The translations under genes and the position numbers were made by a program. Source: Capsaspora owczarzaki ATCC 30864 (taxonomy: Eukaryota; Opisthokonta; Filasterea). From it: 64,000 nt of DNA. The notes below the pieces were generated by a model, which was given only the letters and a program-made list of their open reading frames with translations, was not told the origin of the DNA and did no database searches. Shown here piece by piece: positions 1-64,000 of the stretch. Position 1 is the stretch's first letter; each line of letters opens with the position of its first letter. The stretch is taken from positions 455,368 to 519,367 of the forward strand of contig NW_011887300.1 of NCBI RefSeq assembly GCF_000151315.2, given 5' to 3'.

Positions 1-1
1 G

Positions 2-2746
2 ATGCGCGCTCAAAGCCGCCTGCAGCAGGAGCAACTCAACGCTCTGGAGTGCTACAGCAAGGAGCTTCGCGAGCGCACGTCAAAGGTCAAGCGCGGTGGC
101 TCTCTCACCTTGCTCGACGCGTTGGCGCTCGAGGTCCTGCGCCTGCAACTGGGCGTGAGCACGCAGCACCGCGACCGCTGCGCAAGCGCGCTTGGCTGGG
201 CGCCTCAGCAGCTCAACCCGAATCGCCTGATTGTTCCGCGAGATGTGCGTCTCATCTTCCCGTTAACGGTGGCCGGCCCAAGCAGCAAGCTCAAGCAGCC
301 AACCTGCGCTGCCTACAATTGCCGAACGGTTCTGACCACAGAGACTGCGGCGCTGTGCCACCTCTGCTGCCGGCACTTTTGCGCGGCCGACATGCACGAA
401 AGCCCCGTCGAGCTGGTGGAATTCGCGCTCGGCTCGCCCGTTCCAGTTTGCCAAGCGTGCCACATTGTCGCATCGAGACAGCTGTCCCTGGTTGACGAGC
501 TCATTGCTCTGGGCGAGCGTCCGCATACATTCAAGTCTTGGCAGCACGTCTTGTTCCAGAGGAATGCCTTCTTGACGGAGTTGCAAAGCGCCTATCCGTT
601 TGTGCGCAACGCTCGGCTGCCGCAGGAGTTGTCGTTGCTCAGCCGGTCGGCCCAACCCCCGATTTCCTCCCCGTCAGCCTCGGAGCCGCCAGGCGTTGGG
701 GCGCTGATGATGGAGTCATCGAGTCACCATGCCGCCGCGTCGATGATGATGCACCGCTCCCCACTGCCGCCGATTCCTGGCTCGCCCGCGATTTTGGGCA
801 CCTCGCCGATGCTGTCTTCTGCGCTTAGTCCGATGAAACTGGAATCAGGTCGAAAGCCGGTGGTGCACGGATCTACCGCCACGATTGGTCTCGAGGACGA
901 AGGCGAATCGAGCGTCACTCCTCGTCCGGCTCCTCCTTTGGTGTCTGGATTCACTCACTCGCTGCGCCGCGATGCCTACAAGTCGCCAACCGCAATGCCG
1001 AAGATGGAAGATGACGATGACCTCGCCGACTACCATGAGCTGGAAGCCGCTGGACCTTGCCGTTCTGTGGCCGAGTTTCCCAGCGCGGGCATTTTGGAGG
1101 CTGTGGCCACGCATGTCGAATCGCCGCCGGTGGAAGTGATTCTCGCACCACCCACCCTCCTGCCCGCCAACACCACGTGGTATGCTCCTACGGGAGTGCG
1201 CACCGTCCAGTTGCGCATCGTTCTCCCTCAGCTGACACATGTGAGCGAGGTTTCACTCGTCGCTGACGCCTTGGGATATCGCATTGGAGATCTTCCTCAG
1301 GTCAAGCTGTCCTTTTGCACCCTGCTTCGTGGCGGCGACGCCGAGGAAGTGCGACTGCGTGGTGCTCTACCTCAATTGAACGCTCCTCCTCGCAAGTCCC
1401 TCACATCCGAGTCAATGAGTGCCGTTGAGTTTGACCACCTGGAAGAGTTTGATTGGAATTTGCAGCAGGCCGCTGCTGACCGGATGCGCTCTGGGCATTC
1501 CGAAGAGACTGTCAGTCTGTCCGCTTTGCCCGTCGTCTTGCAAGGACTGGTACACAAGCCGCGGACGGAATCTCTGGGGCGAGTGCACGATAGCGATCCG
1601 TCTGTGCTCGTTCAGCCGTATTCGATTCTCTCTTTCCGTCCGCCTGATGCATGCCTCTCGAGATTGATTATTGTGCAACTCACCCTCCCCGCTCAGGCTG
1701 GTGGCGAAGCCCGGACCAGCGTACAGCAGCAAGCCAAGGAGTCATTTACCGCCGGCGCGTCGACTACTCTCCAGGAGTGGACCTCGACTGTTCAGCCGCC
1801 GCCCGCCGCATCGAGAGCTGCGTCCACGGAAACGTCCAAGCGCCGCACTGCCCGAACACTGGTGTTTGGTGAAGACCCTTCTGCTCCGCAGGCGACTGGC
1901 AAGCCCCAGAGCGCGGACAGTAGTTTGCCGCTTCCCATTCCATCTGCTACTGGAGCAACAGCAACAGCAACAGCAACCGCCGAATCTGTCGATGCTCAGC
2001 CGCAAGAGCACACGGAGCACACGGCGCTGTTGGACCCAACGGCCTTTTTGCACATCGGTCGTATTCGTGTGCGCGGCAGGCCATGCCCAGTGTTGCGTTC
2101 AACGAGGCTTGCAGCTGGCACCGGACACTTGTCGACCCCAACCAACAGCAACAATAACAACACCATCAACGCCATCACCACCACCACCACCACCACCGCC
2201 AACTACATCCAACAACAACAGTCACCAGCTTCCGCGTCGCCGTTGGGCGGGTCCCAGACCCCAACTGGCTCGCCGTTCGTCTCGCCCATTCGATGGTCGT
2301 CACCATCGCCCGCTTCTGCCGCAGTCCAACCACCCATGCCTCCGACACCAAGTCTCAGTCGCATGCTGCCCGAGCCGCTGCCCGTCACGCGTGCCTTCAT
2401 CAAACCGCTCTTTGTCAACACGCGCAGCAACGGCCGGTTTATCGACGTGGGCATCGACCAGCAGTTCATCCACGGCTTCTGCATCATGGTCAAGCACCAC
2501 GACGGCGACCCAGAGTCGCAAGTTCGCACGTTCCGTGCATCCTTGTTCAAAACGACCTCCCGCATCACCGAGCTGATTGACGTGCGTGTTCTCGACACGT
2601 TCATTCTGCCCAAGGTTGCGAGCGGCACGCAGCTGTTCTTTGACTATGCTGCCAACAATGCAACCGGGAACGTCTTTTGCATCGAGCTTCTCGACACGTA
2701 CGGTTCTTTGGAGATGTGTCTGGGGCTGAAGGTTCAAGTTTATTAG
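2..2746 (+). CDS. 3' part of an unrecognised protein with a degenerate FYVE-like zinc finger
   Basis: The frame is open from the left edge to a TAG at 2744-2746, giving at least 914 residues. An ATG at base 2 is probably internal and the gene likely begins outside the window. Around residues 100-160 there is a cysteine/histidine cluster (CAAYNC, then CHLCCRHFC, then VCQACH) spaced like a FYVE/PHD-type zinc ribbon but without the basic RRHHCR lipid-binding motif. The middle is Ser/Pro-rich, with a run of Asn/Thr/Gln around bases 2140-2222. The last 120 residues are compact and could be a beta-sandwich. I do not recognise the family. A large SAC-type or other phosphoinositide-related protein is one possibility, but I see no CX5R catalytic motif in this part. 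Function is unassigned. Confidence 0.75.
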   Translation: MRAQSRLQQEQLNALECYSKELRERTSKVKRGGSLTLLDALALEVLRLQLGVSTQHRDRCASALGWAPQQLNPNRLIVPRDVRLIFPLTVAGPSSKLKQPTCAAYNCRTVLTTETAALCHLCCRHFCAADMHESPVELVEFALGSPVPVCQACHIVASRQLSLVDELIALGERPHTFKSWQHVLFQRNAFLTELQSAYPFVRNARLPQELSLLSRSAQPPISSPSASEPPGVGALMMESSSHHAAASMMMHRSPLPPIPGSPAILGTSPMLSSALSPMKLESGRKPVVHGSTATIGLEDEGESSVTPRPAPPLVSGFTHSLRRDAYKSPTAMPKMEDDDDLADYHELEAAGPCRSVAEFPSAGILEAVATHVESPPVEVILAPPTLLPANTTWYAPTGVRTVQLRIVLPQLTHVSEVSLVADALGYRIGDLPQVKLSFCTLLRGGDAEEVRLRGALPQLNAPPRKSLTSESMSAVEFDHLEEFDWNLQQAAADRMRSGHSEETVSLSALPVVLQGLVHKPRTESLGRVHDSDPSVLVQPYSILSFRPPDACLSRLIIVQLTLPAQAGGEARTSVQQQAKESFTAGASTTLQEWTSTVQPPPAASRAASTETSKRRTARTLVFGEDPSAPQATGKPQSADSSLPLPIPSATGATATATATAESVDAQPQEHTEHTALLDPTAFLHIGRIRVRGRPCPVLRSTRLAAGTGHLSTPTNSNNNNTINAITTTTTTTANYIQQQQSPASASPLGGSQTPTGSPFVSPIRWSSPSPASAAVQPPMPPTPSLSRMLPEPLPVTRAFIKPLFVNTRSNGRFIDVGIDQQFIHGFCIMVKHHDGDPESQVRTFRASLFKTTSRITELIDVRVLDTFILPKVASGTQLFFDYAANNATGNVFCIELLDTYGSLEMCLGLKVQVY

Positions 2747-3075
2747 AGCGATCAATTGTTTTTGTGTTTCATTTTATTGTTAATTTTAAAGGGTTTCATT
2801 GTCAGGCGTTTTCCCTCTGTTCGGTTAGATTCTATGTCCGTCGCTGTAAGTGCTGCGTCGGAGGTGGGGGGGGGGGCAAGCGGTCAGTCAGACATGAACA
2901 AAACAAGAAAACACAAACAAAACCGAAAACCAGAATGTTTTTGACGATACAACCCGATAATCTACTTCCGAACAAACGCTATATTCAAATGTGATTGATG
3001 CTGACAAAACCAGAATTTACAGATCTCACGCCAAACAGCAGCAAAAAACAACGACAAACATAACAAAATGTGCCT
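2747..3075. other. Convergent intergenic spacer
   Basis: This spacer lies between the 3' ends of the plus-strand gene on the left and the minus-strand receptor kinase on the right. It is AT-rich with a short poly-G run near 2867-2876. It presumably holds both 3' UTRs. No gene is visible. Confidence 0.6.
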
Positions 3076-6000
3076 TCACTTCGCACTCGCTAACAACGCT
3101 CCCAGATCGCGAACGCCACCAGAATGTTGAGCAGCCATGTGAGCAAAGGCAGCGTGCAACTGACGCGCATCGATGCGATTCTCAGCTTCCCACATCCAGC
3201 AATTCGACATGGCTTGCCAGAGCGGATCGCTGCAGTGGTCTGGTCGCGGCAAGCGTCCACCTTTTTCCAAAAAGTCCACGAGCGCCTTTGGCTCGATACC
3301 CGGATATGGGCTCAATCCGGCTGACATGACCTCCCACATGAGCACACCTAGCGCCCAGACGTCGGACGCAGGCGATGACTTGCGGAAGAGCAAAAACTCG
3401 GGGGACATCCACTGCCAATTTTGAAACAGCACGATGCAAAGTTAGAACAAGACGATACTGTTCAGAACACCATCATCAACATTTGCGCAAAAAATACCGT
3501 ACACGAACGGGAAGTGCTCCGCGCGTCTGCATGCGATAGTAATTCTGCTCGTCCAACTCGCGAGAAAGACCAAAGTCGGAGATCTTGACCACCAAGTCCG
3601 TGCCCACAAGACAATTGCGTGCTGCGATATCGCGATGCACAAAGTGCAGTTCGGCCAGATACGACAAACCGCTTGCCACTTGCGAAAAGATGTGCAGATA
3701 CTCCCCGACTGTTGGCACGAGTCCCCTGGACGAGCATGACTGAATGACATTGCGCAAGTCACCGTACACGAGCAGCTCGAGCACGAGCATCCACGGCTCC
3801 TGTTCGACAAAGACCTCGACAACCGAAACAATGTTGGGATGGCTGAAGCGTCGCATGATTTGCGCTTCGCTGGCAAAGTCGCTCTTGCTCTTGTCCGTTG
3901 CGTCGGATTTGAGCGTTTTGACCGCGACAGCAGCAGTGGTCGCACCCGATGAGTCAGACCCGCGAGCGTGCTTGGAGAGCCACCGAGCGGGTACATGTGC
4001 CAGCCAGACCTCGCCAAAATTGCCCGCGCCGAGTTGAGTCGTGAACTGAAGCTCGTTGCGAGAAAACTGTTGCTCTCGCTGGAAGGAATCAAGCGTTGTG
4101 ATGTAGAGTGCGTCATAGTCGCTTTCCGAGGGCACATTCGCATTTGCATTCGCCCCGGCAAAGCTCGCACGCATAGCTCCAAAGTCTGGCGCGCCAGCCG
4201 TTGAGACAACCCTTGCAGGCACGGACGCGCGATTTGCACTATTAAGCGCCCGAGGCTTGTCGGGAATGCTCGGCACGAGAGTCGGCTGTTGTGGCGAGTC
4301 GTAGGTATCGTCTAGTGCTGGATTCCGAGCCAATGCTTCGTACGTCGGTGCCTCTGCATAAACGGGATTGGCATTTCTGACAATCTGCGGTAAAAATTCG
4401 TAGGGATCTTCCTGCTGCTGCTGCTGCTGCTGCGGAGAGTCGTAGGTACCGCCAGATGTCAGTAAAGCGTTTGCATACATATGGTTCCGAGACACTGCTT
4501 CATAGGTTGGCTCAGCAGCAGCAGGCAAGGGCTTGGATGTTGGGATGGCAGATTGCCGAGAGCGACCACGACGACGCAACATTCCAATAACGATCACGAG
4601 GACCAAAACGAACAGAATGCCTCCAGCTGCAGCACCTACGGCAGCTCCAATCGGTGCAGAGTTGGAATCGGGTTGGGAGCCGGCTGAGCTCTCATCATCC
4701 CTGATGAGAATGGCCATTGCTTGCGCAGTGCCGAGGCGCGCCCCTCCTTGCACATTTGCCAGTCGGACGAACAAGACCCGACCCCCGTCCAGGAGACCAT
4801 TGTCATGCAACGGTAGGACAATCTCGGTCTGATTTTGGCCGTCTTCGAACGTGACCATGAAAGGTGCTGTGGTCACGTCGAGCGTCAGATCGGCAAACCG
4901 GGATGGCAAATTCAGGCCTGACAGCGGAGCAAATGCAGGATCGGATGTGACGTTGGTTGATAGGACAAAGCTCAATGTGACGAGACCGACTTGTGAGACC
5001 TCTCGCCACAGTGACAAACGAATGACGCCAGCGTCCTCGGAGACGATCGTTACAAGTGGATTTTGGCCCGAAGAGGGAGCAAACTCGACCACGCCGTTGA
5101 CGTCGTCATTCTTCAGAATGGTCACAGTCGCCACTGACGTCCACGACAAGGTTGCACCAGCCACGTTGACGAGCGTCACCGTGAACGTCTCGTCGAGTTC
5201 TGGAATTGCGTCCTTCTCAATTTGGATGTCAAACGAGACAGATGTCTCCCCAACCGCGAGCGTGTACGAGTTGTTTTGATTTGACGCGTCAAAGTCGTCG
5301 CCGGATGCGGAAAGAGGCATTGCGGTGGCTTGGAAACTGACTGCTGTGGCACTTCCGCCGACGCGTTGCACTGTCAGAGTGACCTTGCCGTCATCCTCGA
5401 CGACAGAAACCGTCGGTTGAACAAAAGATAAAACGCCGTTTACACCATCCTGGGCTTCAATAGCGCACGGGATGGTAGAGTCCAACGACGTCGCGCCAAC
5501 AAGAAAAGTTGCTTCCTGACCAGCGCTGGCTCCGTTCGCCGTCAAAACAAGCTTGAACAGCTCGGTCGGCTCCTGTGCGCTGTCTGCGCTGATCGTCCAT
5601 GATGCCAACGCAGTACTTTGTCCAGGTTCAAACGTGACAGTGCGAGCGGAGCTGTCAGCAAAGTCAGCCGAGCTGGTTGTTTCATGCGCGATGGAGACAA
5701 CTCCCGACACTCGGCGGAACGTGCCACCGACACGCGAAACAGCGACAGTCACAACATCGCTCTCGCGAACAAGCAGACGGCTCTCGCCCGTCGCACTCGG
5801 CGTGAGACTGACACTCTCGAACGCCAACGCTCCGAATGGATTGTCGTTCATGCCGATGCAAACGTCTGTAAAGTTGCTGACTGGGTCAATGGTCGCGCCA
5901 TAGCTTGCCGAATCCAGCTGCACCCAAAAGTACTCGTCCAACTCCGGGATTTCATCGTCCAGCAGCATCACTTCAATCTGTGCACGGTCCACGCCAGCAG

Positions 6001-8889
6001 CGATGATCACTGCTTGAGTTGACAAGGCCGTGTAATCTTCGGGCGCTGATGCTCGATTGTCGGCGGACAGCGTCGTGTTCTTGAACCTTCCGCTGTGCAT
6101 TGACCAGGTGAATGCAATGGCACCATACAGACCACCAGAGCGGATGACTTCGATCGCCACCGTGTTGTTCGGCTGAGGAACTCCACCAACAAGGGGCGAC
6201 TCTTCAAAGCAACTGGACACCCGCGTGATTGAGAGAACACCACGCGCATTGTCGTTCTCGGGTATGGTGACCAACGCCAGCGCCAATGTCGCATCGACAC
6301 GGCCAGGTCCGGACACATACTCCAAAAGCAGACCAAACATTTCATCCAGCTCAGGGACACCATCAGCAAGCACTGCAATAGAGACATGGGCCTCGACATC
6401 GTTTTCGCTGAAAGTGACAAGCTGGGAAACAGCAGCATAGTCGCTTGGGGATGCAATTCCCACACCATTTGTTTGACCTGAGCTCAAAGTCAAACTGCGC
6501 ACACGAACGACCGTAGTTCCCAGAGTGCCCTTGAGTCGCTTTAACTGCACAAAGCCCGTAGAGCTCTCCGCCACTGACACGTGAGTCAAGCTGAATCCAA
6601 ACACACCATAAGGGTCGTCGTGTGCGTTCACGGTCACGCGAGAAGTCGAATAGTACCCGATGGCCGCGGCAGATCCACTGCCAGTTACCATTGCATCTAC
6701 GATGGTATACGTGTGCTCGGCATCAAGAGTAGGCACAGACGAGAATGGCAGCTGAATGACCTTTGTTGCTGCGGCTTGATTTGCGGGAATCACGATCGAA
6801 ATGTTTTGGGGCACTGGGAAATCGCACCTCACAGTGACATTGATGGCTTTCACGAGTGATGCATACGAGTAACGCTCAATCGTGAGAGAGTAGGTGCCAG
6901 CGGTAATGTCCACCCGAAACGCGCGTGATTCCTCGGCAAACCTCACCACCCCCGTTTGGTTGTCGTGCGCGTCAATGACGATTGTTGCGGTAGTGAACTG
7001 GCTGCTTGCGCCCTGCAATTGAACCTGGATGCTCTGTATTGTCGCAGAGCGGTCGCTACCAATCAGTACGATCGAAATATTCTTGTGTGTGTCGGCCAGG
7101 TTGAACATGAGCGGAGATGCGGTCGCCACGAGGTAGTCTGTGCCGACGGTGGCACCCACGGACGAGACGTTAAAGAAAACCGGGGTGCCATTCACTTCAG
7201 GGACCATCTCGACACGAAGATTGATGGTGCTGCTCATGCCCGCCCCGCCATCAGGGATGAGCATAAACCGCGAATCTTCAGCAAAGGAAGCTCGGCTTTT
7301 GATGGCACACTCAAACCCGGTGCCCTCGTAGCCAACCGCGCACGTGCATGTGAAATTGCCGGCATAGTTTGTGCAGGACGCATGTTCATCGCAAGGAGAC
7401 GTGGAACACTCGTTGACATCCGTGCACACCGTGCCGTTTCCGGAAAAGCCCGACGCACATTGGCACTCAAAGCTGCCAATGGTGTTGGTGCAGATGGCAT
7501 TCCCGTCGCAGTTGTCCAAGCCTTCCTGGCACTCGTTGATTTCCGTGCAGTTCCGGCTATTGGGCTGCAGACGCCATCCCGCTTGGCATGTGCAGTAGTA
7601 CGTGCCGAGAGCGTTGTTGCAAATGTGGCCGCAGCCTCCGTTGTGTGTCGAGCACTCGTTGATGTCGACACAGCCGTTCGGCCCGCGACCAGCGTTGCTG
7701 ATGGCGTATCCCGAGTTGCAAGAGCAGGAATAGTCGCCAATGGTGTTGGTACAAATTTGCGCGCACTGGTTGCCACCACCAGGAGCGCATTCGTCAATGT
7801 CATTGCAGGCGAGCGTCGAGCTCCAGGTCCACAGCTCATTGTTCATGCAGGTCGTCGTAGCCGAGCCGCCCGTAAAACCAGGCTTGCATGTGTACTGACA
7901 GGTGCACCCGTACGTTGTGCATTGACAGGTACTGGTGACGGCCACGGCGTTGGCTGGAGGCAACAAGAAGGTGCCACAGTTTTTCTTGGTGTCGCAGTTT
8001 GTATTCTTCCAGCCAACGCAGCAGCTCTTGGCGCCGTTGGTCTGGCAGGTGTAGCACGCGGCAGCATTATTCTGAGCCAAACAGTACTGACAAAAGAAGC
8101 CTGGCTGACCAGATACGCCGTTCGGGTAGTAGTTGGGGGTGCACGTGCCGCAGTCCTTGTCCCCATAGCCGACCGAGCAAGTGCAAACGCCTGTTTGAGT
8201 GTTGCAGCCAGTACAAGCGGGAGGATCGTTCACTCTGCAGTATTCGCTGCACCTCGTGCCATAAAAGAAGGTATCACACATGGCGCGATAGTAGACTTGC
8301 ACTGCGGGAATGTTGTAATCGCCACCAGTCGTGGCGCCAATATTCACGCCTTGCCAAGGATTTACGTTAATGTTGCCATACTCTTGATTGGCATTGATGT
8401 ACGTCTTTTGGGTGAGCAACGAACCCATGTCATCGTCCGCATCGAAAATCGGTCCGTCGATGTCGATGCAACTGACGCTCCATTGCACCGAGCCGTCCCA
8501 GTTCTCCACCGCGCCAACGTTGAGATCCAATGACCACCGAGGTGTGGCGCTCTGCTGTTCCGAAGCAATGAAGTTTATTTGCGGGCTTGAGCTACCAAAT
8601 TTAACCCATCCAGTGCATTGCGGATCGCCTGAAACAAAAAGAAAAAAAACCAAAACCAAAACGATTAGTCAGGCCGTGTGTTGTCAAACCCAAAAAATCA
8701 ACAAGCCCGGAACGTACATGCGTTTGCTTCTCCACAGTTCGATGATTGAGTGAAATACAAGGCGCGCGCAAAGCAAGTGGCACGATATGGCCCCGCAATG
8801 GCTGGCTTGTACAGGAGGGCGAAGGCGAGCGCAAACCCCAGAGCGAGTCGTTTGGCGGTTGCTGATGAGGGTACTCGGCCAAACCCCAT
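3076..8889 (-). CDS. Receptor tyrosine kinase with EGF-like and Calx-beta ectodomain
   Basis: Three exons: 8718-8889, 3503-8628 and 3411-3076. The introns are GT-AG, 89 and 91 bp, and the exons sum to 5,634 nt (1,877 aa). Exon 1 supplies a signal peptide (hydrophobic core LALGFALAFALLY) missing from the main frame. Next come a Cys-rich region with a sushi-like module, four calcium-binding EGF repeats (about residues 330-496, DINEC/DVNEC starts) and about seven Calx-beta repeats (about 600-1370, each closing with a motif like ENDN or KNDD). A single membrane segment lies near 1386-1410, followed by RRRGR. The juxtamembrane tail carries tyrosine motifs. The kinase domain (about 1576-1850) has GAGNFG, VAVK, catalytic loop HRDIAARN and DFG. 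The second intron falls inside LPVR/WMSPE, so splicing restores the canonical activation segment. All catalytic residues are present, so it should be an active tyrosine kinase. The ligand is unknown. Confidence 0.93.
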
Positions 8890-8917
8890 GACTGCCTGTC
8901 AAATGTAGAAAAATCTA

Positions 8918-8974
<57 letters not shown>

Positions 8975-10197
8975 AAAGGAAGCAATTTCAAGCGAATGGG
9001 GAGTCGACGGTGAGCATTCAGCGTGTTACAAACAAAAGGCAATTTTGTCTTTTTTTTTTTTCCTTTTTTTTTTCTTCATATCACAACTCCTTTTCGTTCG
9101 CTCTCATTCTCTCTCGCTGTCCAACAATGCTCTCTGCAGTCGACTGCCTTGTTTATGTCGTTGTCAGCTCTTGTGCTTGTGGTTTTGCTGGTTGCCCGTT
9201 TGACAATCCAACCGCAGTTCCGTTTAGCAGCCGTTTTGCGGTGGTGCGAACATGTTGGACAAAAACAAAAGTTGCTAAAAAATGGGGGTTCTTCCGATTC
9301 CACTTTGACGACTGCGCCTGCGCCCTCCCGAAGCGTGAGTGAGACAACTGCTGTTGGGGTCTCTTGTACTGTGGGTGTGTGAGAAGCGGAGTCAGGGGGT
9401 AAGGAGTCGGGAGTGGAGTGACTCGGTGTAACCAAAGCAATGCCGTTCACCCGCAACAACAACAACAACAACAAAACCCACAACTGGCGCTTCCTGCTGT
9501 GAGTCATCGTCCGGCGAGTGCGGCGCAGCGACCCCACAACAAGCAAAAAATCAAGATCATCGTCATCATCATCGTCATTCTCATTTTGAGATGCACAGCG
9601 GGTGATTCGGACACAGTGCAGTGCGCAGATGCTGAAAATCGAGCTTACGTTCAAATCTAGCAAATTTGCAGTCCACTAAATGACAAAATAATAACAAAGA
9701 CCGAAAAAAAAAGGACTAATTTGAACTTGACTGAATGAGATTGTCAGAGTAGAGATGTGATGCGTCGAGGTCGGAGCGATGGGCGAATCGCAGTCTCACT
9801 GTGAATGTTCAGTCCCGAAAGTGCCGAATTTGCGACACAACCCAATCTACAGCATTGCATTTCAACGACCAAACCACGCTCCGGTGCCAAACGCACAGCC
9901 TACAGTTGCTGATAAATCACACAAGAAGACGCAAAAGCAAAGCTACTAGTATGTAGGGCTCATTCACAACAGTGATCGGACCCACCAAAGTCCAACAAAC
10001 AGCATAAAAACCATTGCTCAAAAGCAGCAACAAACAAGAAATCATCATTAACAGGTATATAACAAAAAGAAAGTATCAAAGCAAAAGCACACACAAACTC
10101 AAAAGGTAGAGTAAGCAACCTCCAAGGGCCAACTCGCAAACTCAAAAGACACAGCAACAAACGAAAACAGCGCGAAAACCAAAATCAAAAAAACAAA
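8890..10197. other. Intergenic region: receptor kinase upstream region and 3' side of giant gene
   Basis: Both flanking genes are on the minus strand, so this stretch holds the promoter/5' UTR of the receptor kinase and the 3' UTR of the giant gene. It contains a GA microsatellite, poly-T runs near 9050-9075 and a CAA run near 9450-9475. Short open frames exist on both strands but none has convincing protein features. Confidence 0.55.
8921..8970. repeat. (GA)n microsatellite
   Basis: About 25 uninterrupted GA units, roughly 30 bases upstream of the receptor kinase start codon on the minus strand. On the transcribed strand it is a CT tract in the 5' UTR or core promoter. Confidence 0.95.
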
Positions 10198-13100
10198 TCA
10201 CTCATTGTCAGCCGGAATAAAGAAGGACTGGGTGGTGGTGGAATGCGCTCCGTTGTGAGCACGCAAGAGACCAATGTAGTTGTCGAGCCGCACGAGCTTG
10301 CGAGAATCGTCAAACAAGCCGGCGGTCGTGTAGTAGCAGAAGCGGTTGGCGTCGTGGTGCCACGCCATCTCCTTGCAGTGCGTGATCGAAGCAGGCATGT
10401 CGAAAATGTTGTCGTAGCAAGCAATCGCGGTCGAAGGAGCGCCAGGCACCGCCTCATCCCAGGTCAGGATGGACATGTCGGAGGGTGCGATAGGTTTGGT
10501 CAGGGCAAACTCGACCTCAACGCCAGCTGGACTCGATTCAGGGTCTCGCACACCAAAGCCAATCACAAGCAACTGATCTGCCTCCCAGCAGCTCGCCGTG
10601 GCGTTCTCTGCAAACACGGGCGGCGTCAAGTCAATCAGGGCCGTCGCGGTCGTGGGTACAGTCGAGTAGCCGGCGCGGTTGGTTGCAACGACGCTCGCGC
10701 GGTACACACCGGAGTGCGCGAGGGGCTTGTTGGTGATTTGGACAAAGTTCAGAGTGGCAGGGATGGTGCCGTTCTCGAGCATCACCCAGTCAGCTCCGCG
10801 TTGCTCCTCGAATGCGAACGAGTAGGTGGCAAGGCCAGAGTGCAGGTCGGAAAAGTCCTCAATCTCGAGCAGAACGGACGAGTTGGCAGCAAGATACTCG
10901 ACGGCGCCACGAAGATAGTCGTAAATAACCACGCTGCCCACGGTTGGAGTGATGGCAGTGATTTGGACACCATCGCTGTGCGCCACCGTGATGGCTGCGA
11001 CGTTGTTGACAGCCTCCAGCGTCACAAAGTACTTGAGTCCGTCAGCGCCAGAGGTCAGGTTGAAGGACGCGCTGGTCGCCAGACCCACCGACGTCATGGG
11101 CATCACGTTCAAAAGTCCCTTGCCCGTGCCGATCGCCCAGCGGTACTCGAGAATGCCCGACTCTGGATCGTCAAAGCCGTCCCAGTTGGCCGAAATCTCG
11201 TTGGTGGGTTGGTAGACGGCATCTTCCGTGGTGCTGAGACCGTCCCTCAGCTGACCCAGCGCGGGCGGCGTGAGGTCCACGAGCAGCTTCTGCGACGTCA
11301 TCTTGGCGCGGATACCAGCGCCATTGATGGCCACCAGCGTAATGTAAATCTCCTGTCCGTGAAGCAACTCCAAGGCCGAGTTGGTCGCGTTGGTGGCCTC
11401 GCCTTCGACCTCGAGATACTCTTGGATTTGCGTGCCGCCGGGCCGCGTGCCGATGGCCCACTGGAAGCGGTCAATGCCAGATTGCATGTCACGCCAGTTC
11501 GACCATGTGACAATGATTTGCGTCGGATCACGCTGCGCACAAACAGTCGGAGTGCACAGGGCATGGCGCTCGGGGTCAAACGGCAGCAACGCGCCAACGT
11601 CGGGTGCAGACGCGTCGGGCACCAGGCCGTCGGAAACAACAACGCTGCTGCTGGTGCCAACAGCATTGAGCACGTACACCGAAACGTACAGCTTGCCAGC
11701 CAGCGGCGTGGGCGAGACGAACGTGGCATTGACTTGCAGGCCGACCGAGGTGAATTCCAGGACGTCGTCAGCACCAGGAGTGGTTCCGATCGCCCAGAAG
11801 TACTCGGCCAGCGGAGCGTACATCCCTTCGAATCCCCACCACATTGCAGAAACAGTGTATGGATCGCTGCTGTAGTCGGCGTCCTCCGGGCCCAAGCCGT
11901 CCACGACAACACCGGCCATTGGCGGCTGGTTGTCCACCATGACGCCGTCCGAGGCACGCTCCAAAAACAAGCCAGACTCGGTGTAGCAGCGAATTGTCAC
12001 ATAGTAGTGGTGACCCACCAAGAGTGACTTGCCGTGCGCCGCCAGATCGAACGTGACATTGGTTTGCTGGCCAACAGGAGTAAAGTCCTGCACATTGTTC
12101 AAGTAGGGAAGTGTGCCGACAGCCAGCTCGTAGCGGTTGGGCAGCTGCGGGGAAGTGTCAAAGGCTTGGCTCCAGGATGCCGAGATGGAGCTCGAGCTCG
12201 ACTGGTAGTCCAAGTCCTTGTCAGGCACAAGACCATCAAGCACGCGATAGCCACGCTGCAGCACAGCACGAGGCGCAGAGTCCAACACCTTGACGCCATT
12301 CGAGTTGGCCAGGTAGCACGTGCCGTCGTTGGCAATCGCTCGCACTTGGAAGAGGTACTCTTGCCCTTCAATCATCTTGAAAGAGTCGCCGCAAACTTGC
12401 GTTGGGAAGGCCTTAAAGTTGGGATTGTGCACAGTGCCAACCGCAACACCGCTTCGCGTTGCCATGTCGGCAGTAACCGCGTGCAGGAATTGGGTGCACA
12501 AGACATCTCCGTCGGACAGACCCGAGCGTGACTTGATGGAGAATTCGAAACGAACAAACTTGCTGCAGATGGTCGAGTGCGAGCTGCACCAGTTGGAAAA
12601 GTCAAAGTTGCCAGAGAAGGTGTCGTTGTACGGTTGGTAGGTAATGTCCGAGCCAACCACAAACCCGTCAAGGACTTGCACGCTGCCAGTCAGGTTGACT
12701 GTGTTGTTGGAGGCACACACGACATCGGCATACGGCAACAGGCGCGAGTCTTGCAGCGAGCGAGAGTACGTCGGTTGGGCACACCACAGCGACGCGCCAT
12801 TTCGCGCAGTCACTGCAACAGAATACGGCGTCGTCGTGGCATCAAAACCGACAGGCAAAGTGACAACGGTCGTCATCAGGGTGACGGTCGCGTTGGGAGT
12901 GGGCGTGACATCCTGCGACACGAGGTTCGAACCAAGCAACGCAGAGCCCACCAGCACACGGTATGTCGCAATATCAGACTCCTCGTCAACAAAGGCATCC
13001 CATGTCACGCGGATAGTCGTCGATGACAGCACTTGGTGCTCCACCCAGCCGCCAGCGGGCGACGACCAGTCCACCACAAACGCCGGGGAGCTCACCAGCG

Positions 13101-16100
13101 CCGAGCCGACACCCGCGCCGTTGACGCCTTCAGCGACAATGTGGTACTTTTCACCAAGCTGCAAGGCGAGTTGTGAGACCATGCCACCAGGGTAGGTGCC
13201 GGTCATCTCAATGTCCATAATGTCGCGGCCGCGATGGCCCTTGTGCTGGAGAATGTTGACTGCCGTGTAGTTGACGGGGCGAACGTGCCAAGTGTACTCA
13301 AACAAACCAGACTCGCCATCGGTAAAGCCAGACAGAGTCGTCTTGACGAGCGCGGAGGAAATCTGGTAGGTTGATGGGACATTCGGGAAGATGGGATCCA
13401 GGGCGACAAGGCCATTCGTCGGCGGAGTGGCATCCACGCGAACACCGTCCGAGATGCCAGTCACATACAAGCCAGCGCCATTGTACGCGCGGACTCGAGC
13501 AAAGTAGCGCACGCCGTGCGCCAACGAGACTTCTGGATCCAGCGCCGATTCTTCCAAAAACACAGTCTCCCAGCCGCGCGTGTTGCACTCTGCGCCCGAG
13601 CCTTCGCTCTCCACGCACCAGTCAAAGCGGGCAATGCCAGAATGGGCGTCATGGAAGCCGTACCAATGCGCTCCAATCATGTCTGTCTGCGACTGGAAGA
13701 CCAAGTCGAGATGCGAAAAGCCGTCAAACACGCGACCGGTCGAGGGACGCGAGCCATCCACGCGAATGCCGTTAGACGTGCCGACAGAGCAGAGCCCGGC
13801 CATATTGCAGGCGCGAAGCGTCACAAAGTACTTGCGACCGTCGGTCAGTGACAGTCCGCTGCGCGATGCGACAGTGCTGGTTCCCACTGGGGTGAAGAGC
13901 ATGACATCCTCGTGGTTTGGCTTGGTGCCGACAGCCCACTCAAACACCTTGATGCCAGACTCGGGATCGACAAAATTGAGCCACTGGCCAGCAATGCTTG
14001 TGCGGTTGGTGGAATAGTCGTCGTCCTCTTGGCGGATGCTGGCGATGGAGGCGACATCCAGGACCTGGCCGATGGAAGGCGGCGTGCTGTCCACCGTGAT
14101 GGGCAACGACGATGCAAACGAGTGGAGTCCGGCACCATTTTCAGCGCGCACCACAATGTAGTAAACGTGTGCTTGCTGGATGGCGTTGGCCAGGTTGGTT
14201 TGCGTCGCCGAAGACATGGAAGGCACACGAACAAACGGCCGAACGTTGGCGAGACCAGGGACGGTACCAATGCCCCAGGAGTACGAGTCAATGCCCGACT
14301 CGAGATCGACAAAGCCAGCCCAATCCACCGTGATGGCGTTAATGTCGGTATGGTACTGGTTGGCCACAATGCGCGCCACCGTGACCTTGCCCACCACGGG
14401 CGGTGACGGGTCCAGAATGATGCCATCCGAGAATGCAGTGGCACTCAGACCCACCAAGTCGGTGCCGCGAACGGTGATAAAGTAGCGCACGCCCGCTTGC
14501 GGCGCAACTTGGAAGCCGTGCGTTGCCGACTCGGCCGCTGCCACCGCCTTGAGCGCAGTGCCGACGTGTCTAAACTCAAACACATCAATGCCGCCTGGGG
14601 ACGAGCCAATCGCCCATTCGTAGTACGCAATGCCTGTGAGGTGGACGAGCTCTGACTCCTCCAGATCAACGAAAGGCTGCCAGCTGCCGTACATTTCAGA
14701 GATGGAGACCTGATAGTCCTTGTCGTTGGCCAGCGAGTTGCACAGGAGCGAGCCGTCACAAATGTGCGCGGGAACGGGCGGGGTTAGATCCACCGTGATG
14801 CCGTTCGAGCAGCCGTACGTGAAGGGCGCCTCAATGCTGCCGACGCGGCCGCGGAAGCAGACATAGTAGCGCACGCCCTGCAGCAGATGCAGACCGATGG
14901 CGGTCACGACACGAGGCAAGTCCACATTGTTGGATGACGGGACAATGGCGTCGTTCGGCAGTAACGGAGCAGTCGAGTTGGCCACAAATGTGCTGTTGAT
15001 GACCGACTTGGCGACGTTTTGCGCAGAGGCAATCTTGGACAGCTCCATGCGGTTGCGGAACTCGATCAGCGAAGCATTCGCCGTTTCAGTGCGAAGATCA
15101 AACCAGCCGACCGGAACAAAGTTCTCGCCAAGCGGAATGTCGGGCGTCAGGAGAGGCGTGTCCGAGTTGATCACGCTGAGCGAGAATTGCCAGCGAACGC
15201 CGCCGTTCAGGACGCGGCCAGTCATCGGATCGGCCTCCAAGAATGAGTTGTGAGTGGCCGGATTGGCATTCAGCCCACCCACGCCGAGCAGCAGGCTGCT
15301 GTTGGCGTGCAAAAAGTGCGGCTTGGACATGTACAGAGGGTACTGCTCCCACATGAGCAGCGGCTGCGCGCCATCTACCATCAGCGCAAACTGCGCGCGC
15401 GCAAACTCCGAGGCCGCCAGCGCGTTCGATGCAAGCTCAAACCGGTTGACAGTGTGCAGATTGTTGAGCGCAGAGTTGCCAGTGTACTCGAAGCTCGAGG
15501 CGCGGCGCATGTCGCGGTCGAAAATGTAATAGTGCGTGCGAAGCGGGGCGTCCGACAGCCAGGTCGTGTTGCGCAATGCGCAAGGGAGCTGCACGCCGTC
15601 GTAACCAGCCACTGCAGATGTAAATCCGGTGGTCGCCAGCTCTGCCAGCCCACCAATACCAGCAAAGTAGTTGACGTTCTCAATGTCGTCGGTTCCCGTG
15701 TGCATTTGCTCAGGCAGAGCCGTGCTGGTGGCCGCAGCAGCACTGGCATGGTGCGTCAAGATTCCACGCACTGTTTGCTGGCCAAAGGTCGGATCCATGA
15801 CCTTGAGACGAGCCAGCATGCGATCCTGGTATCCAAGAACAACATCTCGCACCAAGCGCGTGCAGACCAGCCGCGAGTCGTAGTAGTCGAGGAACGCCGT
15901 GGCCAGGTACATAAAGTAGTTGCTCATGACGTCCACGAGGTCGATGCGGCGTTGAGCAGACATTGTCACGCCCTGCAGCAAGCCGGCGAGCGCGTCCGCC
16001 TTGAAGGCCGGACTGTCTGAACTGAGCACAATCAGCTGCACAAACTGGTCCAAACTCGCCATGTTGGTGAGAATACCATAGACTGCGCTGGCTTCCGTCT

Positions 16101-19100
16101 GCGTGAGAGCAAAGTACTGCGACGACGCCAAGTTGCCATAGGTCGCGGGGTTCAGCCAGTGAGCGTACGTGAACAGCTCCAAGCCGGATGCGACTGGCAA
16201 CTCGTTAATTTGGAGATAGGGAACCGCCGTGCTCATGTTGGACGAGATGGTCGGGATGACGGAAGCCCTGCCGAGCTGGTACCACAGAAGGTCGTTCAAA
16301 GAGGCCTCGATTCCACCGCCAATAATGTTCAGCTTGGCAGTGTAGTCGCTCGTGGCAAGCATGTCGGTCGTCAGCACGCGGGCCAAGGTAGGCAGCCAGT
16401 AGGACAGCTGTGTTGCAACAAGATACTTGAGTGCTTCGACCTCCTTGTACGTTGCCGTGCGGTAAAGGTAGAGGAGACGAAGGTAGGCGGCGTTCAGTAC
16501 GACAACGCCATCGGATGTGTCGTTCCGCCCGCCTGACAAGGCCGAATCAAACTCTTGGCGGACGTAGCGCACATAATCGAGCTGCGTGCGTTTCGAGTCG
16601 AAGGTGGCCGCAAGGCGCTCTTCCACCTGCTTGTAGACGTACGGCCCAACCTCAGCAACGATCGGCTGTGCCAGCCCTGCAGTCCAGTTTTGCGCGTTGG
16701 TCAAGTTGAACAGGTACACGTAGTTGTGGCGCACGGGCGCAACATCCTCGACTGCCAGGTTGTTAATCCAGTTGGCAAACGACAGGGGCATGTCGACACG
16801 CGGCAAAGGAATGATTGGCTGGAAGCGCTGCACGTCCTCAAACACAATCGTGTTGTCCAGAGGGACACCGGCAGTACCGATTGACCACTCGTACGTGTAG
16901 CGCATGATTGTGTCAGGGAAGCCGTCGAACGAGGCAGCGAGGGAGGAATCAGACGACGTGTAGTCACGATCCGCCAGAACAAAGCTCGAGTTGCTGGTGA
17001 CTGACGAGGCAGATGCCAGATCAACATCCAGAATGTTGATGCGGCGAGACTGAGCAAACATTGTGCCGTCAACGGGCACCGCGGGAACGGTCCGATCAGT
17101 GCGCAGCCCCACGCGGTTCCACGCACGAAGCGTAATGAACATGGGTGTAGTAAAGGCCACAGGGAGCTCCATCAGCCGATGCACAGTGTTGCTGACCTGG
17201 TACGGCTCGGACACGTTGAAAAACTCTGTCACGAATGCGGTTGGCGACGGCAGCGTGCCGATGGCCCACGCATACTGCAGGACATCCGACTCGTAATCTT
17301 CAAACTCGTCGAATTCGATGTTAAACTGCACCGTCGTGCGAGTGGGGAACTCGAGAGTTGCAGAGAGTCCACCCGTGGGGACAGGCGGGCTGTCGTCGAT
17401 GCGGTACAAATCCGTCGAGCTAATCACGCAGGTTGCGGCCTTGTCGCACACTTGCACGTACACCCTGAACTCGTCGCCAGCAGAGAAGCTGAGCAGGCCG
17501 TTTTCTCCTCGAGCGATGGCACCGGTTGCAACGTAATCGGTCGGGTTGGGCGGATCAAACAGCGTCACACCAGCAATGCCCGCGTACTCGGCCTCGGGGG
17601 CCTCGTCATGCGACACAACAATCGACCACAGGTAGTGCGAAAAGGTGTCATCGGAAGAAAAGTCCGTCCAGGTTGCCGTCACGGAAGTGGTCGACAGCTG
17701 GAAGCCAAAGATTCCGCCAAAAGAAACGTTGGCCTGGCGCTCATCGAACGTGTTGGTCTCGACTGAAATCACAGCAGGTGTGGGGGAGGATGGCAAGATG
17801 CGCACACCATCCGAGAAGGCGGTTGCAAACAACCCCTTTTCGTTGAATCCGCGAACAGACACATAGTAAACAACTCCTGGTGCAAGGACGTAGCCAGCTC
17901 CGAGCGCATTCAGCAAGTACCATGTCTGGCACTTGCGGTTGCCGTGGACGTCAAAGCCACACGGCAGCGAGCCGCCAGCAAACGCCAGGATATCCTCGGC
18001 GCCCGCACTCGTGCCAATGGCCACCTCGTACAGCGCAATGCCAGTGTGCGGATCATTGAAGCCATCCCACACGGCAAACAGGCCAGGCGCTCCATTGTGC
18101 GCGTCAATGTCAATGTGCGACTCGGGGCCAAGCGTTTCAACAACGGTGCCGGCGTAGGGCGGGCTGCGATCCACCAGGAAGGGCGTGGCAGCGCTCGAGG
18201 TGGAGAACAGGCCAGCATGCGACCACGCGCGGACCGTCAACCAGTAGCTGTGGCCGTCGAGAAGCTTGGCGAGCGGCTCGCTGTCGATCTGCAAATTGCA
18301 GTTAATGTTGTGCGTGTTGTTCGTGCAGGTCACCCAGTCGTAGAGTCGATAGTTTTCAACAGGAGACCGAATGAAGGGCTTGATGTCTTCATTCTCCATG
18401 TACGAGCCAATGGCCCAGTCAAAGTGGTCGACGCCAGAGACAATGTCAATCATGCCGTTCCAGGACACGAGGATCTGACCGCTGCCGCCCTGTGCCACCT
18501 GCACAATACCCTCTGTGGGAGGGCTGATCACGACAATGTACTCTTCGGCGGAGGTGCCCGTGATTTCACGACCCGACATGGTCACGGCAACCACGTTAAT
18601 GACAAACTCCTCGCCGTCCTCGAGCTGGATACCAGGCTGGATTTGAAGCGTCAGGCTGTTCTCAAGCACGCCGTCATTCCAAAAGATGCGGTTGCCCACC
18701 TCGGTGTGCTCGGCCGCAGTGCCCAAGCCCACGCGATAAAAGGCAACGCCAGCGCCCTCGTCCAAAAAGTTCCACTCGAGCTCGACACGCAGCTTGCTGG
18801 CTCCGTCGGCGAGGCGGACGTACTGGCGACCGTCTGTGCCGCGGTAGGAATTGGAGACTTTGATGGCGTCAAAGTGCGCTTGGGCATCGTGATCAACGTC
18901 AATACCGTCCGAGCACACGGCCACCGTGCTGTCGGCGGCGTTGTACGCACGCACAGCAAAGTGAAAGCGGCGGTTGTAACGCAAGGTCTGATTGGCCGAC
19001 GCGCCAAACTGCCGCTCTCCCATCGTGGCAAGGAGCTGCGAAGTATTGTGACGCACACCGGCGGCATCCAAGTAGCCTTGCTGCAGATCGACCGAAGCGC

Positions 19101-22100
19101 GACGCGCGCCATAGTCAAACTTTTCTGTCGTGTCCTTGAGAAGAGGGTCGCTGGTGGTCTGGAACGGCTGGATGACACACATGACCGCTGGACAGGCGCC
19201 CTTCACGGCACGCGCTGGCACCTTGTCACCATGGACGTGCACGGCGTGAGCGTCCGTCACGACCAGCTGCTCGGCGCTTGTCGGGCATAGCACATTGCAG
19301 GCGTCTGGGTCGCCAGAAACGGGGGAGCAAGGCGTTCCCAATGCGTACTCGTAGTGGTGAATGCCAGACTCGTGGTCAAAGAACGAGTCCCAGTAGGCAA
19401 AGAGCTCCAGGCTGTTCTGGTGGTCAATGTCGTTGATCAGGCCTGCGCGCTCCACGTCGGCCACAAACCCGGGCTCGGGCGGAGTCAAATCCATGGTGAC
19501 CTGGGCGCTGCGGGTCGTGAACAGTCCAGCACGGTCTGTCACCATCATGCGGAACTCGTACGAAGAAAGCTGGTACGCATGGAACTGCTCGCGCTGCAGC
19601 GTGATTTGCATGGAGGTGAGCGCAGCCGTTTGCAGCCGGTAGAACTGCTTGTCGCGTTCCGTTGGCGAGGAGGTGACGGGATCCTTGAAACCATCCTCAA
19701 ACACGTCGGGTCGCGCTTGGCCAGTGATGCGACTCGGCAAGTCGGACTGAAGCTTCAGCGGCAGGTACAATCCTGCAGGCATCTCTTGACAGGTGCCCGT
19801 CGGATACGTTCGGCAGAGCTTCCAGTCGACGGACGGCCAAGTGCCAAGACCAACGCCCGACTGGGTGTCGACAACCCAGAAGAACACGTTCATGTTCATC
19901 AGATTGGATTGATACACTTTCGAGTTATGCGTGCGACCGCATGCATCGCCGGTGCCCACAATCAACTGCGACACGCTTGGCGGGTCGAGATCCACGAGCA
20001 CTGTGCGGCGGGCCCATGCACTGACATGCCCAAACATGTTGTAGGCGCGCACGTAAAAGTGATACCAAAAGCCACTCTTGAAGCGGGTCCCGGACTGGGA
20101 CTCGAGAACGGCTTCGGTGGATGTCACAAGGCCATTCGACACGCCGACAAAGATGGTGGAACCAGCAGTGACTCGCACCTTGATGGTGGGATCGCTTGAA
20201 GGCGTGTTCGGATCCATCGATGCGGCAGGCGCATTCAAGCCGGTTGTAGTGAACCTGAATTCGTACGAGAAGATGGCCAGCCGCTGCGGTGAAGCGAGAT
20301 CGGTGTCCAGAATGGATTGGTCCAGGTAGCCGGGATCGGGAGTAATCAAGTTGGCGCCAGGCCGATCGTACTGATCGTTCATGTTGTCCAAATCGGTATT
20401 ATTGAAGGACAGGCTGCGAAGGATGTCCTGATCAGGCTCCATAAAAACGTGATTCCAGCGGAATCGGAAGCTCTTGTCGTGTGTTTGGTACCACTTTTCA
20501 TTGCCAGTTGGTTTGTAGACGTGGGCAGGATGATACGACGCATTGCTGGATGTGTAACTGGGATCGACAAACATGTTCTTGAGCTCCAGGTCACGATCGA
20601 CGAGGTTGATCTGGGCATAGTGGTCCCAGACAACGCTCGGATCGGGAATGTATGCCCGATTCGGTAGATTGTTGGTTTCCGACGTAGCTCGGCATCTGTC
20701 CTCAGCATTGCCAATGTTCCACGGCTTGGGCAGCTGCGGGAGTGCTCCAGCATCCAAGCACTCGGCCACGGTGGCGCTGGGAGCAGTGAGGTCGTAGGAC
20801 AGCATCCACAACGCCGAGCGGCCGTCACCAGCCGCATTGGCGACACGGACCTTGACAGTATACACGTTGTTGTTGACCGGAAGTGTATTGCTCGGAAAGG
20901 TGACAGAGATGCTAGCAGGATTGGACGAGGTAATATTGCCGCTCGTTTGAATCAGCGGATTGGACCAGTCTTTGCCCTTGAAAACGGCAGCACTCCAGGT
21001 TCTGATTGAGGACTGCATCTCAGAGAACGCCGAGGGCCTAAACTTGAACTGGGGCCACGCCGGGCTTCCAGTCTGCGTCACACAAGCAGCCAAGGCAGGG
21101 TTGGTAGCGCGGGACTGGCCTTTGAGCGGGCCGGTAAAGCTGCACGAGCCAGCAATCCAACGCGGGCTGGTGTTTGCCTGGTCAAACACATCCGCGGGGG
21201 AGGCCAGAACAGGGCGAGTGGGGTCGAACATGATGATAAACTTGGAAGAGCGTTCGGTGCGTTGATTGCTCAGGACAAAATTGTTGGTAAATCGATAGTT
21301 GATGGTGAGCTTGGTGCATTCATTGACAACGCCGTCCGCAGGGCGGGCGCTTGAGAAGATGCGACAGCTTGCCGGCGGATTGAACTTGATGTTGTTTGTA
21401 GCACCCGCAGTGATTTCGTACCAAATGCTGCTGCGGTATGTGTTGTACGGAGGGGCGAAATTGATGTCGCCTGCAAAGGAATTACTGCAGCTCAAACCGC
21501 AAGACGAACTGGAGAGAGGGCGCATTTCCTGTGATGCCCAGTCGAGATACTTCAGGAAGCCATTGACAGAGCCACTAGTTTCGGGGGGATAATTCGTCGC
21601 AGGTACCCAATCCTTGACCAGCCAAGCGTTGGTCAATCCGGCTGCGTTCGTTCCGGCGCTCAGAGGAACGAGGACGAGGTCTTGATCGGCGGGGTTGGGC
21701 GCACCCTCGTAGTTGAACTCAAACCGAATGTACATGCCGAGTTTGTTGCGGGATTGAGCGTTGTAATGATAATCATACTGCAACTGCCCTCCACCCGTGG
21801 TATCTTTCACCCACTTGTAAGGATCTGGCATCAGAGGGTTGACAATGCCCTCAAATGTTCGCACTTCCGGATTGAGCGAGGACTGCAGCGAGCGGTACAC
21901 GGGGACTCCGCTCTGAGGGCTGTTGGTGTTCTCCACAAGGGTCTGCGTCAGATAAAACACGGGAACAGCAGTGTCGCACCGCAGACCATTCCAAATGTTT
22001 GCAATGGAACCGTCGCTAATGCCGAACGTGGCAGGGTACCCGTAGGCAGTCTTTGTACACGTGCATAGATTGGCTTGATCCAAGCTTGGGTTGCCATGAT

Positions 22101-23734
22101 AACAACCAGAGTTGAGTGCACTCCACGCAGAGAGAGTAGGGTCATCTTGACCCGGCCATTGGAAGTACCACTGGTGGTTGCTGCCAGACATGGAATTATG
22201 GTCGACAAAACCGCCAAGTTGCAGTCCCAAACTGTTGAACTCGAAGGTCGGAGGGCGACACTGACGAGAACGACGCGTGCTGGAATACAGGAATGAGCAG
22301 TAATCCGTCGTCGAGGATTCGCAAAACTTTGAAAACTTGGTAAACACGGTTTGACTCGGCGGCTTTGTCAATCCAAAGTAGCAATCAGAGAGCTCATTGT
22401 TCACTCCCGATTGACAGTGACGGCTGAATGGGATGTAGTTGGTTGACGATAACGGGCTGCAATAGCATGTACCGCCGAAAGATGTCGTCAACGGGGAATT
22501 GAACCTGGGAAAGTTTGGCACAGCTAGCTGGAAATGGATATCGATGCCCGAGCCTGGGCCAGCGTCGGTGGTGTACAGCGAAGATTGCGCACAGTGTCCG
22601 GTTGGATAATTCCTGTTCAAGTCCGGCTCGCTCCAGCCTGGAATTGTGTAGCGCGTGTCGCAACTGCACGTTTCGGAGCACGAAGAGCCCCATTTGTTAA
22701 AGTCGCAAACGAGAGAGTCGACGCATGTGCGGAAGCGGTAGATACGATCCTCCTTGTCATTGTTGTGATAGCTAAAATGCGCCGTCATCACGGAACCGGG
22801 CTGGTCTCCGTATCGCGCTTCAAAAGCGATCGTGTCGTCCCAGTTGTTCAGATTGCCACGGTCTCGACACGAGCTGATTCTCTGGGCCGTGTTAGAACCA
22901 ACCCGGCAAAAGTAGTGTTGTGTGACGCGATCCTCTTTGTCGTTGTCGTGAACCGACTGTCAAACGATGGGGCAAAAAGTTTGTCTTGTCAGCTTTCATT
23001 CCTTCTTCTGCTTGTTCAAACACGGGTGGCACGGCGCTACTTACATGCCAGCCGGTAATGGCGGCGCCAGGGTTGCCCGAGCTGGCACCGACGTCAAAGT
23101 TGATGGGAGTGTCATAGTTGTTGAGGTAGCCAGACCACTGGCAGCCTGCCCAGTTGGTGTACTGCACACCGTTGCACACAAACCAGAACAGGCGATCCTC
23201 CTTGTTGTTCGAGTTCTCAGCATACCATCCGGTGATTGCTTGTCTACTTGGGCACGTGTACTCCACTGGCTGTTCTCGCAACAAAACACACGCACACTCA
23301 GCGGGTAAGCGAAGAACGCCAATAATGGCAAAAACAAACAACAAAAACACCCAAAAGTTCGTACCGTGTCCCAGTTGTTCACCCATCCTGGGCCCCAGTA
23401 GCCTCGGCTCTGCCACCAGCTGATCACGGCGCCTTTGACACCGCCATCCGCGAAATTTTGACCATGAACCTGGATCACAGGGGTCAAAGACGACCAAAGG
23501 GTTAGTAGAGCCAAATTTCAATCAATGATTCACCCATTCAACCAAGCATTCAGCCATGTTTCCTCTTCCCTTTCCTGCTCCCTCTCTTCCTCCTCCTCCT
23601 CCTCCCCTTCTACTTTCACCACAACCGTGCACAATTCAACGACAAGCACGAGACACCTCGTTCCCCAAAAACATGCACACCAAAGCCAAAAAGCGATCCT
23701 TCCTTCCTTCTTTCGATAGTGATGTTTTTCTTGT

Positions 23735-23777
<43 letters not shown>

Positions 23778-24547
23778 TCATTAATGGATTTTAATTGCTT
23801 TTTCCCGCTTCAAGCACAATAGAACGCACGTCTGTTCCACCAACCACCCGCCACCAGCCACTCTCCAAGTATGCATAAGTATCACCAACTGGCTCGAATG
23901 CACAAGCAAAGGCGGGTGAGGGGGGCGATGAGCAATGACAGAAATGAGGAAAGGCGTGGGTTTGACCGAAAAGAAAGAAAGAAAAAAAAAAAAAAAAAAA
24001 AAACACTGCTATTGGATTGGAATCCTTTTTGCTTTCAATCCCGCAGAGTTGGACGTTTCTATGCGCAAACTCGCCCAACATGCACTGCACACAAAAGAGC
24101 AATAAAAAAGCACTGGGGAATGGCTCCTCATCACTTGTCGCAGTGGGAGCGGAGGGGGGGCGGCGGTTTGAGACAGAGACTCCGCCCCTCTGCAATGGGC
24201 AGATTCGACCAGCGCGAGGTTGCTCAAACACCGCTCAGCCCTGACCACTCTCCCAGCTGCCTGAGTTGGACAAACATCGTCGTTGTGAATGCTGCAGGGT
24301 CGGCGACAACACTTCCCCCCCCCCCCCTAGCTCAAAACACACGAGAAGCCCTGCTATTGAGGTTTTTCATTATTCTTTTGCTTTTTGTGAGTTGCGATCA
24401 ATCAATCGCGGGAAAAGCACACTCAACTGGATCGATGGCGACAATGGCAAGGACGGCGAGGAAGCCGAGAAGGGCGACGGCGAGCGTGCTGCTGGTTGCA
24501 GAGCGACGAAGGACGTGCTTGGAAGGGAATCCAATGCCGCATCCCAT
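10198..24547 (-). CDS. Giant secreted protein: dermatopontin-like repeats, FN3-like array and nested CD36 ectodomain
   Basis: Exons 23365-23469, 23045-23269 and 10198-22956 join in phase 0 through 95 and 88 bp GT-AG introns. A tentative first exon, 24428-24547 (or from ATG 24634), supplies a signal sequence (TLAVALLGFLAVLAIVAI) across a 958 bp intron with a weak donor (gttgag). This gives about 4,400 aa. Residues 41 to about 230 hold dermatopontin-like repeats: WVNNWDT..EYTCPSRQAI, then EDR-W motifs such as HNNDKEDR and HDNDKEDR. A Cys-rich stretch follows. Then come about 20 FN3-like repeats of about 100 aa with the recurring pattern SGI..Y.WAIGT, YYVTVRA.N.AGL, SDGV.VD.TPP. Between about residues 2190 and 2840 one repeat is split by a CD36-family ectodomain. 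There is no C-terminal membrane segment or GPI signal, so it is probably secreted or matrix-associated. The exon 1 junction is the least certain part. Confidence 0.85.
14890..16830 (-). other. CD36/SR-B-type ectodomain encoded inside the giant gene
   Basis: Within the last exon of the giant gene. The N-terminal half has the family signature FANWIN, VYLFNLTNAQNW, then VAEVGPYVYKQ. The C-terminal half has PLYMSKPHFLHANSS, GVGGLNANPATHNSF and ADPMTGRVLNGGVRWQFSLS, matching the conserved SR-B order (sPHFl.a, GLnPn...H.t.ldiePlTG). A divergent helical stretch of about 250 aa lies between. The cysteine cluster of vertebrate CD36 is largely absent (only two Cys seen) and neither family membrane segment is present. 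The upstream neighbour is the first half of an FN3-like repeat (YEWSIGTAG) and the downstream neighbour is its second half (LLQGVRYYVCFRG). Confidence 0.85.
23738..23776. repeat. Poly-T tract of 39 bases
   Basis: A homopolymer inside the predicted long first intron of the giant gene. The same intron also carries a 22-base poly-A (23982-24003) and a 13-base poly-C (24315-24327). Their lengths are prone to sequencing error. Confidence 0.9.
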
Positions 24548-24634
24548 TGCTGCTGGTGCTAGTGCTGCAACTGGTGCTGTAGCCCCACGAAGGGCGGGAG
24601 GCCAGCGGTGACCACCACTGCGGTCCCTCTCCAT

Positions 24635-25395
24635 CTTGCACTGGGAAGGAGAGGAGGAGGAGGAGGGGTGGCTGTGGGTGAGACGAGAAGAGGGAGAGAA
24701 GAAAAGCAGAAGAACAAGGGAAAAAAAAAAAAAAAAAAGCAAAGATAGAGAAAAAGAAGAGAAATGAAGCTGAAACGGCACCAAAAAGGGTCGGACATGA
24801 GCATTGAATAGCAAGAGAGAATATTGGAATACGAAAAGGGAGAAAAAAAAAGGGGGGGGGAAGGAAATGACAAAGGTGAAACGAAATGAGCGGTGGAGGT
24901 TGTAATTTGACAATTTAGCAATGCAAAGTGAACCAGAAGCAAAGCGAAGCAACAACGCTGTGTCTCAGATCGAAAGAAACATTGTGAGGGTCGAATGTTG
25001 CACTCGGCAGGCAAGCTGGATAAAAGATATCACGCTGTTCTCGAACGGATCAAACGAAGCGACCGAGCCCATGTCAACTTCAAGTCGCACGAGCCTGCAA
25101 GCATTGTCCAATAGCAACATGATTCTTGACCATCGAGTTCCGTGAATGTCTGTCATTGTCTGACTCACGGGGAACAGGACAGTGAATCCCATGGCTGCGT
25201 TTTGTTGGCCAATTTGTAGTTGGTTGAGCAAGGGCGGGATTTTGAAGCAATGCATGACTGCAGTGCATCAAAGAAGCTTGTACATGAATGTATGTGGCCT
25301 TTGTATTGAAAGATCGTGGTGTGACCGTTGGATTTGAAACAAAGTAGAGCATTTTGCTGAAATAAATAAACGGGGTCTGGGAGGAGCCTGGCCAT
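24635..25395. other. Intergenic region upstream of the giant gene
   Basis: This stretch lies between the proposed signal-peptide exon of the giant gene and the stop of the Ser/Thr-rich gene, both on the minus strand. It is purine-rich on the plus strand near 24640-24870, with several A and G runs. No gene is supported. Confidence 0.5.
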
Positions 25396-26361
25396 CTACC
25401 GACCAGCATTCCCTCGCCCAGTGGCATCCTGCGAGTAAGAAGATGGTCGTGATTGTCGGTGACTCATCCACCGCCGGCCGAGGAGCAGTGCTGCAACGGA
25501 CGATTTTTCGCGATCAGAGGATAGGGTTGATGTGTCTCGCGTCGTGCTCCGAGAAGCACCCGCGCTGGTGTCGTCGATAAGCATGCCACTGCTCGAGCTC
25601 GTGGGATCTCGCAATGCAGTGGGATCTCGCAACGCAGAGCCTCCTGCTGCTAGCGTCTGCATTTCAACGACTTGCGACGGCCGGCTCATCTCCATGGATG
25701 GAGAGCGCACCGCCGCCTCTTCTTCGTCCAGTAGGTGCGTTGTTACGTGCCGGTGTTGCCGCCGCCGCCGGTACCATCGGTTGAGCCAGCCAATGGAGCG
25801 GCCTCGCCCGTCGCCGCCAGCAGCAGCAGCGGCCGCAGCAGCCGCAGCAGCCCGCACAGCCGTCGGAATGGTGTTTCGAGTCAAGTAGAATAGCACGCCA
25901 AACGCAAACGCCGCGAGCAGTGCGCCACCCATGACGATGGCGAAGAGCGACGCAGCGGAAATTGGCAGGTCGAGCGGGAATTCTGGCTCGGGCGTCTCTG
26001 AATAGGACTCTGTTGGCGACTCGTCCGACGGAAACAGCGACTCGTCGGTCGGTGTGAGTGACTCGATGATTGTCGTCAGCGACATCCAGTCTGTGGAGGT
26101 CTCCAAAGCGCTCAAGGTGGGGGCAGCGGTAGAAATCTCGACCGTTTCAGTCGTTGTGGCAGCAATGCTTCCGTCTCCAATGGAAGATGCCATCGTCTCT
26201 TGGACCAGTGTGCTATCTGTACTCGCGAAATCCATCACCGAGGAGCCATCGAGGATGGACGTGACGGCGCTCGTCAGCAGCGAGGAGCTCCATTCCGCGA
26301 ACGAGCTGGGTGAAGCCGAGTCCGGCAACGACGAGGTCGACTCGGACGATGACGCCGCCAT
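25396..26361 (-). CDS. Ser/Thr-rich single-pass membrane protein (mucin-like)
   Basis: From ATG 26361 (MAASSSES) to TAG at 25396 the frame codes for 321 residues. Residues 1 to about 130 are Ser/Thr/Glu-rich with few hydrophobics, as in an O-glycosylated stalk. Residues of about 133-157 form one membrane segment (FAIVMGGALLAAFAFGVLFYL). It is followed by an alanine run (about 170-180), basic clusters (RWYRRRRQ) and a Ser/Arg-rich cytoplasmic tail. The frame stays open upstream to about 26499, and a possible acceptor (gattgcag) precedes 26485. An upstream exon carrying a signal peptide is therefore possible but was not found. No family is recognised. Orientation with the Ser/Thr stalk outside is inferred from the positive residues after the membrane segment. 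Confidence 0.75.
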   Translation of the reverse strand: MAASSSESTSSLPDSASPSSFAEWSSSLLTSAVTSILDGSSVMDFASTDSTLVQETMASSIGDGSIAATTTETVEISTAAPTLSALETSTDWMSLTTIIESLTPTDESLFPSDESPTESYSETPEPEFPLDLPISAASLFAIVMGGALLAAFAFGVLFYLTRNTIPTAVRAAAAAAAAAAAGGDGRGRSIGWLNRWYRRRRQHRHVTTHLLDEEEAAVRSPSMEMSRPSQVVEMQTLAAGGSALRDPTALRDPTSSSSGMLIDDTSAGASRSTTRDTSTLSSDREKSSVAALLLGRRWMSHRQSRPSSYSQDATGRGNAGR

Positions 26362-26778
26362 CAGCGTGGCTATGACACTACTTTTTTGCTTTGTGCAAGA
26401 CTCTCGAGACGCGGTGGGGCTGTTGGGACGTTGGCCGTGGGCTTTGGGTTTGGCTTCGGTTGTGCACAAACTCCAATGGTTGTTCCTGCAATCGAGCAAA
26501 AGGTTGGAAGACTGAGATATTGGATGAACACTATTGGAATATCAGAAGCATGTCCTACGCAATAAAGTGCAGTTGCGAGATTGTAGATCTACAGTAGGGG
26601 CTATCAGAATTGACTGAATAAGGATTGATTCACTGGCCGCTACTGTACTCACCGAAGTGCTGATACTGTGCCCAGAAATCCACTCATTCGATTGTGACGA
26701 AAACAGTGGAACATCATTGAAATCGAGGACCAGTCTTTTGGGTTGTTCTTTGAGTTTGCATTGAGCCTTTTTTGAAAG

Positions 26779-28038
26779 ATGAGTGCTGGAAAGCCATTGG
26801 AGCACAGCGGATGGCACTTCACAATGCTGACCTCGAAAGAAGCCGAAGAGTACGAAACCCATGGAATGGAGATGAGAGGCAGGGGCAGCTCGAGCCGAGT
26901 GAGGGGAGGATGGCTGCGTTTTGCATTGGGGTTTTGCATTTGAGCGCGGCTCTGAACTCGCTCAGCCATCAGATGTGACGCCATCAACTGACAAGCAACA
27001 CACACTACTGCTATGGCTTGAATCCGCCGTTATTAGGGCCGAGGCGTACCTGCGGATTCCGCTGCCAGAGATGGTCTTTGGCAAGAACACTTTGGTCGCC
27101 GAGCACAGCGCGTCCAAGTTTGCATTCTACTTTAACGCAATCGACGCACTGGATCGAGTGGACAAGACGACCGACTCGGTCAAGGTTAGCTATGCGAAGG
27201 AATGGGCGGCGACACGGTAAGAATACACACAAGCAGGAACGAAAGCCACGGATTCTCAGATTTCTGATTTCTGAGAAAATTCTGGCTCAAAATCTCTTTG
27301 ACATTCGTTCTCATCTTGAATCTGCTTGCAGGACGCATTCGGCAGGCATCAACGACGTTATCAAGCCGTTTGACTGGACATTCTCGTCCGATTACACGGG
27401 CACGCTGATCAACCCGGACACGGTCACCATCACCGAGATTGACGAGGAGATTGACATGGAAAAGTTGATGCAACGCGACGCCATCCTGCACTACAGCGAC
27501 GTGTTGCTGTACGAAGATGAGCTGGCTGACAATGGCTGCTCAATCATGAACGTTAAGATTGTACGTTTCTGAGCCAAAGACTGCAAATCAACCATCCCAT
27601 ACACCGACCCGACCGCTCACGCTCTGTGTATTTATTTGCATCTCCCAAATAGCGCGTGATGCCGGGATCCTTCTTCATTCTGCTGCGATTCTTTTTGCGC
27701 GTGGACGGCGTGTTTGTGCGCGTCAATGACACGCGCATTTTCCACGAATTCTCAACCAATTACATTTTGCGCGAGTTCACGTCTCGCGAGCAAAAGTTTT
27801 CAGTTCTGAACGAGGTATGGTCTGTTTAGAAAAAGCTGACGGTGGTCTCTGCTCGGCGAATCCCCGACCTCATGCTCTTTTGTTGGTGGTTTGCTGTGTT
27901 TTTGTTTTGCGCCTGCTGCAGCGCTGCGCACCCGGTACCATCCACGATCTCGAGTTCTACTCCAAGCCGCAGACCCTTCATCGTCTCCTCGACATGACCG
28001 CGGGCAAGCGAGAAAAGATTGCCTTCAACAAGCCTTAA
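26779..28038 (+). CDS. TIPRL: TIP41-like protein (TOR/PP2A pathway regulator)
   Basis: Five exons: 26779-26898, 26966-27216, 27332-27560, 27653-27814 and 27922-28038. Introns 2-4 are clear GT-AG sites of 115, 92 and 107 bp. Exon 1 gives the family start [13 protein letters not shown]. Exon 2 gives [11 protein letters not shown] and later AKEWAATR. Exon 3 holds [16 protein letters not shown], a hallmark of TIP41/TIPRL, and the [20 protein letters not shown] block. Exon 4 holds [22 protein letters not shown]41 proteins bind PP2A-family catalytic subunits and act in TOR signalling. The exon 1/exon 2 junction is less certain because several acceptors near 26966-27040 are possible. The chosen one keeps phase but adds a short divergent linker. 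Divergent from the Ser/Thr-rich gene, convergent with the TSUP gene. Confidence 0.92.
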
Positions 28039-28132
28039 CGCGGGATGACGACTTTTGTTTTTGTATTCTTGAGAAGTACAACAACATTGACACACACAAC
28101 ACTCATGGAGCAACTATTCAAGAGAAATAGCA

Positions 28133-30525
28133 CTAGTTACACAACGTTTCCGTGTCAAGCGTCGTGACAAAGCCAACATGCGCGACTTTCAAGATGCCCT
28201 CGATGGCAGTGAGGATGCCGCTCAGCGAGATGCTGAGGACAAGGGCAAATACCACAAAGGATTTGCGTCCCTTGTTGTCAAACCACGGCTTGAGCACCTT
28301 CTTGGAAAGCACGGACGCCATCAGCGTGAAGGCGCTCAAAAACAATGCATAGTCGTACACGAGCGTGTTGAGAATGACAAACTGAATGACCGTCGATGCC
28401 GCCGTAAAGACGACGAGCAGGTTGGAGATGGCAGTTGTGACAGACTGTTGCAGGCACGAATGCATTGAGTCAAGGGCCGTACGACGACGACAACAACAAA
28501 AAAACCAAAAAACAAAACAAAAAAAAAAAAACAAGCTGCGGCAAACAAACTCACCGGATCGGGCGTCTGGACGGCCATGTTCAACAACAGCGGACCAATA
28601 ACCATTGCGCCGCCGACACCAACCATTCCTCCTGCAAGCCCGCCTCCGAATGAGAGCAAGGGATAGACGATCGTGTTGCGGCGGTTGAAGACAAAGTCGG
28701 TCGGCTCAAACTGGTGCCCGCAGCGCTGCTTGAGCTCGAAGGCGTCGCGAAGACGGCGGCCATACCACAGCGTGACGAGGATGGCAATGGGCAGCGGCAG
28801 GAATGCCACAATCCAGAACTCAGCCGAGCACTTTGACACAAAGCGTTTGATTGTGGAGCATGCCAACACAATCAGCCACATGGCAATCATGCCAAGGATT
28901 TGGGTCGTTGGGAATCGCAGCTCCTGATCGAGCTGACGCTGGTACAGGACCTGGTCCTTGCTCGGCAGCTCTGCCTCGGACGGAACCGGCTGGGAGAGTT
29001 GGATACGGCCGGCGTCCTCAGAGTCGCTGAGATCCGAATCATCCATGTTCACTGACAGCTGCTCTGCGGAAGTGTCTGTGGAGGCAACCAGCGACTCCTT
29101 GTCTTGGTGCTTGTGGTGGCGTTTGTTCAGCTTCTGGAGAGGAGCAGCAGCAGGAGCAGAAGCAGCAACGTTTGCGCTCGTGCCGCCATTGGCAAGCGCG
29201 CGACGCTGCTGAGACTCCTTTTTGTACATGGTGATGCCCTTCTTCATGGTTTTGGTGGTCGTATATACGAGAATGACCAGCAGCGCGAGGATAATCATCC
29301 ACCCTGGCAGCAGCACGTTGAGGAAGACGCCCAGCGTTGTTCCGGCCAAGCAGACCGGTTGCAGCAAGAACGAGACGTCATAGTCAATCACAGGCCGCCC
29401 GTTCGGTCGCTTTGCGCGAATTTCAAAGAGCAGCGACATGATTGCTGCAGCGGTGATCATTGTGCTCGAAATTGGCACTGCCTGGTCTGCCTTGAACTGA
29501 GCATGCAAAAACGGAGAAGGTGAGTTTTTTTGTCATAGTTCTCGTGAAATAACGTGTTGGCAAAGTTGCTCAGATCAACCTTGTAAAGAAAGCTCCGCTC
29601 CAGCCACTCACTCGCCCACTCAAACCACTGGACATGATGCAGAGAGTGAGTTTGGCAGTGGGATGAATCATTTGCGATTTAGACGCTGTTGAAGTGCAGT
29701 CAGGATGCAATCTGGTGTGACTGTGTTCCAATGGAAACTGGGGAACGGTGGGAACGGGCGGTGGGAAAAGCGGCAAAGACCGATGCTCGGCTGACCTATC
29801 AATCCATCCATCATTCACCGACTCGTTCTATCACCCTTCCATCGACTTACATGAGTAATGATCATCAGGAGCGGGACAAAGAGACCGCCGCCACCGACAC
29901 CGCCGATGACTGCGAGACTCGAGCCAAAGAAGCACAGGAAGCAGAGCAGGAAGTCGAGGAAGGCGAACGGACTGAAGATGGACTTGTGCGTGCAGACGCC
30001 GACGCCGGCGCCGTAGTCGCGGTCCTGGCAGAACAGCTGCGGCTCAAAGTTGCACTCGTGCTCAGTGCCGTTCAGGAAGCACGCCTCGCCCGGATCACCC
30101 GTGCTGTCGGCAATGCTCGGCGCGTTGTCGGCACTCGAAGAAGTAGCGGCGAGCGGTGCTGTATTGTCGGCCAGCAGCCGCGGCCGCAGCCACTCGTGCT
30201 GGCCCGCCACCACGTCGCCAGCGGCATCGTGGATGGTCTGCACAACTCCCGCAGGCCCCAGAGCAGCGGCATCGGCAGCAGGATGCGCTCCGTTCGACGA
30301 GAGCGCGGCGACCCGCAGTGGCCCCATCGCAGTCACGACCGACAACGTGGTGAGCATCGCCATCAGCATGGTCGCCATCCCGCCATACTTGCTGAGCATC
30401 ATGCTGATGCTGCTAATGTTGGTGATGCTACGACGACGACGCGCGTTGCTGTGGGTTGTCAATGGCTGGTCGCCTGCTGTTGGTCGCCGTCGAAAGCGAT
30501 GACTCGGTTTGTCGCCTCGCGTCAT
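28133..30525 (-). CDS. TSUP (TauE/SafE)-family membrane transporter
   Basis: Three exons: 29851-30525, 28555-29496 and 28133-28444. All junctions are phase 0, with 354 and 110 bp introns, giving 642 aa. ATG 30525 is the first in frame. A second start 41 codons later (MMLSKYGG) begins directly at a signal-peptide-like segment. The extracytoplasmic N-terminal region has a Cys cluster (ACFLNGTEHEC, LFCQDRD, GVCTHKSIF) as in other eukaryotic TSUPs. The duplicated TSUP glycine motif appears twice: IGGVGGGGLFVPLLMI near residue 205 and GGLAGGMVGVGGAMVIGPLL near residue 520. An acidic/Ser-rich cytoplasmic loop joins the halves. TSUP proteins transport sulfur-containing or related organic anions in bacteria and plants. 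The substrate here is unknown. Confidence 0.88.
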
Positions 30526-31012
30526 TCAGATTTGTGCTGACCCGCTCAAAATTCAATGCAAGGAACAAGCGGAGCAAACAAGAAAGAATAGAAGGGGAAA
30601 AAAGGGACTGCAAAAGTACACAATGGAACAAACTCAGAGACAATGGATGAGAAAATGGCTGAAAAAGTACTCTCTCACTTGATCATGCATAGAGCGTTGA
30701 TGCGTTGATCCAGCAGTCATTTGGATCTCGGTTTCCCATCCATCCATGATCATCTGCTAGATCTCCAGCCTTTGGTCAAGCCATCCATCCAGCCAGACTT
30801 CAATCTTATCCATCTTTACGGTTGTGAATTTCTTCTCACGCAACTCCCCTCTCCTTCTCTCGACTCTACTTGCACTTATTGTTCCCCCAATCCTTCCACA
30901 CTATTCCCATATTGTCAATATGCTCCCAATTCGAAAATCAGTCGTGATTCAGCTGATCAAATCCGACCCAAAGATCAGCTTTTCTCCGAAAACCGCTCAT
31001 TCTCTTTCAGTC
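30526..31012. other. Divergent promoter region with possible 5' UTR intron end
   Basis: This region lies between the TSUP gene (minus) and the mitochondrial carrier (plus). It is pyrimidine-rich on the plus strand near 30820-30900. The bases just before the carrier ATG (cattctctttcag) look like a 3' splice site, so a 5' UTR intron may end at 31010. Confidence 0.5.
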
Positions 31013-32026
31013 ATGAGCTCTGCTGCAACCACCCGACCACCTCAAGCTCAAGCTCAAGCTCAAGCTCAAACCCCAGCTCAAGCTCAGCGACCCGCCGTCC
31101 CCGTCCGCGAGTACTTTCTGGGCGGAATGGCGAGCCTGATGGCCTGCCTCTTCTCCAACCCGTTCGAGGTCGTCAAGACGCGATTGCAGCTGCAGGGCGA
31201 GCTGCTGGCACGAGGCAACTACGTCAAGGCGTACAACAATGCAGGACACGCATTCATCACCATTGCGCGCCAGGAGGGCCTCCGAGCCCTGCAGCGCGGA
31301 TTGTCCCCCGCGCTCGCGTACCAGCTCTTCATGAACGGCACGCGCCTGGGCGTATTCGACCCAATCCGGCGAAACCTCATTGCGCTGACGCATGAGCCCA
31401 CCTCGCAGCGCCAGCTCATTGCGTTCAACGTGGCGTCCGGCGCAATCTCGGGCGCGATCGGCGCAAGTATCGGATCGCCCTTCTTTCTGATCAAGTCGCG
31501 CATTCAAGCCCAAACCTCGGCCAAGGGCGTTGCGTTCGGACACCAGCACAATTACAAGGGTGTAGTGGATGCATTCCGGCAAATATACGCCCAGGAAGGC
31601 CTGCTGGGCTTCTTCCGAGGGGTCAATGGCGCCGTTCCGCGCGTCATGGTCGGCTCTGCCGTCCAGCTCTCCTCGTACGACTTTATCAAGCGCCTGGTCA
31701 TGCGGGAGACGGGCTGGGACAACTCGTTCCCAACCCATTTGCTGAGCAGCTTTGGCGCCGGCTTTGTTGTCACCGTTTTCATGAATCCCTTCGACGTCGT
31801 GTCCACCCGCCTGTACAACCAGCAGGTCGTCGACGGCAAGGGCGCCATGTACAATGGCTTGATTGACTGCTTCCGCAAGGTGCGTGCTTCCGAAGGCGTG
31901 CGAGGGTTTTACAAGGGCTTTTCCGCGCACTACTTCCGGTTGGCGCCGCACACTGTTCTTACGTTTATCTTTTGGGAGCAACTCAAAAAGCTGTCGGCAC
32001 AGTTGGATTCTCGTCGTCATCATTGA
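31013..32026 (+). CDS. SLC25A35: Mitochondrial carrier, SLC25A34/35 (OAC1) type
   Basis: Single coding exon, 337 aa from ATG 31013. In-frame ATGs at 30824 and 30920 would add an unlike extension, and a splice acceptor-like site sits just before 31013. A short Gln/Ala repeat opens the protein. Three tandem carrier repeats follow, with signatures NPFEVVKTRLQLQG, SPFFLIKSRIQAQ (degenerate second copy) and NPFDVVSTRLYNQ. Subfamily markers such as KTRLQLQGEL, FMNGTRLGV and YFRLAPHTVLTF match the SLC25A34/35 and yeast OAC1 group, which includes oxaloacetate/dicarboxylate carriers of the inner mitochondrial membrane. The actual substrate is not shown by sequence. The third position of codons is strongly C-biased, as in a well-expressed gene. 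Confidence 0.93.
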   Translation: MSSAATTRPPQAQAQAQAQTPAQAQRPAVPVREYFLGGMASLMACLFSNPFEVVKTRLQLQGELLARGNYVKAYNNAGHAFITIARQEGLRALQRGLSPALAYQLFMNGTRLGVFDPIRRNLIALTHEPTSQRQLIAFNVASGAISGAIGASIGSPFFLIKSRIQAQTSAKGVAFGHQHNYKGVVDAFRQIYAQEGLLGFFRGVNGAVPRVMVGSAVQLSSYDFIKRLVMRETGWDNSFPTHLLSSFGAGFVVTVFMNPFDVVSTRLYNQQVVDGKGAMYNGLIDCFRKVRASEGVRGFYKGFSAHYFRLAPHTVLTFIFWEQLKKLSAQLDSRRHH

Positions 32027-32197
32027 AGAAAGCATCAAATTTGACTTTGTGCGAGCGCTAAGTGTTTTTTCTTTGATTTTTTTTGTACAATACGACAGCC
32101 GGTTTTTTCGTTGTTGATTAGCACCACAGACCACAGCACGAGAGAGAGAGATGCGATCGATATCTTCGATACATGGTTCCAAAAAAAAAAGAAACGG

Positions 32198-35100
32198 CTA
32201 CTTGTCTGCCGACCAGTGCACAGAGTGCAGAATGTGTTTGCGGGAAGTTACGAGATCAGTGTCAGCGTCAAAGACACATCGGACCATCATGCTCAGATCG
32301 ACGCTGCGCTCGTCTCGAAGGCATTGCGACACTGATGCAAGGAGCAGTTGCACGCTTGGATTGAGGGCAGAGACCTTGTCGGACTCGCATCTCTCGAACA
32401 GAGGGTTGAGCATGGCCACTTCATCTGCCAGAATGCGTTGCGTCGTGACAGGAAGCGGCCAGGCCTTGTTTGGTGGAACCGTCACCACGACGTCTACGCC
32501 TGCTGCAGAGATGGATTGGTCGCGCGCGTGCAACACGAGCGGATGAAACCACCAACAAATCCCCAGTGTGTGCGCATCCGAGCGCACATTGCAGCAGTTG
32601 GTACACAATGCAGCAAGGTTGGTCAGGGTTGAAGGGGTGCCACAAGCCTCGCACCCGCGGTAGGTGAGGGAACGCATCCAGGGCAGTATTTCATGGGAAT
32701 CTTGCGAGGTGGAGTTGGCGCTGAGCGCTGGCATTGGGCTGGCATTCCGGATGAGTGGTAAAATAAATGTAATCAAGGCATTGCGAACAAGTACACGGCC
32801 ACTGGCTTTCTGCTCGAGCAGCTCTGCAAAAGTGTGTACTCTGTGGCTTGCACGCGCAATGAGAGTGGTGCGGAAGCGTTCGACCTCTGGCGTTCGTGTT
32901 TTGGCGACCACCGCCAGCTCTGTCGTTTGAATCGAGTTGACAGCCTGCTCGTCGTCCACCGACGGAAAGAGCAGAAGGCGTGATAACGGACTGGTGTGCA
33001 GCGTTAGTTTCGAGCCACTGGTATCCTTTCGGCACATGAGGTGCGTCAGCTCCAATACTGGCGCTGCTTCGATGGAGGAGGTCGCCGCACAGCCCTGCAA
33101 CAGCTTGACCCAGTCATGAGTTTGTCGACCCCACACGCACACCATTGTCGCACAGTCTGCGCGATCGCTCAGGGAAAGTGCTACTCGACCCGCGCGTGTG
33201 TTGGTCGAGCCATAAGTATACGCGTCTGAGGGCTTGGAAGCTTGTTCACAGTGCATTGCAAGTAGAAGCCCTCGAAAGTTCAGGACTTGGCCATCGCGAA
33301 GCAGATTGCTGGGAATGAACTGCAAATCGGGACGGAAGGAGGCTGGAGTTTGCGGGACTGTGTTTGCAGCCAGAGCGGACGATGCGGGATTTGAAAAGAA
33401 GGACGGATGTCTTGTGCGAGCCCATTGAGCTAGTCGAAGCATGTGCGCGGTGTCAATCAGAGTCGGGGCGTGTGAATCACTTGAAGTTGAGGAATTGCCG
33501 GAGAGATGTTTTGGGAGCTGGACGCAGCTTCCCAGTCGTGTCATGATCGACTTGAAGGAGGTACTCGCAGAAGCAGTGCCGTTATATTGCGTGGGGCTCA
33601 CATGCGAAATGTGAATTAAATCGCCAACGGCTAGAACGCTGGCCCATGCTGTTCGCTGCCGCCAAATCGTCACACGAAAGTAGTCTCGTGTATGGTCGCC
33701 GAGTACGATGGATACCAGGTGAAAGAACGATGGTGGTGCGGCTGCTGGCTCTTCATCACCTGCTGCAGCAACTTTTGCATCCGAAGAGAGAGGAGCTGCG
33801 ACAGTGCTGGAGGCGGGTTGTTTGCGGGCCGCGAATTCTTGAACCGGATTGATTTGAACGACAACACCGCAGATGCTGGACAATGGCGCCGAGCTGGTCT
33901 CGTTTGACGGAACGGGTTGTTGTTGAGCTAACGTCCCCAGGGTAATAGCAGTGAGGCGCGCATCGGCCACAGAGTCTGTCTTCAACCGCTGGGCCGCAAA
34001 AACCCCAAGCGGAACAAAGGGCGAGTACGGATCCTGCGGCTCCTGTTTGTGCTTGCCCTGCCACTTTGACGCTGATTTCTTGAGCGGNNNNNNNNNNNNN
34101 NNNNNNNNNNNNNNNNNNNNNNNNNNNNNNNNNNNNNNNNNNNNNNNNNNNNNNNNNNNNNNNNNNNNNNNNNNNNNNNNNNNNNNNTCATCTTGGGCCG
34201 CTGTGGCTGAGTAGCAGCTCTGGTGTCGCGGCAACGCCTGCATGGCGCAATGAGCTGCTGGCTCCGAACAAGGACTGGCTGGCTTCAAGCAGGCACTCAT
34301 ACTCGTCTTGGGCAGGCACAGGCCGAGATTGCTCATGACGGTTTCAGGCTGCAGTTCAACCGGGACAAAGTGTTGCGAGACATACTTGGGGCGCGGAGAC
34401 GCCTGTCCGAACTGCCAAATATGCCGAACCAAGCTCTCTACCGTTTCGGCTTCGTGGACAAAGTTCCAGCGGGGACAGGCGCCGAGAGCGAGCGAGGGCG
34501 TGGTCTCGGTGTGCAATTGAGTTGTCGAAATAGGACGGTGCAATTGGCTTCGAATCGAGCTGGAAGGAGGGCTCGGATTCGGCATGTGCGGATGTGGATG
34601 CAAAGAGTCGCTCAAAGGGGGCAGATCTAGCGTGCCATTCCACGACTCTGGATTGGGTAAGTGTAACGATTCGCAAGTCGCTTCTGAATAGAGAAAAACT
34701 CAAACATGAATTAGCCGAACGGATATGTGCTGGAACACTTTGTCGTCACTCACAATCACCTTACCCTGACTACCCTGCAATACGCTAGACGCTTGCACCA
34801 ATCGCTCTGCAGTTGCGTTGGAGGACGGCAACGACATGTCGTGGTCAAACAGTGCGAGGGTCGCAGGAACGATGCCAGAGCTGGCGGACGACTGCATTTG
34901 CGAGATGTTCATGGATTGTGAGCACACCTCCGTCAATGGTGCCTCGTTCGTCGAGGAGGAAGGGAGACTTGCATCAGGTTGCAGACTCGCTCCCAGAGGA
35001 GCAGAATCAGAGTTGGCTTGCTGCGACTCTGGCGACTCGTGCGACTTTGTGAACTGCCCAACAGTCACCCACTCCGCCTCGGATTCAAACAGGCCGGGTG

Positions 35101-35344
35101 CTTGCTCGGTCGCATGGATTGGGGGGTCTGGCTGGTCGAGTCTTGCGCGTTTCGACGGAGCTGATTTGCTTGCCTCGGTCTCAGTCACCGCTCGTTTTCT
35201 CCAGTCAGAATCTCGGCGGTTGATCGCTCTGCCATCGCTTGGTGGTGAGCTGGTTGTACAAGAGTCAGGCGAGCTTAGGGTAAGAGCGACGTGCTCGTAA
35301 GTTGGAGGCCTGGTGAAGAGTCTAATGTGAAATCCATTGTGCAT
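32198..35344 (-). CDS. SHLD2: Shieldin complex subunit 2-like OB-fold protein (crossed by assembly gap)
   Basis: Exons 34765-35344 and 32198-34683 join in phase 1 through an 81 bp GT-AG intron, giving about 1,021 aa including an unknown stretch at the N run. The N-terminus (FHIRLFTRPPTYEHVALT) resembles the short REV7/SHLD3-binding start of SHLD2. A long disordered Ser/Pro-rich part follows, then the OB-fold region: VSIVLGDHTRDYFRVTIW...VGDLIHIS (about 518-560), LRDGQVLNFRGLLLA (about 658) with VALSLSDRADCATMVCVWG and LTLHTSPLSRLLLF, and a third block VLVRNALITFILPL. A zinc ribbon, YRGCEACG...CTNCC, lies near 872-892. This motif order is that of vertebrate SHLD2 (FAM35A), whose OB folds bind single-stranded DNA and block end resection. 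RADX or MEIOB-type proteins are alternatives but lack this zinc ribbon position. Confidence 0.78.
34088..34187. other. Assembly gap (100 N)
   Basis: Exactly 100 unknown bases, the usual placeholder size. The true length is unknown. It lies in the low-complexity N-terminal half of the SHLD2-like gene, and the reading frame happens to be kept across it. Confidence 0.99.
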
Positions 35345-36227
35345 TTGCCGCTGGATTGGATACCAACAAACCAGACTGATGTGGGAGGATACGGAATATC
35401 ATAGAATTGCAATGAATTGAAGGTCAACGTGGTCCGGTTCAATCACAAAATAGCTTTCGTCGATCGCAGTCGCTTGCTTCAACTGATTGCGCTCGGCTCT
35501 GCTTCACAACCGACCCAGTCCACTCGGGTGCTCAAGAGTAAATCGCTCTAAATCTTGTGGCCGACTGCATGATGAAATGTTATGATCAAAGATCGTTCCA
35601 CGAAGATACGAGTAATGGGTTGATGTTGAGAATGACGTTAGGGAAACTAGAGACTTCACTTATACAAAGCGACGAGTGAACACACTCCAAATACAGATAC
35701 ACATCAATCCATAACATGAAAACAGAATCACTCTTGCTCTGGAGAAGATTGGCGCGTGTGACAAGCAGTCCAAGTTGTCGCGCAGAAGACAAAAAATGGG
35801 CAATTCCCACTTCTTCGCTCCTCGCCAACAGTCAGTACATGCATTCTCCATCTATCAGATACATGCATTTTGAGTTGACAGGGGTTTCGAGAAGACGGTG
35901 GAACGAGAGTGGCTGGACAAGCACGACAAGCAAGCTCTCGACCATTTTCATGCCCTAATTCTGCCATGGATTATTGATTAATCGGTGTTCTACTACCATT
36001 CAATGATAGACTCCATTGATAACAGTCCCTCAGGGATCAGCGCGCAACACTCCACTCAAACCAAGAAAACGACACCATTGAAATGTTCTCACAGCGTTCA
36101 TTCCTCTTTTCAAATTTTTTTTCGTTCTTGTTCCTTATTCGTCATATCTCGAGCCTCTGTCACTTTCACTCCCTCACTTCCCTCCCTCACTCACTCACTC
36201 ACTCTCCCCTATCAACACCACACGACA
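35345..36227. other. Divergent intergenic region
   Basis: This region lies between the starts of the SHLD2-like gene (minus) and the next plus-strand gene, so it should hold both promoters. The right end is strongly CT-rich (CACT repeats near 36150-36215), likely the 5' UTR of the gene at 36228. No coding region is supported. Confidence 0.55.
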
Positions 36228-37244
36228 ATGCTTCGCCTGAAAGCACTGCTGCAGCGCATCCTGCCATCCGCAGTCCCATCTTCATCCGCGTCGGCACTCC
36301 GCAGTTCGCCAACTCTGCCGGCACCGCCCACCTATGTTCGCACTGCGCCTGCGTCCTCGTATCCTGCTGCCGCCGCTGCGCAGCCACACAAGCACCCGCG
36401 CGTCCACTTCCCATCGCTCCTCGCTGCGGCGTTGGAGCCAATCCCGCATCGCGTCCGCCCCGTCGTTGTTATGACGAGTCGCACGGCGAGCTGGCCACTC
36501 CATCAACGCTTCCTCCACAGTCTCCCTGCGAGCGCCCTGGCCGCCGAGCCCGCGACCACTTCTTCAAGCTCGTCCCTGCCCAAGGACGCCATTCTGCCGC
36601 AGGCGATCAGCCAGACCTCTGACAAGGGCGCTTCGGGTACCTGCGCCGCCGCCGCCCTCGACCACGCCCAGGCGTCATCATCATCGACGTCCAACGCTGC
36701 CGCGCGTTCATCGTCGTCGTCGTCAGCGTCCTCGGACAATGCGACGCTGCCCGTGGATATGCACGTGACGGCCGCGCCAACGAGCTCGGAAGAAGTCGAC
36801 GAACGCACAGTCGTCGCGACGGTCGCGATGCGTCTCGAAGAGGGAATTGACGGCGAGGCGAGCTTCACGCGCGATTCGCACGGACACCTCACCATGCGCC
36901 CCAGCGATCCACTCGCGCCGTGGGAGCGTGAAAAGCTTGTCGGGAAAAGCACGACTACCTCGCCCGATGAAGCGATCGCCATCCACGAAGCGCACGAGCA
37001 CGAGACCTTCCTCTCTGAGAGCGAGCCCGAGCCGGCAACTGCCTCGAGCGGCTCCAGCGTTCAACATGGTCTTCACCCGTTGGAAGGGTTCCAGGCCAAC
37101 CGCGCGCCGTCCGTTGAAGAAACCGAGTCTCAGACTCTTGCAAACGAGGGAAACCGTGCCATGTCTGCGGAAGAGGTCCTCGAGCAGGACGGCGCGCCGA
37201 CCGGCGTTCGCTCCGACCACAAGGTTCCTACTCTTGGTCTTTGA
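36228..37244 (+). CDS. Unrecognised Ser/Ala-rich protein, possibly mitochondrial
   Basis: 338 aa from ATG 36228 to TGA. The frame is open further upstream to 35985, but that part translates a CT-rich leader. The first 20 residues (MLRLKALLQRILPSAVPSS) are hydrophobic/basic without acidic residues, as in a mitochondrial presequence. The first half is Ala/Ser/Pro-rich, with a run of Ser around residues 155-180. The acidic second half has a more conserved-looking segment, GHLTMRPSDPLAPWEREKL, followed by His/Glu-rich EAIAIHEAHEHE. No transmembrane segment or known domain is seen. Single exon. Its 3' end converges on the aminopeptidase gene. Confidence 0.65.
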   Translation: MLRLKALLQRILPSAVPSSSASALRSSPTLPAPPTYVRTAPASSYPAAAAAQPHKHPRVHFPSLLAAALEPIPHRVRPVVVMTSRTASWPLHQRFLHSLPASALAAEPATTSSSSSLPKDAILPQAISQTSDKGASGTCAAAALDHAQASSSSTSNAAARSSSSSSASSDNATLPVDMHVTAAPTSSEEVDERTVVATVAMRLEEGIDGEASFTRDSHGHLTMRPSDPLAPWEREKLVGKSTTTSPDEAIAIHEAHEHETFLSESEPEPATASSGSSVQHGLHPLEGFQANRAPSVEETESQTLANEGNRAMSAEEVLEQDGAPTGVRSDHKVPTLGL

Positions 37245-37624
37245 ATAATCCAGGGACCCACAAAAAGCAAACTTTGCAACAAACAAAAAACAGCTAGACA
37301 AACTGCTTGCAATGTAGCGTACACAAGGCACTGTACAACCAAAAAAAATGTGAGCTCTGAACAAGAGTGTGAATATGTGGTTTTTGTCCGGTCGCTGAAA
37401 GACTGCAACAAGAAAAGCAAAACAAAAAATATGAAAACTCGGACAATATGACTTGTCGTGAGATGTACAGCTGGATCTTTTTTTTCTGTGAGAAAATCAT
37501 GCGCGTCAATAAGGGGGGAGAGAGATGGGCATTCGCTTTGTTTTGATGCTTGTGTTGATGTTGATGTAAACATTGAATGAAAAGCATTTTGCCCACAACA
37601 TAGCCAGCAACCAATCGCTCGCAT
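37245..37624. other. Convergent intergenic spacer
   Basis: This spacer lies between the 3' ends of the plus-strand unknown gene and the minus-strand aminopeptidase. It is A-rich and presumably holds 3' UTRs. No gene is seen. Confidence 0.55.
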
Positions 37625-39771
37625 TCACTGCGCACAAACACGTTCGATATCATCCACAAGTTTGGGAATCATTGCAGTCAAGACTTGAGCTGGCAAACCG
37701 GATCGGAAGAGAATGTTGTCCTCGACACGGATGCCAATGCCGCGTGCTCTGTAGAGGCAGATGAAGGGAGGTTTTGGATGTCAGGCACACAATCAAGCTC
37801 TGGGCATGGGTGGGACTGGTGAAGACTTACTCTGGCACAAAATGCTCGCCAAACTCGTCAATGTACAACCCAGGCTCGATCGTAAAGACCATGCCGTCGA
37901 CGAACGTCTCAAACTGGCGGATTTCAGAAGTGTCGTGCGTGTCCATTCCAAGAAAGTGGCCAATGCTGTGTGGAAAGAGCTGGCTTGCAAGCTAAAATGC
38001 GAACAGAATGAGAACCGAGTCAAACACTTTCCCCCGCCCCCGAAACAAAGGAATCATCCTCGTTACAGGAATCAGCTGCTCGCGAGTAGAGTAAAGGTGG
38101 CGAAATTGAGGTTGGATGATCAGTGGAACAAGCTTTTCAAGCTCTTGAATCGTAAAGTTTCGGGCATGTCGCGAGAGATCGGCAGCCCGGAGGCCAGCAT
38201 TTCGTCCCAAATCGCAAACCTGATGCAGAAAAGGCGGAAACAATGAGTGATCAATATGATCAGGATGTTGCACGCGGCGCGAGACCCTTGAGCGTACCTC
38301 GATGCATTTCTGATTCACCGAAAGCACTGCTTCGTAGACGGCTCGCTGGATGGCGTTAAACTTGCCAGAAACTGGCCACGTCCGCGATACATCCGAGCAG
38401 TATCCAAAGTACTCGCTGCCAAAATCGACCAATACCAACTCGTTCGCACTAAAACGGAACAAACCCGCCGCACAACAGACGTCAGAATACTGTAAGCAAG
38501 ACAAAAGTTCAAAGAGCCCCCCCCCCCTACCGTAATAGTTGATCCTTTTGCACGTAATGAAGGATGGTGGCACGAGCACCACCAGCGACGACTGGTGGGA
38601 AGGACAGGTGGAAGGCTCCTCGTGAGATTGTCGCTGCTTGCATTGCAGCAAACACTTGGTACTCTGCCACCCCTGGGCGAGTCGCTTGCATTCCCTTGAG
38701 AGTTCAAAGCGAAGAAAGCGGTGAGTATTGAGCACAGAAAAAAAACTGACTTCACAAAACGCCGCTCGACCGACATCATCTTACAGCAATAAAGGAATGG
38801 TAGGCGATCTCGGCTGCCTTGCGCATCAACACGAGCTCAGCGGGAGACTTGACAGCGCGCTGAGCATGCAAGAAGGGTTGCAGAGGGACTTGACGATGCT
38901 CGGGAAAGGACTTGATTGCCGAATCAAACACGCTCGCCACTGGCTGTGGGGAGCTGGCCGAGTCCGACGAGGGCGCAATGACGTGTGTGCATTGGCCCAG
39001 TGCTATTCGCAGATGCATTGCAAACTCGCTGTTTTGAAACGACCGGTCTGCTCGAAAGTGCGCCTTGGCCCATTCGAGACCCGCACGAGGCCCGTCCCAC
39101 AGCCGCGAGACGCGATCGGTTGGATTGACAAACAGGGTCATGGTATGCTCGCCTCTAAGGTTTGCCACGGCAGCCCGGAACGTGCTCGCTGGCAGTGATG
39201 GCGGGGGCGGGAGTTGCGGCAATGGCGGGAAATCTCCTTGTTTGACAAGTGAAACGCCAAGAATACTCGCGACCATCTGCGACGCGGCCGACGGAGCTTG
39301 CTTCAGTGCACTCGATAAATGTGCTTGTTGTTGCTGAGTTGATGATTCAGTGCTTGGATGGTTATTCTTGAGCTCGCTGGTCGGCGCTTGGAGCATGAGG
39401 ACGGCGTCGGGCTCGTTCAGCCCAGTCAAGTACAGCATGTCTGCGTTCTGGTGGAACGGGTACGGGATGTCGTTCGCCATCAAGTGCTTGGTGCTTCCAA
39501 ACACGAGTACAAGGCTCCCGAGTGGCAGCCGGCGCATCAGAGCGCGGCGTCGCTCGGCGTACTCGTCCGCGGGAATCCCAGGCGTGAGCTCGCCGTGCTT
39601 CATCAGGTGCGGGTGCCTGCCCGGCGACGGCTGCGGCAGCTCGGGATGAGTGTCTGCAGCGAGTCCGTGGCTGGATCTGCGCGAGTGGTGGTCGTGGTGG
39701 TGGTGGATTGGAAGCACCCTCAGTCGCGTGGCGATCGAGAATGAGCCGCGCAACATCAAGTGCAGCACCAT
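37625..39771 (-). CDS. XPNPEP3: Xaa-Pro aminopeptidase 3-type metallopeptidase (M24B, mitochondrial)
   Basis: Six exons: 38785-39771, 38531-38694, 38298-38448, 38067-38219, 37831-37991 and 37625-37748. Introns are 75-90 bp and the total is 579 aa. The first ATG in frame is 39771. The N-terminus (MLRGSFSIATRLRVL, then a His-rich stretch) suggests a mitochondrial presequence. The AMP_N domain follows with TPGIPADEYAERRRAL, LVFGSTKHLMANDI and YPFHQNADMLYLTGLNEPDA. The catalytic domain supplies all five metal ligands: D in LVLVDFGSEY, D in CSDVSRTWP, H in PHSIGHFLGMD, E in FTIEPGLYI and E in GIRVEDN. XPNPEP3/Icp55 enzymes trim N-terminal residues from imported mitochondrial proteins. Exon 4 (51 codons) is the most divergent part but stays in phase. 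Confidence 0.94.
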
Positions 39772-40073
39772 TATTGAGGTTTGTGAGAATTTAGTGGAGG
39801 ACTGAGACGTGGTCAAATATGACGTTGAGATTCACTCTAGACAAATGGATGGTGAAAAGTCGCAGATCGAGCTGGAAACTGCTGGAAGTTGTCTTGGTTT
39901 CGACACTACAACCAGACATGTTCATCAAAGCCTCGTAGACGCGCTCTCAGCAGTGTGTGGTTTTCATCGAGCGACGTCGCTTGATGTGACAAAACAACAA
40001 TGCAGAAATCATCCCTAGGGTCGTGGTAAAAGTTGTATTCAACCAAAAAAAAATTGTGTGTGTTGTGTGAGAT
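39772..40073. other. Intergenic spacer
   Basis: Upstream of the aminopeptidase and downstream of the CS-Sel1 gene, both on the minus strand. No gene or striking motif is seen. Confidence 0.5.
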
Positions 40074-41959
40074 TCACGACCGCCGCATGACAAAGACAGC
40101 GGCGGCAGCTGCAGCAAGCACTGAAACACCAGCTGCAACATCAATAAACCAACTGGGCGAAGCTGCGCTAGTGTCCGAAGCGGGAGTGGCGGTGCCGTCA
40201 GCAATCATGCCGGGAGCTGGCGTTCCTGGTCGGCGAGGGGTGCCTGCTCGCGGTGTGCCCGGTGAGCTGCTGCTGGCTGATGCACCTGTCAAGCGCGAGA
40301 CCGTCGCATGAGGAGCCGAGCCTGACGCGGCTTTTCTCCGTGCGCCGGCGCCCGTCGGTGTGGAAGTTCCCGCAGAAGCAGCAGGCGATCCTGCCATGCG
40401 AGTGGGCGTGATCACCATCGCAGGGGGTCCGGCTTTCATGGTCTGAGCAGCTCTGGCAATCGCCTCAAAGTCAATACTGCGACGCATCGGATCCAACTCG
40501 TCCACGCCGTCTTCGTCGTCCTCCTCGTTATCCAGACTGTCGAGCTCGGGGATGTTGGTCAGTTTGGGATCGAGTGCTTGCGCAGCTGTGAAATGCTCGC
40601 GCGCTCGGACCAAATCCTGAGGGACGCCCTTGCCGTAATAGTGCAAGACGCCGAGGTTGTAGTGCGCGGCAGCAGAGTCCATCGAGGCAGCCAGCTCCCA
40701 CCATTTGGAGGCTTCGGGAATGTTTGGTGAGTGAGTGTCGTCGCCTGTATGCAGCAGCACGCCCAAATGGAAGGCTGACGACTCGGTGCAACTGTGCTCG
40801 TGATTGGCGGCCTGCGTGTACAACGCCAGCGCTTGCTCGTACGATCGTCCGACACCCTCTCCGCGCTCATACGCTCGCGCAAGCATAAACTGCGCTTCGC
40901 CGCTCCCGGCCTCGGCGGCTTGCATGTAGTACCAGGCCGATTCGGCCACATCGCGGTCGACGGGGCAGTTGTTTTCGCGCCCGAGCTGAAACCATGCGCC
41001 CAGCTTGAGTTGCGCTGGAATGTTTCCTTTCGCGGCGGCCTTTGTGAGCAGACTCAGTGTGGCGTAAATGTCCGACGCCTCCGTGAGGCCTGCAGCCAGA
41101 TACAAACTCTGGCCGTCCATTTCTGCGTTCGGACCGTCGCGCACGATCGCAGCAGGCCATACCTCCGGGTCGACCTTCTGTAGATGGATTTCGACCGCGC
41201 TCTCCGTGGCGCTGATCTTTTCAAACGTCCACGAGCCGTCTGGTTCGACGTTGGAAGGGTAGGCGCCCTAGCAAACCAAAAATGAGAAGAAGTCAGTCAG
41301 CTCTAACGCGTTCATAGTGGCAAAGCTCAGCAATAGCGAGGATGGTGCCTCGAACTCTACTCCATCTCCACATAATCAGCATCATAAATGCTCGCGATCT
41401 CAGACGGTTCCAAGCGCTCAGATCCGATCGCTTTTGGTATGGAACTTGGCCGAATTGACCCAATCCCGATGCCCCCCTTCATCTCCGGCTGTCGTGCGTA
41501 GAGTTTAGCATTTGAACCTCTCTTACCGAGATGGTTGGCGGATGGCCTTTGATGCCAGCGACGATCGAGTGTGGCAACAGTTTGACAGCAACGTCCTTTA
41601 CGCTGAACACGGCTGGGAACGAGAGCACGATCGTCACCTCCTCCTGAAGCAAGTCAGTAGCAACGCCGCAGTCCAGTTAGCAATCAATGTTAGCGAGAGA
41701 GAGAGAGAGTGAGAGTGAGAGAGTGATGGGGCTCAACAGAGCGTGAGTGTCGTCGAGGCTGTCGTCCCTTCAGCAACAGAAGCGACGAGCACGCAATGGG
41801 GGAAGCTCAAGTGGTGCTCCACTCGTCACCATTGAGATCGGGTGGGATGGAAGGATGAGAGAAGGGTCGTACGTCAGTCTGGGTCCAAGAGTAGCTGCCG
41901 ACGGGACGCGTAGCTCCACTGCTGCTGCTGGTGCTGGACGACTTGGTGCCACTCGCCAT
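40074..41959 (-). CDS. CS (p23/NudC-type) domain fused to Sel1 repeats with a C-terminal membrane anchor
   Basis: Exons 41873-41959, 41527-41643 and 40074-41267 are all phase 0, with introns of 229 and 259 bp, giving 465 aa. The CS domain is built from all three exons: GSYSWTQTD, then EEVTIVLSFP...VAGIKGHPPTIS, then GSWTFEKISATESAVEIHLQK and VWPAAI. This is the NudC/p23 fold that binds Hsp90 or client proteins. About four Sel1-like repeats follow (AQLKLGAWFQLG, AQFMLARAYERGEGV, AFHLGVLLHTG, AHYNLGVLHYYGKGV). Then come an acidic linker, a Ser/Pro/Gly-rich stretch and a final hydrophobic helix (FIDVAAGVSVLAAAAAAVFVM) before RRS. The end predicts a tail-anchored protein with the CS-Sel1 part in the cytosol, perhaps on ER or mitochondria. 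The role is inferred as a chaperone adaptor. Confidence 0.9.
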
Positions 41960-42286
41960 GAAATGAATGAAAAAATGAAGAATAAACAGTACTAAATCAA
42001 AAGGAGATGGGAAACAAAAGGGGGAAAGAGTGAAATATCGGGAAAGAAACTTAGAAAAAGCGAGCAAAGCGTTTCTGTCAATGTTGGCTCGATAGTGCGC
42101 TGTGTAGATCAAGAAGTCAAGACATGGGCATCCAATGACGTTTTATAATGACAAAGTTGAACAGCACAGAAACGACCAAAATGGTCAGAGATCAGTCTAT
42201 TCTCAGATCCGTCCCGTTTCCATTCCAAAGCCTCGCGGCGTCGCCTCCCAGGTTCCGAATTACAAACATACCACCCTAAGAATAGA
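41960..42286. other. Divergent promoter region
   Basis: This region lies between the starts of the CS-Sel1 gene (minus) and the LRR gene (plus). No gene is seen. Purine-rich near 41998-42062. Confidence 0.5.
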
Positions 42287-44008
42287 ATGGAGCCTTCTTG
42301 CATGCTTTCTGTCTCTGACACTCCGCTCGTCGACGGTCAAGTCGGTCCGGTCGTTGACGTCAGAAATGACGCTCCGTTGAAGCAGCGTTTGACGCTCCAG
42401 CAGCTGCTCGACACGCGCCTCGACACCCTCGCAGCGGAATTCCAAGTAGATACCACCGTGTACAGGAAACAGGTTTGACAATAGCTCGACTTGTTGCTGT
42501 GATCTTTGTGTGCGTTCAGCCAAAAACCCGAAAAAAACAACGCTGAATGCTGTTTTTGGTGCGCAAATCTTGCTCAGATCTCAACCGTTGGTGGCATTGT
42601 GGGATTGACATATGCACCCACTTTCAACGCAATCACGAAGCACTTGGCCCGAGCGGTGGACGAACTCGACTGGAGCGCTGTGAACGAAGGTAAAGATGCG
42701 TGAAACAAAATCCAACAAAGCTATAAATATCTGGCAGACTTCCATTCTGAGCCGGTTCAAAACCTCAATTGATCTCGTTCTCTCGCGGACGAAGCATCCC
42801 TTGAATCTCATCATCTGGGACCATTTTTCAAACTTGTGGAATTTTCGTTGCTTGTTTTTGGTCATGGCAGACGGCGAAATTCAGAACAGCGGGTGGAAAT
42901 TGTGTCCGCGAGCGCACAAGCAGCTTCCAAGCTGCATTTTCGACATGGTGCATCTACACACACTCAATCTTGCGGGTGTCACATTGGAGACATTGCCGAG
43001 CTCGGTAAGCCGAGTTTGTGAGCGTGGAACGAACTGATCGACCATTTGATGCGATTCTCACTCCTCGTCGCCCTCGTGCTGCGAAACTACGCCAGATTGG
43101 AGCCATGGCGCAGCTCAAAGTACTAAATTTGACCATGTGTGGGCTGAGCTCCCTCCCTCGAGAAATCGGCCAGCTTGGGCAGTTGGAACAATTGCACGTC
43201 GGTTCCAATCACCTCAAGGAGCTTCCGTGGACAATTGTAGCCTGCACGCAGCTGCAGGAACTAAGTCTCAATGACAACTGGTTTGCGGCCATTCCTGGCG
43301 TGGTCTTGCTCTTGCCCAAGCTCCAACGGCTACGACGGCTTGGAAACTATTCTTGGCATGGAAGTTCCGTTCCGATGCAGAGCAACGGTAAAGTTTTCGC
43401 TTACACGGGGTCTGGACTGCGAAAGCATGGTGAAAACAGACGCAGTGCTCATGCGTGGTGATGGGTGTTCAGAAACGGCCAATCTCGCAGCAGCACCGCC
43501 AACGCTACTTGATCTGGCCGGGCAAGTTGCTCTCCGATTCTGCCACTCGCCCCAAGACTACGAGTTTCTTGCAACAATGCCTTGCCTTCGTGATGACCTC
43601 GATCGAATCATGCAAGATACGAGCATTTGCATCATTTGCAGCAAGCACTTTTCGCAACAGCGCAGCAGTATGTTGTTGTTGTGCAAAGGTTGGCGAGGTC
43701 GTTTCAACGCGAAATCCTGACTCGTTCCTTTGTTATGCTTGACAGAGTGGTACTTGACTCGCGCCATCTTTGAACACTTTCTCGGCAATCGGATGGTGCA
43801 ATTCTCCATCTGGGCGTGCTCCGATAGATGCCATGCAGCCACGCACGCGCGCATCGCTCAGCTCCAGGCGGCGGACTGCTGTGGTGAGCTCAGTCCCGAC
43901 GCATCCACCGAAGACTCAAACAACCCGATCTCTGGGTCCTTTGTCAAACCGCCGACCTACACGGCTACGATCAAGCGTCGTTTCCGAGCATTGTTCTGTT
44001 TGTCGTAG
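42287..44008 (+). CDS. Leucine-rich repeat protein (LRRC58/LRRC28-like)
   Basis: Six exons: 42287-42472, 42578-42689, 42871-43004, 43096-43387, 43473-43667 and 43746-44008. Introns are 78-181 bp and phases match at every junction, giving 393 aa. Residues 1-100 are helical and unrecognised. From about residue 110 there are four to five LRRs of the LxxLxLxxNxLxxLP type (LHTLNLAGVTLETLPSS, LKVLNLTMCGLSSLP, LEQLHVGSNHLKELP, LQELSLNDNWFAAIP). The C-terminal part has LRFCHS and a cysteine pair, CIICSKHF, followed by WACSDRCH. Several animal LRRC proteins such as LRRC58 have a similar Cys-containing tail, so the assignment rests on architecture. Probably cytoplasmic, with partner unknown. Confidence 0.85.
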
Positions 44009-44699
44009 GGTCCTGCGACTGCATTGATTGATTGATTGATTGACAGGGTCTCTTGTTGAACGCAGTCCTCGTATCTTCGTAGAACAATCTCTGATCATAA
44101 GAATTTCCAATTTCAATCGTTTCCATCTCAATCTCAAACCCTCACTCGGACTCTGAGCTTTTCTCAGTCTTTTTTTGTTCGTTTACTTTTTCTCTTTTTC
44201 CCCTTTTCAATGTTGGCTGCTGGATGCCTCCGTCGCACGGTAACACCCCCCCCCACCACCACCACCACCACCAAAATTCCCTCTTTGTTATCACTCAACT
44301 CAACTCTCGGCGGCTTCATTCATCGCGATCCCACTGCGGCTGATCATGGAGCTCTTCGTCTCCTCTTGTCTTGGCAGTGTGTTCTCTGGCCCTCTCTCAC
44401 TCAAAAGCTCACTCATTCACTCGCTTCCACCAAACTCATCTGCAAAACCTGAGCTTGTAAACTCACTCTACTGTATCTCGGGGGGATCTGAATCTCGCTG
44501 TTGGTAGAGCGCTGCGGTCGCTGGGCGATCACGACTGCCGCTGCCACATGGCGCCAGTCAGCAACCACGCGTCGCCCTGCCGCGCTCGCTCTCAACACTG
44601 TGCGTTGCGACACAGCAAGGTAGCCGCCATCGTCATTCCCATCGTCTTCATCAGGATGGTGTCGCGAGCGCAGGCGCAGGCCGAATCGCCGCCGCTGCA
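44009..44699. other. Intergenic region upstream of the repeat protein gene
   Basis: Holds the 3' UTR of the LRR gene, a short (TTGA)n run near 44026-44041 and a CT-rich stretch. The right part has open frames rich in Ser/Cys/Arg that look like leader sequence. No upstream exon with a convincing start was found. Confidence 0.45.
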
Positions 44700-46619
44700 A
44701 TGCTTCAGCCAGCCAAGCCATTGCCACTCACACGCCAAGCGCTGCGTGCAATGTCATCATCATCGTCGTCGTCATCGTCGCAGGAGACGACGACTACAAC
44801 TGCCAATAGTATCACTACTGCGGCTCCAACTGCAGCGACTGCTGGCCACGCGGTTTTTACTCTCGCTCCAACTCAGACTGCAGCTGCTCCCGTTGCTGCT
44901 CCCGTTGCTGCTGCTGCTGTTGCTGCAACCCCGATCGAAGTGGTCGAGTCGGTCGAGCCCGACGCTGCTGACTCCTCCCCCAAGCCAGCAGATATCGTTG
45001 TTGAAGTCGAGGAAAGCTTGCCGACTGCATCCAACGAAGTCGCACCGACAGCTTCAGTAAGCAAGGCTGAGCCCCATCCCGGCTCGCCGATTCACGCCTT
45101 TGCCTTGCCAAAGCCCGCAGAGACCGTTTCCGAAGCCCATCCCGGCTCGCCGATTCATGCCTTTGCCTTGCCAAAGCCCGCAGAAATTGTTTCCAAAGCT
45201 ATTGTTTCCGAAGCCCATCCCGGCTCGCCGATTCACGCCTTCGCCTTGTCAAAGCCCGCAGAGGCTGTTTCCGAAGCTATTGTTTCCGAAGCCCATCCCT
45301 TGACCACTCCGGTTGCTGCTGAAGCAGCCCATCCTGGCTCGCCCATTCACGCCTTCGTCGCTCATGATACACCCGCGTCCAAAGCAAGCGCCGAATCTGC
45401 TGAGGCTTCTTCAGGCGAAACGTCTCTTGAACAGGACAAACCAGACACGGCATCAACCAAGTCTCATGTTCGCGCTGCTCGTGGCTCAACCGCAGTGCCC
45501 GTCAAGCAAGCACTCGTCACTGTGCTGGCAAACTCGCTCGTCGGTCTCCAGGATGGCGTGTTGCCCACCACCTTGCTCAAGCGCGTCTCTTACAACAATC
45601 CCGACCAGACTGATGCTGCTCTCAAGGTCGTTCAGCAAGTCGACGCTCTTGTGGAAGCCCGGCTTGAAAAGAATCGCGAGGAAGTCAAAATCGAGAACAA
45701 ACTACGCGAAGAAGCGGCTGCTCGCGCGGCGGCTGCATCTACCAGTACCACAGTCCCGACTGCACCTGCTTCATCGCCAACACCATCGGCGGGGCCCATC
45801 TCGATTTCCGTGGGCAAGTTTGCCGCGTCCCAATCCTCGCAACCAGCAGCAGCAGCAGCAGCAGCAGCAGCCTCCACATCTTCCACTGGGCCGCATTTGG
45901 TCACGCCCGGCATGGTGCAGCCTCGACGCTTCACCGAGCCCTCGAGTGTTTACTCGCGCATCGCTGGATCGTTGGACATTGATTCGAACGACATGCCATG
46001 GAACCTTCCCGGCATTGTGAGCGCGCTTGACGCCCATCCTGCAGGCGACGCACGTGTGCCTCACCGAGGCGGTGTTGTGCTGCATCAGTCGCCTCCCTCT
46101 GTCAACAGCGGCCCTGGGTTTGCCTTGACCAGCTCACATTCCGCGACCCCCACAGCTGTATCCTCTCTCAGTGGCGCTACCTTCCACGTTCAGCATCAGT
46201 ACATTATCACAAATGGAATGCTTCCTGCTGCGCCCACTGCCACCGCAGGCTCTCCAGCAGGCGACGCCCCAACCCCGAGCATTGCCGCGCTAAGCGCTCA
46301 ATTGAAGCTAATGGAAGGCATGCTGCAAGAGATGACCGCTATGGTCCACGCTTTGAAGGTCGGTGCCAACCCGGCATCAAACCAGGCATCCACAAACCAA
46401 TATTCGCGCCCGGCATCGACATTGTCCACTGCGCCTTCATCGGCTTCCGCCTCATCTTGGAGCGCGCCCAACCGAGTGCGCCGCATCACGATCGGTCGCA
46501 ACCAAAAGCCCTCGTTCGCTCCTGCTTCGGAATCTCCTGCGGCTTCAGCTGCCCCTGCCGTGGCAGTGGAAACCCCAAACGCTTCAAGCACGCCATCATC
46601 GTCGAAGGACTCGAAATGA
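44700..46619 (+). CDS. Low-complexity Ala/Ser/Pro-rich protein with tandem HPGSPIHAF repeat
   Basis: Single-exon frame of 639 aa. The first ATG at 44700 (MLQPAKPLPLTRQALRAM) gives a basic, acid-free N-terminus, and a second ATG follows 17 codons later. Four copies of HPGSPIHAF(A/V), three of them followed by (L)(P/S)KPAE, lie near residues 125-225. Residues of about 265-345 look folded: VKQALVTVLANSLVGLQDG, then a helical ALKVVQQVDALVEARLEKN with charged heptads. An alanine/serine run, a segment SSVYSRIAGSLDIDSNDMPWNLPG and a helix LSAQLKLMEGMLQEMTAMVHAL follow. The C-terminus is basic (NRVRRITIGRNQK) then Ser-rich. No known domain is recognised, and a scaffold or RNA-associated role would be a guess. 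Confidence 0.7.
   Translation: MLQPAKPLPLTRQALRAMSSSSSSSSSQETTTTTANSITTAAPTAATAGHAVFTLAPTQTAAAPVAAPVAAAAVAATPIEVVESVEPDAADSSPKPADIVVEVEESLPTASNEVAPTASVSKAEPHPGSPIHAFALPKPAETVSEAHPGSPIHAFALPKPAEIVSKAIVSEAHPGSPIHAFALSKPAEAVSEAIVSEAHPLTTPVAAEAAHPGSPIHAFVAHDTPASKASAESAEASSGETSLEQDKPDTASTKSHVRAARGSTAVPVKQALVTVLANSLVGLQDGVLPTTLLKRVSYNNPDQTDAALKVVQQVDALVEARLEKNREEVKIENKLREEAAARAAAASTSTTVPTAPASSPTPSAGPISISVGKFAASQSSQPAAAAAAAAASTSSTGPHLVTPGMVQPRRFTEPSSVYSRIAGSLDIDSNDMPWNLPGIVSALDAHPAGDARVPHRGGVVLHQSPPSVNSGPGFALTSSHSATPTAVSSLSGATFHVQHQYIITNGMLPAAPTATAGSPAGDAPTPSIAALSAQLKLMEGMLQEMTAMVHALKVGANPASNQASTNQYSRPASTLSTAPSSASASSWSAPNRVRRITIGRNQKPSFAPASESPAASAAPAVAVETPNASSTPSSSKDSK
45075..45359 (+). repeat. Tandem coding repeat (HPGSPIHAF units)
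   Basis: Copies start near 45075, 45138, 45216 and 45330, with unequal spacers built from SEA/IVSEA segments. The near-identical DNA suggests recent expansion by slippage or unequal crossing-over. The reading frame is kept. Confidence 0.9.
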
Positions 46620-46688
46620 GGAGGAATTGGGAAAAAAATACAAATTGAATACTGATTTGGTTTCTTATTAAAAATATTGTCTGCGCGT

Positions 46689-50946
<4,258 letters not shown>

Positions 50947-52539
50947 CGTCCGAAATGGTGGGGTGGGGACTGTGCGGAGGGGAGGAGGACGTCGGGCAAC
51001 AATGCAATCCAGGAAAGAATACGAAACGGGAAAAAAAAACGAATAAAATAATAAAATAATAAAATAAAAAATGAAAAAAAAAATATAAAATGAGCGGTTT
51101 GTTCGTCTTTTTTGTGTTGAAGTCAGACATTGAACATGAAGAGCGAATCAGTGCATCAGCGTTATCAGAATTGAAGCAGGGTTCGTTTTGGTGTTGACTG
51201 GAAAAAAAGCCACTCGGTTCGAACTGCAAGAATGTTTGTTTCGCATCGATCGCCTTGCCATCCTGCCAGCGCCGGGGGTGGATTCTGCTTCTGCAGCTGC
51301 ACCTCATGCCTTCTCTTTGATTTTCCTACAATGTGCTTGAATTGTTGGCGCGATGAGAAAGCGGTTCGTTTTGCGGTTTTGCTGGTGAAACCGACAAATC
51401 CAAAAACGAAAATGCAAAATCGGTTCATTCCTCCTTTTTGCTTCATAGAATGACTTACGCCGTCACTAAGAACAGCCTGAAGGCTCTGAACGTTTTCTAC
51501 CTTGTACGGTTTCATACGAAACAGTGAACTTTTTTTTTTTTTCCTTTCTCTACGTTTCCTACCTTCCTTCTCTTCTTCTTCTCGTTCTCGTTCTCTCTCT
51601 TCTTCTTCCCAACTTCGAACAAAGCAACCTCCTCCATCCGTTCCGCTCTGAATGTGATGACGACTCCCACACTCGCCAGCCGACGTCGCCTTCGCTCAGC
51701 CCTGTGACTTTTTTGAAGTGGGGAAAAAGCATTTTTTTTTTACTTTTTTTTTTTTTTTTTTTCCTCCTTCAAATAGCTAAAATGACGGCATTTTCGCGCG
51801 CTTTCGAAAAAATTTCGCTGCGCAGTTGTTTTCGCCTCTTTTGCTTGGGACCGCGCGCGCAGTGCCCCAGAATCACTGACTCGCCGCTTGGCTATGCGCT
51901 TGCGTCGACCGTCCTCGCGCGGTGTGCAAGCGCGCTTCCAAAAAAATGCGCCCATTGTGCGAAAATGAAAAAGAAACAGAAAAAAAAGCGATCGCGAATT
52001 TTTTTTTTTTTTGATTTTTCAAATTGGCGTGTTGTATTTTTTTTTTTTCTGGGTCTGTGTTCGTTTTCACTTTGCTCTGCGACCTGTGCGACAACGCAAG
52101 GTGTACGAGCTTGGTGCAAAATGGGTGTACCAGCGTGCTGCATCCAGCGCTGGCCAAATCGCAAATCGCTTCCCACAAGAATTCAAAACAGAAAAAAAGG
52201 GAACATATGGCGTTGTTCCAGCAAAAAACAAAAAAAAAAAAAAACCTGTTACATCGAAAACCTGGTTCGAAAAAGACGTGAACAGGAAATGCATCAAAAA
52301 TTCAAATTCAATGAGAAGAAGAAATCGAGTGTCGCACCAGAGAGAGGACCAGAAAGCGACACCCGAGATGGACATTTCCGATGGCGCTGGCTTGGGTTGG
52401 TCGCTCTTGGAGCGACTCGAGCAAAGCGAAAGAAGAAGAAAAAGAAGAAAAAAAGAAGCCACGTCGTTGTCGCTTGCCTCTGCCCTTACATGCACGTTGT
52501 CATCTCATTGTGCCTCTCGCTCCCTTTTTGATCCTGTAG
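50947..52539. other. Divergent region between AGAP and tetraspanin genes
   Basis: This region must hold the AGAP promoter and the promoter plus first coding exon of the tetraspanin, which I could not place. It has several A and T homopolymers and CT-rich stretches (51530-51610). A frame of 335 codons (51524-52531) is made of homopolymer-encoded Phe/Lys and is not credible. A short ATG exon on the minus strand (51459-51515) ends in a good donor (gtaagt) but does not join AGAP exon 1 in frame. Confidence 0.5.
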
Positions 52540-53333
52540 GTCGTGTCGATCATCTTGATCGCCGTCGCTGGCGCCGCCAAGGGCATGGCCAAGCTCAGCT
52601 CTGCCGCCGTCGCTGGTGGTGTCATTGCCTGCGGTGTCTTCCTCCTCCTCGTCTCGGTTCTCGGTTTTATTGGCGCCCACAAGCACCACCAGGTTATGCT
52701 CTTCATTTACATGATTGTCCTCGCCCTCATTTTCATCATCCAATTCTCGGTTTCCGTTGCCTGCCTCTCCGTCACTGGCGGCCAGCAGCGCGATCTTGTT
52801 CGTGAGGCCTGGATCCAGCTCAGCGCTGACTCGCGTGCCGACATCCAGAACTGGGGCACCTGCTGCGGCTTTGACGCCCCCACTGGCGCCTACTACAACG
52901 GCACTGTCTTCACTGCCAACTACCTTGGCCCCTCTGAAAACGTCCACACCAACCCCCATCAACGCTGCCCCTGCTCTGACGGCTCCAACAGCGCTGCCAC
53001 TGGCAACCTCGTGTGCCACGACGACGGCTCTGGCACTGAAGGCACTCCTGGCTCTGGCTACCCCACCCGTGGCCCCAAGGGCAAGGGCTGCATGGCCAAG
53101 CTTGAGGACGACCTCGACAAGGGCTTCAAGGCTGCCGGCGGTGTCGGTCTCTTCTTCTCCTTCACTGAGGTGAGATGGCTTTTTTTTTTCCCCTGGCTTT
53201 TTGTTGTTATTGGTTTCTTTGCTGGTTTTCAAAGTGCTCACTTGCCGCTCGTCTGTTTGTTTCTCAGCTTATCGGCATTGTTGCCGCTGCTCGCTTCCGC
53301 ACCAGCCTTAAGCAAGAGGCCAACTACGCTTAA
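52540..53333 (+). CDS. Tetraspanin (5' exon not identified)
   Basis: Exons 52540-53169 and 53268-53333 are joined in phase 0 by a 98 bp intron. The first starts at an acceptor (tgatcctgtag), so an upstream exon with the start and part of membrane segment 1 is missing. Visible: the end of TM1 (SIILIAVAGAAKGM), TM2 (GGVIACGVFLLLVSVLGFIGA), TM3 (FIYMIVLALIFIIQFSVSVACL), a large extracellular loop with the diagnostic CCG (WGTCCGFD) plus further cysteines (RCPCSDG, VCHDDG, GCMAKLEDD), and TM4 (GGVGLFFSFTELIGIVAAARF) followed by a short tail. Tetraspanins organise membrane microdomains and partner receptors. Codon use is strongly biased to C-ending codons, unlike most neighbours, suggesting high expression. 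Confidence 0.88.
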
Positions 53334-53663
53334 AGCGATTTTTGGTTACATTTTTTTTTCTTTTTACTTTTTCTTGTTTTTATGTGGTTGCGCGTGTCTG
53401 TGTGTCGTGATCGTTTCACATGTGCATTGTTAGTGGCTCACTCGCTGTTCCTCCGTGATGTCCGAGCTGCGCGTGTCATTTGCGTCTACTGATGTGCTGT
53501 GCAAAGGATGATTCGTTGTTGACTTTTAATTGTCAGGTTTTCTAGCTTTTTGTTTCTGTCCCTTCTCCATAATTTTCATTGTTGTCCTGATTTCCAATCC
53601 GACCTCTTATGTGCACCTGCATTTGTCCAAAAGACCGTTCGCCACTCTTTACTTTGAATCAGA
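53334..53663. other. Spacer between tetraspanin and NDUFA4 genes
   Basis: T-rich. Both flanking genes are on the plus strand, so it holds the tetraspanin 3' UTR and the NDUFA4 promoter. No gene is seen. Confidence 0.5.
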
Positions 53664-54543
53664 ATGGTTGTTGGCGCCACCAAGCAGCTTCTCAAGGAGA
53701 ACCCTCCGGTAACCCTGCGCTCTCATTTCCCCCCCCCACTGCACTGGAGTAGCCCATCCTTCATCCCCACCCCAGCAGCATAGCGTTTTTGGGACGCAGA
53801 GTGCGGGGCTGGAAGGAGGTGGGGGAAAGCACCGCGACATGAGGGGCTTCACGCCGAACCATCCTCGACCCCCTCTCCCTCGCCGCCGCCGCCGCCGCGC
53901 TCATTCCACCCCACGCTACTTTAGCACTCGTTCCTAGCAAGTGCACCGCTGGGACGACACGGGGTGCTCTCTCTCTCTCTCTCTCTTTGTCAAACGCTCA
54001 CTTGATTTTTGTATGTCGTTTGTTGTATTGATTTTTTTTTCTTTTTTCTTGTTCAGCTCATCCCGCTTTTCGGCATCATCGGCCTCGGTCTCGTCGGCGC
54101 TGGCTACTATGTCGGCCGTCTTTCCATGGGCTCCCACGTCGTGTAAGTCCCCCCAATTATGCTGTTGCCCCGACTCGCATTGACAGGGAAGCGAGATCCT
54201 GCTTTTTTTTTTTTTTTTTTTTGCCGACTTTTTCCCTCTCTCTCTCTCTCTTCCCTCTCTCGCTCACATCCATCGATGCCGATCCGTCATTGGGTCTTCT
54301 GTCGCACTTTGTGCTCATGCATCGGCAGCTGGGATCGCAAGAACCCCCACCCCTGGATCCACACTCGCCAAGATGATCACGACAAGGTAACCGAGATTGT
54401 CAATCTAAACGGCCATCGTACTCAGTACACTTGTAGTCGTCTCACTCACAATCATGCACGTTGACACAAAATTGCAGTTCATTGACCTGCGAGATGAGCG
54501 CAAGAAGATTATGGACGCCAAGGCTGGCAACAACTCCCAGTAA
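53664..54543 (+). CDS. NDUFA4: NDUFA4-type cytochrome c oxidase-associated subunit
   Basis: Four small exons: 53664-53708, 54057-54142, 54329-54386 and 54478-54543. Introns are 348, 186 and 91 bp, giving 84 aa. The product has a basic start (MVVGATKQLLKENPP), one membrane helix (LIPLFGIIGLGLVGAGYYVGRL), the signature VVWDRKNPHPW, then a charged tail ending NNSQ. Length, the PSLIPLF-like motif and WDRxNPxPW match NDUFA4 (about 81 aa in animals), an inner-mitochondrial-membrane protein first assigned to complex I and later to complex IV. No cleavable presequence is expected in this family. Codons are C-biased as in the preceding tetraspanin. The exons are too short to be found as long open frames. 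Confidence 0.94.
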
Positions 54544-54909
54544 ACGGCTCGACACGAAAATGCATTTCAACGCCTTGTCGTCTTTGCTGTTTGCCGCTTG
54601 CTGCTGCTGTTGAGAACCCACGTCTCTCGCTGCTGCTGCTGCGTGTCAACAGTTTGTTGATAGTTGTTGATATGTTGCTTCTTTCTCTTTTGTTGCATTG
54701 ATACACATCCAAATCGTCCCTCAATGAACGGTTTTGTAGATTTTTTTTTTTTTTTTTTCAGCTTTCGTTCCCCTTTTGCTTGATTTTGAGCAGATTCACC
54801 AGCCACAGCACTCGAAACTCGAACACAATCAAAAAGTACATTAAATAATGTCAGGATACAGGCACCAGCAGTGTCCAGCACTGCGCGCATTCAACAAGCA
54901 CACGATTCA
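54544..54909. other. Convergent intergenic spacer
   Basis: Holds the 3' UTRs of NDUFA4 (plus) and the SUMO protease (minus). Contains GCTGCTGTT-type repeats and a poly-T near 54741-54758. No gene is seen. Confidence 0.5.
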
Positions 54910-57330
54910 TCAAAACAACGCGTCTTGAAAGTTGAGCTCCGCTGCTCGCAGTTCGGACTGGATGTGCTGCCGGAAGGGCTGAATGGCGCTCACCCGATCG
55001 TCGACGGTTTGCAGAATGGTGCTCGTCTGCGCTTGATGCGAAACAAACAAATCGCCGGCAACGAACGCGCGTCGCACGAGCCGCTCAAAAACGAGCACAA
55101 ACACGCCGCAATCGTTTCCGTTTTGCTGAACGGGTGTGCGTGCTGTGGGATTCGCCGCTTTCGCGCAATCAACCAGCTCCCAATTCTTGACGTCTGGACG
55201 CAATAGACGAAGGAGACGCTCGATGAGTTTCAGCGGGTCGTTGCCAGACATGTGCTGCGAGTCCCAGTACTCGACCCGGGCTTGCTCTGGCAGAATAACC
55301 AATAGGCCCCAGTGTGCCTTGTCTCGATTGATGGGGATCATGATGACACGGTCGGGCACTCGTGGATGTTTGAACTTTGGCTTTGCGCCGCCGTCTGCCT
55401 CGGAAGACAGAGCGTCCAGTCGCGCTTGCGCGTTCGGTGCAGTGAGACCAATGCGGATGGATGTCTCCCACGTGCGAACATGCGAGATGCCCCGATTTTG
55501 CAGTCTGGTAAAGAAAAACGTCGTGGCAATGTGCAACCCGGGTGTTCCGTGACACAGGAGCTCTCCGTACGCGTCAATCAGACGGTCATTCAGCCACCCA
55601 GAGCCGTCAAGTAGTTCAAATTCCTTTGGCGTGAGTTCCCTGGCCAAAAGGGTGTCTGTTGCTGAAACTGACGACTGGGATGAGGGCGTGGTGGATGCCG
55701 ATTGTCGCGGCGGGGCAGCCGAGGGCGGAGACGGCGTTCGTCGGCGCCCGACTCTGTCCGAACACTCATTCCACACGTCGGATTCATCGCCGCTGCCATC
55801 ACTGCGGTCGCTGTGATCAATGTCAACGCCATCAAAGTCGTCGTCGTCGTCGTCGTCGTGTAGTTGTATTGGTGGCGGCTGGTGATTGCGATCGCGAGGA
55901 GATAATACACCTGCCTTTGGTGCTGGCGATGACGAGGAGGTTGGTGCGGCGATCGAGCGCGGAGTCGCAGGTTCTCGGGGTGTGGATGACTGGCTGGCAT
56001 CAGAGGCACGAGGAGGCGTTTGCGGGAGAGTGGTGGCGGGTGCATGTCGAGAAGTGGTTGTTGTTGAGGCCGCCTTCGGTTCCATGTTCTTGTTGTTGGC
56101 AAAGACTGGGAATTCACCCAACGGAGCGGTGTTTGGCAAGAGCACGACCATCTCGCGGACTTGCGATTGGACGCCATCAAAAAGCAGAATGGCGGCGCGA
56201 TAGGCATTCTCCAGGCTGTCAAACGTGCAAACTCGGCTTTCGGAGCCTGGATAAACCAATGGGCCTGGTCTCCCATCGATTAGAATCCAATCCCTCTTCA
56301 ATCCAACCACGCCAATGCAGCCGAGAGACGGGTGGAGTACGAGGAAGGCAAGCGGCCGAGGAAACGGCGTGCTCCTGTGTGTTGCAACGGCTTCGCCTCC
56401 GTTGTAGAAGGTTTTCAGTTGCAGCGACAAGCCAATCTCGGGAAGTACCTCTGCGAACAGCTCGAGCTCGTCTGCGTCGCCCAGAGTCTTGGGCAGCCAA
56501 ACAGCAGCGTGTCGGATCCAGTCCCGCGGCCAGTGCACCCACGTTTCCACGTCAAACGTGGCATGCTGCAAGAGATTCGCGTGGGCGGCAAGCGGACCCT
56601 CCGTGCGCTCATCGTAGGCAAAGTTCAGAAACCCGGCCAGCACAAACAGCGGGCTGAGTCGTGTGACGAGGACCTTCTCGCTCGCACCACCTGCATGATT
56701 GCGCGTGGATCTTGCCGTCAGCAACAACTCGGCCGCAGTAGTGATGGCTGGTTGCACCGTTCTTGTGGTCGACGGCGTCAAACTTGACGACGCTTGTGTC
56801 AGTGGCAGATATTGCTTCTCATCGCCCTCGGATGACGACGACGATGAGGATGAGGATGATGATGAGGATGATGAAGATGATGACGATAATTCCTCCATGC
56901 GAGGCTTCTTGCTCGGTCGCTCAACGCTGCTCGCAGATGGAGCACGAACAGAGCGCCCGGACTCTTGGACGTCCACTTCATTGTCGTGGTCGTCGACGTC
57001 GTCGTCTTGGTCCGCGTCCGAGTCGCCGTCGAGGACATGCACGGGCGGCCAGAGTTCCTTTGCGTTTCGGAGATACTCTTCGCACACGCACGAGAGGTCC
57101 TGGTCGGACGCGAAGAGCTGGCTCACGGCTCGCTGGAAGCGCAGGTTGAGCTCTCTCCGCTTGGCCGTCGTGCTCATCGCGGTTGTGTCTGCATGGCGCG
57201 ATGGCGTCGTCCTGCTGGTCATCAAACCAGTCGCAGTCGCAGTCGCAGTCGCAGCGGTGGCAGTGGATTTGGATTGCGCGCGGCGGCCTGCAGCAGACGG
57301 GATACTTCGACTCGGCCCCTGGCCCATCAT
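54910..57330 (-). CDS. Ulp1/SENP-family SUMO protease (C48)
   Basis: Single exon, 806 aa. The first two codons are both ATG. The N-terminal half is low complexity: Ala/Thr repeats, an acidic stretch (about residues 105-120), a serine run (about 150-170) and an Asp run (about 490). It also has a folded segment near 230-390 (WVHWPRDWIRHAAVWLP, SLGCIGVVGLKRDWILIDG). The C-terminal 210 residues are a Ulp1 peptidase domain: LTPKEFELLDGSGWLNDRLI, then catalytic His in INRDKAHWGLLVI (about 672), Asp in VEYWDSQ (about 688), oxyanion Gln in QQNGNDCG (about 731) and nucleophile Cys (about 737). All catalytic residues are present. The family processes SUMO precursors or removes SUMO from proteins, usually at the nucleus. 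Nedd8-specific SENP8-like activity cannot be excluded. Confidence 0.9.
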   Translation of the reverse strand: MMGQGPSRSIPSAAGRRAQSKSTATAATATATATGLMTSRTTPSRHADTTAMSTTAKRRELNLRFQRAVSQLFASDQDLSCVCEEYLRNAKELWPPVHVLDGDSDADQDDDVDDHDNEVDVQESGRSVRAPSASSVERPSKKPRMEELSSSSSSSSSSSSSSSSSSSEGDEKQYLPLTQASSSLTPSTTRTVQPAITTAAELLLTARSTRNHAGGASEKVLVTRLSPLFVLAGFLNFAYDERTEGPLAAHANLLQHATFDVETWVHWPRDWIRHAAVWLPKTLGDADELELFAEVLPEIGLSLQLKTFYNGGEAVATHRSTPFPRPLAFLVLHPSLGCIGVVGLKRDWILIDGRPGPLVYPGSESRVCTFDSLENAYRAAILLFDGVQSQVREMVVLLPNTAPLGEFPVFANNKNMEPKAASTTTTSRHAPATTLPQTPPRASDASQSSTPREPATPRSIAAPTSSSSPAPKAGVLSPRDRNHQPPPIQLHDDDDDDDFDGVDIDHSDRSDGSGDESDVWNECSDRVGRRRTPSPPSAAPPRQSASTTPSSQSSVSATDTLLARELTPKEFELLDGSGWLNDRLIDAYGELLCHGTPGLHIATTFFFTRLQNRGISHVRTWETSIRIGLTAPNAQARLDALSSEADGGAKPKFKHPRVPDRVIMIPINRDKAHWGLLVILPEQARVEYWDSQHMSGNDPLKLIERLLRLLRPDVKNWELVDCAKAANPTARTPVQQNGNDCGVFVLVFERLVRRAFVAGDLFVSHQAQTSTILQTVDDRVSAIQPFRQHIQSELRAAELNFQDALF

Positions 57331-57777
57331 ATGCCACCAAAATCCCCTCCTTCTTATTCTGCTTCACAACAAAAGGAGAAGAGTGAAGAGTGAAATTATT
57401 CTGCTGTGGTCTTCATATCTGTGTCTTTGTGACATGTTCACTGCTTGTGGTGGATTGTCCAGTTTCTGAGCAAGCAAACTCAGCCCTTCTCGTTGTTTTG
57501 CAAAGCACCCTGTCTGTCCGTCTGTCTGTCTGTCTGTAAGAAGGAAGACATCTTGTCTGTAGAGAACCCCGCGTTGTGTGGAGGAACGCGTTGCTTGTTG
57601 AACCATTGCGATTGCGATTGTTGCCATGGATGGATGGATGTTGATCTATCGTGGGGTGTTTTAGGGGGGTTTGTTGGTCGTTGAATCCCTGATTTTACCT
57701 AATTCTCTGTTCTTCTGAGATTTTTTGAATTCACTCCCTTTTTTGTTTGTTTGTTTTTCAAAACACACATCAATCAC
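57331..57777. other. Divergent promoter region
   Basis: This region lies between the SUMO protease (minus) and the penta-EF-hand gene (plus). It has a (TGTC)n-like run near 57508-57538. No coding region is supported. Confidence 0.5.
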
Positions 57778-59407
57778 ATGTCGTACCGACCGCAGCAAGG
57801 CTATCCCCCGCAAGGCTACCCGCCGCAGCAGGGCTACCCACCCCAGCAGCAGCAGCAGGGATACCCGCCTCAACAGGGCTACCCGCCTCAGCAAGGCTAC
57901 CCGCCGCAGCAGGCAAGTCCACACGAACAAACCGCCCCTTCGCAACCTAACGGCCTTCCTCTCCAGCTTCATCCCCGCGCGCGCTTGAACGGTTCGATTG
58001 GATTGATTGCTGATCTGTCTCGTTGTCGCTGTGTGATTTGACGGCTCGGGGGGTGCGCAGGGATACGGCCAGCAACAGCCGCCGCCTCGTTACGGACAGG
58101 TTCTGCCTCCCCAGCGCAACAACCCAGTCATGCCGCCAAACTGCGATCCGACCCTCTGGGCATGGTTTATGGTAAGGCAGAGTCGCGCCTCGTCCATTTT
58201 GTAAACGCGCCCGTTCGCTTTGGCGTTGGCTTTGGCTTTGGCTTTGGCCTTCTGACGTCACGCTCATCATCGGTGAACGAGGCACCCCCGTCACCATTGT
58301 CGGAAAGATTGGGCAATAATAGCTCACGCTGAGTCTCTGTCGTGATTCTTTATTGGTGTCCAAAAAAAGGCCGTCGACACGGACCGCAGTGGACAGATTG
58401 ATGCCAACGAGCTCAAGCAAGCATTGGTCAACGGCAACTGGTCGCCCTTCAACGATACCACCTGCCGAATGATGATTGGCCTGTTCGACACTGACCGCTC
58501 TGGCACCATCAACTTTTTGGGTGAGGCAGAACGCTTCCACCAAAGCAAACACGAGCGAAACGCTTGCGGAAATGCAAAGAACGGTTTGTAGTTTTGCCAT
58601 TCCGTCTCCTCATTTGTGATGTGTCTTGTCCTCAGAGTTCTCTGGCCTGTGGAAGTACATTCAGGATTGGAAGGCCTGCTTTGATCGCTTCGATCGCGGT
58701 AAAGGACCATTTGTGTGCTTGTTTCTTCCCTTCTTTTTTCTTTCTCGCTGTTTTTCGGAGACCTATTGCCTACAATCTCCACCCACTGACTCGAATCCCC
58801 TCCAACTTGCTTGTTCGGCTCATCAGATCGATCTGGCACGATTGAGGCGAGCGAACTCCAAACCGCCCTGCAGACTTTTGGCTACCACCTTTCGCCGCAG
58901 TTCTCGCAGCTGGTCGTCCGCAAGTTCGACCGCACTTGTGAGTGCTTTTGAATGTCAATAGCTGTGCCGTGGACTCATTCTTCTTCAATTGTGTGCTCAT
59001 GTTCTTGTTTCATTTTTGTTTGTGTGATTGGTGTTGTTTTCTCCTTTCCAGCCGGCTCGGGCATTCGCTTTGATGACTTTATCCAGACCTGTGTGCTCAT
59101 CAAGGGCCTTTCCGAGTCGTTTGCGCAGGCCGACACCGAGCGAGTGAGTTGTGCAAGCAAATGTTTTTGTTTTGTTTGTTCGTTTTGCTGTAGCTTTGCG
59201 CTCTCACTCCCTGCTCCCCTTGGCTCCTTGTACCCGAATCAGAATGGCTTTGCTCGCTTTGGCTTTGAGCAGGTGAGTGACACGAAGCAGCTTGATTTTT
59301 TTGGGTTCAACGAGCGAAAAAGGACAACTCAGTGTTTTTGAACGATTGTTTCTTTTTTTGCTCTGTCACAGTTCCTTGCTATCGTCTTCAGCCGTGCCAT
59401 CGCATAA
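57778..59407 (+). CDS. PEF1: Penta-EF-hand protein, peflin-like
   Basis: Eight exons: 57778-57912, 58061-58171, 58370-58520, 58636-58698, 58827-58937, 59052-59143, 59243-59272 and 59372-59407, giving 242 aa. The first intron begins with GC rather than GT (cagcag/gcaagt). Residues 1-45 are GYPPQ repeats, as in peflin and ALG-2. EF1 DTDRSGQIDANE, EF2 DTDRSGTINFLE and EF3 DRDRSGTIEASE are canonical calcium loops. EF4 (DRTSGSGIRFDD) and EF5 (ADTERNGFARFG) are degenerate, as usual for the family. Blocks such as LKQALVNGNWSPFND, CRMMIGLFD and YHLSPQFSQL favour peflin over ALG-2/PDCD6. These proteins dimerise through EF5 and act in calcium-dependent ER export (COPII) and ESCRT functions. Confidence 0.93.
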
Positions 59408-59643
59408 GAACGCCTCTTGTTTTTTTGCTGATTTCGCTGGTCTCGAGACACTTTCTGGGTTTTGATACTCGAGTTTATTCGTGCGTGCAGCCTTTGCTGT
59501 ATTTTTTTTTTGTTCTGCGCCGTGCTGCTGTCTGAACCGAGTCAAGTACACTTTATTGATCACTCTGTTCTTTTGTCTTTTTGTCCTTTTTGGCGCCAAC
59601 CAAATTTCGTGCAAAACCACTCTTTTTTTTTTTCTTTTCACTC

Positions 59644-62007
59644 ATGTTGAAGAAACGCGTCACCTTCCGTGAACCGCTCTTCTCGCAATCAACACAGTCA
59701 TCAACGTCGTCGTCGCAGATATCGTGTGCACAGAGCAGCTTGCTGAGGTCGTCGCCGTACGCTGCCCAGCCGTTGAGTGTTTTGACACAGACAGGACCGG
59801 ACGTGCGCGCAGCGTCCACCGCAGCGATGGCCGCCCTGCGCCATGCCACTCTCCTCCAAGACAAGGCATCCAGCTTGACCATTGCATCATCATCATCATC
59901 AACGACAGTTGTGGCTGCATCGGTGCCGGAGCGCGACGATCGGTCAGTGTTGCAAAACTGCTCGCCAGTTTGCAAGAGCAGCAGCAGCAGCAGCAGTCCA
60001 CCCCGCAATCCGCGCACACACCCCCTTGAATCCGCAAGAGTGCGTCCCACGGCAACAATCAGCACTCCAGGCACCAGCGCGGCAGACGTCGCAAGCCGTG
60101 CTGTTGCAGCGTCGGTCTCGGCGTTGAACTTGCAAGAGAGTGAAACAACCAATCTGAAACAAGCTTCCACGAGTTTTCCCGCGCTCACGTCATCCGCAGC
60201 ACCCGCCGACGCTCGGCCCACCGACGCCTCCCCTGCAGCGCTGGGTCAGCAGCGTGGCCGAAGCGGGTCGCCGCAGCGGGTGGCGTGCGAAGCAGAGGAC
60301 AGCGCGGAGTTGGACGAGGTGTGCTTGCTTGCAATCGAGCAGCTCGAGCAGCAGCCGCAGCAGCAGCCAAAACCCACCACGCCGGTGCCAGTGCGGACGG
60401 TGCTCGCCGCGGGTCGGACTGGGCCGTCTGTGCGTCGCTTGTCGCTGGTTGGACGTGTGCCCGAGCTGCCCGGCGGCGAGTCGCGCGTGCTGGCGTTTGT
60501 CGGAGAAGCTGCAGCCGCGGTGACAAGCTTGTCAATTTCATCAATCGCATCCATGTCACCCCAACCGCACATTCAATCCCCGCTCGTGTCGTCCCCGCCC
60601 TTCTTGCAGTCCCAGGGTCAAGCTGGAGAAGCCGCTGCCGCTGCGCCTCAGTTGCGCAAATCGCCAGCCAAGCGCACGCATGCAGAATCCGAGGCAGCGC
60701 CGCCGCAAGGCGAGGTCATTTGGCTTGACAGCCAGCCCAACCACCCGGCATCCGAGCAAGAAGGCGAGATATCCATGTCAACTCTCCCAGCCACGAGTCG
60801 ACCAACATCACAGCAACCGCAACAATTGCCAGTGCAGCGGCCGATCCAACAAGCTCAACCTCAAAATCAGTCGCCACAACCTCGACAACCACCACAGCAG
60901 CAACCTCAACAACCACAAGCACAACAACCACAACAACAAGCACACCAACCACCACAGCAGCCACAACAGCAACAGCAACAACCATTAGATGCCTCGCCAA
61001 CAAAACGCCCGCGAATGGACGTGTCCCCATCGTCAGCCCGCAAACTCAAGGGACGCCTCACATTTACGTCGCCAGATGCGTCTCCCACAAAGACGAGTAC
61101 CAGCAGCTCTGTGATGCATGGCACATCGCCCCCAATGGACACGCGAGGCCACGTCGCTGGCGATCACACAAACAAACAGACAACCGCAATGCCTACACCA
61201 GACAACACGCCGTCACCCAGCTTTCGTCGAGCACTGTTCAACCGCCCAGGGTCACCACTTGGACAGACACCGCCCGGAGTAGGCGCGGGATTTGCAGGCG
61301 CGGCACCTGCAACTGCAAATTCCACCACCAGCGTCTCGCCACCTGCCGCTCGTGCAGTCCCCCGCCAACAACAGCAACAACAGCAACAGCAACATCAACT
61401 ACTCGGGAGTGTTCCGCATTTTCCCGCACGCGCCGTTGCTGGAGGACTAGCGTTCGCATCCGCTGCTCGAAGCAGAGATGCGGACAAACTTGGCATCTAC
61501 CAGAAGGCTGCCACTGTGCTTGCGCCAGTCCTGACCAAATTGCAAGTGCGCACCTGCTGCACCCTGCTTGAGGTGATTTCGACGCTGCTGGCTGCACACC
61601 ACCCACACTTTGCGCCTCCCACCCAAGTACTCCGGCATCAGCCAGATCCGAGTGCTCGAGCCGCTGCAGCCCTGCCCGTTTCCATCCCTGTGCACGCCAC
61701 GGCACCGACAGCCTCGACTGCCCTTGTTCTATCCATTGCAGACCTGCGGTTTATTCTTGAAAAGTACCGGTCGCTGGCGACTGCCAACCCTCCCGCGTCG
61801 TCCATCGGCGCCATGCTCGCGTCCAGCGCGTACTCTGACGCCCATCGTCGCAAGCACCACCATTCCGGCGAAATCGTGTCATATCTGCCGGATCTCGCGC
61901 TCTCCGAGCTGCTGATCTTTCTCGACTGTGTTGTGTTGCTCGTCGACCACCACATTACCAATCGCGAGTTTGTAAATTACCTGTTTTCCACCATGCACGT
62001 TGTCTGA
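59644..62007 (+). CDS. Gln/Ser/Pro-rich protein with N-terminal PP1-docking-like motif
   Basis: 787 aa from ATG 59644. The frame is open back to 59581, but that leader is T-rich sequence that also carries the end of the upstream transcript. The start MLKKRVTFREP contains RVTF, an RVxF-type protein phosphatase 1 docking motif. Most of the protein is disordered: Ser/Ala runs, many SP/TP sites, a Gln-rich tract at about residues 400-445, and basic SPTKRPRMDVSPS, which resembles a nuclear localisation signal. Only the C-terminal 150 residues look folded: LGIYQKAATVLAPVLTKL, CCTLLEVISTLLAAHHPHF, IADLRFILEKYRSLA and ALSELLIFLDCVVLLVDHH. I do not recognise that helical domain. A nuclear regulatory role is inferred from composition only. 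Confidence 0.75.
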   Translation: MLKKRVTFREPLFSQSTQSSTSSSQISCAQSSLLRSSPYAAQPLSVLTQTGPDVRAASTAAMAALRHATLLQDKASSLTIASSSSSTTVVAASVPERDDRSVLQNCSPVCKSSSSSSSPPRNPRTHPLESARVRPTATISTPGTSAADVASRAVAASVSALNLQESETTNLKQASTSFPALTSSAAPADARPTDASPAALGQQRGRSGSPQRVACEAEDSAELDEVCLLAIEQLEQQPQQQPKPTTPVPVRTVLAAGRTGPSVRRLSLVGRVPELPGGESRVLAFVGEAAAAVTSLSISSIASMSPQPHIQSPLVSSPPFLQSQGQAGEAAAAAPQLRKSPAKRTHAESEAAPPQGEVIWLDSQPNHPASEQEGEISMSTLPATSRPTSQQPQQLPVQRPIQQAQPQNQSPQPRQPPQQQPQQPQAQQPQQQAHQPPQQPQQQQQQPLDASPTKRPRMDVSPSSARKLKGRLTFTSPDASPTKTSTSSSVMHGTSPPMDTRGHVAGDHTNKQTTAMPTPDNTPSPSFRRALFNRPGSPLGQTPPGVGAGFAGAAPATANSTTSVSPPAARAVPRQQQQQQQQQHQLLGSVPHFPARAVAGGLAFASAARSRDADKLGIYQKAATVLAPVLTKLQVRTCCTLLEVISTLLAAHHPHFAPPTQVLRHQPDPSARAAAALPVSIPVHATAPTASTALVLSIADLRFILEKYRSLATANPPASSIGAMLASSAYSDAHRRKHHHSGEIVSYLPDLALSELLIFLDCVVLLVDHHITNREFVNYLFSTMHVV

Positions 62008-62028
62008 TGCATTGTTTTCTGTTGATGC

Positions 62029-62029
<1 letters not shown>

Positions 62030-62076
<47 letters not shown>
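62030..62076. repeat. (GTT)n microsatellite
   Basis: About 15 perfect GTT/TTG units in the convergent spacer just after the stop codon of the Gln-rich protein gene. Confidence 0.95.
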
Positions 62077-62248
62077 GGGTAGGCGTTTCGATCCTGCTTG
62101 TCAAAATATTAATATTCGATCCGGTTTCTTTTTCTTTGTTTCTTTGATAAGTACATCCACACATTCATCACATTCATCACAGCCATTACAACCATTTGAC
62201 AACTAAATCTCGTCACCCCCAATGGCGTAGAGTGCCCAGGTCCTTCTG

Positions 62249-64000
62249 TTACTCGCGGAACTCCAAAAACGGCTGCAGCCGCTGAGAGTGTGTGCGCGGG
62301 AGATCATACTGCAAAATAGAATCTCCAAACGCAAGTGTGATGCGGTACAGACATGTTTTCAAACCTGGGACAACCAAGCGGGCATTTTTCACGCGAAATC
62401 AGAACCAAACAAGCCAAAAAAAAAACCACTCGCAATCCAAATCAAACACACAGAACTTCTTACAATTGCTCATTGCCAGTGGGTGCTGCCGTGACGCACC
62501 AGAACCTTGCAATCGAACGAGCGCGGCGCGGCCCTGGGTCTCAACGCTGTTCAGCAAATCAAGAAGAGACACGACGATTGGCACAATTTGCTCGCGCGAC
62601 CCTCCAACGCTATCTTCGTCCAGGGCATGGCACGCAATGAATGAAAGCGCCTCGGCTGCAAACAGGGTGAGTTGGAGCTCTGAGAAGAGAACGGCCACCT
62701 TGAGTTGCTGAGGCTCTTGCCGTGCAAACGCCGTCCATGACGACGATGCGAGCAGATTGACAAACTTGTACCACCGAGCCCACGCTAGCCCGACCAGGAA
62801 CGACGGCCGTAGCTTGGAGAAGAATGACTCGGATGGCTGCTGCGGTTGTGCGGCTGGCGGCGGCCTTGTTAGTTGGAAGGGCGATGTGACTTGCCGTGGT
62901 GGGGGCACGGGCGCAAGCAAGAAGCGTGGCGCTGGTTGCGACGACATCCCCTGCCACAGTTCTCGCAGCCAACGACGAGGCGTTATGATGGAGTTGATTA
63001 GCGCCCAGAGTCCAAATGGCTCCTCTGTCGAAAGCAGGAGACTGGGTTGCGCTGGGGCGGCTGCGGCGGCCGTTTCAGGAACCTCGTCAAGCGCGGCCAC
63101 CTTGGCCGCAAACTCGTCAAAGTCGTCGTTGGCGCCGTTGCTCGACATGGGCAAGGTAGCGGCCAACTTTGACGACAGCGTGGCAAGAACAAGCGTGCAT
63201 TCGGCCACCAGACGCTTGATGAGCGTCGGGCCAGACGACGTGCTGCCAAGCGATGCGGAAGGCTGCCCCGCGCGGTACACAACCTCACGAGCCTCGTCCG
63301 ACTGAGACAATTGCCGAACAAGATCTTGGAACGCCAAAAGACGCAAGAGAGCGCGAGAATTGTCCGCCGTCGCGCGGCCAATACCATCGCCCGTCTCGTT
63401 GGTAGGACGGCCACCGGGTGTCGGCGCAGGGTTGCGTGCAGCGGCCAAACCCGCCAAAATGGTCTGAGATCGCTCGCTGGCATCCTGCGCGACAAGCGGG
63501 AAGGGCAGCGGCTGGCTGAGGAAAATGTTGAAGAGTGCTTGCCGAAGATTCCACAGGGTGACGATCGGCGTAAGAACGAGCAGCCATGTTCGCAGGAAGA
63601 GGAGAGGGCTGGAAAGGGTCATGTGGTCCAGGACAACTCCGACGGAGCCGTCGTGGCCCAGAGGCACGTAGGCGGCGCTGTACATGGACAGGTACCGGGG
63701 GACGAAGCGAGTGCTGAAGAGCAGGCTCAGAATCGTGCGACCAAACAATCCAAACAGCAGATACACACCCAACAGCACGAAAAAGGTCACACCAAGTGCC
63801 TCGAAAAAGCTGGTGCCCAGGCTCGCCTTGATGGCAAAAATTCGTCGCTGGGACAGCAGCGGGAATGTGACCTGCTGCTGCTGCCTGGAGAAAAACAAAA
63901 AGGTGTGCACCAGGCCGAGCAAGAACGCTGCAAAGAACAGCAGAAGGCTGTTGGCGTCGAGGGTGTGATAGTACTCGTGCACGGCATCCAAATCCTCGAT
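62249..64000 (-). CDS. NDC1: NDC1 transmembrane nucleoporin (5' end outside window)
   Basis: Exon 62506 to the right window edge and last exon 62249-62364, joined in phase 1 by a 141 bp GT-AG intron, give at least 570 aa with the start beyond the window. N-terminal membrane segments visible: LLLFFAAFLLGLVHTFLFF, GVTFFVLLGVYLLFGLFG and LLFLRTWLLVLTPIVTLW, so at least the later half of the six-helix NDC1 bundle is present. The soluble C-terminal domain has the family block LLRLLAFQDLVRQLSQSDEAREVVY and ends with LKTCLYRITLAFGDSILQYD, a final FLEFRE and the stop. Splicing removes an unlike tail (FFFWLVWF) that the unspliced frame would give. NDC1 anchors nuclear pore complexes in the pore membrane and spindle pole bodies in fungi. 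Confidence 0.87.

Follow-up and report, generated by a model that had tools for sequence, protein, structure and literature searches.

CD36 domains are known mainly from receptors with two membrane segments, and the crystal structures of LIMP-2 and CD36 place both ends of the class B scavenger receptor (SR-B) ectodomain, an asymmetric beta barrel with an internal tunnel, together at its base. In Capsaspora, LDL and phosphatidylcholine particles trigger aggregation via a receptor that has yet to be identified, and aggregation requires endocytosis. The organism is also able to kill schistosomes in the snail stage, and a transfection method is available for it (PMC6001378). Two receptor tyrosine kinases with dermatopontin and fibronectin parts (CAOG_01676 and CAOG_06673) are reported to be raised in Capsaspora aggregates (PMC3870316). 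Non-animal SR-Bs, among them Dictyostelium LmpA and Phytophthora SR-B_1, were found in a survey to lack disulphide pairs; the survey admitted them as TM-CD36-TM proteins, setting aside 139 of 418 CD36-domain proteins without the two-membrane-segment layout (PMC10715195).

Here we describe a gene on the minus strand of a 64,000-nucleotide stretch of the genome of the filasterean Capsaspora owczarzaki (the window, to which all positions refer). It is predicted to encode a giant protein in which a CD36 ectodomain lies inside an FN3-like repeat. In common with CD36, SR-B1 and LIMP-2 (PF01130), the giant has the core ectodomain motifs in the same order. It differs from these receptors in lacking the bracketing membrane segments, in the nesting of its CD36 domain and in an enlarged apex. 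Its ectodomain exceeds 500 residues, as do those of the non-animal SR-Bs, whereas these are TM-CD36-TM proteins and the giant is not.

Gene and domain organisation

The predicted protein has 4,431 residues and runs from a hydrophobic signal exon through one dermatopontin domain into a long FN3-like array. In an in-frame splice model, predicted exon 1 (24428..24634) comprises 69 codons and ends in a strong hydrophobic segment (hydropathy 2.66), either a signal peptide or a signal anchor. A second copy of the gene, on C2, begins in the same way and carries a similar hydrophobic segment. Predicted exons 2 (23365..23469) and 3 (23045..23269; DERM profile 4-69) encode the start and the middle of the dermatopontin domain. 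Exon 4 (10198..22956) is a 4,253-codon open frame that contains the rest of this domain, an N-terminal region mostly without named domains, the FN3-like array and the CD36 insert, and ends at a stop codon at 10198-10200. Residue numbers given here are those of this 4,253-residue frame (P0001). The introns are thus predicted near the 5' end of the gene, and the entire FN3/CD36 part lies within one open frame.

The initial annotation had called the product a giant secreted protein. Secretion is likely but not settled, since exon 1 may encode a type II signal anchor in place of a signal peptide. Profile search and hydropathy revealed neither a kinase match nor an internal membrane segment in the giant protein. 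In this it differs from CAOG_01676 and CAOG_06673, with which it has dermatopontin and fibronectin_3-type parts in common.

When the predicted exons are spliced, the dermatopontin domain (PF14704) is matched over almost the full profile (positions 1-149 of 152) with 119.8 bits against a cut-off of 28.3 (E 1.5e-34). It is a single, N-terminal domain about 2,000 residues away from the CD36 domain, and the initial description of the latter as lying next to dermatopontin modules does not hold.

Five FN3-like repeats (17059..18858; residues 1368-1967) precede the interrupted repeat and twelve follow it (10621..14778; residues 2728-4113). A profile of 14 of these 17 repeats (A1; three were left out) matches PDB chains of contactin-2 (E 4e-7), titin (5.5e-7) and fibronectin (2.2e-6), and the array belongs with FN3 by this sequence-profile relation. 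Compared with the FN3 arrays of these proteins, the repeats of the giant are divergent, and one of them holds a 637-residue guest. Taken singly, only 2 of 14 repeats match Pfam fn3 with an E of 0.1 or lower, and most miss it.

A CD36 ectodomain within an FN3-like repeat

The insert (14917-16827; residues 2045-2681) agrees with the limits of 14890-16830 proposed initially. A 1,033-residue piece of the protein matches Pfam CD36 (PF01130) at E 1.9e-43, with 149.1 bits against the curated cut-off of 26.5, which places the insert in the CD36 family and confirms its initial assignment. Against PDB sequences, the insert matches LIMP-2 (3.4e-12) and CD36 (2.2e-8). The core motifs are intact; the four that had been quoted initially are all present in the order claimed, and five looser patterns occur once each in the 4,253-residue frame. 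Chance motif matches as the source of the CD36 assignment are rejected by the PF01130 score.

An FN3 domain is a beta sandwich of seven strands. The insert is flanked by the front half of an FN3-like repeat (16828..16983; residues 1993-2044, about strands A to C') and the back half (14779..14916; residues 2682-2727, about strands E to G). For this comparison, which was made with the profile of the neighbouring repeats only, the profile was built with the split repeat masked. The front half matches profile positions 12-59 at residues 1993-2039 (E 8.4e-6; A1 positions 14-61) and the back half positions 66-110, so that one half ends and the other starts at neighbouring positions (59/66, and 61/68 in A1). 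When the repeat is aligned to fibronectin FN3-10, the split point falls at the C'-E (DE) loop.

If the CD36 domain sat between two repeats, the flanking "halves" would be unrelated linkers. The back half gives some grounds for this, since a search of the whole protein scores it at just 1.3 bits (E 0.018), but the neighbouring profile positions of the two halves argue for a single repeat. Moreover, the halves joined at a fixed junction score 34.0 bits, a value that neither the 300 shuffles of the back half (best 27.4) nor the 116 other windows used as decoys (best 24.4) attain. The highest join score, 38.1, is the best in a grid of 486 junctions, whereas the controls used the fixed junction. 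On its own, the back half exceeds all 500 of its shuffles, albeit narrowly (10.4 versus 10.1). We therefore consider an arrangement between repeats very improbable. The sequence comparisons support the initial proposal that the CD36 ectodomain is nested within one FN3-like repeat, and they put it at the C'-E (DE) loop.

A second interrupted repeat may be present at residues 1160-1362. Its gap (profile positions 50 to 74) is wider than that of the CD36-bearing repeat, and its junction was picked by hand and carries no shuffle control.

No membrane segments bracket the CD36 domain: the top 19-residue hydropathy window is 0.55 before and 1.29 after it, compared with 2.4-3.2 in three membrane segments of the genome's two other CD36 genes. 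The absence of the usual pair had been noted at the outset. By this hydropathy measure, the giant falls outside the SR-B class, which is defined by two such segments (TM-CD36-TM).

The CD36 profile matches in two stretches, positions 53-146 at 16441-16722 and positions 139-430 at 15058-15927. Between them lies an apex expansion (15871..16434; residues 2176-2363) of about 170-190 residues without a Pfam equivalent. It is followed by LVCTRLVRDVVLGYQDRML, whose alignment to LIMP-2 is weak. By our own mapping, the expansion occupies a similar relative place, before the hinge, to that in the non-animal SR-Bs (PMC10715195). By blastp it does not significantly resemble the long CD36 gene on C2, the best overlapping alignments reaching E 0.093 and 0.48.

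The viral contigs and genome contigs scanned contained no confirmed relatives of the CD36 region, plasmid sequences gave no match, and NCBIfam returned a single irrelevant match far below cut-off. A recent foreign insertion is rejected on base composition and codon usage. Third-position GC is 0.74 in the insert versus 0.67-0.72 in the rest of the frame, and codon usage correlates with the two flanks at r = 0.94 and 0.90, compared with 0.93 between the flanks.

Selection on the giant gene and its second copy

The C2 copy keeps the same layout. It was rejected as an allelic or assembly duplicate, as megablast of 94 kb against 90 kb matched 13.5 kb and a stray 63-base piece. Over residues 601-4253, the copies differ by 8 nonsynonymous and 37 synonymous changes (Fisher p 4e-16), which implies that the giant is a translated protein under purifying selection. 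For the split repeat plus CD36, the counts are 1 and 5 (p 0.004).

A pseudogene or a spliced-out segment is likewise rejected, given the open frame, the selection and the splice signals. A simple pattern search of 14700-17010 found neither a GTRAGT donor nor a pyrimidine-rich AG acceptor; a looser pattern yields one donor, at 16894.

Could the CD36 fold have been retained for its length or shape only, as a structural spacer without a ligand? The lack of membrane tethering would suit such a role, as would the insert's only two cysteines (2366 and 2460). However, the disulphide-forming cysteine pairs of animal SR-Bs were not found in other non-animal members (PMC10715195), the core motifs are intact, and the 1:5 ratio in this region, small as the counts are, may point to constraint on its residues. 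We regard a pure spacer as unlikely.

Discussion

On balance, we think it slightly more likely than not that the giant is an extracellular protein whose CD36 ectodomain, set in an FN3 loop, binds lipid or surfaces while being held by the matrix or by cells. Because the ends of an SR-B ectodomain adjoin at its base, an FN3 loop could take the place of the membrane as the anchor of the CD36 barrel. The barrel would therefore project sideways off the FN3-like rod, with the enlarged apex facing outward. Lipid, phospholipid particles or cell surfaces bearing lipid may bind to the apex and barrel, a site that would be kept in the extracellular matrix or on cells by the dermatopontin and FN3-like portions. 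Ligand would be concentrated there and cells bridged to it. We infer that the insert could serve as a module of an adhesive fibre that binds lipid, lipoprotein or surfaces; adhesion, prey capture and lipid binding had been suggested as possible functions at the outset.

The apex may instead recognise microbial or schistosome surfaces and not lipoprotein particles, making the giant a prey- or host-surface adhesin. SR-Bs can serve as pattern receptors, apex expansions have been proposed to track ligand specificity, and the killing of schistosomes by Capsaspora would fit such a role. The cues demonstrated to affect aggregation, however, are LDL and phosphatidylcholine, and we regard the adhesin reading as improbable.

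Two observations bear on a role in sensing. Aggregation needs endocytosis, which a soluble protein alone cannot drive. The genome's two other CD36 genes have membrane segments, and the conventional-looking one would be a more ordinary lipid receptor. This gene (C6:1182614-1184203) contains CD36 pieces followed, in the last piece, by a membrane segment; a second segment, in an upstream frame, was assigned by eye. It is possible, if rather doubtful, that the C6 gene performs the lipid sensing and the giant has a separate role. Even so, this would leave room for the giant as a co-receptor or in ligand capture.

A related giant, on C4, matches Vitellogenin_N. Capsaspora might thus possess a lipid-capturing matrix, in which giant FN3-like proteins carry different lipid-handling domains, namely CD36 (in two copies) and, in the relative on C4, a lipoprotein domain of the Vitellogenin_N type, and form the first contact for the LDL and phosphatidylcholine aggregation cues. 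We put this forward as a speculation that is quite unlikely to be correct; if it were, one molecule would unite lipid sensing and cell adhesion.

Taken together, a CD36 ectodomain nested in an FN3 repeat is consistent with a new architecture, among the literature matches listed. With CD36 off the membrane and an FN3 loop as its base, the giant suggests a route by which a receptor ectodomain may become a matrix component. Because its host aggregates on lipoproteins and phosphatidylcholine via a receptor yet to be found, the search for that receptor gains two near-identical candidate genes. In a single-celled close relative of animals, the giant is thus a candidate for how Capsaspora may handle lipid cues.

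A CD36 domain in a giant open frame

The minus-strand frame at 10198-22959 runs for 4,253 codons with no internal stop; judged from its stop-codon frequency, the chance of such a length is ~10^-61. Its product (P0001, here called the giant, to which residue numbers refer) carries all four CD36 hallmark motifs of the initial annotation, in the order described there, and each of five looser CD36 motif patterns occurs once. A Pfam CD36 match to a 1,033-residue piece of the giant (149.1 bits, E 1.9e-43) bears out the assignment. This match falls into two stretches, profile positions 53-146 and 139-430, separated by ~170 residues that have no counterpart in the profile. The intervening part directly precedes LVCTRLVRDVVLGYQDRML, which phmmer aligned to LFVTHTVDELLWGYKDEIL of LIMP-2, a match that is weak alone (5.4 bits).

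Three predicted upstream exons lengthen the frame to a spliced product of 4,431 residues; the splice sites have GT donors and AG acceptors, and all are in phase 0. The model is supported by the dermatopontin domain that the spliced N terminus yields (positions 1-149 of 152, E 1.5e-34). The CD36 domain had been described as lying next to dermatopontin modules; dermatopontin is present, as a single domain at the N terminus. Exon 1 contains a hydrophobic segment (2.66 on the 19-residue hydropathy scale), which could be a signal peptide or, given the long polar front of this exon, a signal anchor. The start is identical and the segment similar in the second copy of the gene on contig C2. No 19-residue hydropathy window of the 4,253-residue frame rises above 1.49.

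Nesting within one FN3-like repeat

The CD36-carrying insert (14917-16827, residues 2045-2681) is flanked by the halves of a split FN3-like repeat. The repeat profile was built with residues 1985-2730 masked and settled at 17 repeats. Against unmasked P0001 it matched the front half at residues 1993-2039 (profile positions 12-59, 12.1 bits, E 8.4e-6) and the back half at residues 2683-2727 (positions 66-110, 1.3 bits, E 0.018). At one fixed junction, the two halves together score 34.0 bits (38.1 for the best among 486 junctions). This was reached by 0/300 shuffled back halves (top shuffle 27.4) and by 0/116 other windows of the insert (top window 24.4). Alone, each half exceeds all 500 of its own shuffles, the back half by a narrow margin (10.4 vs 10.1). 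By comparison, scores of the 17 repeats without a split range from 70 to 136 bits, which marks the split repeat as divergent. A second profile, A1, made from 14 of the 17 repeats, places the split at positions 61/68; as the same repeats enter both profiles, it is a check on the method and not independent data. At the sequence level, the observation in the initial annotation of a CD36 ectodomain within a single FN3-like repeat is confirmed and slightly sharpened.

Among FN3-bearing PDB chains, A1 matched contactin-2 (4e-7), titin (5.5e-7) and fibronectin (2.2e-6). When A1 is aligned with fibronectin 1fnf, its positions 62-67 correspond to PGSKST, flanked by EFTV and ATIS; we place this stretch in FN3-10, in its C'-E (DE) loop region. 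Short extra stretches of 4-16 residues past position 62 occur in three of the 17 full repeats. A second interrupted repeat, at residues 1160-1362 (18874-19482), has an interruption of ~102 residues between positions 50 and 74; its flanks give 33.3 bits, a single uncontrolled score at a hand-chosen join point. This part of the fold thus seems open to guests in other repeats of the giant as well.

A second copy and other relatives

A dispersed duplicate of 10023-23479 lies at C2:1464328-1477788 of the searched genome (G000), with 97.7% nucleotide identity over 13.5 kb. The gene body (10250-21250) is ~99.6% identical between the copies, which have diverged strongly over the first ~600 residues. 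Homology ends shortly past the stop codon; beyond the 13.5 kb, a megablast comparison of 94 kb vs 90 kb returned just one stray 63-base match. Exon 1 of the C2 copy can nevertheless be recognised at the protein level. Comparison of the copies across residues 601-4253 shows 8 nonsynonymous and 37 synonymous differences (rate ratio 0.07; Fisher p 4e-16), of which 1 and 5, respectively, fall in the split repeat and CD36 (ratio 0.07; p 0.004). This indicates purifying selection on the protein, the insert included, albeit from few differences in the insert itself. Within the N-terminal 600 residues there are 47 synonymous and 85 nonsynonymous changes, and this far greater divergence suggests gene conversion of the body.

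Sequence identifies the searched genome as Capsaspora owczarzaki: the CoSrc2 N-terminal peptide published for this species (PMC6001378), to which a leading M was added, agrees with it at 25 of 25 positions. A CD36 search of the genome (27.46 Mb, 29 contigs) gave 10 matches at four places: the giant's gene; its C2 copy; C6:1182614-1184203, with one membrane segment in the last piece and a second in a frame further upstream that was picked by eye; and C2:197612-200630, a longer divergent gene with a C-terminal membrane segment. The giant's domain is only a distant relative of the latter two (best blastp 4e-7 and 2e-7).

A 4,570-codon frame on C4 (L034/L035) has FN3-like repeats too. This frame has a candidate Vitellogenin_N (lipoprotein amino-terminal) domain (E 8.7e-17, profile 323-556 of 590), the sole such match returned by the genome search, with masked letters ahead of it and a HEAT_2 match at its end. 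The C4 frame also carries EGF domains, and parts of it are masked letters. Another open frame, of 5,473 codons, may encode a third giant; it contains a weak FN3-like repeat match (E 2.1e-5) at C2:2394067-2394369. Dermatopontin matches number at least 12 on several contigs, at least eight of them outside the giant's gene and its C2 copy.

Two further minus-strand frames of the window may be mentioned. The neighbouring 1,730-codon frame (3476-8668) has EGF, Calx-beta and tyrosine-kinase-type domains, and by this content its product would be a receptor tyrosine kinase. An 805-residue frame (32198-34615) matches the first OB fold of Shieldin SHLD2 above the cut-off (E 3.3e-8).

Discussion

A eukaryote-wide survey defined SR-Bs via two membrane segments bracketing the CD36 ectodomain, retained 279 of 418 CD36-domain proteins and placed lineage-specific expansions always at the apex, between motifs M4 and M6 (PMC10715195). 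By our own mapping, the giant's expansion would occupy the same place. The word Filasterea is absent from the survey's main text, and a term search matched no joint occurrence of Capsaspora and CD36 there. Among the papers listed in literature searches, none evidently described a CD36 domain nested in an FN3 repeat. As far as this literature goes, the nested, membrane-free layout appears new for CD36 domains; public protein databases may well hold the giant with a CD36 annotation.

Capsaspora aggregation is reported to be induced by LDL and phosphatidylcholine, to set in within seconds and to require clathrin-mediated endocytosis; receptors are being sought, and a term search of this article did not match CD36 (PMC13171883). 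Matrix has been described between aggregated cells, together with upregulated receptor kinases that have DERM and fibronectin_3 domains (PMC3870316).

We infer the giant's ligand, its secretion and any tie to aggregation. Both ends of an SR-B ectodomain lie at its membrane-proximal base. An FN3 loop could act as this base, because its two ends lie close together, and would here replace the membrane. The CD36 barrel would project from the FN3-like rod with its enlarged apex, the ligand-sensing end in SR-Bs (PMC10715195), pointing outward. Most likely, the apex would bind lipid or surfaces, and the dermatopontin and FN3-like parts would provide retention. A secreted giant would require a partner for endocytosis and, since the protein pre-exists, could act within seconds.
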